The position numbers and the translations under genes are program-made. The notes under the pieces were generated by a model. That model was not told the DNA's origin and searched no databases. It saw nothing but the letters and a program-made list of their open reading frames with translations. 64,000 nt of DNA, taken from assembly GCA_032358255.1 (NCBI GenBank), contig JAULBX010001114.1, forward strand, positions 62,001 to 126,000. The letters are read 5' to 3'. Positions 1 through 64,000 of the stretch are shown here, piece after piece. The stretch's first letter is position 1, and each line of letters opens with the position of its first letter. This stretch comes from Heterotrichella gracilis (taxonomy: Eukaryota; Sar; Xanthophyceae; Tribonematales; Xanthonemataceae).

Positions 1-719
1 GCGTAGATTATTAGTCCCCCTGCTATGGTAATGATTATCATGGATTGAAGGCAGGATTGAAGGCTGAATTTTGAATTTAGGCTATTTGAGACCTCCTGGT
101 AGAGAAGTGCAATGTACTTTTTTTATTTGCAGTATCCCAAGTGGATGCAAAATGTTCATCCATGTGCGGCACTGCTATTGGGTTTGAGTGGTACATGTTG
201 CAGCATTTGCCTGCTTGATTCTGCATGATATTATCACAGGATTGGTGTACACGTGCTACTGTGGCAGTATTGGACACCAAGTGTGCTAGCAGGTGTAGTG
301 TTCACTTTCTATAGTGAAGCAGCATGACAAACAAATACGGGATAAATTCAGAATCCCCTCAACATGACCACCGCATGGCATTGGCAGGAGTTCCGAGTAA
401 TGCTACGCCCCATATGGTATGACAACAACATTGTTTGGGCGGGTGGTCCGACACCCGGTGCTGTAATGAAGAATCTTTTGCTGAGTCTCTCTTATGATCA
501 ATTTGATATGCGTGTAATTATACTGCTGCTAACAGTGTGCACACGAAATGCTGCAAAAAGCCGCTGCAGTTGATGAACCCATTGCAAATTCTGATGTTAA
601 AACTGTGGCAGGCTGCGAGTCCACGCCTATGTGCTGGCAGCTGCTTGTATCTGTCTGTTACCATGTTGTCTAGTGCATTCAATGAAAGATCCTTGGCCAG
701 TCCATGCCTTGACCCGCTG
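1..719. other. No gene recognised (left edge)
   Basis: Only short unsupported open frames are visible on both strands. The right part holds the 3' flank of the macro-domain gene, whose stop codon is at 720-722. No RNA gene or mobile element was recognised. Confidence 0.5.
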
Positions 720-2703
720 TCACAGCTCGCGCTCCGGCGTGTCCTCCCCTCCTTCACCCTCCTGCACCTCCTCCGTCAACCCCATCCCTCTGGCAGCCGC
801 CTCCCATGCCGCCCATGGCCCTGGGTTCACCAACATGAAGTGCACCTCGCGCAGCGGTGGGCCGGCAACCTCCTGGCACGTGGAGAGCGCAACCTGCAGG
901 CAATGAAAGCTTCTATGCTCACTTCATCACACAGTGTATGGTGCGCTGAAAAGGGCTAAAGGTACACAGCCCATGGCGGGCACTCAGAAATATGTGTAGG
1001 CTATATAGGCTTTGGGGTGCATGCTGACCAGCATTATTTGCCATAACTTCCAGCAATGAGCCATTAAGGCACGCACCTGGGCGGCTTCATCGAAGGGGTA
1101 CCCAAAGACACCGCAGCTGATGGCTGGGAAGGCTATGGTCTTGAACTGGTTTGCCCGTGCAATGGTGAGGGAGCTCCTGCAAGCAGCAGCATGGGGACAT
1201 CTCTCTATAGTGGCCGAGCATCGACATGTGCTGCCAACGGCACAGCGGCACAACCTAGCAGTCCCATTAACTGATGCATGGTGGGTCGCAATTCATTACC
1301 CATGGATCATGACACCTGGTGTCACAGGGGCAAACTGGTAGAAGTGCATTTGCGGCTGAAGCAATGCACCAGGGCTCAGCAAAACAATTGCATAGGCAAT
1401 CATGGTGGTGGCTTACTCACCTGTATGCGCTGGCCAGCAGCGGCGCCGATTGTGCAGCGTCCTCGTACACCGGCCCAACTGTGTGGATCACATACTCAGC
1501 TGGCAGATTGAAACCCCTGCACAATGGGAACCAGCCATGGAACCAGGTGCACGAGGAGTGCTGGCATGGCCAACCACACACACCATGCCTGGCAACCTGG
1601 CAAACATGCAGCCAGCCGCAAAGAATTCCACCAGAAATTCCACGCTGCCAGCCACCTGTCTAGGTGACACCAACCCACCAGCATGGTGGAACTCTACACC
1701 AAATCAAAGTAAACATCCGATAGCATGCGGTGTGTGCGTTTTGAAGGCTGATCTCGTCAGCTGGAGACAGCCACAGGGACTGATGCATTAGGAAATGGCA
1801 GTGGACCTTACGCTGTGACTCGCGCGTCGCCTGTAGGGCATCGCACGCCAGGCTCCACTTCATGCACGCGCGCACATGCCTCCCGTAGAGCCGGGCCCGC
1901 CGCCCGATGAATGGCGCCATCCACCCCTCCACCGCCCAGCATGCGCTCGTTGGCTGTAAGGTGTGGGAGAATGGCACTTCAGGCATTGGGTAGGGTCATG
2001 CCATGAATGCACAGGACAGACATGCCTATTTTGGCGGACCTCATAATTGCAGGAATGCGTGGGGATTGCAGGACATGGGCGTGCCAATGCCATAGGACCC
2101 TGTCAGGTCAAGCTGTAGTGCACACGCAACTCTGACATATCCGGCATACTGCGGGTACATCATGGATGCGCGTGGCAATAGGATAGCTTGCAAGGTTACG
2201 CCGACTCCCCGCATGCTGTGTGTTTGTGTAACCATGTGCATATGCATGCATATGTCAAACAAAAGCAGGGTGGACTAGCCCACAGCTTAGGCACAGCTGT
2301 GCTTTTCCCCTAGGGTTATTTATATTGGAGAGGGTAACTTGGTGGATGTTTCCCCAACAATGCGCTTACCAGCGTTGACAATGGCATCCCCCACCCACTG
2401 CGTTAGGTCGCTCCACTGGAGAATCAGGGAGGTGGTTTCTGTCAACTTGAACCGCAGAGGCCGGGGCGGCATTCCTGCTTCACTGACACTGGACAGCAAA
2501 ACCAAGGCTGTGAGCCTGCTGACTGTGTTTCTGGTGTTGAACTGTGCTGCTAGCGCATGGCCGTGCCTAGGGATGCGGCTGGTTGTGTTGAGGTTTGGGC
2601 GACGTTGGAGGCTTGTGGGTGCTAGTTGTTTGCGTGCGAGAGATGCTGGGTTTAGGTGTTGTTGAGCGTGTTGAGTAGCGCTTCCTACTGCCCGGATAGG
2701 CAT
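720..2703 (-). CDS. Macro-domain (ADP-ribose/O-acetyl-ADP-ribose hydrolase-like) protein
   Basis: Five minus-strand exons join in phase: 2703-2370, 1953-1812, 1516-1421, 1176-1077 and 893-720, giving 281 residues. Visible macro-domain signatures in order are GDAIVNAAN across the first junction, [16 protein letters not shown] at the start of exon 2, [22 protein letters not shown] across exons 2-3, and [17 protein letters not shown] in exon 4. The family (AF1521, YmdB, MacroD) binds ADP-ribose, and MacroD-like members remove O-acetyl or mono-ADP-ribosyl groups; the [10 protein letters not shown] loop fits the MacroD-like branch. About 75 residues precede the domain and are rich in R, S, T, N and A with no acidic residue until late, so an organelle presequence is likely (inference). 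A later Met at 2472 is the alternative start. Substrate is unknown. Confidence 0.88.
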
Positions 2704-3303
2704 GTGCGTGCATGTATTGAGGGTGTGTTCACTGTTGCGTAGGCATGGGCGTAATGAGGCAAGGTTTGTCTAGTCCATACGTCAGAGCGCCAGGCAGAAC
2801 CATGACGAAGAGGCACGCTTGAGCTTCAATTTGAAGACACGATTTTCGAGAGATACAGGCAAGCAGTACGTCTCCAAACGCAAACAAAATTGCGAGTCGC
2901 GCGGGGATGGCGAGTCAGCGATACGGCTCTTAAATATATGTTGGTGAAAGGTCCAAGCCGCAGAAATTCCGAATTGCACGGTGCATATGCATATGCAAGC
3001 GCTGCTGTAGAAGCTGGTTGCAGACAACGTTGGCCTTGACCCGCTGGTCCAACTTGTGATGGAACGGTTTTGGCTACGCCGTGTCATCGTGTTGTCATAG
3101 CACACACCAAACAAAGGGCACAATTGGAGATTGCACTGGCACTTGGCCCACAGCCCTCAGAGCCCACAGAGACAAGAACGCCGCATGAGCTGCCACAACA
3201 ACACTGCATTGGTCGCAGTTATTGGAACGTTGCGTGCTTTTTAAAAGCCTGTAGGCTGCTATGTGTTGACCTGCACTAGTGTTGGAGTAGGGGGCACGGC
3301 ACC
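2704..3303. promoter_or_regulatory. Intergenic region between divergent macro-domain and CYP59 genes
   Basis: The macro-domain gene runs left from 2703 and the cyclophilin gene runs right from 3304, so this 600-bp stretch must carry both promoters. No clear TATA box or defined element was recognised. A short CATATGCATATG palindrome lies near 2984-2995. Confidence 0.4.
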
Positions 3304-6300
3304 ATGGCGGTACTACTGGAGACTAGCAAGGGCGATATGGTGCTGGACTTGTTCGTCGAAGATTGCCCAATAACCACCAAGAATTTTCTCAAACTGTGCA
3401 AGTAAGCCTCGCATGCATGTCGAGTTGGGAGCTTGTGCGTTCTTGCGTTGTCTGAGCGGCATTCGTTTAGCACTTTGTTGGCTGTTACATTTCCAAAATA
3501 TGCATAGTACACTCATATAGCGACTTAGACTATGCAAACGGTGGTGGGAACTAAGGAATGTATGCATGCATATACCAAGGTTTATATGCATGCATCATGG
3601 TGCCACATGCAAGCGATCACCAAAGCCGTGTATGGCCGTCTGATGGGACTTACTATCTGGGAATCCACCATTGTCATTTCTGGTTAAATGGAGACTCCGG
3701 CCAGATGTTTAGCTGAATTGTGTTGACAAGAAACAAACGTGGAGATGCATCCGGGCAATGTACCAAGTGGGCACACTGATGTGTATATGCATGTGCCAGC
3801 CAATTGTGGTGTAAATATCCACCATTGCTTACATCACGATGCTGACGCTGGAACCAATGGCTGTGCACCCACCCCTGGCCACTCAAGTGCGCCGCGCCCA
3901 ACCACATGTGTGTTTTACCCCACTGTAGGCTCAAGTACTACAACAACTGTCTGTTCCACAACGTGCAACGCAACTTCATCGTCCAGACGGGTGACCCCAC
4001 CGGCACAGGCACAGGAGGAGAGTCTGTCTACGGGTGCGTGTGATAATAGTCGCACCACCCGTGAGCTGCAACACTGCCACTGGGTTGGTGGTGCAGCATT
4101 ATCCCTGAATGCACTATTCCCCGTCGTTGTGATGCAGCATTACTTTTGCATCTGCAGTTGCAGCTACATGTGTGGTCTGGAGGATGCGTATTTATCACAA
4201 ATTTGCGATTGACCCCAAGCCTGGCCTTTCTTGTAACGCGTCACTATCCTAAGATAAGCCATATCCCTGTATGGTGCAGCATCGTGTATGGAGAGCAGGC
4301 CCGCTTCTTTGAGGATGAAATCAGGCCCAAACTCAAGCACACGCGGAGGGGAATGGTGGGCATGGCAAGTAAGTCTGAGGCTTTAGGCCATTGCATGTGT
4401 GGTGCGTGCACCAGGGGTGGCTGGCGTATGCGCGCTTATTGCAGTGTGTGCGGGTTGAGTGGGAGTGCAGGGAGCGCGTGGGCGCCCTTTCTTTACAGTA
4501 TATGGGTCCGGCGCTAGTTGCCTGCATGATGCATGTGGATGTGGGCTACCTTGGGCTGGTGCATCCAACACTTCTGCCATGCACCCCATGCTGGCAGCAA
4601 TTGATAAGCAACAATGGCATGTAGTCGGCATGCAGCATTTGCCATCATTAGGATTCTACAGTGTGACGACACGCATGAAAGCACATGTCCATTGCATGCC
4701 AACGCATCTGCCCTACGAGCTTGCCTACATGGGTGGCATGTGCTCATTCCGAAGGCTGCAACTCCAGCTTGCTGAACGGTTGTATGTTATTTACCATTTC
4801 ATTTTTATATTCTGAGGACTTGTGCAATTACCATTAATTGTGCGATTATTTCGGACAGCAGTAGGAGTGCTCAGGCTGCACATCGCACAGGGATTGAAAG
4901 GGTGCCTGATTGCCTTGGGGCACCCCGATGCTGGGAACCCACAGCGGACGCTAACTGCATCGCCCTGACAAACCAACAGGGGCAGAATTATGGCCCTCAG
5001 GATCACCCATTGCGTGCCCATATTGCATTCCCGCCTGCGATCCCACTTGGCACTCGATGATTCACAGGTGCCGGGGAGGACCTGAATGCATCCCAGTTCT
5101 ACATCACTGCTGGCGAGAACCTGGACAGCCTGGATGGGAAGCACACCGTATTTGGCGAGATTTCGGAGGGGCTGGAGGTTCTAGAGCAGATCAACGAGGC
5201 CTATTGTGACGATGATGGACGGCCATTCCAAAATATTCGGTGGGTGAAGGACACTGGGAGGCACTGTACAGTGGACATGGGATCACTGCATAGTGGTGTC
5301 CTTGTGTGCAGATATGCATGCGGTTGAAATGTCGTGCAGGCCATGGGGCAAGGTGTGTGTGGGCGGGGGGGCCTGGGGGAGGGGCTGTGCCTCTATTGTG
5401 ATTGATGAAGGCGTCAGGCACGAGATGCACAACAACATCCCAACTGGCGCCGTCAGACTCCTGCACAAGCATGCACCGCACCCATATCCCACCCACCAGC
5501 ACCCCTCACTCATCTACCCTGGCCGCCCACACACACAGGATTCGGCACACCATCATATTGGATGACCCATTCGATGACCCCCCTCAGCTGGATGCGCACA
5601 TCCCCGACCGATCCCCTTCACCTGCATTTGCGGCGGACGATCGGCTCGAGGATGATTGGGAGCCGGAGCAGGACGCTCGGCCCCTGGAGGAGATTGAGGA
5701 GGCTAGCAGGTAGGGTGTTGGGTAGGGTAGGGTTGAAGGGCGTCTGGTATACTGGGCTGACCTTAGATACAGAGGTTTTTATTTAGCTAGTGCGCCATCA
5801 GCGGTATGTTTTGGACAGGGCTTCCCTGCCTGTTATTACGATTGGTGATACCTCTCACCTGGGCCGTGCATGTGCCTGTAAGTACCCTGCCTTCACTGTT
5901 GCGTTTAACCATGTGATGCCCCCGCCCCCCCACCCCCCACCCAGGCGCACCGAAGCCGCCAGCCGTGCAGTGGTGCTGGAGATGATCGGCGACCTTCCCG
6001 AGGCAGACGCCAAGCCCCCCAGCAACATGCTGTTTGTGTGCAAGCTGAACCAGGTGACCAGCGAGGAGGACCTGGAAACCATCTTTGCGCGGTTCGGGCG
6101 CATCACGTCGTGCGACATCATCAGGTGCGCTGCAGGTACTCAAGGGGTCTAAGGGTACGGTGTAAGATGCAAGCTGGCAGCGGGGTGATAGAGGGGGTTA
6201 CGAGGTGGTGGTGCCAGTCTGGTGGCTACTGGGGCAAGTGGCAGGTCGCGCACACACAATGTCATGGCATGGTGTGTGCGACATGTGGGGAAGCGGGGTT

Positions 6301-8193
6301 GCAGCGTATGAGTCAAGGTGGGCATGCTCATGCGGCATCTGCGCGCGACAGACATTCCTGCGGGGCAGTAGTTTTGATGTCACACATGTAGGTGTGGATG
6401 CGCTTGTGAGATTGCCAGGGTGCACACAGTGCAGTGTGGTGCAAGGCACAGTAGATTGCCAGAGGCTGTGTATTGAGTGGGGTTTTTTGTGTGTGCAGGG
6501 ATTCAAAGACTGGCGACAGCCTGTGCTTTGCTTTCATTGGCTTTGACAACGACAAGTCTTGTGAGGATGCGTACTTCAAGATGAACAATGTGCTCATTGA
6601 TGACCGGCGAATCAAGGTACCGTTGGCACCCAAGTGGGCTGCTGCGAATGTTCGGTTGTGTCAGAGTGGGACCAGCGTTGCGAAGTTGCTGAACGCGCAT
6701 GAGTTGCATTGTCAATGCGCGGTGTGTGCAATGTACTTGTATGGTCCATCGGGTGTATGTCTGCCTGCATTTCAATCACTGGGTTGTTGCTGGGCATCAC
6801 CATTGGCTTGGGAGGCATGGCATCGCAGAGGTTTCAACCAGGGGCCTAAAAAAGGCAACATGCGCTATTAACCGCCTTCCAGCCTGGTGTCGCCCCCTCC
6901 ACAGTTGCTAAATTGTATCAAACCCTGACTCCTGGCGGTGTATCAATGCTGCAGGTTGATTTCAGCCAGAGCGTGCACCATCTGTGGAAGCAGTTCCGGC
7001 GGCATGGCAAGAAGGGCAGCGCAGATTTTGGGCGGGAAGCTAACGAGCACGAGCGCATGGAGCGCCCATCCAGGACAAAGCAGATTGGGAGTGGCACCTA
7101 CGAGTTGAAGGTGGGTGCATGCTGGCACGCATCGAGGTGATCAAGCTCTAGTCGGTACCATGCTGACTCAGTCTGTGACCGCATCATGCATGGTAGTACC
7201 CAAAATGAAGCTTGCTGCCCAGTAAACTGCCAACAGGTCCATGCGTTGCCCTCGTTTGAGTTGCGGCAGCAATTTAACTCTGATATGTGACCTTGTGAGC
7301 ATGTTGCTAAATCACGTTTCTGTCAGTACACTTTGCTCATGACACTGATATTGACCAGTGCAATTAGGAGGTGGGGGAGGGGTACACTTTTGTAGTCACG
7401 ACGTCATGTTGTGCTTTGTAATCTCGTGATGCCCACCGTACAGTGCAGTGCTGCGGTGCCACATTGGTTCAGAAAAGAAATAAATAAATAATGGCGCTTC
7501 TGCCCTATCAATTGTGTACTGTGGATGGTGCCTACAGGACAGGGTGCGGGCAGCTGGAGATGCTGGTGGGCGTGGTGGCGGCTATGGTTTGCTGCTGGGT
7601 GATGACGAGAGTGCAGAACCCTCTGCAAGGGTAGCAGAGCATCAGGCACCACCACATCGCAATGGGGGTGAAGGTGGCCAGGACCGCAGTCGCCGCCGCA
7701 GCCCAGACAGGTACTGAAAGAGTGCGACTGCATGAAATGCTGCACTGTGCACCGAGTCACTTTGGGTTACGTCAATAATTAGGGTTGCACTGGCCTCGGC
7801 AATGTACATAGGCACCATGGTGTGTATATCAGTGGCCAATAGCGCGTGGTACTGTAGTTGATATCCACATTTCACTGTTGCAGGAGCAGACCACCCCACC
7901 GTTACGAGGACAGGGGGCGGGGCTCGCACAGGAGCAGAAGCAGGAGCCCCCACAAGAATAGGCAAGAAACGCGCGAGTATGATCGGCGTGCGCGGCCTGA
8001 ATCACCGCCGTTACGTGACAGACAGCATGCTGAGCGAGTGGATCGACACAGGGATAACAGGCAGGAGGGGCACAGAAATAGAGAGAAGGACCCGACCAGC
8101 GGCAAGCACAAGCACAAGCATAAACATGACAAGAAAGAGAAGCGGCACAAGGAGGGGAAAGAGCATAAGCACAAGAGGGATTATTCAGATTAA
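3304..8193 (+). CDS. CYP59: CYP59/PPIL4-type cyclophilin with RRM and RS/HK-rich tail
   Basis: Ten exons join in phase: 3304-3401, 3929-4033, 4280-4368, 5068-5239, 5539-5709, 5945-6124, 6499-6616, 6955-7110, 7538-7710 and 7884-8193 (523 residues; Arabidopsis CYP59 and human PPIL4 are about 500). Residues 1-165 are a cyclophilin domain ([17 protein letters not shown] start, [22 protein letters not shown]). The linker has the family signature [13 protein letters not shown]. Residues 240-315 form an RRM, with RNP2 LFVCKL and RNP1 [11 protein letters not shown]. The C-terminus has Arg/Ser repeats and a run of alternating Lys and His. Family members link nascent transcripts, the RNA polymerase II C-terminal domain and splicing in the nucleus. 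The usual catalytic Arg and Trp of cyclophilin A appear replaced (FHNVQRN; S before LDGKH), so isomerase activity may be weak. The CCHC zinc knuckle of land-plant CYP59 is not visible between the RRM and the tail. Confidence 0.93.
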
Positions 8194-8755
8194 TGTCGGG
8201 CGGGTCCACTACGATATGCTCTGCCAGGCCAGGCAACTGGCTGGTTCTCTGGCGGATAGTGTGTGCTTTGTTACAAGTACTATGCCTGTAGTGGGGCGTA
8301 CTGGTGTGCAGTGTATCAAGATGCAAGCGGCCTGTTTGCTCATAAGGCCAACATACTGGGTATTTGCGTGAACAAGGGCTGAGCAATACACAGTTGGTGT
8401 AGTCAAATGTGGCTGACCTTCAGCGCAATTCTGCTGCAGTTCCATTGCATATCACCCTGTCCACACATCATGGGGGCTATCATAGCAATGCCAGCGGGTA
8501 AATAATACTTGTAAGTGCATGAATGCATAAGGTACTATATTTGTAGAATAGTAAGTTGCTGCTGGGATAACACGACGATAAGCAGCGTTGAAGCATGGCC
8601 CCATCTTGATATATAAGTGGGCACTGAAGAGTCACCCGCCCGCCCTCGAGATCTCCATAGTGACACTAAGTCGTTCAAAGGCCTTCTTCTCCAAGCCAAA
8701 TCACGACATCTGTTAAGCCATCAGGGTCTTGCTGCAAGTATTAGGTGTTCTGCAG
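8194..8755. other. Intergenic region between convergent genes
   Basis: CYP59 (plus) and the dynein light chain (minus) end towards each other here. A TGTAA, the usual green-algal polyadenylation signal, lies at 8510-8514 about 320 bp after the CYP59 stop and may end that transcript (inference). Nothing else was recognised. Confidence 0.35.
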
Positions 8756-9465
8756 TCAACCCGACTTGAACAGAAGGACCGCAATGGGACCTGCACCGAT
8801 TGTTGTGGAAGTGGTGGGTTGTCATACAAAACAATGAGCTCCACACTTCAGCAAGCTACAAACATGTCAAGGTGTAAGCTCAGGCACACAGGCTACTCAG
8901 CACTACAGCATCCTGGGCTGCACAGCCCAACAGGAGGTTTGAAATGCCCACATGTGGATGCTTACCCAAGTAGAAGTAGACAAAGTGTTTTGTTTCGTGG
9001 GTGACGTACGAACCTGCAAAAAATAACACAGACAAGTGAATAAGCTAGTACGCGAGGATTGTCCCACGCTCTCTTGGGCACTATCACAGCTTGAGAAATC
9101 TGACACAGTTTCACGGCATGCTTACCAAAGCTCTTGCCAACGATGCAGTGCCACGTTGGTTGGTGCTTTTTGTCAAACTCCTTCTTGATGTAGGAAGCGA
9201 TGTCCTTCTCCACTTGGAACTTTTCCAGCGCCTGCAGGGAATCTCAAGTTTGAAAGTTGCAATGCCGGCAGATTTCCCTTACATGCAAACGCTCATCTTG
9301 CGCTCTGCCGCGATCCAGCAACTGTAAACCTGAATTACGCGTACCCCAGAACTTTATATGTGCCTGAGCGCTTCAGGGCCGCACCTGTGAGGCACACTCC
9401 ACCGCGTCAGCTGCCATCTCCTCCGACATGTCACAGTTCTTGATTACGGCTTTATTCGACGCCAT
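8756..9465 (-). CDS. DYNLL1: Dynein light chain LC8 (DYNLL)
   Basis: Four minus-strand exons join in phase: 9465-9385, 9231-9126, 9013-8966 and 8790-8756, giving 89 residues, the normal LC8 length. Conserved landmarks include [55 protein letters not shown] and the C-terminal [17 protein letters not shown]8 is a homodimeric hub that binds short linear motifs in dynein intermediate chains and many other partners; in green algae the orthologue (FLA14 in Chlamydomonas) serves axonemal and retrograde intraflagellar-transport dynein. Reading on through the third donor would give an LC8 with a wrong tail, so the small last exon (11 codons including stop) is needed. Its presence alone does not prove that the alga makes flagella. 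It is head-to-head with eL29, 411 bp apart. Confidence 0.96.
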
Positions 9466-9876
9466 CGTGGATGAATGCCCCGCACTCGGCCCGGACAGAG
9501 CAAGCTGCTATTTGGAAATAACTGGGAGGGTTGCTTGGCCGAACCCTGTTGTACACAGTGAATGAATCAAGGCCACATTGCTGCTTTCTGCCTGCCTCCT
9601 GCAGTCCTTGATTTTCCTAGTCATGTTATGACCCCCTGTACAGAGTTTTGGAGTGGGGAAACTGGGAATGTGGCAATAAAGAGCGACAAGGCGGCTGCCA
9701 TCCCTCCCTCTTCTCTGTCCGGACAGCAAGGAAAGCAGGTAACTACAGGTTGGAAGGCTTGCTGCACAGCTGCTTTCGCCGGGTGCATCGACATCCTTCT
9801 GGCCGCCGTCTGGCCGCCATTTCGCTGGGGGTGGGATTACAACACTGAACTCGCAACTTGTTACTTGCAGAGCACA
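9466..9876. promoter_or_regulatory. Shared divergent promoter region of DYNLL and eL29, with likely 5'UTR intron
   Basis: The two start codons lie 411 bp apart on opposite strands. On the eL29 side a donor-like GCAG|GTAACT at 9739 and an acceptor TTACTTGCAG ending at 9870, six bases before the ATG, suggest a 5'UTR intron of about 132 bp, a common arrangement in ribosomal protein genes. This is inferred from splice consensus only. Confidence 0.45.
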
Positions 9877-10350
9877 ATGGCGAAGTCCAAGAATCACACT
9901 GCTCATAACCAGAGCTACAAGGCCCACAGAAACGGCATCAAGAAGCCACAGAAGCAGAAGTATGCTTCCACCAGGGGGGTGCGTACAGTGCACATCCACA
10001 CCAGCAGAGATGCTCACGAGTCATGCATGTCGTTGTGTTTTTGGGTAAACAGCAGCGAGAAGAATGCTGGAGTATGTGTTAAGCTTTCAGGCTACAGGGT
10101 TTGCTGGAAAGACCATATGCATGCCATATCTCAAGAGTGCTAACCTCGTGTGTTTTTGGTGCAGATGGATCCCAAGTTCTTGCGCAACCAGGTAAGCAAC
10201 TTCTGTCTTGTATGATAACGGTCATTGTTTCTTTCTACTGCATCACTTCATGTTATGCTTGCACCGGCAGTGTCCCGATCATTAACGCCCCTGATGTGCC
10301 CACTGCAGCGGTATGCCAAGAAGCACAACGTGATAGCCAAGGAGACCTAA
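9877..10350 (+). CDS. RPL29: 60S ribosomal protein eL29
   Basis: Three exons (9877-9978, 10165-10191, 10309-10350) encode 56 residues, close to the usual 55-61 of plant and yeast eL29. The start [20 protein letters not shown] and the following IKKPQKQKY, then [16 protein letters not shown], are diagnostic. The protein is very basic and sits on the large subunit near the 5S rRNA and L1 stalk side. The middle exon is only 27 bp (nine codons). It probably has an additional non-coding first exon. Confidence 0.96.
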
Positions 10351-11993
10351 GCGAGCGGGATGTTGTACCGCAGCTTTCCAGTGGACCTGATTTCACTGTG
10401 TATGTAACGCAAACCTTGCTGTCTACAGCCCGGTTGACATGTGCAGCCTCGGTAGTCGATGCTGTACTCTCGCCAGGACCCATCCCCGGGGACCTAGGCT
10501 GTTGCCGCTTTCGTGTCCAGAGGGTCAGGTGCTGATGCCAGTGCCACATCCTCGCAATGCACTGAGGCATGGGGGAGCACCCAGCCATGTGCACAGTACC
10601 GACAGTATCATCTTCTCCCGGGGGCGATGCACAGACTCACACAGGTTGCATGCCTGGTTGGGTTTGCCTTGAAGGCACTCATTCTTCAGGCAAAATTGGG
10701 ACTCATGCGCATCCATCAGCGGAGGACAGTAGTGGTATGATGCTGTCAGAGGTTCGCCGTGCAGGTCAAGTGATTTGTTGCACCTGGTTGGGTCACACAG
10801 CACTTGTTGGATCACTCTTGCATTATTGGCTGCAAGCACGAGGCGCATGGCGTTTGTTTAAGCAGTGGTAAGCTGCTTTTATTTAGCATTGTTCCCACTG
10901 GGCTCACAGCCGCTCACTCATCCGCAAATGCACAAGGTCATCCTATTGCACGCAACCCAGTGCGACATATAATAGAGGAGACATCAAAATGACATACTGT
11001 CGCCACTGCACAGCACAACTTGGGCTTTGGTTGCTCAGTAATGTGGAGCACCAGGTCCGAGACATGGGCAGTCAGCTGAGCCTGTCGGGGCCATATCTCA
11101 GGGCCTTGCAAAGGGTTGAGCAACCTTGGCAGTAGCCTTAGGCCTCACTAGAAGGTAGTTCTGTATGCCTGGTGGTTCCAACCATTTGAGCCGCACCAAC
11201 TGTTTCGTCAATCCTTCCCCAACCTATCGTCACTTATGAAAGGGAATTGCAGAACATTCGCCTGCCACCGTACCATGAGTGGCTTCTCAGTGGCACTGGC
11301 TCCCCGCCAGAGCCTGCGCAGCAAACTTTGGCGGCAACTGCGCAGCAATATTTGCAAGCCAGGTACCCTGACTGGATAATCGTCCTCTAGAGCCGCCGAC
11401 CAGCAAGTTATCACCTCTTCTCTCTTGCAGCGTAAAGCCTGCCTGATCACTGGTTTGCCATCTATGTTCCCACGGTCGCTCACCGCCATACCATATCTTT
11501 CCAAGCCCAGAGAGTACACGTGGTTACACCATTTACAAAACCACTTACATCTTCAGTAATATGTGCCACTGAGCCAAGCGCACTATATGCATACAAAGGT
11601 GGCAGCGCTGTGAGAGCGGCAGCACCGCCAAAGCACAACTTTGTTGGGTAGACCCAACAACTTCAGTGCATGGGCAAGCTACATACTTGACCTGAATGAC
11701 ATGCGTCCTGTCGCCGTCCACGCATGAATTAAGGTCAGCTGCATGAGTAAAAAAACAGACCTATGTAGCAAGCTTGGAGGGTGTGCTCTACAAAAATACC
11801 ACACCAAGCTGACCGAAGTGTACCATGTGAAAGGTGCAGACAGTAGGTCAGCACTGTCCTCACTACCAAGTTCACGCACGCCCCAAAGGCCGCCACAGAC
11901 AGCACTGTCCTTGACTGGGCCAGCGGAATAAGGCAACCGCAACGGGCCCAAAGGTCATAAACCTAGGTAAACCTACTGGTATGAGCGAGGTCA
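10351..11993. other. Intergenic, no gene recognised
   Basis: About 1.6 kb between eL29 and the convergent minus-strand small gene. A 103-codon minus-strand frame at 11208-11519 has no recognisable motif and no convincing splice partners. No RNA gene was recognised. Confidence 0.45.
10403..10407 (+). terminator. Candidate polyadenylation signal TGTAA for eL29
   Basis: TGTAA occurs 53 bp after the eL29 stop codon, a typical distance for the chlorophyte UGUAA signal. The cleavage site is not known. Confidence 0.35.
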
Positions 11994-12467
11994 TCAGTGC
12001 GAGTTCTTCCACGCAAAGAGGGCATCAATGTCCTCCTGTGACATGTTGTACTTCCCCACGATCGCTTGCAGCGATGACAGGTCTGCAGCTTTGTCTCCAA
12101 CAGCTGCATGCACGTCCGCCTGGTCAGCCTGGGCCTTCACCTTCCCCAGCAGCTTTCTCAAGAGCTTCTCGTCCTCCTTCTTGAAAAAGAGTCGCTCTTC
12201 GGCAGCTTCCTGCAGTCAAGAACCAACGGGAGTGACTACTTGACTGACTAAAGGCACACAGCTCTAACCTTGTGGCACACGCTCTTGTCAGTGTGGTATG
12301 CGAGTGTGCATGCATATGCCATTGGGGCACCTTGCGTATACTATACACACCTTGTCATCATAGCCTTTCATGCCGCCCATTGAAAGCATTCTGCATGACA
12401 CCAGCTTTGCTGGGGTGGAGGAAGTGTAGCGCAGGAAAGTTGGCACAATCAGCTTGAGGGAAGCCAT
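11994..12467 (-). CDS. Small probable mitochondrial protein, ATPase-inhibitor (IF1)-like
   Basis: Two minus-strand exons, 12467-12351 and 12209-11994, encode 110 residues. The first exon looks like a mitochondrial presequence: MASLKLIVPTFLRYTSS, hydrophobic and basic with no acidic residue. The second exon has EAAEERLFFKKEDEKLLRKL, which resembles the helical inhibitory segment of plant IF1-type proteins (acidic residues followed by a Phe-Lys-Lys and Leu/Lys pattern), then a less conserved C-terminal stretch ending DALFAWKNSH. IF1 blocks ATP hydrolysis by mitochondrial F1 at low pH. The match rests on a short charged helix, so a different small coiled-coil mitochondrial protein is possible. 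The gene model itself (presequence, clean splice, phase) is stronger than the name. Confidence 0.5.
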
Positions 12468-13000
12468 TTTTCCTGAACTCCCAGAACAGGGTCACAGCAC
12501 AATGCCCTTTGGTGATTCCGGGGCGAAATCTCTGCTTCAGGCGGGTGCCCGGGTTGGTCACAGCGTGTTGGGGACGTGTACAGGCGAGAACGAGGGTCAT
12601 GGAAGGAGTGCCCTTCCAAATATGTTTCGGCATGATTCGGAGCCTTCAAAACGCCGTGGTGACACGTGGACTGGGCTAGACTCCAAAACCCTACTGCTTA
12701 CCCGGCTGCTTACCCTGCATTGCGCATATGTTGGGTACCCATTTTGCGTTTCACTGACGCAGAAGGCCGATGCGCTACTGAATCCACTGAGGAGGATGGA
12801 CGTACTGGTACCAGTAGCCACATTTTTTAGCTGCACACTTTTTTGCCCGGAATACTTGCATGCATGCATGTGCCATGGCATGCACCTAATTTCCCTGCGG
12901 GGTGTTGGTGAACCTGCTGCGCGCAAGCATGCTTGGCTTTGAATGCAAAGTATGTTACCACGTCTCCTGTACCGTAACGATGAATGTCAGCTGAATCGGC
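12468..13000. promoter_or_regulatory. Intergenic region between divergent small mitochondrial gene and unknown large gene
   Basis: The 533-bp stretch separates two start codons on opposite strands and should hold both promoters. A TGCATGCATG palindromic run lies near 12858-12868. No defined promoter motif was recognised. Confidence 0.35.
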
Positions 13001-16000
13001 ATGGCAAAGCAGGCTGCAGCTGCGCAGGCTGTGTGTGTGCGGGTGCGGGTGCACACGGCTATGGTGATAACTCGCGCCGCAGTTCTCCCGAAAGGATCAA
13101 GAGGCCATCAAGATTACACGTTACTGTGTCCGTAACCTGTTCTACCCGCTGATCTTACTGGGGAACAGCACTTGCACCATCAACAGCTTCAGTGGGCAAC
13201 ACAATTTGGCCTGGAACCACGACGTGGGCATAATGTTTGGGATGAGCAGCTTTATGTCAGGAAGCTCTAGGAGGGGTTCCCCGCGGCCAGCTTCAACCCG
13301 TGAAGCTATTCTCAAGGACCATAACGACTTATTGCGTGACCTCAACGATGATCAGTGGGAGCACCTGATCCACAGCACTTCCAACTTGCAAGTCAAACAA
13401 CCGTCAGACAGGCAGGCCACTGGGCAGTTGGTGGCAAGCCTGACTCCGGTGGCCTGCCTGAGTGGACTGCAGCAGCGCATTGACGCGCTCGCTGCTGACG
13501 CCACCAAGGACCATCCACCTGAGGAGGAGCGCACGGAACCAACGCTGGAGGCAGGCGATGGCCATGGCGCATCAGGCAGCAACACCGCCGCTGGAAGCAC
13601 TCAGCAGCACCCGTCACCAGATGTGGACCCACAGCAGCACAAGCAGCAGGCAGCAAAGGGGAAGAGCAAAAAGAAAAAGGGGAAGGGGAAGTCCCAGCAG
13701 GCCCCTGCCCAGCCTGAAGCGGACGCTGGGAGGACCCAGGTTGGGCTCAGTGAGCGGCGCTTGGCGGAATTGCAGCGGGAAGACAGCATGACTGTGGAGC
13801 AGCTGGCAGCTAGCAATGCCAAAATGGAGATGCTCTCACACATGGGCGTACTGCCACCAGGGATGGAGTGGGCACAGCTGCTCAAGGTCCCTCCTTTCCA
13901 CACCGAGTTCACCGCCCAGAGGCCTTTGCCGCTTGGGTGTGACAAGGCCGCATGCTGCCGAGTGCTGTGGAATGCCTACGAGTCCGCGCGTGCCATAGGG
14001 TTTCATGAGCTCAACATCCATGGTTCAGGTTCAGAGCCGGTGCCGCCCAGAACCCTAGATGTGCTGAAGCGCCTGGGGTCCACAGATGAGGAGAGGTTTG
14101 AGTGGCTGGCAAGTGCCCCGTTTGGCGATGTGCGCTTCTTTGAGCGCAGGCCCTACGATGCGGAGATACTGCACAGCTTCACCGACGTGCCGTACCAGAC
14201 TATGGTGAGTGACGCTTGGGCACATGTGTTCAACAATGCCAGGCAGCACAGTGCATGCATGTGTGTGAATATGCAACCCCCATGGCCAGTTGGTTTTGCA
14301 AATGCTAGTTGGTTCAGTGCAAATGCTACAGCATTGAAATCATGGGAATCATTTAGCGGCTGTCTACAAGAAGTCTCACATGTATGCCATCTACATCTGA
14401 GTCCAGTGGATTTCCTTTCAACAATTCAGTGGATTTCCTTTCAATAAAAATGTCCACCGTAATGACCTGGTTAGGGCAATTAGGGCAATGGCGCAGGGCG
14501 CCCAGTAATGCACACTTGCCATGCTGTATGGACAATGTCCCCACCTGCAACATCCCCTTCAAGCCAAAATGCGTGTTCTATGCCGACTAAGTTCTAAGCC
14601 AACTAAGTCTTGACACCCGCTTCATTACCAAGAAAATTTTGGTTCCTGGGGTGCAGCCGATGAAACTGAGGACCACCCATGTGGCCATTGGGTTCCTGGA
14701 CCTCAGCAGCCTGACAGCGTCTGCAGCAACGCTGGCAACTTTTGGGCGCTCAGCGAAACCCGGGATGCAGGGAGGGAGCCTGCGCTGGGTTGGGTACGAT
14801 GCTTCGGTGTATGCAGTGGCCAAGGCAGAGGTGGTTGCTGAGATGATGCGGCAAGGCGCGCAGGTGGATGCCATCATCCAGGTAAATCATTACAATATTG
14901 GTTGGTATACCATGCATGCACCATTGGTATGCCCATCACTGATGACGCCAAAGGTGCAATAAAACCAACGGTTAGATCATGTGTTTGTGTAATTGTGTGT
15001 GTTATAAATTAGATCATAATTATATTTTGTGGCACCAACGCCAACGCGCATGAATGAAGTGTGTAGTGTGTCTGTGGTCTGGCCGACTGTGACGTCAACA
15101 TATGAGCATGCATTTCCATTGCATGCACTGCAGCAATTGCACATGATGTGACTCCACTGGTCAGGCTGATATGCCAGCCATGCAGCAGATGGCACACGCC
15201 AAAGTCACCATTAAATGCTACTGCTGCAGGTGTGGTTCTCCTCCACTTGGAGCCAAGCAACCGCCACCGCATTCCAGCGCACACTGGCCGCTCTCATAGC
15301 ACGCGCCTCCACCCGGGCCCACCCCTTGGCGCAGCCTGTGTTGGACCTGCTCAGGCACTGGGATGGGCGGGAGGTGCCGCTGGCCCAGGCCCGTAAGGAG
15401 TGGCTGGCCTCCATCACCAACATCCTATCCAAGCTGGGCAACTACAAGGACAGGGCGGACCGGGTGGTGATGTGCAACTACTATGTCACTGGACAGGTGA
15501 GATACGTGTGACAGTTTCAGAATTTCAAACTTCCTCTCCCAGTGTTGTCTTGCTCAAAGGGCAGAAGAGTTCATATAGCCGATAGGCTCACGATCTTTAC
15601 ACAAAACTGTTTACTGTGTGGCAGGTGTAGGCCACTATCTGAATCACAATAATCACTCGCATGGGCATCATCCACTGCGCAGATGCCAATTTGCGCAATC
15701 AGGAAAAATCACAATAGATATAGCTTAAAATGACCAAACTTTATACTTTTAACACTTGCAATTCTCCGCGCGCTCCCTTTATTTGTTGACAGATTAATTA
15801 TTTTATGCTGTCAGACACATCCATGAGATATTCTCTTACACAGGTGCTGCCTGGGGACAAGGGCAGTGTGGTCATGTGTTCCATCCCCTCAGCCTTGGGG
15901 GAGCGCTCTACAGATGAGTGCTTCCTCGCCACCCTGAATCCCAGGGAGCTGTTTGATATGAGGGCGGCAGGGGAGAAGGACATTGTGGCCGCGGGGGTGT

Positions 16001-17176
16001 CGATGCTGCGGCGCCAGGTGGCAGTGCTGAGGGAGGCGGTGATGACGGGGTGGTGCAGGTGGGCTGCCATTTAACTGCACCACTGCATTAGCACTGCAAC
16101 AACAGAGAGCAGGGAAGACTTCATTTTCTGCTTGATCATTGTTCATGGCAATAAGGGCAGTTGTATGCCATGTGTACTTTTTGTTTCCCCCTTGTATTTG
16201 CAGTCATTGCTTGGTGCATAATTTCATGCACAGACATACCAAATGGCTGCAGGTCACAAGCTTGCATGCTTTGCAATTTAAACTATTCCAAACCACAGCA
16301 CAAATGCACCATGCACCTACACTGAGTGCAGGGGATCCCGGACTATGCAAGCCTTGTGACCCCACAATAAGCTGCTGGCCGCAGGTGGATGTGCGCCTGG
16401 GCACCGTCAGCCCTGACACGCCAGCCCTGCATGCCCAGATCAGCGCCCTGCAGCCCTGGACCATGTCCTGGAGCAACGTGTGTGACTACTATGGCCCGGC
16501 AGAGTTCCATGCCATGGCGCGCGCGTGCTCAGCCCCGGAGGACATGGTCCACTACATGCACAGCATGCACTGGATCCGCGATGTCAAGGGTGCGTTTAGG
16601 GTGGGCGAGGGGTAGGCCAATGAACTGCGCAAGGCAAGGAGCGCGCATGCGTGCACTAACATGATACTGTTGTTATGGTTGCATATTCCTATAGCACTCA
16701 TGTCCATTAGTTATTGATTAATGAAAATCGCATATTGTTGTTTTTACAATCTGTACAAAGTTGCATAGCATGGCATCTCGCTTGTCTGGCAGTCCATTGC
16801 TGACCTCCACATTCTCCCATGTGAAGGTGCGTTTGCGCTCGACTTCGGACCTGGTGGGAAGGAGGTGCTTCAAAACGTCTTGAAGGACGCCCAGACTGAA
16901 ATTGCAAAGTTGTACCACTTCTATGGGTGGCACAGGCTGCTGGTTCTGCCCCCAATTACCCATGTTTACAATGTGATTGACTACATGCTGACTGGGGCGC
17001 AACACCAGAAGTGGGTGCAGGCATTTTTCAGGCACGCCAGCTTGCGGCATCCAAAACAGATTGGAGCAGTGGGATTGATGCCCTTCTGCGTAATAAGCAG
17101 AGCAAATGCAGTCCTCAATTTGGTGTACACTTTTGACAGCGTCATTCAATTCCACCTCAATGGAAGTCCTATTTGA
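13001..17176 (+). CDS. Large conserved-looking protein of unknown function
   Basis: Proposed exons: 13001-13030, 13083-14204, 14633-14881, 15230-15496, 15844-16038, 16385-16589 and 16827-17176, about 805 residues. The first exon is only ten codons (MAKQAAAAQA) and the first intron about 52 bp. Residues 11-45 contain FSRKDQEAIKITRYC and NLFYPLILLGNS. Exon 2 then has a low-complexity Gln/Lys region (KKKKGKGKSQQAPAQ). Later segments look globular: LRWVGYDASVYAVAKAEVVA, QVWFSSTWSQ, CNYYVTGQVLPGDKGSV, WTMSWSNVCDYYGPAEFHAM, VHYMHSMHWIRDVKGAFALD. The pattern resembles large uncharacterised algal/protist proteins, possibly of the DUF4470 type, but I cannot confirm a family. Exon 5's donor is uncertain: the alternative 16058 works with an acceptor at about 16370. 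The acceptor of exon 3 is also the least certain join. No signal peptide or membrane segment is evident. Confidence 0.6.
14405..14446. repeat. Short tandem duplication, about 24-bp unit, in intron
   Basis: GTGGATTTCCTTTCAA occurs twice about 24 bp apart inside intron 2 of the unknown large gene. It looks like a recent local duplication. Confidence 0.6.
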
Positions 17177-18809
17177 AAGTGCTGCCGTAGTTGGACAGTT
17201 GGACAATCTGGGACAATCAATATCGCAGGCATTTTTTGGGTGCGGCTGCCTGCGGCATTCATATAGATTGGAGCAGTGACCTTGATGCTCCTTAGCATAG
17301 TCAGCACAGCACAGGAAGTCTCATCCTACGCATGCACAACTGCCTGTTAAGTGATAGAGTGCACTCACCGAGGGCAGGCTCAGCCACTGCATACGTTTAG
17401 CGGACGCATACTCAGTACCTATCAAGATGGCTTTGACAGTTACGGGCCTAGTAGCTGCCAGCTGATCCTCAGGAAATGCCTGTCTTTTCCTTGCTTGCCA
17501 TACTGGGTGGAGAGCCCAATGGGCTAGTGCTGTACCTAAAAAGATCGTGACTGGTGCGCTGGCATGAACCTTGTCAAGGCGTGGTGTGGACTGTTATCAT
17601 TATTGACAACAGTAAAATGATAACAGTACTCAATGCCTTGGCCTGTCTGATAATTTAAAAAATGCTTCCCGCCCTTACCCACACCCACAAGTACTGCTGG
17701 CACATGTGCAAACTTCACCAGCTCTTGCCAATTCATGTGTGTGGGCCATTTCATGCTGTTTACACGGCGCAAGTGCCGCGAGTGCACAATTTATGGAATG
17801 TTTGCCAAACATAAATCTCCCAAGGAAGATTAGGTGAAACTTGATGGTAGTGGCAGTCAAAAATATCGTCACAAGTGTGACTCATTCGGGCCCATACCCA
17901 AAAGCTGGATTTGCCCACCTAGCTAGGGTGAAGTGCTAGGCCTAGCCCTTCACCCTAGGGTAAAGGGCATGCATATGTAGTATTATGCCTGGTGCAGCCA
18001 TAGAAGCTCAGCGAACCATACAGGTTTGCTTGTTAGAAAACATGGGGTGGATAGACCACACCGCGATACGCTCCGTTGCAGCGTCTGTATTGCAGGATAC
18101 GTTGCACTGGTTACCTAGACGTTGCGCAACTTGGGTGGCATCTTCCTATTCAACCCCGTCTTACCTGCTGCATAGTTTGTGGAAACCTTAAAGCGAGCAT
18201 GTTAGTGCAGGTTTGTGTATACTTACAGAGACGGCACCCAGAGGTCAAGCTGATCCTCTCGCTATGGCGCCATATGCATGCATACTCGTGACACATCGTT
18301 GTTGTTGCGAGTGTTGGACGTGAGTAGGAGACCAAGAAACACTCTGCATTACTTGGAGGCACTGCAAAATCCACTTTATATGCCCAGCGGCAGCTTTGTG
18401 GGGAGCTCGAACTCGCTCCATGGCAATTACTTGTAGATTAATTGTTCACATTCGCTGTTGTCCCCCCCTGGCTGCCTCGCGGAGCGCCAACCTCGCCAGG
18501 CCAACCAGCCTCCTGAGACAGGTAACACAAAGACCCACCTGATAATGACTTGGCAAATCAAAGCAGCTACCAACAACGAATACGGTGTGAGACGTCTGCG
18601 CTTACATAGTCCCTCGAGTACTTTGCATGCACGTGAGCGCATGTGTAAGACGGGTGCCTGATCTCCGCTTAGCGCGCCAGTGCCTCAGTCCTTTAAAGCG
18701 TCGTTTACAGACCCATGATACGCGGTGTTGTTGGAGACTATGTAAGCTGCTAACTGGCCTTCGACTGCAGTGCAACTCCAGCACACCGACTAGGTCACAG
18801 TTTGCAAAG
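17177..18809. other. Intergenic, no gene recognised
   Basis: About 1.6 kb between the large unknown gene and PRMT1. It includes a second degenerate copy of the preceding gene's 3' part near 17226-17283 (GGCATTTTTTGGGTGCGGCTGC... compare 17020-17060, including TTGGAGCAGTG), and a strong inverted repeat at 17923-17958 listed separately. No coding exon was supported. Confidence 0.4.
17923..17958. repeat. Near-perfect 36-bp palindrome
   Basis: Two abutting 18-bp arms (17923-17940 and 17941-17958) are reverse complements at 17 of 18 positions, with no loop. The outer bases are CTAGGGTGAAG. It could be a hairpin, a protein-binding palindrome or the remnant of a small inverted-repeat transposon; no flanking target duplication was recognised. 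Confidence 0.65.
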
Positions 18810-22440
<3,631 letters not shown>

Positions 22441-24378
22441 CCAGGGTGTTGGAAGGGAGCGAGGTTGGATTTGGGCAGCATGTGGTTGTGCAGCCACAAG
22501 TGCATGCGTACAGCCTGGCTGCGGTTCAGGATGCGGGGAAGGGGTTGGGTGCTTCTCCCAAGCACTAGATGGTCTTTCAGCGCCACCGTGGGGATTGGGA
22601 TTGGGGAGCGGCTGGGACTGGCCCACCACAAAATAATGTACTCGACGCCGTCTTTACTCCAACTATGTGACCAGCTGGTAGTGTCTGATTCAATTGACAG
22701 CGTCAGCCTGTGATGCTCAGCTCAGACCTTCACGAACATCAAGTGAATTTCAACAGGGTACTATTAGCGCACTTTTGACAGCCAACGAGAGTAACTATTG
22801 ACTTTTCAGAAGGGGGCAGCTGACATTCGGTAGCGCAACATGCACCATCCGGCGTTGCTGTGTGTGCAAAATGTTGACTCCATGGGTGGGGCAAGGGGCG
22901 CCAAAGTTGTCCAATATATTGGACGCCTTCGCCTTCCTGTGGCATTGCAGCATGGGTATTGGCAAATATTGATTTATTTTGGTATGCCACGACCATGTGG
23001 TGTGTAAGCAGTACTGGTTGTTTTTTTGCTTACGGTGCTCGTTGTTGTGCTAGTTATGTGGTCCAGGAGAGTGACTCAGAATCGGGTCGCCAATGGTGGC
23101 TTGCCAAACCCAGCGGCCTCCGAGGCCTGGCTTCACTCTTTTGGTCGCTGTTGCAACAAATCCTGTGGCACGCTGTCGGCGCTTTCCCTTTCTCTGTCTT
23201 TCTTCATGTCTGCCAGCCAGAAATTGGCAAACTTTGGGCTTCTCCTTGGGGCTCGAGGGTGTTCGTTTACTCTTTAGGGTTTTTCAATTTCCCGCGTGAA
23301 ACACTGGGCTTGCGGTCACGAATTCGTACCACAATGTTGGTACGTACACGTCGCTTTAGACAGCGCCATAACGTTCAACAGTTTCTAGATAGCACTAAGT
23401 GTTGCTTGCACGGCAACTGGGTCCCTCTATTGCTCAGCCGTATGCCTACCCCTAGGCGAACTCGCAGCCCACACTTTGCCTAGTGTACATATATGTGTGC
23501 GCACCCAGCAGTCCAGTTCCAACAGCTGTCCCCAAAGGTACGGAGCCAACGTACCTTCTGTAGTTGTATCTATGATTACCGAATGGGTGCAGTATGGGTT
23601 GTGGGAGCTGTGGTAGATATCGATGTGGGCTTCACCTGCAGGGCCATGCACTGTGCCATGTCCGAAATACACATGTCCGAAATACGGGCACTCCCCTACT
23701 AGTACTTGTCGGGTGTGCGCCTGAGAACACCAGTGATCTTGCACCAGCACCCAATGCTGTTAGCGTATCTGCATATATTTGTGATGCAAGGCCTCCTTAG
23801 CTACTGGCTAGAAGCTTTGGCCCAAGCTTCCATTTGCGCAACCGGCCTCAGCTTCCATTGCCACGGTGCATGCATGCTTCTATTGGCGGGTCTTGTCGCA
23901 CTTAGGAACCCTAATACGTTGCGGTCACGCAGCTTGCTATCCTAACCCCCAACTATCTTCCCGTGGTACGCAGCGCTTTGACCCGTTTTTTTGTGTACCA
24001 TATTCGTAACCCCGCGGCATGGATGCTTACAGTCAGCGCCGTGTCAGTCGACCATCTGTCCCACTGAGGTCTTGCTGTGGGGCATAAGGCAACCAAAACA
24101 CTGGGTCTCTGGCCGCTCAGTCAAACCGTTCGGCACTGAGGTCGACATAGGCACGAACGCCTGGCTCAAGCATCGTTCAGTCGTGTAGAAGGACCGCAGC
24201 CATATCCAGCCCCCACCGGCCGTACCGCGGTACCAGCAGATACACGGCAATCCAGGCAGCTTATCAAAGCACGGCCTTCTAAACCCTCGTCATAGGAACA
24301 CAAAAGCTTCACTACAGCTCAGCCACCAAATCACAATCCACCAGAAAACCCCCAGAGGGCCATATCCTTGGCACGACC
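22441..24378. other. Intergenic, no gene recognised
   Basis: About 1.9 kb between PRMT1 and the membrane-protein gene. It contains a small direct repeat, ATGTCCGAAATAC, twice at about 23659-23685. Open frames here lack family motifs and splice support. Confidence 0.4.
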
Positions 24379-26420
24379 ATGTTCAGATTTGGTGACCATA
24401 ACCTAGAGCAGGCCTATGTCCAGTTTGCAGCCACCCAGTCAAGAAGTCTATCCTGGCTGCTCCAATGCCTTCTGGGCTGTATGGCCCTGCCGTCTGCAGC
24501 CTGGAACTTTCGGCTAGCCATGGAGGCCATGCAAACAAGGTGAGGCAGAGAGGCCTAGGGTTTAGGGTTTAGGGCTAAGGGTTTACGGTTTGGGGGTTTA
24601 GGACACTGCTCTCCGGAGGGGCCCAGTGTCAGTGGATCAGGTACACGGTACTGGTATTTTGATGGTTGCCTCTCCTTCGTGTTTTTCCTGTAATACCCTA
24701 GCTTGCGTACTTGCCAGGGTTTTAGGATGTGGACTTACACCTGCACCGCTTACACCGCTCAGTCCTTGACTGCTTGATATGTCTGTAGCTGTGAGGACCC
24801 ACAACAGAATATCCCATTATACTACAGGAAGTGGCATACAACTGCCTTGCTTTGCGTTCATATCATTGTTTCGTCAGCCGCGCTATGTCAACATGCCCGC
24901 ATTTATAACCAACACCACCCTGGTGTGTTGTGCAGCAACTGGGATGACCTGCAGGCCGCGTGCGTGGTGTTGGTCATAAGCATCTTCACAGTACTGCTGC
25001 ATGCGGTGGTTGCAACACAGATGCGCCGCGGGGACAGGTGGGTCAATCTGCATGTACCTTGCGAAATTGACTCACTCATTGGTAAAACAGTGCTCTCTTT
25101 CATTGTATTGTATTTTATTGTAATGTATTTTGTTGTGTTGTTATCTAACCCGTAGCTTTCAGTTTTTAAATCAATTCGCAGCTGACCCATGCGCGTGTCT
25201 GGCTGTGCAGGGCCTTGGTCAGCCACGAGCAAGTGTTTGTGCAGCTGTATTTGGTCAAGTGCGTTGTGTGCATGGTGGCTGCGGGCACGGCCCCGCACGC
25301 ACTCTGGCGCGAGCACCCACAGCTGCAGGTCATCTTCCTGTGGCTGTGTGGCATCACGGACCAGGTGGGTGGGGGTGGGCAGCTACTAGCGGGGTGGTGT
25401 GATGTGCATGGCTCGTGATCATGATCATTGCTGGCCTCTGTGGCACAAGACTTGAATATGGGGTCAGGCATAACCATCAAATGAAAAAAAAATGGAATTG
25501 GGAGAAATGTTGGAGGCGGATGGCGGATGGCAGATATTGACCAGATTGAAACATTTGATCGCGTGTAGTGGTAAGCTTGCGCTTGGGTGTCCAGCTGTAT
25601 ATGGACATTCACTGCAGATTCACCTCATTTTTCTGCGTGCAGATTCGCGTGTGCACCTGGTGCATGCTGTGCCCCATCTTCTTTGCCGCACACACGGTGG
25701 TGGTCCTGGACTGTGATCTGGACCCGGGCCAACCCCAGGCGGTGTTTAGGGCAGCGGCGGTGGAATTCTGGGGGCTGTCGGGTGTGGCGATGCTGGTGGT
25801 GCTGCTGCGGGAGGTGCGCATGGGGGGAGCTGGGTGGGAGGAGGAGGAAGAGCACCCACATACACCACATGAAGTTTTTGCAAGGGAATTTTGAGTAGTG
25901 CATGGCCACATTCCTTATCAACGCTGGGAGTCCGCTTGGGTAGGGATTGGAGGGGAGGGGGCATCTTGGGTGACGGGAATGGGCGTGGGGGTGATGAGGT
26001 TTATGTGGAAGGCGCGACTAAGTGGGAAGGGGAGGGGAGAGGAGGGCATGTTGGGTTGTAGGGATGATGCATGTACACTTGAGGGTGGTTGGGTTGGGGC
26101 ATGCGCACCTGTCAATGATGGGATTGGCGAGAGGGCCAAATCAGGTCCCACAACAAATTTGAAAATGCGTTCCCTGTGCGTTGCAGGCCAACCTGCGGTA
26201 CTGGTTTCTGATTCACACCAAGGGGCACATGGAGGACTTGGAGCCATTCTGGGGGCACATTGTTTGGTGGGAGAACGCCATCCTGGATTGGACGGGGCCC
26301 CGCAACAAGTGGGCAGATCATGCCAGGCCTGACGCCACCTGCTGTGCTCCTAGCAAGGCCAGTCCAGGGCAATCTGAGGAGGAGCGGTATCGTAGGACGA
26401 ATAAATGCGTACATGGATGA
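24379..26420 (+). CDS. Polytopic membrane protein of unknown function (paralogue A)
   Basis: Five exons in phase: 24379-24539, 24936-25037, 25211-25364, 25643-25813 and 26187-26420 (273 residues). Hydrophobic segments are seen around residues 25-45 (LLQCLLGCMALPSAAW), 60-80 (ACVVLVISIFTVLLHAVVA), 97-112 (YLVKCVVCMVAAGT), 125-138 (VIFLWLCGIT), 145-160 (MLCPIFFAAHTVVVLD) and 178-195 (FWGLSGVAMLVVLL), so five or six membrane spans are likely. The C-terminal 75 residues are hydrophilic. The protein is homologous along its whole length to the product of 59396-62237, with two exons of identical length. No transporter or enzyme family was recognised. The ATG chosen starts the region matched by the paralogue; the frame stays open about 95 bp further upstream. 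Confidence 0.72.
24548..24605. repeat. Interstitial telomere-like tract in intron
   Basis: Imperfect TTTAGGG repeats (TAGGGTTTAGGGTTTAGGG followed by variants) start a few bases after the donor of exon 1 of membrane-protein gene A. Confidence 0.85.
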
Positions 26421-27997
26421 GTCTGCAGCCTGTCCTTGAACAGGCGCAGTGGCGAAGAGGAGTGTGGGGCAAGGCCATTCCCTCAAGGTCCCGGACTGAC
26501 AGCATCTGATGTCATCATAGAGACTTCATGCCCTGGGGAGAAGCAATGTCGTGTGATGTCAAGATGTCATTCAAGTCACCACGCAATGCACACTCATGGT
26601 CAATGGCATGTACGTTTGATACAGTGTTTGACCCCAATCTATGTTGCTTTCTTTCACCCCATGCGCTGGTCAGACAATCTGTGGATCGTTGATAGCTGGG
26701 AATCCCGGTGTCTTTGTGAAAATTTGAAATTTTAATATATACACCTTTTTCCTTGTGGGCACCTGTAGATTTCCTTTGTCTGTATTGGTTTCATGTTGCC
26801 AACATTTTGCTTTGGTTTTAAGTGGATGGTTCAGAAAACTCTAAAATAGCCTGCCAGTGCTCCTCATTCAATGCCGCAATGATTGCCTCTCAAGCTTCAT
26901 GTAATGCTGGCAACATTTTTGGAATTCAATATTTAGTTTAGTTTATTGTACCGTATACCGGTATAGCTACTGTAGCGCAACCTGCCACATGTGATGATTG
27001 GTTCATTAGAATGCTGCCTCGCCCTCTACTCAGGGCTTGGTTTAAAACTTTTGCATGCCATTGGCTGGCTTGGGCCGGTCCCCGGGAGCTCCTAGGCAAT
27101 TCTAATCTGACTGCATTTTGGCCGAGCCAGCTGCAGCGTGGAGTGTTATGGACGTGCACCAGCGTGCACCTGAAATAAGTATTGCGAAATAAATGCAATT
27201 TATCTTTTGATTTTTTTTTGAAGAAGCAGCTTTTAGCAAGCATGCTTTTAAACTTACTGTAGTTGAAGTCTTAGACTCTAGACTCTTAGGCTCTGAGCTC
27301 TGAGCGGTTGAGTCAACTGAACGGTTAAGGGCGCCCAATCGGATTGATGGGGTGTGCTGTGTATACATATTTCAAATTCAAAGTTTGGTAGCTAGCCGCT
27401 AGCGACAGTCACTGTAATCCCCTTAGCGGCAACAGCCTTCCCAGTACTGCATAGTTGCCATTGGCAATGTCACTGATTGGATCAGCTGAATCACTGGAAC
27501 TGCAGTCTGCGAGCAAAAATCCATTTGCAACTGCGGCCAATCAGTGCACTTGAGCTCATGAGCCATTTCCGAAAGGTTCCGAAAGGTTTAATCCCGGGCC
27601 GGTTGGGCCATAATGGTTGCCACCTTGACAATGTGCCGCAGCGGCACATCTGACATGTGATGTGGTCAGACCAAGTGGCTATGACTGCCACAGTGACTGC
27701 ATGAATGCTCAGCACATCTGGTATATGGTTAAATAAAAATATGTCGGGCATGGTGTGCTGCATTGCCAACCCTAGCCGCCCCATCCAGCTGGTACGCTAC
27801 ATCCAACAACAGGTGATTGATTGCATAGACATATACAAAGGAAGTACAGCTCCATTCCCTTGTAGCGCCCGGGCAGTTTGGTTCTGCCAATAATTCATCC
27901 TAGCACAAGGCAACAGACTGTCAGCACTGCTACAATATCCTCAGAACTTCTGGCTAATAGTAATATAAGACAACTGCCAATCGATGCAGGCTTTCCC
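26421..27997. other. Intergenic between convergent genes, no gene recognised
   Basis: About 1.6 kb of relatively AT-rich DNA between membrane-protein gene A and the convergent minus-strand glycosyltransferase. A short direct repeat TTCCGAAAGG occurs twice near 27568-27588. No gene or RNA was recognised. Confidence 0.4.
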
Positions 27998-30900
27998 CTA
28001 TGCACCGCTGAGGGTTTTGTTCACGATGAGCGCGGCAGTGGACTCGTCCCGTGCCCCGCTGTTGCGCAGCATCAGCACCGGCTCCTCATCCTCCGACCCA
28101 GCAAACCCCCCCTCGCCCCCCCCCACCGCCTCCTCTGTGGGCGTCACTACCGCGCACCCCTGGGTGGAGGTGATGATGCCCAGGGAGTGGGTCTGGCAGT
28201 CGCTGAAGACCTGCAAGGGATGGGAGCCTTGTTCAGGGTTTAAAGGTTTAAAGTTGAGGGTTCTGGCTGTCACTGAACACTTGCAAGGGTGGGAGTCTTG
28301 TTTAGGGTTTATGGTTCTGGTAGTTGCTGAACACCCGCAAGGGGTGGGAGACTTGTTTAGGGTTTAAGGGTTAGGGGTCTGGCAGCCTCTGAACATCTGC
28401 AAAGTGTTGGTGACATGTTAAAGTTGTTGAGGAGGAACCCTAAACCCTACCCAGCAGCACCCACCTGGAAGTCCCGCACGGTGCGCACCCTAAACCCTAA
28501 CCCTAAACCCTAATCTGTACCCACCTGGAACACCTTGCGCACGGTGCGCACCCCAAAGCGCCGCGCAAACAGCGGGCAGGAGGGCGTGAGCAGCTTCGGC
28601 AGCGCCTGCGGGCGTGAACCCTGGGCACACAGCTGGTCCGCAGTGGTGTTGGTCACGTTGACCAAGCCCACCAGGCCCATCCTGCGAGGAAGGGGCGGGG
28701 TTGCTGAGCGTTGCTATGCTGCAATGCTTCTTGAAGCACTCTCAAAGCACGAGGACTGCCATTGCAGTTTTATGCTATAACATGCAGGGCCAATACGGGG
28801 CTACCCCCCCTATGCACTGCCTGTCAAGTTGCCAGTGCACACCCCTAGGATGCCCCTGCAGCTCACCATGGCTCGAATTGGTGCCGACACTTCCCGCCAT
28901 TGCTCCGCAGCTCCTGCACCAACGCTGGCGTCACAGCGCCCGCCCTATGCTCCCACACCAGGCCCTGCCGGGTGTGGTTGTAGATGCTCAGGCCCCCCAC
29001 GCAATCCGACTCCTCCTCCCGCCCTTGCACCGACAGCAGCGTGGCGAAGTAGCGCTCATAAAGCACGCACGCGCTGCAAGGGGGGGTCACGAAGGGGTCA
29101 AAGGGTGTAATGTTGTTAGCATTCAGAGCCGGCGTAGGATTAGGGCATATCACGTGGAATTACTCAACAAGGGTTTAGGGCTGATTTTTAGCGCAATACT
29201 GGATTAGGGTTCAGGGTTTGGGGCTGATCTTTAGGGTTTACGTAAACCCTTTCATACAGCGTGTACGTGCTGCACAAAGCTAGGAAGAGGTTGTCCAGGA
29301 GGTGCACATGGGACACACAAGTGAGAGGGAGAGTGCGGCCCAGCTGTGGTGCTGCTGGGCTTAAAATTTGGGTAGCAGGCGGTGTGGCACTCCTCTACAA
29401 CTACGCCTGCATGCACATGACATTGTCCGCCCATCCCCAAAAATCCTGTACCATCCCCTCCCAACCCACTCCCTGTGGGTGCAAAACCTTAAACCCTACA
29501 CCCCCTCCCGGCCGCACCTCCCATCCGCGGCCCCCAAGTCGAACGCGTCCTTGCAGTGCTGCACCAGCGCCGCCTCCACTCGCGTGTCCTCCATCACCGC
29601 CTCCGCATGTGCGCGCGTGAGGGATACCCACTGGGAGCTGCTGCGCCACTGGTGGGGACCCACGCCGGCGGCTGCCACGGGTGGGGGGTAGGAGGGGTCG
29701 GGGTCGGGGGCGGAGGGGTCCTGGCGAGGGGACGGGACAGTAAGGATTTAGAGGGTAGGGTGGAAAGAGGGTGTATGAGGGGAATATACAGATGCGCAGT
29801 GCAGGAGTGACAACCCCCCACCCCCGCCCCCTCTGCACCCAGCATACTTTCCCCCCCTCCTCCACTCAGGTACAGCGGCAGATCCTTCCTGTCCTGACTG
29901 GACCACCAACCGCACGTTGGCAGGGGGGCCCCACGAGCTGCAAATGCACCCACCACCCCATCGTCCATCAATCCACCATGCACCCACCCTTCACGCCCTT
30001 TTCCCCTCCCTCCCCTTCCACCCATGATTCCTGCAAGCTGCGGACACACCCACCACCCCATGCTGACCCACCACCCCACCGCCCGCCCCTTACACCCCCC
30101 CCCACACCCCCACATCGCTCATCAACCCACCATGCATCCACCCACCATCCTCACCCCCCTCCCCTCCCCGTTCCACCCACCCTGCACGCGTTCACCCTGC
30201 TGCGCGCCTCCCCCACCAGCTGCGAATACACTGCCCCCGCGGGGTACAGCGGCAGGTCCCACTCAGACAGCACTACAAAGCGCACGTTGGCACGGTTGAG
30301 CAGCGCCTGCGCGATGAGCGCCTTGGTGGCGCCCAGCACCGAGCGCGTGTCCCAGGCCTCGATGCGCTGCCGGATGGTGGAGCCGTAGAACACGCTGGCG
30401 CTCACGTAGCCTGCAGAAAATGGTTTGGGAAAGTGTTAGAAAACTTATTTATGCATTTTTGGATTTTTTTGTCAAAAGAAATTCAATCACTGTGAAACAC
30501 GCTTGCGCTCACGTAGCCTGAAATGCGTTGGTGCGTGGGTGAGGGTGTGGGTGCGTGCGTGGGTGCGTGCGTGGGTGTGGGTGGCTGTTGGTGTGGGTGT
30601 GGTCATGTGGGATGGATTTGGGTTTCTTGCACCGTGCACAGCGCCACCCTGATTTTGCTTGTTTGCCATCCACGTTCTCTTGCTCTCGCATATTGTGATC
30701 AGCGATTTTCATATGGTAATTGGGGGCATGCAGGGCAGCCGGTTTGAGGGCCAGATGGTGGAGCAGATTCACACGCTTGTGCTGACATAGCCTGCCGGGA
30801 ACGCAAGTACATGCGTGTGCGCGTGCACATGTGTGAGTGTATTGGAGTGTGGACCTCATGTGGAAGTCTTGCAACACATGGGGAAGTTGAGGGTGCAGGC

Positions 30901-32905
30901 TAGGGTTCAGCTCATTGAGGGCTAGGAGGGTTCAGGCTAGGGCTCAGCCCACCTGGGAACAGTGGCGGCGCGTGCATGTAGATGCTGAACAGGCGCTGGC
31001 GGGACACCAGGGGCAGCTCAGCATTGGTGGCCCAGCACGGGGTCCTGGTCTAATGCAAGCAGGATATCAGCCTGATCGTGATGCCATATGGATGCGTTTG
31101 GTGTGTTGAGAGCCTAAAACTAGGGTTTATATTATTGACCAATGCCCACCTGGGAACCGCGGTGGCGCGTGCGTGTAGATGCTGAACAGGTGCTGGCGGG
31201 ACACCAGGGGCAGCTCAGCATTATCTGCCCCACACAAATAGTACAGGATGGCTGCCGCCTCGCTGTCAGGAGGGTCGCAGGCGGTGGGGGCGAAGGAGGT
31301 GGCTGGGACCAGGCCTGGCGGGGGTGGGGATTGGAGGTGGTGATTGGATGGTGCCATACTGAGCCAGCCGTGCTGTATGGGGTGCATGGGGTGTGCGCCT
31401 TCAAGAGCATGATGCGAAGGGTTTAGATGACGTGTTCTTGGCATTTTGGTTATTTTACAGCCATGGCTGCAGCTCGCTGTCAGGGGGATCGCAGGCGGTG
31501 GGAGCAAAGGAGGTGGCGGGGACCAGGCCTGGTGGGGGTGGGTGGGGGTGGGGGTGATCGAATTATGCCCTATGTAGCATGGTGTGCAAGGGTGTGCGAG
31601 GCGAAGCGATGGGTGCAGATGAGATGCGGTCTGAGATGGCTAGTGTCGGCCAGGGTTTAGGGCTTATGGCTTTGATTGAGCCGCGTGCAGGTATGGCCCC
31701 ACGCTCGACCAGAACGCCGCTAAGGACAAGGTTGGTACTAACGACCATGCCCCGCAATGGGGTTTGGACTGCGATGCTTGTGGTGGGCTGTGGGTGTGCT
31801 GTGCATGGCGTTACCTGCTACGCTGCTGAGCCACAGCGCCCACGTGGCCTCGTGCGGCATGCGCCCCCGTGTGAGGAACAGCAGGGCAACCTTCTGCACG
31901 CCAAACAGCTCCGCGCAGGAGTCATAGCCCTGCGGTGGGGTGGCAAGGGTTTAGGGTCCAGTATGGTGCAGCTTGACGCAGGCTGTATAGCCCTGCGGCA
32001 GGGTATCAAGGGTCTAGGGTTTAGGGTAAGGTACGGCAAAAAGTATCACACAAGCGCCAGCCCTGCAGTGGGCCACCTGCTGTACAAAAGAAAGCTCCTT
32101 GCTCCGTAACCCTGGGGCAGGTTTAGGGTTTAGGGTTGCATGCATACACATGACTGGAGTTGCCATGTTTTACGCAGGCCTTCCAGCCCCTGGATGGGGG
32201 TTAAGTTGTAGGGTGCAGGGTTCAGTATAGTTGCAGCAGGACGTCACTGCGAGTGCAATTACCTGCCTGCCTGCAATGCATGCGTGTTTGTTTTGGAGTG
32301 CTCGCAGGTGGGGTTAGGCGTAAAGCCAGTGAGAGGACAGTCGCATGCATGCAGTGCTATGGTGTGGTTGCACTGCCCGCAGCTTTTGGGTCCAGGCTGC
32401 AGCTGGGAGGATGCATGCATGCATCATTTGGAAAGTGGGCCCAGTGCCCTGTACGCAGTGGGTCATTGTCCCCCTTACTGGTATACATAATAGGGTGCTG
32501 CAAAGAGCAGTTGTGTGCTCGCTACCCAGTACTAGTGAGCCAAGGTACCTCGTTGAACAAGTCTGGGTCGAGGGTGACTGACGACTGGCTCAGGCCCAGG
32601 TTGGGGAAGTGGAGCGTGTAGTCGCTGTTGCGCTGCTTGCGCCGCAGCTTCTCGGCCAGCGTCTTCTGAATAAGTGCCTGTCTTGCCAAGAACCCGCTCC
32701 CTGCCCTCAGGGTATTGCCAGCCTTGTTGCGCACTCCCAAGCGCCCTGTGCCTGGGAGCAGGAAAGGGCGCCTGGGGATCTGTTGCTGTGCTGATGGGCG
32801 GGGCAAGCTGAAAAGCGCCAGGGATAGGAGGAGGAAGAAGATGGCCTGGAGGCGCCCGCTGACACACTCCCAGCGCCTGGTGGGGTGGGTTAGGGCAGGG
32901 GACAT
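27998..32905 (-). CDS. Core-2/I-branching beta-1,6-N-acetylglucosaminyltransferase-like protein (GT14-related, plant BC10 type)
   Basis: Eight minus-strand exons in phase: 32905-32549, 31929-31815, 31314-31150, 30410-30181, 29720-29518, 29073-28867, 28681-28525 and 28210-27998 (548 residues). It is a type II membrane protein with a signal anchor at about residues 19-35 (LQAIFFLLLSLALFSLP). Family hallmarks are KVALLFLTRGRMPHEATWALW, LFSIYTHAPPRFPGGYVSAS, VFYGSTIRQRIEAWDTRSV, ANVRFVVLSEWDLPLY, HQWRSSSQWVSLTRAHAEAV and ESDCVGGLSIYNHTR. Plant members (BC10-like, former DUF266) act in the Golgi and affect cell walls or arabinogalactan proteins; donor and acceptor are not established. Met-32905 was chosen because it places the anchor near the N-terminus. 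The introns carry several extra copies of exon edges with TTTAGGG tracts, including a second copy of the end of exon 3. Confidence 0.87.
28192..28400. repeat. Four tandem copies of an exon-8 5' edge with TTTAGGG tracts
   Basis: The segment containing the acceptor and first codons of the last exon of the minus-strand glycosyltransferase recurs at about 28192, 28262, 28316 and 28379. Each copy keeps TCTGG...CTGAA(G/C)A...TGCAA and the first three are followed by TTTAGGG-like sequence. Only the 28192 copy is the real exon. Confidence 0.75.
28440..28555. repeat. Duplicated exon-7 donor edge separated by CCCTAAA repeats
   Basis: CCCACCTGGAA followed by GCACGGTGCGCACC occurs at 28520-28555 (the true exon end) and again at about 28461-28490. 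CCCTAAACCCTAA tracts lie between and beyond the copies. Confidence 0.75.
29168..29250. repeat. Interstitial telomere-like tract
   Basis: Dispersed GGGTTTAGGG / GGGTTCAGGG variants lie in the intron between exons 5 and 6 of the minus-strand glycosyltransferase gene. Confidence 0.65.
29800..30180. repeat. C-rich low-complexity intron with a degenerate exon-4 copy
   Basis: The intron between exons 4 and 5 is a strongly strand-biased CCCACC/CACCACCCC region. Near 29873-29945 it holds a decayed copy of the exon 4 segment at 30242-30300 (shared GGTACAGCGGCAG and CGCACGTTGGCA blocks). Confidence 0.6.
30525..30600. repeat. G/T-rich microsatellite-like tract
   Basis: Repeats of GTGCGTGG and GTGGGT units in the intron upstream of exon 4 (as transcribed). 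A partial copy of the exon 4 5' edge, TTGCGCTCACGTAGCCTG, lies next to it at about 30504-30521. Confidence 0.65.
30953..31035 (-). pseudogene. Second copy of glycosyltransferase exon 3 (3' part)
   Basis: About 80 bp match 31150-31230 closely. The encoded ends are SRQRLFSIYMHAPPLFPG here and SRQHLFSIYTHAPPRFPG in the chosen exon. The donor is intact, but upstream sequence diverges and no acceptor gives the needed phase, so it is called a non-functional exon duplicate. A regulated alternative exon cannot be excluded. Confidence 0.6.
31470..31540 (-). pseudogene. Second copy of glycosyltransferase exon 3 (5' part)
   Basis: On the minus strand this segment repeats the acceptor region and the codons for PGLVPATSFAPTACDPPDSE found at 31270-31325. 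It breaks off before the rest of the exon. Confidence 0.6.
31921..32140. repeat. Repeated exon-2 acceptor edge with TTTAGGG tracts
   Basis: TAGCCCTGCGG, the exon 2 acceptor of the minus-strand glycosyltransferase read on the plus strand, recurs at about 31925 and 31987, with decayed versions near 32060 and 32107. GGTTTAGGG-type tracts lie between copies. Confidence 0.65.
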
Positions 32906-33563
32906 TGTGTGTGGGGTGTGAGTGGCAAGTGTTTGAGCGGCATCTCGTGTGGTACTCCCGTACGCCACTTGATCCGGTGTACTGGCCACTGCAGTCACAA
33001 TACCACGGGGCGCACTTTGGCAAACGGCTACACCACTGGGCAGTCTGGAAACAGGCTCAACTTTGCAGTCTGACGAGGAAGCCGGTAGTGTGCCCACAGC
33101 GCATCCCACTGTGACAAGAGGAATGGGTGTCTGCAGTTGTCGGGCACCACACGTGCATAAGTATAATCCCTTCCCAACGCTGTCTTACCGCCGTTCTAGG
33201 GCAACGACGGTCTTGCAAAGGGTTCTTCACACAGGCTGTTTGGCCTGTTTTGATGCGATGCCGCCGATGACAGGCGGATTACCGTTATGAATCGGCGGCC
33301 AGTACTGGGCGGCGCGCGTATATGCATGCATTGCAGCCGGCAAGTGAAAACGCTGGCCGCGACTGGCACTGGGGTTATTCACCGCTTGTACACCCGCACC
33401 AACTCCACTTCCCCACGGCTCCTATCTCTGTTTCACAGCTGCTGCGCAAGCAAACAGTCCGAGGTTTCTACTGCGCCATCTCGTCCTATCTAGCCAAATG
33501 CAGTGCGGCTGCCATGCGGGAATTGGCCAGCGCCTGAGCTAGGGACCCTCGTCTGCCGTCACC
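32906..33563. promoter_or_regulatory. Intergenic region between divergent glycosyltransferase and WDR43 genes
   Basis: The 658-bp stretch separates two opposite start codons and should hold both promoters. An upstream in-frame extension of the glycosyltransferase reaches 33109 but lacks conserved features. No RNA gene was recognised. Confidence 0.4.
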
Positions 33564-36500
33564 ATGCTTCCTGGGACCGCTCTTGATGGTCTCCACGTGG
33601 CGTTCAACGCACAGGGCAGCCACCTTGCGCTCACCACAAACGAAGGCAGAGTGCGGGTATTCAACACAGGTGGGCACGGGTACTTGACTCCGAACTGTAG
33701 CCCGCTTGCAGCCAGTGCCGGGGACGCTAACAACTCCATGTTGTACAGGTAACGGACGTCTGCTGCTCAACATCGGCCAGGCTGACAAGCACACAAGCCT
33801 AGAGAACGACAAAGTGTCAGCCACCAAAGGGTCAGTGGAGGAGTACACCAGCGTTGCTTTTGGCGAGTACCACCACCAGGTGGGCGAACAAATCCTGTCA
33901 GTGAATAACCACAAGAGCAACTGGCTGCGGTTGTATGAGCCCTGCACCTAGCTGCCTTGTTGTTGTGGCAGCCTCCTAGGGCAGCAGCCAGGTTGGTTGC
34001 TATGTCGCTGAGCAGACTACTAGGAGTGCCTAACCTGTGTTGGCGCACGCCGCAACGTATGGGGCTTTACCCTGTGCAGCCTGTGCGTTGCTTACGCAAG
34101 CCACGGCATCATCGCACTGCTTGACATGTCTAACGCCCCTGTGGTTCCCGCGCCCAGGAGGCTGAGCAAGGGGAGAAGAAAAAGAAGAAGAAGCGCAAGG
34201 CAGCTGCAGCTGAAGATGCGCCGGTAGCAGACGGCAGCGCCACCCGCCAGGTGGTGTGTGTGGGTACCAGCAACGGGGACGTGAAGGCATTCAGCGTTGA
34301 GACGGGCAAGCTGGTGTGGAGGGCACAAGGGTGCAGCGAAGGGTATGTTTAGGGTTTAGGGTTTAGGGTATGTGGGCGCCCGCGTAGCTTCACTGTATGC
34401 CAACTGACCATTCCCACTTGCCGGTTCACCTTTGTGCATATGCAACACCGCCCATTATCTGCAGGGTGTGTGGCATGTGCATTTTACTAGGCATGGTCGT
34501 ATTGTCTGTCAAGCTTCGGTCCACCGCGACCCCTGCAGTGCTGCACACATGGGGCGGAGGAAGAAAAAAACGAGTATTTTATATACACCTCCGAAACACA
34601 ATCGTGTGGAGACTTATACACCTCTGACAACCTGACGCCCCTTGCACCCATCACAGCATGCATGCCACACACCCTGCATGCATTGCATTGCACCGCACCA
34701 CCGCTACACCCATGCCACTTTAACTCTTCCAGGGTGTTACCTTGTTCCTGCTGCCGCGCTGTAGTCAAGAGTGCTGCTGTGCGCTTTGCAGGGGGGTGAC
34801 AAGTATAGCAAGCGCACATGGCGCGGGCAGCACTTCCTCGCTGGTGGTAGCGGGTGCCGACGGCAACCTGTGTGTGCTGGACAGCCAGACAGGGGCGGTG
34901 GCCAATCGATTCAAGGGGGCTGAAGAGAGCATCAGTGGAGTGGCTGTGTCAGACGGTGTGCACACACACGCACACAGGACACCTCAATTGTACCCCCTGT
35001 CTGTTGAATGTAAAAGTTTTGCATGTTTTCAGTGGTACAGTGAGGGCGGCAGTCAACCTTGCACAGCTTGCGGTGCCCAGCTCTGTCTGTTGTATGCATA
35101 CGTGCGGGTATGCCCAAAATGCCGAAGATCAGGATTGGACGCTTGCTCAAGAGGGTGTTGTGTGTGTGTGTGTGCGCAGATGGCAGCCGAGTGGCTGTGG
35201 GATGTGGCGGGGTAGCGGTGTGGGACTTGCGGGAGCAGCAGCGATTGGCGGCATACACAGGGCACCTGGTAAGAACCCTAACCAAACCCTAGCATGCCTT
35301 GGTCATGTAGTGGGCTGCGGTGGTGGCGGCGCCGTCGTTTCTGTCATAGCCTCCTGGGACATCAATGCTTGTGTCACCAGCACGATTTATTAACAGCCTA
35401 TGGCTTCCGATGTCAACTCAGTGCCTTGTCCAATGGCTGAATTAGAGCCCCGCAGCTGCTCACTTTGTTCCTGACTTCCTCCCCCTGCAGACACCTGTGC
35501 AAGCCATCACCTTCAGCCCTGGCGGGAAATACGCACTGTCCGCAGCGCAAGGGGAGCGCAACATCGCCATCTGGCGGATCCCCACCAAGCCCAAGAAGAA
35601 GACGCAGATCGCCTCGGGGATGCTGTCGCTCCCAGACTCCGTCGCCCACCTGTGCGCCACAGCCTCCACCACAGACGCACAAGGGGGGTTTGGTGTGGTG
35701 GCGGTGACGCAGGCGGGCACTGTGCACGTGTGGCATTGCAAGGTGGATGAGGAGAAGAGGGTGAAGGGGGAGTCGGTGGCTGTCATCAGCGTTGGCAAGA
35801 GCGGGAAGGCGGCGGGGAGCGGGGGCGTGCTGGCGGCCAGCTTTGCAGGAGCAGGTGGGGCACAGGGGCTATTTGTTGGAATTTATTTACATTTTTCTTC
35901 ATGAGAACATTGCAAATGCTCCCAACAAATATAGTGATTTCTAGGGGTGCTGCCATGATGCCGCATCTTGTGTGGTCCTTGACCATGTACCAACGATTCT
36001 GTAGTGGTTTGATGCGAATTGAGCAGGCAAAGCATTGAATCCCTCGTGTCCTAGCTGCGTTTGCGTTTACTGTATCACCTGGTTCTCAGATTGGTGTGCC
36101 CATTTCATGTCGGCATGCGCCTAACCAATGGGGTGTTTTTGCTTGCAGAGTCCTCAGTGCTGGTTGCCAAGGGACACGCCGTGCTGCCAACCTTTGAAAC
36201 GGTACCGCTCCCCGAGCAGGGCGCCAGCCCAGCCACCAGCATTACCCTAAAACCCGCCAGCGCTGGCCTGCTACTGGCCAGCCAACAGCACCAAACCAAA
36301 GCCGCAGATGGCGCCCCCAGCAAGGATGTCACAGTGCTTGGGCCAGAGAGCATCGCAGCGGCCAAGCCGGTGCTCCAAGGGGAGGAGGGTGGCCGGAAAC
36401 GGGGATCCCAGGGGGTGGCTGGGGACGGTGGCCGGGAGGCCAAGGTGGCTCGTTTGGCTAATGGGGATGCGGCGCACAGTGGCTCGGATTCTGAGGGTGG

Positions 36501-37980
36501 CGCTGCTGGGCCTCTCTCAGGTGCGCCTGGTTGTTGGTGCTTGGTGGGTGTTGGGGCAGGGCTGCCCTTAGGATTACACTGGGTAGTGGTTTGTGGAAAT
36601 AGCACATGGCATCAAAATGGGCTTGCATTGATATGCATGTGTATGCCAGCAGTTGAATTCCAGATGCAAACCACGCAGCACAGCATGGCCAGCAAATGGC
36701 TATCCGTCCCTTGCATTTGCGGTTGTTGCTAAGGCCTTTCACATTTTTTGCTGCAGATGCTGAGGTGGTGCCATCAGATCCTCCACTCATGGACCGCTTG
36801 CGGGTGCCTGCGGGGGCGCAACCGGAGGGGGGCGCCGTGGATGTGGCTCGGGCCGGGACGCTGGGCGTGGTGCTGTCTCAAGCCATCCGCTCTGATGACG
36901 CCAACCTCTTGGAGCTGTGCCTTGGGGTCAACAACCCTAGGGTAGGGTAAAGGAACCCAGCCTTGCTGTGTGCCCAGATGGATCTCACGCGCTACAAAGG
37001 ATTTTGCCTGTAATAGCGATATAGAACAAAAATATAGAATAAGTGAAATCGAGTTCTTTGAAGTATAAAACTTTTGATTATCCTTATTTACAACCCCCTT
37101 GTCCCGCAGCTGGTCAACAAGACCATGCGCGACCTTCCCCCGCCCGAGGCCGCCGCCTTCCTGCGCACCCTGGTGGCCCGCCTGCAGTCCCGCCCCTCGC
37201 GCGGCACCGGCCTGGCGGCATGGATCCGCTCCACCCTCCTCACACACACCAGCTTCCTCATGGCATCTCCGGCGGCTGCCGAGCAGCTGGGCGCGCTGTA
37301 CCGGCTGGTGGAAGCGCGGCTGCAGGGCTACTTGCCGCTTCTGAGCCTGCAGGGGCGGCTGGAGCTGCTGCTGGCGCAGGTGCCCCGGGGGGAGGACGGC
37401 GCGCCGGTGGATGTGCAGGCGCCCATGGTGCGTGCGGGGGCTGGTGGCAGGGCATGTGGTTGATGCCAGGGCGTGGTGGTGGTGTGGGCTTGAGGGGCGG
37501 TTGGTGCTTGAAGGGTGGTTGGGCCTGGGGTTTGTTAGGTGTCCATGGGCAAGCGTCCATGGTGCATTCGGGGGTTGTGGGTCTGAGGGGGGGTTGGGGC
37601 GAGGGCATGTGGTGCGTTGATATGCAGGCGCCGGTGGTGGGTCTGGTGGCATGAAGCTACTGGCATGGCCAGCTAGTTCTGGGTTGTGCTGTGCATGGCG
37701 CGTGCTTGAGTGGGGTGTGTGGAACAGGCGTTGACGACAGGCGGTAGCGGACATGCGGTTGTGTGGTGACCCGAGGCTGTGAAGTGACCCCAGGTTGTGG
37801 TTTGGTGTGCAGGTGGTGTACAATGAAGGCGAAGAGGATGGGGAGGGCGTGGAGGTTGAGGATGCCTACGCGGATGTGGGTGACGAGGGGGAGGATGACA
37901 GTGAAATGGAGGAAGAGGAGGAGGATTTCTCGGAAGGGGAGGAGTTTGAAGATGATGACGAGTCTGGGGATGACCTATGA
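33564..37980 (+). CDS. WDR43: WD40 small-subunit processome protein, UTP5/WDR43
   Basis: Ten exons in phase: 33564-33669, 33749-33879, 34158-34342, 34792-34955, 35180-35268, 35491-35854, 36149-36520, 36757-36941, 37110-37427 and 37813-37980 (693 residues). The N-terminal half has WD40-type blades (for example GSHLALTTNEGRVRVFNTG, VVCVGTSNGDVKAFSVETG, VVAGADGNLCVLDSQTGAV, ITFSPGGKYALSAAQGERNI) interrupted by a lysine-rich insert EKKKKKKRKAAA. Residues 475-625 are an Utp12 domain (GTLGVVLSQAIRSDDANLLE, LVNKTMRDLPPPEAAAFLRT, WIRSTLLTHTSFLM), and the C-terminus is a long Asp/Glu tail. Utp5/WDR43 belongs to the t-UTP/UtpA complex, which binds the 5' external spacer of pre-rRNA in the nucleolus and supports rDNA transcription and 18S processing. 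Length agrees with family members of 640-680. Confidence 0.92.
34349..34371. repeat. Interstitial telomere repeats in WDR43 intron
   Basis: Three near-perfect TTTAGGG units directly follow the donor of exon 3 (34342). Confidence 0.9.
37415..37650. repeat. Degenerate copies of the WDR43 exon-9 end in the next intron
   Basis: The exon end ATGTGCAGGCGCCCATGGTG recurs in weakened form near 37549-37566 (GCAAGCGTCCATGGTGCATT) and 37620-37640 (ATATGCAGGCGCCGGTGGTG), each with a following GAGGG/GGGCATGTGG segment. Confidence 0.55.
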
Positions 37981-38833
37981 TGGGGATGGGGACAAATGCG
38001 AGTTTCAATGTTTCTTTGCAGGAATTCTGCCGATGGTCGGCTCGAGATTGCTTATTCACACACACTGAGTTTGCTGGTCCACCAGTTGCTGCGACTATGA
38101 AAGAGATCCGATCTAGACAAAAGGTAGTGATCTATGATAACACATAGTATTGCAAGGGACGCGAAGCGTGGGAGAGCACAGTTCCAGTAGGCGCACACCA
38201 GGGTGCGTAGGGATGAATTGCCAAGGTTTTTGTCAGGTTTGTCAAGGAGAGCGTCTACTGTGTAGCACTAACAAAACAGAATTTAGGGGCTTTCGTGCCC
38301 AAGGATGATCTGTAAGGCAGGCCAAACAACAATTGATGTATCAGCTATTGCACTGACTCAAGAGCCTCCCAACTTGGTGTCAAATAATTGTCAACAACAC
38401 CATGAGGCCAATGTGTCATGCACTGTGCGGATCATCCACCGCTTGGGCCACCATTATCCTGCGCAGGCATGCCAGGCATATTGGATATCCAGTGCTGCAC
38501 GGCTGCAGCTTGGCGTTCACCCTAGGGGGGTTGGTCTGGGGTTGAGCTTTAGGGTTTCAACAAGGGGAGCAGGAAACCCCTAACGTGAACGGACAAGGGG
38601 AGGGTAGCGGCTGCAGCTGGCTATGGCCAGGCTGCAGATGTTTACCGGTGAACATCTTCACGCCAGTACAGAAGGATACGACCGAAGGAAACGTGGCACT
38701 GCTTGACTTCTTCCCTTCCTACATGTATGTGAACTGGTGGTGCAGCTGAGGCCAGGATGCGAGGCAGCGCGATGGCGCACCAGTGGGCCTGCCCACCCAC
38801 CACCAAAGGTGACCTGCTTATCCTTCAAATCCT
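37981..38833. other. Intergenic between WDR43 and acetolactate synthase small subunit
   Basis: About 850 bp with one weak TTTAGGG-like piece near 38548. The true first exon or 5'UTR of the next gene may lie in its right part. No other gene was recognised. Confidence 0.4.
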
Positions 38834-41800
38834 ATGCATGCACCCACTTGCAGCACATCAAACTCACTGAAAACCTTCTTTGTAGGTCATGCTGGGTCTG
38901 CATCACAGAGAGGTGCCGCAGGGCGCACCTGTCCAGGGGTGCTACCTCGCCGTCACCTTGCACCGCATGCATTGAGTAGTAGTGGACAACTGGCAACGTA
39001 CAGCACGCAACGGCGACACACAACGCAGGTAATGCAGTGTATTGTGCTTGGGTTCCATTCGTTGAGCAGTTGTTGAAGCTAACCGTGCATGAGGCTTACT
39101 TCATGATCTGTGCCCACAGCTGCATGCGTCCTCCACCCCAGCGCCAGACACCACGGCTGATGGCACAGAAAAGGAGGTACGGGATGGGGTTGCCACTCGG
39201 TTCATGTCCTTGAGTGTACCAGGGCCACCACTAGTGGTAAGTGCCACCCCTCAGCTGCCAGCTCACTGGTTGCTGGCCTGCAGGAGAGCTACGATGTGTA
39301 TGTGTATGTGCCCACCCCCCTGGCTGAAGGGGAGGAGAAGCACGTGCTGTCTGTATTCGTGGCGGACGAGGCGGGTCTCATCAACCGCGTGGCGGGGGTG
39401 TTCGCGCGGAGAGGTGCGGTGGTGCACCCAAGTGCCAAGTGTCCCCCCATGGTGGGCATTGCCAATGGCATGGCGCATGCAATCCACGGCGATTGTGGTT
39501 GGACAGTGAAGTCAAGAACGACACCAGTGGCCTTGCCCATGACTATATTGAGAGATTCTCACGCGTGCATTCTGCGCAGGTGCCAACATCGAGTCCCTGG
39601 CAGTGGGTCTGAACGTGGACAAGGCGCTGTTCACCATCGTGGTGAATGGAACAGCAAACACCGTGGTTCGCACACAACCCGCACCTGCAGCGCTTGACGT
39701 GCATAGCATGGTTTCTCGCTCCAGCGCATCTCAACACCCGTGACAGTGCTTGCATCACCCCACAGCCCGCACAGGCACCCTTGCCATACTCATCCAACAT
39801 GGATCCAACATGGCTTGGCCAACATAATAATCTCTACCAGCTCGCTAATTATCCTTGACTTTGTTGGGAGCTCATTGCATCATGGCATCCACTGATGCTG
39901 ACATTAGCCAACAGCCTGGCGTGGCATGAGTTGACATGGTGCATCAGAATGTCATAACGCCCGCCGCATATTGCCATAGGCAACTCCAGGGCGTTGTGCA
40001 TTTTGCATCCTGCCGCTTTCCCGCCGCGATGCATCCCCCTTTCTGCTCGACCCACCACCTGGCACGTCCCCTTAATATCTAGGGTTTAGGGTTTAGGGGT
40101 TGTGGCACGTCCCTTCCTTGGATCTCCCTGTTGTGCTGCAGGCCAACCTCGCCAAGCAGGTTGCCAAGCTGGTGTCTGTGCGATACGTGGAGGACATCAC
40201 AGGCAGCGAGCGCGTGGGTACGTACTGGGGTTAAGGGTAGGATCATCGTGCCGCAACAGCATCACTGCCTTGCGGCTGTTGGCCCTGCACGTTTCTGCGC
40301 ATGCACCCGCTCCACCTCGCATGTGCATGGCAGCCTGTGGAACCCATGTGGCTTAAATATGTGCACTGTGCACCAGCAGATATGCATGCATGCATTGGGC
40401 GACCTGGCAAAGGTGTGCATGCGGTTGCCACCTGGCAGCGGCAACACTGTGTCCATGCAGTCGCCTGCCATGTAGCCCCGTCCCTCGTCATTTGCAAATG
40501 CACCGCAATTGTGGTGCCTGTATGCAACATACAACTGCACCCATGCATGCACACATCGACACAGATGCCCTCAGCATCACACCCTCACAACCCCAATCTG
40601 TGGTTTCCTCCCCGCAGAGCGGGAATTGATGCTTCTGAAGCTGCGCGCCCCCCCCGGCCCTGCCCGCACTGAGGTGCTTCAGCTGGCTGAGATCTTCCGC
40701 GCGCGCGTGGTGGATGTGTCGGAGCGGTGCCTCACACTGTGCGCCACCGGCGACCCGGGCAAGGTGGGTGGCGCTTGCATGTGCAAAAATGGAGTGCAGG
40801 GGTGTCCTTTACTCTCCAATTGCATTATAAAGCTTTTGGAACAATTTGTATCAAACCCCTCCAGCCCGAATCAGGGGCATGTGGATGCATGTGGGCTGTG
40901 GACAATGCATAGTACTGCCTCATGCTGTGCGCCACCGGCAACCCATTTATGCATGTGGCACGTGCATGAGCAAGGGGGGATGAGGGCACGGGCAGGGTGG
41001 GTGGTGCACAAGGGAAGAAAGTTTGGGCAGGGTGGATGTCACAGGTCGAGGAATTGTTCATGATTAAACGGCATTTAAAGCAAATCGTGACCATTCAATG
41101 GGAGATAACGGGTTCCACGTGCAGACCATGACCATTCAGCACCAGATCAATAGTATGCAAAACCAGAGCATCGCCATCCTACCCCAGGTTATGTCCCTTT
41201 ACAAGCAGATCATTGCCACCAAACAATTAACACTCTCCAACTCTCCCACATTTTCCCAGCCAAAATCAAGCCATCCCTTGCACTTGCAGATCATCGCCAT
41301 CCAAAAGGTGCTGAGCAAGTTTGGCATCGTTGAGATCGCCCGCACGGGGCGCATCTCCCTCAAGCGCGGCTATGACCTGCTAGACATGGGGGAGTGGGGG
41401 GAGGAGTCGCCCCTGCCACCGGTCAAGCTGGGGCGGGCGGAGGTGAAGGGGCAAAACGGGGGGGTGGCGGCGCCCAGTGGGGGGGATGTGTACACGGCGG
41501 ACCCGCTGGCCTCAGGTGGGGGGTGGGGGAGTGGGTGGGGGGAAAGTGGGGTTAGGGGTATGTGCATGTGTGCAGCTTGAGGGGGATGGCCTGCGATGTT
41601 CATTTGCTCTTGCACACCGGGATCAGCGGTGTCATATATGTTGGTTGGGGGTGGAGGGGTGCTCACATATTAAGTAAAGGGGAGGGGGCGAGGTGTAGTG
41701 TGGTGGGAGGTGTATGATCCGCTGGCATCAGGTCGGGGATGGGGGCTGGGAGGGAGGGGGCACGGTGTGGTTTTTGCATGTGTGCGTCCAGCGACAGTGG

Positions 41801-44674
41801 GTGCATACTGTAGATTTGGTGCCGTAGCATGCACGAGGGAGGGTGGGTTGTGCGGGTGGGGGAGGGCGGGTAGAGGCATGTGGGCAGCCTGAGAGGTGGG
41901 ATGGAGTTGGCTGTGGTGCACATGCTGCGCCATGCCTGACATGGCGAGCAGGCATAGCTGCCGCACGTCCATTCCCTACACATTGCACATTGCTGCAAGC
42001 CCGCTGCCCCTCACCTGAAGCAGCAACCCCTCCCCCTCATATCACACACCATTTCCCCAGGCATCACCCTCTTCTGTATTGCAGTACCCTCCCTCCCCTG
42101 GTGCGCCACCCCCTCCCCCCCCCTCCCATGGCATTAACCCCCCTCCCATCTGCCAATGTTAGTTTTATTTTTAATTCTGCTTATCGTTACCTTTTATTAT
42201 TGTTTTTGCCATGCAGGCGTGTGGGAGGTGAGCAACGTGCTGGACGCAGCCTACGACCGCACAGCCAAGTACGAGCCCCACACCCTCTCCATCGAGGTCA
42301 TCGACACCCCCGGGGTACTGAACCAGGTCACCGGCGTGTTTGCCCGGCGCGGCTACAACGTGCAGTCACTGGCGGTGGGCAACTCGGAAAAACCCGGGGA
42401 GAGCCGCATCACCATGGTGGTCCCCGGGACCGGCCAGGGGGCTGGCAAGCTTGTGAACCAGCTGAACAAGCTGGTGTATGTGCAGAAGGTTACTGACCTC
42501 ACCTCGGTGCCCATGTCGCTGCGGGAGCTGATGCTCATCAAGGTGAGGCTGGTACCAATTACTGTTTAGGACAATTGTGGGGTGGATGGGGTCTAGGGTG
42601 TGGCATTGTAGCGAGGTGGAGGGCGTGGGATTCAGGGTTGCCGGGTGGGGGGTAGAGATGGGGACATCGTGTCTGGCATTTTGTGGGTGGGAGGTATGTG
42701 CGGAAGGTTACTGACCTCACGTCGGTGCCCATGTCGCTGCGGGAGCCGATGCTCATCAAGGTGAGGCTGGTACCAATTACTGTTTAGGACAATTGTGGGG
42801 TGGATGGGGTCTAGGGTGTGGCATTGTAGCGAGGTGGANNNNNNNNNNNNNNNNNNNNNNNNNNNNNNNNNNNNNNNNNNNNNNNNNNNNNNNNNNNNNN
42901 NNNNNNNNNNNNNNNNNNNNNNNNNNNNNNNNNNNNNNATGGGGACATCGTGTCTGGCATTTTGTGGGTGGGAGGTATGTGCGGAAGGTTACTGACCTCA
43001 CGTCGGTGCCCATGTTGCTGCGGGAGCCGATGCTCATCAAGATGAGGCTGGTACCAATTACTGTTTAGGACAATTGTGGGGTGGATGGGGTTGTTTGGTT
43101 AGAGAAAGACACTTAGAAGCGTGGGATGTAGGGTTGCTGGGTTGGGTGTCGAGGTAGAGGCATTGTGTGGGTGGGATTGTGTGCAGAAGGTGACTGACCT
43201 CACCTCGGTGCCCATGTCGCTGCGGGAGCTGATGCTCATCAAGGTGAGGGTAGTAATCTTTGGAAAATATCGGTTGGCACTACCACAAGGAAATATTGTT
43301 TTTTGCCCCGCTTGGTCCCTTTCCGTTTTTGTTTATGATGTACAAAATGGTGGTATCATGACAGAACCCGTGTGATCCGGTTTTGAAGGATAAGTTCAGG
43401 ACTCATCCCTCGTCATCCTTGCACCCCTGCACCCCCACCCCCGTCCTCATCCTTGCCCCCCCCACCCACTACTACGCACCCACCCACCCCTTTCCCCCAC
43501 CCGCCTCAGGTCCAATGCACCGCCGCCCAGCGTGGCGAGATCACCGACCTTGCGCAGATCTTCCGCGCCGCTGTGTGCGATGTGTCCCTGGACACAGTCA
43601 GCCTGGAGGTGACGGGCAAGGAGGACAAGATGACCAAGATCCAGGAGCTGCTGCAGCCATATGGTGAGGACAAAACCCTAAACCCTAAATGTTAATCCCA
43701 AAACTCTAGACTTTAGGACAAGATGACCAAGATCCAGGAGCTGCTGCAGCCATACGGTGAGGGCAAAACCCTAAACCCTAAATCCTAAATCCTCAACCCT
43801 AGGACAAGACGACCACGATCCAGGAGCTGCTGCAGCCATAAGGTGACGGAAAAACCCTAAATCTTACATCCTAAACCCTAAACCCTAGGACAAGATAACC
43901 GAGATCCAGGGGCTGCTGCAGCCATACGGTGAGGGCAAAACCCTGAACCCTGAACACTTGGACAAGATGACAGGAGCTGCTGCAACCATACATTGGTGCA
44001 AAACCCTTGCTTTGAACCCCACATCCAGGGTTGGTGTGGTCACTGCATCCGATTCGGCGGTGTTGATGAGATGCGTTTTGGGTAAATGGCTGTGCTGGGC
44101 TAGCTATGGAATCGTACTAACATGGGTCTCGCATCAGTAACATGGTTTTTTTGCTAGGCGGCGGTGTGTATACCGATGTGCTTGCCCTCATTGCTGGTAA
44201 TGGATGCAAATACTGCCCTGCTGGGTTGGACTATGTGCACCGCCATGCATGTCCCCATTGCAGTGTGGCCTTGTACTTCCTGACCTGCATACCCCACTGC
44301 TTGGTGTCGCTGGGCGCATTGCCCTGAATGGGTCACCGCGACGTGGTGGTGTGCACGCCGGCTTTATCAAGAAACATTACACACTTATAATGTATATCTC
44401 TATTAGTATATAGACAAATAATATACTGGGTTATTGTATAGTAAGAAACAATGAACCCAGCGCTGGATGGGTACTGTGGGTACTGTGCCCCTACGCATCA
44501 CAGGGGTCATGCTGTGTCCTCGTAAAACCCTAACCATTAAACCTAAACCCTGCCTGTGCTCACCCTGCAGGCATTCTGGAGATTGCTCGCACGGGCCGTG
44601 TGGCGTTGTCGCGTGAGTCGGGCGTGGATAGCAAGTACCTGGCGCAAATGCAGGGGGGCCGCGTCATGGTGTGA
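38834..44674 (+). CDS. Acetolactate synthase (AHAS) regulatory small subunit, two-repeat plant type
   Basis: Exons in phase: 38834-39028, 39120-39176, 39284-39413, 39580-39665, 40142-40217, 40618-40763, 41290-41515, 42217-42542, 43510-43663 and 44571-44674 (499 residues). Residues 1-84 are basic and Ser/Thr/Ala-rich, as expected of a plastid transit peptide. Two IlvH-type halves follow: the first starts at about 95 ([43 protein letters not shown]), the second at about 320 ([61 protein letters not shown]). Each has an ACT domain. The subunit activates the plastid enzyme of branched-chain amino acid synthesis and gives feedback inhibition by valine, leucine and isoleucine. The start is uncertain because an acceptor-like TTTGTAG at about 38886 could mean an upstream first exon. 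The introns after exons 8 and 9 carry tandem copies of those exon ends. Confidence 0.9.
42486..43243 (+). repeat. Tandem copies of acetolactate synthase exon-8 end plus intron start, with N gap
   Basis: The last about 57 bp of exon 8 and the following intron are repeated: unit starts are at 42486, 42704, 42985 and 43187. The first period is 218 bp. Copies 2 and 3 match copy 1 closely (GGAGCTG becomes GGAGCCG) and the fourth is more diverged. Copies keep the AAGGTGAGG donor. The assembly gap lies inside copy 2. Confidence 0.9.
42839..42938. other. Assembly gap (100 N)
   Basis: Exactly 100 N within a 218-bp tandem repeat. By comparison with the previous unit only about 37 bp are missing (or 37 plus whole units), so the gap size is probably a placeholder. 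Confidence 0.95.
43624..44010 (+). repeat. Five tandem copies of acetolactate synthase exon-9 end with CCCTAAA tracts
   Basis: GACAAGATGACC...CAGGAGCTGCTGCAGCCAT followed by a donor-like GGTGAGG begins at 43624 (true exon) and recurs at 43717, 43803, 43889 and 43961. Spacings are 93, 86, 86 and 72 bp. Each copy is followed by AAAACCCTAAACCCTAAAT-type telomere-like sequence. Copies decay towards the right. Confidence 0.92.
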
Positions 44675-45553
44675 GGCGGGGGACTGTGTCAGGGCACAGG
44701 TTGCGGCTTGCAACTGTGCACAGGTTGGGGGCCGCAAATGTGCACAGGTTAGGGCCTGCGACAGTGCACAGGTTGGGGGACTGGGACGGTCATCCGTCGG
44801 TACAGTGCAGTGGGAGGTGGAGTAGGTGTTGAGGGGGGGTGTTCCAGGGAGCGGGGTAAGAATTGCTGGCTGCGGCGCAGGCCCAGTGGCGGCACTTGAA
44901 GTATCTTGTACAGTTCTGATTCTCAGAGGTGGTGCACATAAGGCAGCCGCTGCCTTGAAAACAGTATTGGATTTTCACCTTAGTGGCTGTAGCTGCAACA
45001 TGCACCACAGTTTGTAGAGGCGGTTTTAATTGGCCCACGGCAACGCTACGAATTCCAGTAGTCCTTCCCAAATCGCTATCTGTACCTGGTTCATCGAGTT
45101 TGGACAATAGTGCTGACCACACTTGTGACCCTCTAGCGCCTGGCATGGCCGTGGGGAGATCAACGCTGGATAATCATCAGTGCTTTAATGGTGTAACTTT
45201 TGCGATTACCAGCTGGCGCACAACTTTATAAACAATGTTCAATTTAATAAACTGTTGAAAGTTTATAAATAAACTGTTGAAAGCTTCATATTTTATTGAA
45301 CATCCATGCAGTTGATTTTGCTAGAACGTATTGCAACTCCAACCACCGCTGGATGACATTGTAATACCTTGAGCTTTTGGAGTCTTTTGAGAGGATCCTT
45401 TGAGACTCTTTTGAGCATGATGCTCAGAGTCAAATTCACGAGTCTTGGCATTGTCAACACGGCGTGTGACACAGTGTACCCACCACATTGTTATGATATA
45501 TCGGGCATGCTATTAATTTACAGGCTGCAGCAGCTGAGAAGGGAACTGAGTTG
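44675..45553. other. Intergenic between convergent genes
   Basis: The first 120 bp hold four copies of a GTGCACAGGTTG(G/C)GG unit at about 44692-44775. Further right, AATAAACTGTTGAAAG is duplicated at about 45246 and 45268. No gene was recognised. Confidence 0.45.
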
Positions 45554-47392
45554 TTAGCAGGTGGGCAAGGTGACATTCAAATTCTCAAAATACCATGCGC
45601 CTGCATCCCGGAAAAATTGGATTTTGTTTTTCCTACCCGATACCCAGTTTACGTGCACCCAGGCAAAGCTGTGGTTTGCCATGTAACCCTCTGGATCCAA
45701 CTTGAGGCCAGCCTGGAGCGTTTTACCATCAGGAAACTTGGCGGGTGGCACGGTGTACTGCTTGAAACTACGGTCAAACTTCCTTTCCTTCTTAAGGACA
45801 ACCTGGATAACATCCTGATCACCTTTGCCAGGCATGTTAGGGGTGTAGTCGTACCATAGACTGACCAAACGCAGGCTTTCCTCGTTCCCTGGGACGTATA
45901 CGAAACAGCCACACTCTGCAAAAAAATCCTTCTGGTTCATGATGGCATACCCTTCCCCCACAGGCAGGTAATTAAAAGGGTTTTCAAGCACGACAGTATC
46001 CACGTCCATGAACAAAATGTTGGCTTGGAGCTTGAGAAAAGACCGGTACACCCACGGTCGCAAGTACATTGCTGCATAATAACTCGGAGTGCCAAACTTT
46101 TTAGCCTTTGACCCAGTCCTCAATGATGGAGGCATACCTAAAACGTGACCAGGTAGCCTATCCCTCAATAAATCAAGCGCAACATTGTCCTCAGCCAGAA
46201 AAAAGTAGTTGTCAACCCCAGCCCTCAAAATGGAAGTGTGCAAGTTCAACGCCATGTCCAAAAACGCGCAGTTCACGCTGATAATCATGAAGGTATCCCC
46301 GGGCTTGACAACCTCCCCACTGCCCGAGTCAGGCCAAAGGAGGTCAGGCACACCCAGCGGGTAGGGGTTGGTGGCGTTGAATGGTGAGCCGTCGAAGATT
46401 TCAAGGTACGACTCAACCTCCCCTGGCGTCTGTCCACTTTTGGCCACCAGATAGCCCGTCAGAAGCTTAATCTCCTCCCACTCCCGGTATATGGTTGAAG
46501 GGTACAGGCCAGTGGTGCTTGGGGGTGGCGTGGGAGGGCAGAGGCGGGACACCAGGTGCTTCTTGTGGTCTGGGATCCCGACCGCTGCCAAGAGCTCCGA
46601 GAAAAAAACGGCGCAGGTGTTGGTCAGCTGGATGTGGTTGATTTGGTGGTCTTGGGCTAGGCGGGCCATCCAGCTCCACCTCCAGGAGAGTATGGTGGAG
46701 ACATTGCGCTGGTTGAAGGCGAGATGGGCTGCCAGCTCAGCATAGTCCCTGTCTGGGAACAAGCTTGCGTTGCCAGCGTACACCCCAAAGCTTGCTGGCA
46801 GCTCCCAGCCCAGGCTCCTAGCGAGGCCAGTGGTGAGCATGTGGAGGTCCTCCACCACGTTCACCACAGTGACCTTGCCCACCTTGGCTTTGGACATGCG
46901 CAGGGTCCTGCACAGGGTCCGCCATACCCTCTCTGGCACCGCATCTTGGCTGTGATATGAGCCCACGTCCGTGCAGTTCTGGAGGGCGTGCAACGGTAGG
47001 GGGCCATCACTGCAGTTTGAGGCGCCGTGGAGCGCTGCCAGCCCTATCCTGCGTTTGTGAGCCAGCGAGGATCGCAGCGCCACAGGCTCGTCCAGGACCA
47101 GCAATGCCAGGGGAGGTGGGGTCTTAGCATTTGCTGGTTGTGGGCTGCTGTCATCTGGGAAAAGGAAGGTGGCCCCAAGGACCCCGTGGCGGTCGAGCAA
47201 AGAGCGGTACTTGCAAGCGAGCTGCTTTGCGGCACAATTATGCAGGTAGGCCTTCTCAACAAAAGTCTTTGCCAGCAAAGCGTGAGTTGGGCAGGAGGCA
47301 GTGATGCGGATGGTGTGGAAGGGCGTGCTTTTAGTAAGAGCTGGCAAGGCCACGAAGGAGCAAAGGCACAGCAGTAATAGCCGCACTAGCAT
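45554..47392 (-). CDS. GT77-like nucleotide-diphospho-sugar transferase, secretory
   Basis: One intronless frame of 612 residues, unusual in this intron-rich window. Residues 1-20 are a cleavable signal peptide or short anchor (MLVRLLLLCLCSFVALPALT). The C-terminal half matches the nucleotide-diphospho-sugar transferase fold of GT77 (RRA, XEG113, RGXT-like): SVNCAFLDMALNLHTSILRA, KKFGTPSYYAAMYLRP, then the DxD motif FMDVDTV with D463/D465 expected to bind the metal-nucleotide sugar, and the downstream GDQDVIQVV at about 524-532. GT77 enzymes add arabinose, galactose or xylose to extensins, pectin or other glycoproteins in the Golgi. The N-terminal 250 residues are not recognised. The start is the first Met before the signal sequence. 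It is divergent from the GT47 gene, 981 bp away. Confidence 0.85.
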   Translation of the reverse strand: MLVRLLLLCLCSFVALPALTKSTPFHTIRITASCPTHALLAKTFVEKAYLHNCAAKQLACKYRSLLDRHGVLGATFLFPDDSSPQPANAKTPPPLALLVLDEPVALRSSLAHKRRIGLAALHGASNCSDGPLPLHALQNCTDVGSYHSQDAVPERVWRTLCRTLRMSKAKVGKVTVVNVVEDLHMLTTGLARSLGWELPASFGVYAGNASLFPDRDYAELAAHLAFNQRNVSTILSWRWSWMARLAQDHQINHIQLTNTCAVFFSELLAAVGIPDHKKHLVSRLCPPTPPPSTTGLYPSTIYREWEEIKLLTGYLVAKSGQTPGEVESYLEIFDGSPFNATNPYPLGVPDLLWPDSGSGEVVKPGDTFMIISVNCAFLDMALNLHTSILRAGVDNYFFLAEDNVALDLLRDRLPGHVLGMPPSLRTGSKAKKFGTPSYYAAMYLRPWVYRSFLKLQANILFMDVDTVVLENPFNYLPVGEGYAIMNQKDFFAECGCFVYVPGNEESLRLVSLWYDYTPNMPGKGDQDVIQVVLKKERKFDRSFKQYTVPPAKFPDGKTLQAGLKLDPEGYMANHSFAWVHVNWVSGRKNKIQFFRDAGAWYFENLNVTLPTC

Positions 47393-48373
47393 TGGTGCTG
47401 GCTTGTCATGGAGCTAGCTGGAGTGTGCAAAGCTAGCTAGAGTGGAGGTCACGTGCCCAACGCTGAGGTTGCTGCTGATGCCAACACACAAGGAGTGGGG
47501 TTACAACGTCGCAGTGCACTAGTTGCGCTTCTTCAAACGGCTTAACCTTATGCATGCAAAAGGTGCAGAACCCCAAAGGTGCAGCACTGCAATTCAGCCC
47601 GCCCAAAGAGGTCATACAAATGTTGTTACATTTGGGGTCCTTCAAGTGTGAAACAGGACAATTGTCAATATGAACCCATCATATATTTCACGCATTTCAG
47701 TATTTTCGAGGGACTCTCTACAAGGCCCCAGTCCGTGACAGGCACATTTATTCTCCAGTTATTCTTCAACTAGAGCCTCTGGTAGAGGTCCATACAGGCG
47801 TCGTCATAACCCAATGCCTACCAAGGAGTACGCTTCAGCTTGTTTCTACCGCGCTGGCACGATACACGCGTTTGATCGCACGTTGGCAAGAAAATGTGTT
47901 TTGCATGCATGCATGAATTCACTCAAACGTATTAACTTGATAACTTGGTAATGCTGGCAACACAGTAGACCGAATAACGGTTTAGCTATTCTTGCGTTAC
48001 GATCACTGCTTGTTTAGCACCCGTCACACCACTTCCACTTGGCTCAACCAATCGTGGAATGAACTGGTAGAGCAAATGGGGCAGCCAGTGGCCAGGGCTC
48101 TACCGAGTCCTCAGTACTTGCTCTAGCAAGCCATTTGAGCCAGAACGATGTATCGGTTATATTGGGTAGCCTGCCATTGGAAGCTGCGCGGCTTCCTTCG
48201 GCCATCTACTGGCTAACCTCCACTGGCGCCATTGACCCACCTCCAGGTGTGGCACAACCCTGGCAACTGTCTCACTGCCACCGCTTCCTGCCACAGCAGT
48301 GGTCCCCACGACACACACACTTGGCCCCCGAAGACCCCTCACACCGCAACCCTACAATTGCTTACAGGTCAGC
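47393..48373. promoter_or_regulatory. Divergent promoter region between GT77-like and GT47-like genes
   Basis: The two intronless glycosyltransferase genes start in opposite directions from this 981-bp stretch. A GCATGCATGCATGAAT run lies near 47905. No defined promoter element was recognised. Confidence 0.4.
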
Positions 48374-49369
48374 ATGGGTGGCTATGTCAAGGTCAGGGTG
48401 CAGCACAACCTTTGGACAGCCGTGCTGGCGGTGGTGTTGCTCCAGCGCGTGTGTGGAAAAGTGGCGGCGCCGGGGAGGGCAGAGTACCAACGCCAGCTAA
48501 TCATGGACACGGCACACTTTCGACCAAAGCCCGTGACTGCCTACGGGGGCTACAAAGGGCCCTGGATGGAGCAGTATTTCTTTGACTACTTCACCAGGAG
48601 CAGGCAGCTCCAGAGCCACCTGCAGTCAGTATACATACCAATTGACTTCACGGAGAGCATGCACAAGAAGCTGGCGCCCAACGTGACGCAGTTCCTGCAG
48701 ACCCTGGACCCAAAGTTTGAGTACTTCATGCTGGCGCAGTTTGGCAAGGGCGTGGGACGGCGCCACCCGCTGCACCCCATCACCATCCCGCAGCAGCTCA
48801 ACATCACCGGCTTCTTCTCGGGCGGGTGCTCGGCCTGTGACAAGTACAGCGATGTCATCCCCCTCCCCTTGCTGAAGGAGGAGCTGTACCCGTCCCTGAC
48901 CCTGCGCAGGCGGGACATCTTTGTGCTGTTCCAAGGCAAGGAGAAGACCCACCCCAAGCGCAAGATGCTGAGGGAGCGGTACAACACCACCTTCACCTTC
49001 CTCCCACCGGGGAAAGGCAACTGGAAGCACAACATGCAGCGCGCCAGGTTCACGCTGTGCCCGCGGGGCACAGGCGAAACCTCCTTCCGCCTGTTTGAGG
49101 CCATCCAGATGCTCAGCATACCCATCTACCTGTGGGAGGGAACCCTTTTCCTGCCCTACCAGGACATGCTCGATTGGACCGAGTTTGCAATCGTCATGAA
49201 CTTCAAGGATGCGGTCACGGGCACCAACCTGCTGGCTGCCGTGAACCAGGCGGTTGCGCGGGAACAGCAGATGCGTGCCAAGCTGGCAGCCATTCGCCAC
49301 TTGTTCACGTATGAGTCGTCCAGCAGGTACCTCCTGGAGCGGATGCTGAGCAAGAACTTTGCGTGCTAG
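48374..49369 (+). CDS. Exostosin-family (GT47) glycosyltransferase
   Basis: A single intronless frame of 331 residues. A signal anchor lies near residues 12-28 (LWTAVLAVVLLQRVCG). Exostosin hallmarks follow: YGPW-like GGYKGPWMEQYFFDYF, DVIPLPLL, RRRDIFVLFQGK, and the C-terminal motif FTLCPRGTGETSFRLFEAIQ at about 226-245, then IPIYLWEGTLFLPYQDMLDW. GT47 enzymes are Golgi inverting transferases building cell-wall or matrix glycans (heparan, xyloglucan, xylan, arabinan by subgroup); the substrate cannot be told. The Met at 48374 is preferred over an in-frame Met at 48299 because the extra 25 residues are not conserved-looking. Absence of introns, as in its divergent GT77 neighbour, sets this pair apart from all other genes here. 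Confidence 0.9.
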   Translation: MGGYVKVRVQHNLWTAVLAVVLLQRVCGKVAAPGRAEYQRQLIMDTAHFRPKPVTAYGGYKGPWMEQYFFDYFTRSRQLQSHLQSVYIPIDFTESMHKKLAPNVTQFLQTLDPKFEYFMLAQFGKGVGRRHPLHPITIPQQLNITGFFSGGCSACDKYSDVIPLPLLKEELYPSLTLRRRDIFVLFQGKEKTHPKRKMLRERYNTTFTFLPPGKGNWKHNMQRARFTLCPRGTGETSFRLFEAIQMLSIPIYLWEGTLFLPYQDMLDWTEFAIVMNFKDAVTGTNLLAAVNQAVAREQQMRAKLAAIRHLFTYESSSRYLLERMLSKNFAC

Positions 49370-50634
49370 CCCTGGGCGCAGGAGGTTGCAAGTTTTTTCA
49401 GAGTTGTTGTTGAAGGGCTGTAGTTCAAGGTGTGTGGTCCCCATTGTTGGGTAGGGGCATGCCTTGCACACTAGCGTGCCCCTGGAGCACTCCAGGAGAA
49501 GGCTCCTTCTATTAGATACACCTGCTTGCTGGCAACTGGTTTGTCCTCCTAGGGATGGGCTTTTTTCTCCAGTTTTATTACGATGCTGCACTTGGTGACA
49601 TGCAATGAAGTCCTATTTTATTTGGGCTGAGGGTTTGCACTGCAACGAGTGGTGACAACTTTGTATCTATACTCCTTTGGCTTTTGGAGTTGTGTCCCTT
49701 CTTTTGTACATCGAGGTCTTTAACAAACATCTGACGCTCACAGCTTGCCGTGTTGCTTTGACACCACCCACCCACACCCTCCACACTCACCACCCTCCCC
49801 TGTTGCTTTGACTTGGGGCTACCGCCCTAAACCCTAACCGCCACACACCTTTGGGTTGCTGAGTCCGAATGGGGATCAACTGCTCTCACTGAGGGTCTCA
49901 GCAGATTCTGATAAGCTTTTTCTGCAAATGGGGGCCCAGCTGATGCGCACGTGGGCACCCATATGATCCACTGAAGCCACACGTGGCAACAATCCACTGC
50001 TGCAGCGAGCTCGGCTGGTTCTGATGGCTGATTCCGACACGGCAGCCCAAAACATGCAGGTGCTACTTGCAAGCACCACTCCTGTCCTTGTAAGCGGGTG
50101 TTATTTGCAGGCCCTTGTGAGGATCGGTGAGAGAACTGGCCTGCGCAGCGGCGGCAACGTTGGGTGTTGTACTCGCAGTGGGACCAAGGTCGTTGTTGGT
50201 TGCCAAACTCTATGGGAAGGGACAGCTGCTCGTTAAGGTACCTTCTTATACTCACGCGTCCATTGGTACCTTTGTGGTGGTGGCCTCGCAAGCCTCGGGG
50301 TGGTGTTTGACGTGCTTTGGGGTATCCATGCATGTTCGGAACACTCCCGCTCGATACCCTAATCCAAGTTCCCTGAAACTTTGGCCGCGACAACTTGCTG
50401 TTTTGCAGCGTCCGCGTCTATGCTTGGTTGACCCAATTTTCCTGGTGCGACCAGGTACCACCAGGTACTGTGCTAGCCCGGGCATCGAACAGCCCAGTTC
50501 GGCGGTGGCACTTCCCGCTTGCACAGTTCGACCACTTCCTCACGTGGTAAAGACTGCTATCGAGTATCTCTATCAGCAGCAGGACTGACTTTGCAGACCT
50601 CCTTTAGTGCCTGGCGGTCTACCCAACAGCACAC
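49370..50634. other. Intergenic or 5' region of P450; possible unplaced small exons
   Basis: A frame at about 50127-50238 encodes a hydrophobic stretch (ACAAAATLGVVLAVGPRSLL) ending at a donor-like AAG|GTACC, and an earlier short frame from the ATG at 50024 ends at CAG|GTGC. These may be exons of a small membrane protein or 5' exons of the P450 gene, but I cannot join them in phase. A CCCTAAACCCTAA piece is at about 49827. Confidence 0.3.
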
Positions 50635-53600
50635 ATGCCAGCGATGCACCAACCCAGCAGAACACAGGGAGCACACCCGTTATCCCGCCAATTGCAGCCA
50701 GTTGTACGGCTACGTAGCGCTTCTAGGAGATGGCGTTATTCCAGATCCTGTGTGCCTCAAGGCGCGCATTCAAGCCTCGACACCAGCAGTCCACTCACTG
50801 CCAGGTCATCTGGGTGCCCGTTCAGTGGCTCAGCGCTCGCAAAAGCCTTCCAGGAACAGCGCCAAGGAACGACCCAGCTACAGTATAACAGTGCCATCGC
50901 TCTGGGAAAGACTTCTGCGCTGCAGGAGGCTGCCGTTCGCACCCCTGGCCCTGACGCCTTCAGCATGCAGTCCTTGGCGGATGTGTCTGTCATTTTCACC
51001 AAGGGGCTGCACGAGGCGATGCTCCACTTTTCCCAGAAGTACGGCCCTGTCTCACGGTAAGCATACACAGAATACTACCCATAGATGATGGCACCGAGAG
51101 TCAGGCTTGTGGGTCCCAGAGTACTATTTCACATGCATATGTATGCGTTGCGCAGCATGCTGTCAAGGTACCACATGTATACAACGCCTATGCCCATTGC
51201 AATGCTTACCCAACTGCTTTTTGTACACTGTTGTCCCTGTTTACTACCTCGAGCCAGCCTTGATCTCTGAGTTGAACACCTGCGACTTCTTGCCTCCTGC
51301 ATGCAGATTTGGAAACCCCGCCGATTTGAACGGTGCCACCGGCTGGCTGTTTGTGAATGACCCGGATGACATTCAGCACGTGTGTGCAACCAACGTGCGC
51401 AACTATTCGCGGAGATACCTGCCGGTGAGTGGCCATGCAGCAGGCCTACATTGTACCCTATATAGTATAGTATATTCATTTAATATATTCCACAACTAAG
51501 AAAAGAAAATAAACGCCAAAGGCGTGCATAAGGCGGCATAGCAATTATGCATAGCCCCCACCAAAAATGAGTCAGTCAGGAAAGCCATCAAACGGGGGGA
51601 AAATGGCAGAGGAGGAAGGGGAAGTAGCAGCAGGGCAAATACAGGGGTGACTATAGTTGCTAATTGCACGGGTACATCAAGCCAATGCAAGTAGGGTACA
51701 TTGTAGTACACACCCACCACCTGTTACCAAAATTTTCACTCAGATGGTCCTGCAGGGGGGTTGTGCGGGCTGATGTAGTAAAGTACAACCGCCGCCACCA
51801 CCCTGCTGTGCCACTTGAGTGGAAAAGTTGGTAAGTGTGGGTTGGAGTGTACACTACAATTGCCACAAGAGCCTCCTCTAGAGTCCGTGCCCCAGCTTGA
51901 CTTCTGTCCCATGTTGTCCCTCCTGTTGCATGTCCTGGCAGGGCAGTTAACCCGGCTGCTGTAATCAACGTGCATTGGACTGGTTGCTCAGGACATCTAC
52001 AAATTTGTGACACACGAGAAGGGCATCCTGGGATCCCAAGGCGAGTACAACAGGCGCCACCGCAGGCTGTGCCAGCCACCCTTCCGCACCAAGCCGGTGC
52101 TGGAGAGCTTTGCACAAGTGATGGTGGACAGGTGGGTGGGGGTACATGCATTGCGGGTGCTGGTCGCGATTCGGGCTGCAGTTGATTGCAAATAGTGCTG
52201 CAAGCTTGTCAAGACATGCATATGCGCAACGTCATGCCCCTGTACCATTGCGCAATGTCGTGCTCCTGTACCATTTTGTGGTTCGAAGATCCAGCCACAA
52301 TAGGGGCACCCTTGCAGGGCCAGCTGTGCATATACAAAAATATGCACAGCTGTTCTATATGCGCACGATGTGGTGCCATGCCCATGCCCATGGGAAACAA
52401 GGGGCTCATGGTATTCTTGCTGTACGCAGGGCCAACATGGCAGCAGACATCTGGTCAGAGTGCGGGGGCACCAGCTTCAGGACAGACATTGCCCTGCAGA
52501 CGCAGCGAGTGACCCTAGACATCGTGGGGCTGGTTGCATTCAGCCACGACTTCAAGCAGACACAGGTCATGGCCAGGTGAGCAATCAGACCACCATCACT
52601 GATCAAACCACCATCACTGATCAAATCACCATCACTGAGGATCATGATTGGCGCCTGCCTGGCTAGTGCATGTGGAATCCTGCTCCAGCTGGGGGCCCCC
52701 GGACTTGTGGGTCAATGGAGCAGCGTTTGCCATGCCAGCGCTATATGCCGTGCGGCAAACCTGCGGTGCATATGAGCAGCAAGTGGTCTGTTGCACCATG
52801 CAGCACGATATGCATGCATGTATGCATGTATCATATGCATGTATTCATGCATCCTGCATGTACCAGCAGGGCCTGATGTCATCAGAATAAGCACACCCAC
52901 CTTTCAAAGTTCGTAATACCAAACACCATTGGTCCCCAGGACACTGTGACCTTTCCTTGACATCATGTGTCAACAAATGAGATAATTACAATTGATATAA
53001 TCTGTGTTCAGGGAGATGCATGGTGAGCGAGAGCAGCAGTCTGGGGACCGGCTGCTGTGGGCGGTCAACACCTTTGGCCAGATCCTGGCGGACATCTTCA
53101 TCACGCCCATGCCCCTGCTTAGGGTTTTGGACCGACTAGGGTTCCCGCAGCTGAGGCAGCTGGAGGAGGCGGTGGGGACCATGCGGGAGAGCATGCTGGC
53201 CGTGATAGAGGTAGGGGGGTACCCTAACAAGGGCAGTGGGGAGTGCATCAGCAAGGGCAGCAAATATGCTTCCTGGTTTAAGTAATAACACCCCTGAGGT
53301 CACCCACCTTGTGTACCACTGCCCCAGAGACTTTGAAACCCTTAAGAGAATATTCTGTGCTACCCTCTTCATGTGTGGTGGTGAGGCATTTGCGTCCCTA
53401 TTTGTGCAGCGGCGGCGCCAAGACCTAGCCCAAGGCCTGCCCTCACAGGATGACCTGCTGGGACAGCTGCTGCAGGTATGGCATGCAACTGGCATCCCAT
53501 CTTGGCACAACTCATTGCCTGGGCTGCTGCACCATTGCTCCCCCCTCAAAGTTGACACAAATCCCCCTCATGGCACTGCATGGGCCATCCATGTGTACAC

Positions 53601-55764
53601 ACACATGTGTACATGTGTGCTGCCATGCGGAGCAAACAACTGCGCATGCCACTCCTGCTGTGCTGGGCAATGCGCTGCGGCTGCTGTATTGCGTATGCTA
53701 CCATGCTGAGGTTTCCCACCACTGCCATCCCTCCCCTGCCACTGTGATCCCTTGTTCCCCCCTTTGCAGTCCACGGATGACTCCGGTGCCCCCATGACAG
53801 ACGAGGAGCTGTGGGAGGATGTGCATGACATCATGGGGGCGGGCCACGAGACCACAGCCACCACCACCGCAGCCATAATATACTGTGTGGCTGCCCACCC
53901 GGAGGTGGAGAGGAGGGTGATGGAGGAGCTGGGGAGGGTGCTAGGTGAGGATGGGGGGGTGGGTGTTGGGGTGATATAGGTCGGGGGAGGGGGCATTATC
54001 CTGCACACAATGACATCATACACCAGCCTTTTGCAGCTTCTGATGAAGAGGAACACAAAGTAAATCCATCAATGTTCCCAGTTTCCGGGCGGTCTTGGTG
54101 TTGTATGAGCCAGTGCCTAGTGAGTTGGTTAGCATGCAAGCAGGAGGGTACAGATGCGCCGTGCTGAGACCCATCTGTCCGCTGCTGTGCAGTGCCTTCC
54201 ATTGAGCCGTAGCTGTGGACTAAAAGGTGATATATACCCACGCAGTATAGTGATGCATACACCGTATTTTGTTGTATATCTGTAAGCCTGTTCTCCAACG
54301 AGTGCTGGGAAGTGAAACTGGTGTGACACTGTCAAGACCCTAAACCCAAACTCACCCTTCTGCACTTCTAGATCCGTGTCACAGTTGTGCTTATGTTGCA
54401 CATCAAATCCTAATAGCTCAACAAACCCTACCTGCACCCCAGGTGACCGACCTCCTACCTATGCTGATTTGGAGCACCTCCCCTACCTTGCTGCCACCCT
54501 GAAGGAGGTGCTGCGCCTGTACCCAGCCATACCCATATTCCCAAGGGAGGCACAGTCAAGCGACACGCTGCCATCAGGGCATGCAGTGCAAGAAGGTGAG
54601 ATTTTAGTAAGACTGAGGCCCATACCTTGCCGGGCAGATGCTGGGGTTGATATGCAAATGTACTTGCCTGGCAAATCAGTCCTTTGCCCCTGCCTTTGCA
54701 CAGCTTGCACTCTAGTAGATGCGCTGCAATGATGTTTACTGTCATTTCCCAAAATTGGAAGTCCCTGGCGTGTGCTTGAACAGCCACTCGGCATCGAATC
54801 AGCATGCCACCAGCATTTTGCTGCACAATGGGTGCTGCAGCTCTATGCGCGCTGCTGAGGGCCCTGCTCTGAGTCAGCATCCCGGGCTATGTTTTGCCAC
54901 CTTGCCACCAACGGTTGATAAACTGGCACCGATAGTCATACAGCCAACCACTGCCTACACAGTTCTGGTGGCATCCCCGCTCACACAGTCAGCACAGTCA
55001 CAGGTGCACACACCACATGAATATTCACCCAATCTAGTAGTAAACCTCAAATCCTTCCTTGGTGCAGGGGATGTGGTGTTTATGTCCTCATACGCGCTGG
55101 GGAGGTCACCCGACCTGTGGCCAAACCCCCTGCACTTCGATCCCCAGCGGTTCCTGGGCCAGGCAGAGCAGCAGCTGCACAAGTTCCAGTGGCTGCCATT
55201 TGGAGCGGGGCCGCGCATGTGCCTGGGGTCATCATTTGCACAGGTACACAGACATTATTTACTTTCATTATTTTTAATAATAATATTGAAAATAAATATA
55301 GTGATAAATAACACATGCATGGTTGGTCATATACTTGCGCTCCCCCCATAACAGCAGGACTTGGTACACATGCATGGTAGTCAGATACTTGCGCTCGGAT
55401 TTAGGGTTTACTGGTTAGGGTTTTGGGGTTTAGGGTTTGTAGCAGGATTGGGTACATATGCCTGCAAACATGCGTAAGACACACATGCATGACTGCAATG
55501 CTACTGGAGCCAGACACAGCAGCTTTGTACAACTCTGCATTTTTTAGCTGCGATCACGCATGCGTATGAGCTATGCTCACGCTCCACTGCATGTGTGTGC
55601 AGGTATCTGTTGCGCTGGTGGCAGCCACCCTGCTTCAGCGATTCCGCTTCACCCCCCTGCGCCCCGCCACCCAGCTCATCCCAGTCACCTATGACATCAC
55701 CATGAACTTCGACACCACCCAAGGGTTGCACATGGAGGTGGAGCCCAGGGGAGTAAAAGCGTAA
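50635..55764 (+). CDS. Cytochrome P450, CYP97-like (carotenoid hydroxylase clan)
   Basis: Ten exons in phase: 50635-51056, 51307-51424, 51992-52131, 52430-52576, 53012-53210, 53410-53475, 53770-53944, 54443-54595, 55068-55243 and 55603-55764 (585 residues). The first 70 residues are Arg/Ser-rich and nearly free of acidic residues, consistent with a plastid transit peptide and no N-terminal membrane anchor. P450 signatures are all present: I-helix GAGHETTA near 387-394, K-helix KEVLRLYP with the ExxR pair near 444-447, PERF-equivalent DPQRFLG, and the heme loop FQWLPFGAGPRMCLG with the ligand Cys near 525. Order and style (long N-terminus, HETTA, TTQGLHMEVEPR end) fit CYP97-type carotenoid beta/epsilon-ring hydroxylases, but subfamily and substrate are unproven. 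Exon 5 contains a telomere-like CTTAGGGTTTTGG in coding sequence near 53119. Confidence 0.87.
52587..52640. repeat. Three tandem 18-bp units in P450 intron
   Basis: ACCACCATCACTGATCAA occurs at about 52588 and 52606 and, with one change, at 52624, starting some ten bases after the exon 4 donor. Confidence 0.85.
55385..55442. repeat. Interstitial telomere-like tract in P450 intron
   Basis: TTTAGGGTTTACTGGTTAGGG and a following TTTAGGGTTT variant lie in the last intron. Flanking words (ACATGCATG, CAGATACTTGCGCTC) are themselves duplicated around 55313-55400. Confidence 0.8.
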
Positions 55765-57550
55765 TCTATCCTTGATATCCCCCTTTTGCTGATGAAAATT
55801 TAAGCACTTTAGCCCATTGATGCAAGTACCTGGGTCTTGTGTGGTGTTCCATGGTAGCCTGTGGAACCGCACTTGGCTGCGCCACTGCACTAGAAGCCAT
55901 GCTCTGGAACCAACTGATGGGGCGAGCTTACCAGCAGTGACTGGTAAGGGCAGTACCACCTGTTGACACACTGTGGGGCCCTGCAAGTGAAGACCTGTGC
56001 GGACCGAGTACCAAGGCTGCGTCACTGAGCCCAACAAGGCTCTTAAGAAGGAGCACATGCTTTGCAATGGCGTGCGCTTGTCACCCTACCTTCCTTACTT
56101 GGCGCTTCCTTCCTTCCTTTTCTGGTATGACGTATTTACAAAGTCATAAGTTATGAATGGCATGGCCATGATGAATGCGCGTTGCATTATAATCATTTCC
56201 CCGTGACAGCTGTACATGTAGCTGCCTTTTTATTTTGCTCGAAGAGTGACATTAAATGTGAAATCAAATTTTGCTTATATATGTGGTGTGCTTTGAGGCG
56301 ATTGCTGGAATGTGAAGCCCAATGATTTTGTTTGATTATTTTCTTGAACATTGGGTGGATTTGTTACACAAATTAGTAGCGTAGAACATCAACAGCTTCG
56401 GCTAGCAACAGTACAGGTACCTAAGATGCATTGTCACAGAAGATGGTATGTGCCAAATTATGATCATTGCATGAATCAGATGTAGAAATGGTTGGGTGAT
56501 GTGAATGGATAGGTTATATGATGAGGAAGGTTCATAGAGCAAGGTATGCTATAAGTGCATGATGTAGTGCTGCCAAGTGTACACCTGGGCACGAGAGTAA
56601 TTGGTTTTGGGAATTGTTTGTTACATGAAATGTTCATAGTGAGATCTCTCCTCAGAGTCTGTGTATGTATTGCTAGAATACTTGCCACCATTTTGCTGAG
56701 TTTTGAGCAACCACAGGTATCCATATGATATGTGTATCGAGTTAGCAGCGTAATCTAACGGCTAACCTTAAAATATGCCAGGAACATTGATTTGAAAAGA
56801 GTTGCACCTAAAACACTGTCAGCCCTCAGTGCACAAACGCTCTCAGTCTTGACAAAATAAGTGGTGCATGTCGAGTTGCGTCGTGCAACTGCGCGTGGTA
56901 GTTTGGCAACAAGTGTTGAACACGCACTGTAACAGCTCAAACATTAAATGGCAACGCCCAAAATTGTCGTAAAACGCGCACGTTGGGAAGAAGTAGCGAA
57001 GAAAATAACCCAAAAATAAGTGTGTAAGCAGTGATTATCATGTGTTGTTCTCATTGAGTTGAGAACCAGTGAGCCTGTCCAAAAACTTGATACAATAACC
57101 TGAGCACCAAAATAACCTTTCAAAACGTACAAAAGGGTACCTACTTCAAGCAACGAAAAGGACAAGTGTCCAAAGGGGCACTGCAGTGACAATTCAGCAG
57201 TGTTGGTCAGGTAAACCCTCTTTCAAATGTGGTGGGTATATTCCAAAACTGTTTTGCCTAGCAGTATGCAGGCAATGCAAAGCAACGCGAGGCTGCTGAG
57301 GCAAAGCAGTGTCATGTTAGCATAGGTTGCTGCTATCTCGACCCATAGTCACCTTCTAATGTGTGCCATGTAAGTACGCAAGGAAGAAAAATCTGTGCCA
57401 TTCCTCTCCGTTCATCCTCTATTGCGTCTCTTCAACTTGCTCATATTCGCTGTGGCTGTGCCGCAAAAACTTGTGTCATAGCCGTCGCTAGTACTTTACT
57501 TTGAAAGCGCTGCCAACCCAACCCCGTGGCTGCAATGGCATTGGGCCATG
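55765..57550. other. Intergenic, relatively AT-rich, no gene recognised
   Basis: About 1.8 kb between the convergent P450 and small minus-strand genes. A short CTTC repeat is near 56105-56120. No coding exon, RNA gene or mobile element was supported. Confidence 0.45.
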
Positions 57551-58597
57551 TCAGGCTTTCTCGGGTTCTACCTCCTCTCCCTTGCCATCAGGTGTGCCTT
57601 GCTCCACTCCTCCACCTTCATCGCTGATCTGGTCCTCCGATATTTTTGCCAGCGCAGGCTTCCTGTGCGCCGCTGCCGCGGAGTATCGCTCATATTCCTC
57701 CAGGAGCTGCTGCGCCCTCCTGTGGCGCTCTTGGGTTTCGTGGTCTGCAGGACAGAACCAGGGTTAGGAGTCAGGGCCAGCAAGCTCAGGTGGGCAGCGC
57801 AGACTTCAGGGCTTGGAGTTTAGTTAGGGTGTTGAGTCTAGGACCAGCAAGCTGAGATGGTTGGCCAGCAAGGGCTTTTAGGTGTTGGGGTTTATAAACC
57901 CTAAACCTATAGGTTTAGAGTGTTGGGCGTAGGGCCAGCAAGCTGAGGTGGGTGGCCAGCGCAGCTTCCAGTGTTTGCGATTTAGGAATAGGGTTTAGTT
58001 TATAGGGTTAAAGGCTCAGGTAGATGGCTGATGCGTGGGGTGTGGGGTGTTAGGCAACGTGGAGAGCAGGTTAAGAGGTGTTTGTGTAAGTGGGTTGGGG
58101 CAGGGTTTAAAGAAACCCTAAATAGGATGATGTAGGCGTTCTTCGGTGGGCGCCGGTGCCACCACCAGCCAGCGGCAAAGTTCAGGCACGTGGCCGGTGC
58201 TGGCTGTAGGATTTGAGAGTGAGGGTTTAGGGACAGCCGGTGCCACGGCTGAGCCTAGGGTGAGTTCACTGTCTGGCAGGGGCAGCTTGGGCTGTAGTTA
58301 CACCAACGGCTACACTAATGTCACGATCAAGGCACGCGAGAGCTGGTCTGAGGCGAAAATCGCGAGAAAGGTACGCACTTGCTGGACCCCAACGATGCCA
58401 CCGCCTGGCGGCATGGCTCCCAACCCCAACCCCAACCCATTCGACAGCCATTCGAGTATCAGCTTCCGGAATACATTCCATCAGGCAGGTTTGTTATCAT
58501 CCGTGTTTGGAGTCCAAACATACGTACCTGGGTGGTCATATATGTTGGGAATGGGCTTGATTTCTTCTCCACACAGCAGTGCGATGAAGTTGCCCAT
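57551..58597 (-). CDS. Small unknown protein with charged C-terminus
   Basis: Three minus-strand exons join in phase: 58597-58528, 58462-58379 and 57744-57551 (115 residues). The protein starts MGNFIALLCGEEIKPIP, the middle exon gives ADTRMAVEWVG and RRWHRWGPA, and the last exon is clearly protein-like, charged and helical: HETQERHRRAQQLLEEYERY followed by an acidic tail ending EEVEPEKA. A Gly at position 2 could be myristoylated (inference). No family was recognised. The 635-bp second intron is full of telomere-like and repeated sequence, so an additional exon there could have been missed. The last exon is more certain than the first two. Confidence 0.42.
57745..58260. repeat. Tandem repeats with TTTAGGG variants in intron
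   Basis: A unit containing GGGCCAGCAAGCT(C/G)AG(G/A)TGG recurs at about 57773, 57840 and 57932, each followed by TTAGGG or CCCTAAACC-type variants. Further GGTTTAGGGA sequence lies near 58222. Confidence 0.75.
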
Positions 58598-59395
58598 AGG
58601 TGTCGGCTGTTCGCCAGTCGGCAGATGGCGGCAGTAGCGAGATACGATAAATGTAAATCCTTTCCACAACGACCCAATTAACTTCCGCAGTTGCCGTATA
58701 CTCTCAGCAAGCTTGCAAGTCTCAGCATATGTTAGCATGCATGTTACCATATGCATGCATCAGTTGGACATGTTCATGTGGGCGTGTAACGCAGCAGTGC
58801 GACATGCAGGAGCAGCTTTGCAATATTTAGGTGAATATACGCGCTGCCAGCGGGAAAACCTGCAAAAGATAGCTGCACGAGCTCCTGCCATCGAAAGTGC
58901 TCTGTCAGCGACAAAACACGACTCCAAAAACCTCCACTGCCTGGCGATCACCGATGTACAGGAAAACCCACGTCGCTCATTTCCACCCTGCTGGCAACCA
59001 TCACGTCAGCCTTACCCTGACAAGAACAAACTGTGCTGTTGTTGCCGCTGTATTGAAACTGCTGTTGTTTCGCTTGTCCGAAAGTACGCACGGGTGGCAC
59101 GTTGGAGCTTCACGCATAGGGTTGATCGTGTGCCTACACTAGCTGGCTTTTACCAACAGTACCTTTGCGCCCAGTGGAGACTTGCCTTCCAATTGCGCCT
59201 GCGAGGGTCTGTCTTGACTGGAAGCAAACAGTGATGTGGCTTTGAAGCGTTGCAGACCGCGTTACAGTGCCATAGTAGTACGCAGCCATGCTACTCGGGC
59301 CGGATAGGCGAACCGGTTAGCTCTACTCACCATGGGATAGCAAGACCCTGACAGGCGTTTTTACTGGTATCACATTTCTGTTCAAATCTGCCAGT
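58598..59395. promoter_or_regulatory. Intergenic between divergent small gene and membrane-protein gene B
   Basis: About 800 bp. It contains a cluster of CATATG and GCATGCATG palindromic words at 58724-58763. A 173-codon frame at 58713-59234 has no motif and no clear ATG context and was not called. Confidence 0.35.
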
Positions 59396-62237
59396 ATGAT
59401 GGACGCACTGGTCTTCAGAAACCCCAGGTAACCTGACCCACTGGACTGAATTCCTCCGGTTTGTGGCTTGAAGACCGTTGGCGCTTTTTGTGTGCCAAGC
59501 TTTTTGTGTCTCTTGCTTCCACTCTTCACCTTGAAGGCATCGCCTCTAAGCCCTTGTTGGCGGAGCTCGTTCGACTTTCTGCAGTTGTGCTGTTGTGCGT
59601 TTACGCCCCTTAACAAGGAGCTGCTTGACTGTACTTGCCTGGGGCCGCATCCCCCTCCCCCCTGAAGAGTGTACCAGTCATACCAGTGCCTGTAACTGTA
59701 CAGTACATTGTCACAGCCCACTTTTCCCCCTGAGATCGAGGCTGTGTGTGCCCCCAGGGTGGAGGTTGCGTACATGGTGTATGTAGCGGAGCGCAACCGG
59801 AGCACCTCTACGTGGCTCCGCTTCTTTGCAACCCTGGTATTCTGCATGAGCTTTAGCCGGAGCCTGGTGACCGTGATGGTGTGCGTCCTGAACGGGTAGG
59901 TGACCAACACAGCACAGCCTATATATGCCAAGCACCAACCAACGTCTGCACAACCCTTCAAGGGGTGCTTGGCAGTGCATTGACCAACCACATGTGGGAA
60001 AGCTGTCTCTTGTGTCTGTGTGGGGTGCCGTAGCACACCCCATTGTTGGCACTGCCGTAGCACTCCCCATTGTTGGCACTGGGAGCCATCGCACAGGCAC
60101 GTCACATCCATCTATATACACTTCCCAGTATGTATTATGACAGTACAACCCATGCTGCCAGCTGCAGTCATCCAATATGCCCGCCCCACTGTTTCACACA
60201 GGGACCAACGAGGCGTGATCAAGAGTGGGTTTGTGGCAGGTCTGACACTTGTCAACGCTATGAACCAGCTGTCATGTGGCAGGAAGCTGACCAGCAGGAC
60301 ATGGTATGGCAGGGTTTTGCAGGGCGTTTTCATAAGAACGTGCACATGCACCTACAACAGCAGGAGTAGGAGCGTGCAAGACTGTATAAGAGCACCACAA
60401 GCCCACTTTCTTAGGCGGCACACCCACCTTTTAATGCAATAATTGCATCATAGACATCCAGGTGTACAGGTCGGCATGTATCTGCAAGTAGACCCCCCCT
60501 GCCTCGCCTCAGCACCTTCCCCCCCGCGTCCCATACGAGCCCTACTTGGTCCGCTTGCGTAATGCAAAATATATGGCATACTGCACCATGCTGTCTTCTA
60601 TCCCCCCTTGCCTCACACCCTCCAACCCTGCAGGGTGCCCTCCACCTACGGGTCCGATCTTGTGCGCCTGTACCTGCATGTAGACCCCCTCAGCACCCCC
60701 TCTCTCCCCCGCAGGGTGCCCTCCACCTACGAGTCCGACGTTGTGCGCTTGTACCTGCTCATGGTCACGGTGCTCATGTCCAGCTCTATCATGGGCAGGG
60801 GGCTGCAGCCAGCAAGCTTCCTGCTCACCCGCGCATTCACAAAGGCGCTGCTGGTGGTGGCGTTCGGCATACTGGAGCAGGTGGGTGGGGGAGGCAGGTG
60901 GATGCTGATAGGGGTAGGGTAGACTGCCCACCTGCTGCAGCACCACTAGGTGAAGGCATGGTGTTGGGCTGTGCATCAATACAACGTTTCAGCTGTCATT
61001 TCTCTATGGGCGGCGTATGAACACCCCAGTCTGCGGGGTGTTTCGCCATGCATGAATACAATGTTTTGGCTGTCTTTTCGTCATGGGCGGCGTATGAACA
61101 CCCCAATCTGCACCCACCACGCCATGCCCATCCGACACGCACGCGCGCCTGCACCTGGTACGGTGGATCGCTCATGCGAGCCTCCCCCCCTTTGCTGCCT
61201 GTGCAGGTGCGGCTCTGCACGTGGCTGTGGCTGCACCCGCTGCTGTTCTGCAGCTTTGCGCTCATCATGCTGGACGAGCACCTGCTGGCCACCTCCATAC
61301 GGGAGTTCATCCACCACCTGGTGCTGTACTGCGTGTTTGTGGTGGGGCTCATGACGCCGGCGGTGGCGGCGGTGGAGGTGGGTTCATTACTTACTTGGTT
61401 AGCTAGTTAGTTGGTTACATGCATTCCAGCAACACAGCCAGATGAGCACGCGGTTTTGCAAATGCGGTGCCAAGGAGCTCTTTCCTGGCACTGTTTGAAG
61501 CACCTATTGGTGGGGGTGGGTGGAGGTGTATAACGTGGTGGTGGAGGTTTGGGGGCTGCATGGTGGGCTTGCATGTGAGACTCGCATTGTTTGGCCTGGC
61601 CCGGGGCGGTAATTACTGGATTGGGTTACTAGAACTGGAGGGTGGTTGGTTGTGGTGGGTGGTTGGCACGGCTGTGCAGCCCGGCATGGTACTAGCAGCG
61701 TGCAATGTGCCATGCATGTCTTTTATTGCCGCATGCAATGCATGTAGTGTTTGCATTTATTGTCCAGTCACCACGTGTGCGTTTCGCTGAATGCGAACAG
61801 TTTGAGAGGATTCCATGTGGGTGGATTTAGTTGGGCACTCGTTGCGCCAGGCTAGGTGGTCGCTTTGTCCTACATTCAGGGAATGTGCTGTCCAGCCTGC
61901 TATGACCACTGACCACTCACCAGCTCCCATGGACTACATGATCCACGGGGATCAATCTTTCATTGAACTTCCAACCACCTTGCAGCCTCTGCCTTTGGGC
62001 GCCCCCTATGTCCTACTAGAAATGATTCCATCGCCTGCGTGTTCCCGCCCCATGCAGGTCTACTCCCGCCAGCTGTTCCTGGCCGTGCACCAGCAGGCAC
62101 CGGAGGAGCTGGGACCCGTGTGGCAGGCTGTGGCGCGTGTGTTCCGGGAGATGGATGCCATGCTGGTCAACCTCATGTCGCTCAGGCTGCGGTGGCTGGG
62201 CGGGCGGCAGCGGCAGCAGCAGCAGGCACAGCAGTGA
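59396..62237 (+). CDS. Polytopic membrane protein of unknown function (paralogue B)
   Basis: Six exons in phase: 59396-59427, 59758-59895, 60202-60303, 60715-60880, 61207-61377 and 62058-62237 (262 residues). Likely membrane spans are WLRFFATLVFCMSFSRSLVT, IKSGFVAGLTLVNAM, LYLLMVTVLMSSSIMG, ALLVVAFGILE, LHPLLFCSFALIMLD and LVLYCVFVVGLMTPAVA. The C-terminus is hydrophilic and ends in a poly-Gln/Arg stretch. It matches the product of 24379-26420 throughout; the clearest block is VRLCTWLWLHP here against IRVCTWCMLCP there, at the start of a 171-bp exon in both. The first exon (11 codons) was chosen because it supplies a Met and the right phase and aligns with the paralogue's start. Function unknown. 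Confidence 0.7.
60027..60080. repeat. Two tandem 27-bp units in intron
   Basis: GCCGTAGCAC(A/T)CCCCATTG followed by TTGGCACT is repeated head to tail at 60027-60053 and 60054-60080 with one difference. Confidence 0.85.
60470..60735 (+). repeat. Tandem copies of membrane gene B exon-4 5' edge
   Basis: GCAGGGTGCCCTCCACCTAC followed by (A/G)(G/C)GTCCGA and TTGTGCGC occurs at 60632 and at the true exon acceptor (60714). A third, decayed copy of the following CTGCATGTAGACCCCC part is near 60477-60500. Confidence 0.8.
60974..61113. repeat. Two tandem units of about 77 bp in intron
   Basis: A segment ending GGGCGGCGTATGAACACCCC followed by (A)(G/A)TCTGC is repeated with starts at about 60974 and 61051. 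The copies differ at roughly ten positions. Confidence 0.8.
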
Positions 62238-63514
62238 TCTGGTGGCAATGTGGAGGATGTATTGAGCGTACCTTGGGGGTCAGGGGGGTAGTATAGTGCA
62301 GATGGGGAGAGGGGAGGTGCAGCTGTCTCAGGGGGAAGGGGTGCTGCACTGGGGATGGATGGGATTGGCGGTTTTTGTGGGCGTGTATATACATATATGT
62401 GGAGGGAACACAGGAGGGGAGGGAACTCAAGAGTGCAGACAAAAGAGGGCAGCGTTGTTTGGCAAGGTAGTAGTTCACAGAATTTTGTGGATTTTCCAGG
62501 TCGGCAGGTAGCCAAAGTTACACCTGTAGCACTGCAACACAGGGGTAGAACACTGATAAAAAATGCCAAATGCCAAATGCCCGCTGTGGGGGGCCTGCAA
62601 AGCCAACTTCATTGGGAGTGGGAAGAGCCCTTGGTACACTTTTTGTTGCTGAAATTTGGAGGTTGCCTCACTGCAGGTCCCACCCCGTCTATGGTTGGGA
62701 GCTAGTCCTACGCTACCTAATCCTACACAATGGCGCTTGGACATGGCATGCCTTTTTTTGGCCACAAATTCTTTGTACTGCATTTACCTGTATAGCAGCC
62801 TGTATTGTGTGGTTTACATCAAATCAGTGTCACCTATAGTTTGCAGATAGCCGTTTGGATAGGCTACACTTGAAGTTGGGATGGGCACCCAAAAGGCGCA
62901 GAACAGATGTTATCAGCATGCCTGTTTTATGTTCGGATGTCCTGGGGTTGACCTGCCCCGCTGTTATAAAGTCCCATCATCACAGCAACCGCCTGCCAGG
63001 AACTGCTACCAGCGCTTGCAAATGTTGAGGTTGCCACACCCAGGTGGTGGCCCTGGTTGACATCACTGCCTGTGGACCAAGGGGTGGACAAGTGGAAGGG
63101 TCAAGGGGAGGAAATGGTGACTCCAATGGCCGGCGCAATCAAATTGAGGTTTCCAGCGCTACACACCATTACGAAAGTTGGATATTTTGCATCACATCGT
63201 TGCAAACCTGGCTGCTCAACACAGTCTGCTCGATTAATGACGCTTGCAGAGACTACAGGAACGTGTATGCGGCGGTTTAGACGTGAAGCAACCTGCTCCG
63301 TGCTTGCATGTTGCGTGTGGTAGGAAGTGGGACAGTGTTGCTGCTCAGCTTCACGGCCTAAGAGGCCTGTACTACGCCGCTTCTTATGTGAACCCCAGGC
63401 AGGCTTCAATCGCTGCCTTTCTTCCAGATCTGTCCTGCTGGGTCGTTGTTCGAGGCTGTTCGGGGGGGCTGATACTGCGCAGCTGCAGCTGATATGGTAG
63501 CCTGAGCGAGCGCT
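62238..63514. other. Intergenic, no gene recognised
   Basis: About 1.3 kb between membrane-protein gene B and the partial gene at the right edge. AAATGCC is repeated around 62560-62580. Open frames here have no motif or splice support. Confidence 0.4.
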
Positions 63515-64000
63515 ATGGGTCTGCCAACCCTTGCAAACGCCCACCCTGATGGGCTGCTTGCGCCTGGGAGACTGCGCAGTGCTCAACCAAGCCAAGTCCA
63601 GCCGTTCAAGGCCAACCTGCGACAGCACAGGCACTGCAAATGCCATCGCATCTGCGTGGTGAGCCAGGGGACCCACAGCGCCTCAAGCACTCAGGGCGCA
63701 GAGGGGCAATCTCAGCAACTGGATGTCGCTGCGTACACGGCAGGTACGCTCAACTCTGTCTTCATCCTGCCTTCAGGTCTAATTTTATGGACTTTTTGGT
63801 TGTTGGGTCTGTGCATCGTCGGTGCCCCCAGTGGCTGACTGCTGAGTTTCCTGTAACTCCTCCCACAGAAGCTTCGGTAGCGCCAGCAGATGCGCCCCCT
63901 CGGACAGTCACCGGCGTGTATCAGCCTGCCTCCATCTCCCGGGTGTTGATCGGTGTCAACCCAACCAGAGTGGCGAGGAGTCTACCGCGATTGCGACCCA
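63515..64000 (+). CDS. Partial gene, probable plastid-targeted protein (5' end only)
   Basis: Two exons are proposed: 63515-63743 and 63869 to the window edge. They join in phase through a GCAG|GTACGC donor and a CTCCCACAG acceptor. The first exon encodes a long stretch rich in Arg, Ser, Gln and Ala with almost no acidic residues (MGLPTLANAHPDGLLAPGRL start), as in chloroplast transit peptides. The second begins EASVAPADAPPRTVTGVYQP and then turns to ISRVLIGVNPTRVARSLPRL. The sequence ends before any recognisable domain, so no function is given. Confidence 0.45.

Follow-up and report, generated by a model that had tools for sequence, protein, structure and literature searches.

Genes in the window

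The window analysed here is a 64 kb stretch of DNA from the alga Heterotrichella gracilis (contig JAULBX010001114.1). All tests refer to this one window, in which 11 gene models contain 47 introns and 18,519 intron bases. A WDR43-like gene and the small subunit of acetolactate synthase (ALS) were modelled first, and the other models were obtained with a simple gene finder trained on those two. The 47-intron set leaves out two mini-exons of a glycosyltransferase (GT) gene (29822-29832 and 29988-30030), the terminal mini-exons of some models, and predictions that were short or had one exon only, such as 11994-12380 and 48659-49369. In the GT model the boundary at 31929 was set by hand, and the two mini-exons were removed by hand. 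Four genes carry the copies described below.

27998-32905, minus strand: Core-2/I-branching-type GT gene (gene finder; Pfam PF02485, Branch, E = 3.8e-20), modelled with eight exons at 27998-28210, 28525-28681, 28867-29073, 29518-29720, 30181-30410, 31150-31314, 31815-31929 and 32549-32905
33564-37980, plus strand: WDR43-like gene with 10 exons, a stop-free spliced model with Pfam matches to Utp12 and WD40
39284-44674, plus strand: ALS small subunit, eight exons modelled (Pfam PF10369, ALS_ss_C, 1.2e-56), the gene start being missing from the model
59774-62237, plus strand: membrane protein gene (membrane gene B), four exons modelled by the gene finder

The predicted ALS small subunit aligns with the plant chain PDB 6u9h_F (E = 1.3e-116), and the alignment is contiguous over both introns that hold arrays. 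This plant-type small subunit, TTTAGGG and the gene structure give the DNA a green-alga-like character. Pfam matches identify neighbouring genes as PRMT, dynein light chain, P450, exostosin and cyclophilin/RRM, and the membrane gene and a gene at 13-16 kb have no Pfam match over the curated cut-off. The labels 'WDR43', 'PPIL4' and macro-domain gene, in part taken over from an initial annotation of this DNA, are presumptive. The commonest 7-mers of the whole window are GCATGCA and ATGCATG, with 114 and 97 occurrences.

Copies of exon edges in adjacent introns

The initial annotation described exon edges copied into adjacent introns in at least five independent genes. Base-by-base alignments confirm copies at all of the places cited, those of the WDR43-like exon 9 only weakly, but the number of genes comes down to four, as both ALS arrays belong to one gene. 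Further copied edges were found at GT 31150, 31314 and 30410 and at ALS 40763, with weak ones at ALS 41515 and 41290. The copies were said to go with TTTAGGG: exact tracts do occur in copy-bearing introns of the GT and ALS genes, and none occurs in those of the other two genes.

In the GT gene (minus strand) the features are as follows.

28189-28419, minus strand: acceptor-edge array of exon 27998-28210 (acceptor 28210), source and three copies separated by TTTAGGG-like DNA, which is degenerate between the source and the first copy; Tandem Repeats Finder (TRF) reports a tandem array at 28259-28366
28436-28557, minus strand: donor edge of exon 28525-28681 (donor 28525), source within 28519-28557 and one copy at 28459-28494; read in the sense direction, a tract follows each (28487-28513 and 28436-28449)
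30369-30795, minus strand: acceptor edge of exon 30181-30410, copies at 30496-30531 and 30750-30795 (33/40 and 38/49 bases), without an exact tract
30947-31222, minus strand: donor edge of exon 31150-31314, source 31144-31222 and a 94% copy at 30947-31025 (74/79), with a 9-bp tract (31121-31129) between them; homology stops 6 bp into the intron
31248-31572, minus strand: acceptor edge of the same exon (acceptor 31314), source 31248-31358 and an 83% copy at 31463-31572 (85/99), again with a 9-bp tract (31418-31426) between them
31906-32137, minus strand: acceptor edge of exon 31815-31929 (acceptor 31929), one copy at 31969-32017 (39/50), with tracts at 31946-31957, 32009-32027 and 32120-32137

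The ALS gene (plus strand) holds two larger donor-edge arrays and several weaker copies.

40728-41007, plus strand: donor edge of exon 40618-40763, two copied pieces at 40916-40944 and 40989-41007 (26/29 and 17/19), without an exact tract
41164-41305, plus strand: acceptor edge of exon 41290-41515, two short, weak copies at 41164-41179 and 41194-41223 (15/16 and 26/32); this acceptor lies outside the list of significant edges in the copy-rate test
41500-41785, plus strand: donor edge of exon 41290-41515, one weak copy (71%, 52/74, p = 0.02)
42476-43255, plus strand: donor-edge array, source and three copies, the first copy shifted by 218 bp, without an exact tract
43622-44007, plus strand: donor-edge array, a source with three good copies plus a decayed one, each of these followed by CCCTAAA-type DNA, which is degenerate after the last two; TRF reports a tandem array at 43622-43951

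Stretches of copies 2 and 3 in the 42476 array are 98.7% alike. The array contains 100 N at 42839-42938, so its copy number is uncertain. At the copy starting near 43180 homology ends 6-12 bp into the intron, a range shared with the GT 30947 copy. Such a sharp end just inside the intron is clear at these two copies only; the others extend further.

The remaining features lie in the WDR43-like gene, in the membrane gene and beyond the gene models.

37411-37642, plus strand: donor edge of WDR43-like exon 9, two weak copies at 37545-37573 and 37616-37642 (24/29 and 22/27 bases; self-BLAST E = 1e-3), without an exact tract
60614-60758, plus strand: acceptor edge of the membrane gene exon 60715-60880, an 86% upstream copy (60614-60677) of 60694-60758, without a tract
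60960-61111, plus strand: intron-only tandem duplication (60960/61037) in the membrane gene, without a tract
57760-57998, no strand assigned: tract-bearing local array with no modelled exon edge, found by self-comparison of the window

The last two features, together with duplications at 29951/30105 (low complexity), 29869/30243 (exon interior) and 17017/17225 (beyond the gene models), include no splice site and contradict the claim that the duplicates always include one. Because the tract-bearing array at 57760-57998 holds no modelled exon edge, an exon edge seems not to be required for array formation; any gene at that place lies outside the gene models.

Two known classes of intron sequence were considered. 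An introner-type element is rejected for this window, as the genes share no intron sequence at E of 1e-3: self-comparison of the one window at that threshold found no near-identical sequence among different introns. The only distant self-match is one pair of telomeric tracts; apart from one palindrome, the remaining matches are local. Head-to-tail copies of one unit, as in minisatellites, are present at 28259-28366 and 43622-43951 according to TRF.

Copy rates at exon edges, in exons and in introns

We compared 36-base segments by their best copy in the same or an adjoining intron, counting copies with a score of at least 15; some exons were compared with both neighbouring introns. Exon edges have such a copy in 9 of 94 cases and exon-interior segments in 5 of 327 (Fisher p = 0.0007). 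The excess of edge copies over random intron segments that the initial annotation implied is not significant within the window: intron segments reach 32/234 (Fisher p = 0.36), and those outside the edge-derived arrays 12/199 (p = 0.33). When the low-complexity stretch of one GT intron is also removed the intron control falls to 8/194 (p = 0.11), and the array list behind the cleaned control was chosen by hand. In so small a sample an edge excess over introns of up to about two-fold is compatible with the data. Based on comparison with shuffled introns, 40 of the 234 intron segments have a repeat at p <= 0.05, many of them from arrays. Together with the gene-level BLAST this means that direct repeats in introns exceed chance, as described for Daphnia.

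The expected share of splice sites depends on the size of the duplicated unit. A tandem duplication that is placed at random and tolerated, with a unit of 80-218 bp, includes a splice site in 31-69% of cases. Gene-level BLAST found that 10 of 14 primary duplications, in our own grouping, take in an edge, or 11 of 14 if one that falls 7 bp short is counted. By hand interpolation the expectation is about 8/14 if the spacing of copies is the unit and 3-4/14 if the aligned length is the unit. The overall pattern is that expected if duplications land anywhere and those confined to exons vanish. Copies of exon sequence may also stay recognisable for longer, as one partner is under coding constraint.

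Abundance and position of TTTAGGG tracts

TTTAGGG tracts of score >= 9 number 34 in the window and 0-5 in each of 20 Markov shuffles, so that internal telomere-repeat tracts exceed chance as in interstitial telomeric sequences. The signal is specific to the heptamer: there are 38 TTTAGGG runs and at most 7 for any of 19 other letter orders, and the seven rotations of TTTAGGG are seven of the eight top observed-to-expected ratios among 7-mers seen at least 15 times. TTTAGGG is described as the ancestral green-algal telomere repeat (PMC8226300) and may not be the host's own telomere.

Tract density per kb is 1.08 in modelled introns, 0.34 outside the models and 0.19 in exons. The distribution is uneven, with 21 of the 34 tracts at 28000-45000, about a quarter of the window, where the majority of local duplications also lie; six genes located between 0.7 and 26 kb have no exact tract in their modelled introns. 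The longest tracts (about 40 bp; 24556-24595 and 55400-55438) both lie beyond modelled introns. For neither does an anchored test give a flanking copy next to the tract, and a looser flank test gives the tract at 55400 a weak, more distant direct match (p = 0.04). Three single tracts illustrate the intronic set.

34347-34369, plus strand: tract of three TTTAGGG units, 4 bp downstream of the WDR43-like exon 3 donor
40060-40115, plus strand: tract 40080-40098 in an ALS intron, between 13-bp direct repeats at 40060-40072 and 40103-40115
44525-44551, plus strand: tract of CCCTAAA type, 19 bp upstream of the final ALS exon, without a copied edge

The tract at 40080-40098 is the best case resembling a target duplication (anchored p = 0.015; p of 0.007 window-wide and 0.034 in the introns of the four genes).

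Tracts lie close to splice sites. Of the 11 intronic tract loci, which are confined to three genes, 7 are within 25 bp of a splice site, compared with 14% (about 1.6 loci) at random placement (P about 1e-4); for single-tract loci the count is 4 of 7 (P about 0.003). The density of GGG and CCC does not explain this, as placement on these triplets predicts 1.3 of the 11. In a looser scan 10 of 31 telomere-like stretches are near intron ends, compared with 50 of 243 summed over 19 permuted heptamers. As the permuted heptamers also reach 50/243, base composition accounts for part of the position effect. The position effect at splice sites is, unproven as it is, the most interesting residue of the finding.

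Two more specific rules were rejected. A strand rule, with the G-strand after donors and the C-strand before acceptors, meets the same donor bias in letter permutations and is mostly base composition. Priming of telomerase on the donor GGG or the CCC before the acceptor is not borne out, as GGG and CCC positions do not explain the placement; the junctions are few.

Pattern scans of outside sequence for two tracts 30-60 bp apart returned 4 viral contigs, which on visual inspection look phage-like, together with at least 120 prokaryote stretches; no algal DNA was recognised among the matches listed. The prokaryote matches listed (80 of at least 120) are bacterial or archaeal by title. The four viral contigs, from IMG/VR, are similar to one another around the match and by eye have CCCTAAA runs that stop just before an ATG.

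Association of tracts with copies

An exact tract is present in 5 of 10 introns with edge copies and in 3 of 37 other introns (p = 0.007). Within the four copy-bearing genes the figures are 5/10 and 3/16 (p = 0.19). Based on 17 duplicated places, which were chosen by hand, 5 have an exact tract; the expectation is 1.95 over all modelled genes (P = 0.04), 3.3 under a four-gene null (P = 0.2) and 5.0 under a gene-matched null (P = 0.6). Thus tracts and copies have common genes more than common places.

At the level of single tracts, 4 of 22 loci lie between two copies (a direct repeat within 8 bp on either side), compared with a background of 3.2% from the introns of the four genes (p = 0.005, a value that counts multi-tract loci uncorrected). 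A duplicated flank in a minority of loci is also what characterises interstitial telomeric sequences. The other 18 of the 22 loci have no adjacent copy at the score used. In the looser flank test (p <= 0.05) direct flanks are found at 12 of 34 tracts and inverted flanks at 3 of 34, with array tracts counted separately. The claimed association with TTTAGGG therefore divides: it stands for the 4 of 22 loci between copies and for the 7 of 11 near splice sites, and it does not for the duplicated places, which have 5/17 tracts where 5.0 are expected.

Array formation and fate of the copies

Three of the four copies in the ALS array at 43622 have their start at one common exon base and continue past the donor into CCCTAAA-type DNA. 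The three copies of the GT array at 28189 reach 22, 23 and 26 bases into the exon and have telomere-like DNA at their other end. The simplest reading of both would be one founding junction followed by tandem expansion. One founding event is favoured because the copies mostly share, or nearly share, their start or end and the tract sits within the unit; repeated independent repairs are disfavoured because they would give scattered junctions. The reading as repeated break repair holds up in part. Break repair fits some loci, namely the 13-bp flanks of 40080-40098 and the 4 of 22 tract loci between copies, but its repeated, independent occurrence is at odds with the junctions of ALS 43622 and GT 28189, and several edges have no tract between copies.

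If the splice sites of the copies were used, 11 of 12 would cause early stops (correctly placed sites, with the acceptor at ALS 41210 left out). The upstream acceptor copy in the membrane gene (60634) would extend the exon by 81 bases, in frame and free of stops. Over 10 copies, which are partly non-independent, codon changes comprise 21 nonsynonymous, including one stop, and 16 synonymous, and the copies overall are under no clear coding constraint. The acceptor-edge copy at GT 31457-31527 has 6 synonymous and 1 nonsynonymous codon changes, as if once coding. The final copy in the ALS array at 42476, located at 43187-43243, keeps its splice sites and frame intact, with one synonymous difference from the exon in the compared stretch. 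The gene finder takes it as a 57-base in-frame exon, and from its sequence it might be a candidate cassette exon; its 19 residues are absent from the protein alignment with 6u9h_F.

Origin of the copies and tracts

We think it somewhat more likely than not that the edge copies are mostly local duplications, made by break repair or template switching and filtered by splicing, to which interstitial telomeric insertions were added and sometimes co-amplified. Error-prone repair or template switching would let short local direct duplications pile up in the introns of several genes. As exon-interior copies are depleted, we infer that a duplication lying wholly within an exon would harm the protein and be lost, and that one across a splice site would survive, with one copy still splicing and the other leaving with the intron. 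Because this filter would spare edge-spanning duplications, the survivors would seem aimed at exon edges. TTTAGGG would have been inserted separately at many interstitial sites, probably at repaired breaks, and where a tract lay within a duplicated stretch the unit of edge plus tract would have been amplified in tandem, as at ALS 43622 and GT 28189. Some observations fit this explanation less well. The cleaned control (8/194 compared with 9/94, p = 0.11) leaves room for a moderate edge excess, and the 10 of 14 duplications that include an edge exceed the 3-4 expected if the aligned length is the unit. The position of tracts near splice sites (7/11 within 25 bp) is not predicted by a duplication filter alone, and the stop of homology 6-12 bp into the intron at GT 30947 and ALS 43180 is unlike tandem duplication followed by decay.

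The initial annotation had proposed that breaks at exon-intron borders are repaired repeatedly and that telomerase adds TTTAGGG in the same event in which the flank and its splice site are copied, which would make the process a separate way for introns to grow and for splice sites to arise. We consider this single-event model unlikely. It gains from the 4 of 22 tract loci directly between two copies, from the tracts near splice sites (7 of 11 intronic loci within 25 bp; 4 of 7 single-tract loci) and from the number of duplicated places with tracts beyond the all-gene null (5/17 compared with 1.95, P = 0.04). It is weakened by the lack of a significant edge-copy excess over intron segments, by tracts in duplicated places at the gene-matched expectation (5/17 compared with 5.0), by copies without an exact tract in the WDR43-like gene, the membrane gene and several ALS introns, and by the 50 of 243 permuted-heptamer stretches near intron ends, which point partly to composition. 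The tracts might also have come first: a G-rich intronic TTTAGGG would stall replication, and the polymerase would slip back to the exon edge and recopy edge and tract. At GT 28189, 28519 and 31906, at ALS 43622 and in the array at 57760, telomere-like DNA follows the copies (partly by eye), and the tract therefore belongs to the duplicated unit; the GT 28525 copy also starts at an exon TTTGGGG, similar to TTTAGGG. Yet 18 of 22 tract loci have no adjacent copy, many copies have no exact tract, and the handful of junctions has no statistical power, so that we hold this order of events to be about equally improbable. Retention of the copies as alternative splice sites or exons, to which the stop-free 81 in-frame bases of the membrane-gene copy at 60634 and the ALS copy at 43187-43243 (intact ends, a 57-base in-frame exon, one synonymous change) lend something, is very unlikely given the early stops at 11 of 12 sites, the alignment of the ALS protein to 6u9h_F without the extra 19 residues, and several copies that have no GT or AG or carry a stop. 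The 100-N gap inside the ALS 42476 array, where copies 2 and 3 are 98.7% alike, might suggest repeats falsely expanded or joined during assembly; elsewhere every aligned copy differs from its source, the most similar of the long ones at 2 of 54 bases, and an artefact is in our view barely credible.

The position effect of the tracts allows a further, quite doubtful conjecture: that telomere insertion is directed to, or best tolerated within, 25 bp of either intron end, that a tract then seeds repeated copying of the splice site, and that introns would thereby grow outward from their ends with spare splice sites. If the position effect is true genome-wide, break repair with telomeric DNA would have a measurable hot spot at intron ends, and these would hold a direct, datable record of intron lengthening and of the origin of decoy splice sites. 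If it is false, the window is still a clean example of how a splicing filter makes random duplications look targeted.

Comparison with known systems

Mammalian genomes contain short interstitial telomeric sequences at double-strand breaks, with a target duplication reported at 6 of 130 rodent and 4 of 25 primate loci (PMC2246262). For the horse, direct target duplication is given at 3 of 66 loci, and 2 more show deletion, addition and duplication (PMC7215372). The tracts described here are like these insertions in being short and internal and in having a duplicated target at some loci, here 4 of 22 with copies on both sides. They differ in being of the plant-type heptamer and often near intron ends in three genes, whereas the intronic fraction of human interstitial telomeric sequences is reported to be as chance predicts (PMC7215372). 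The duplicated flanks also reach about 50 bp here and have in places grown into tandem arrays. Insertion at breaks in mammals was inferred by comparison with loci lacking the repeat (PMC2246262, PMC7215372), and the mammalian cases thus rest on an empty site, whereas those of the window are known from one sequence alone.

In Daphnia, direct repeats from staggered breaks, at 55 of 90 new and 100 of 617 established introns, are held to lengthen young introns (PMC4202315). Lengthening of introns by direct repeats from break repair is the likeness. The Daphnia repeats common to the adjacent exon are 4-12 bp, whereas the edge copies here align over about 16-110 bp, and the introns described here are not known to be of recent origin.

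For plant telo boxes (AAACCCTA) a published model has the motif spread by telomerase on free 3' ends (PMC3022908). The same motif is scattered through genes in the window; plant telo boxes are described as densest in 5' UTRs (PMC3022908), and here it is densest in modelled introns. Intron density per Mb is 150.7 in Arabidopsis, 72 in rice and 1242 here (18.5 kb of modelled introns; 595 for the whole window), where both strands of one local region are counted, not a genome average, and the strand rule of the plant figures may differ.

Intronic minisatellites that span a splice site are a further kind to compare, on which a literature search brought up only loosely related papers. The arrays resemble them in having tandem units of about 55-220 bp that expand in place, and differ in the pairing of an exon edge with telomere-type DNA. 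Among the titles and abstract beginnings searched, which cover few subscription journals, we found no report of exon-edge copies with TTTAGGG in introns. On present evidence, the components have precedents in mammals, Daphnia and plants, and what is seen at the splice sites of this alga is a variant that combines them.
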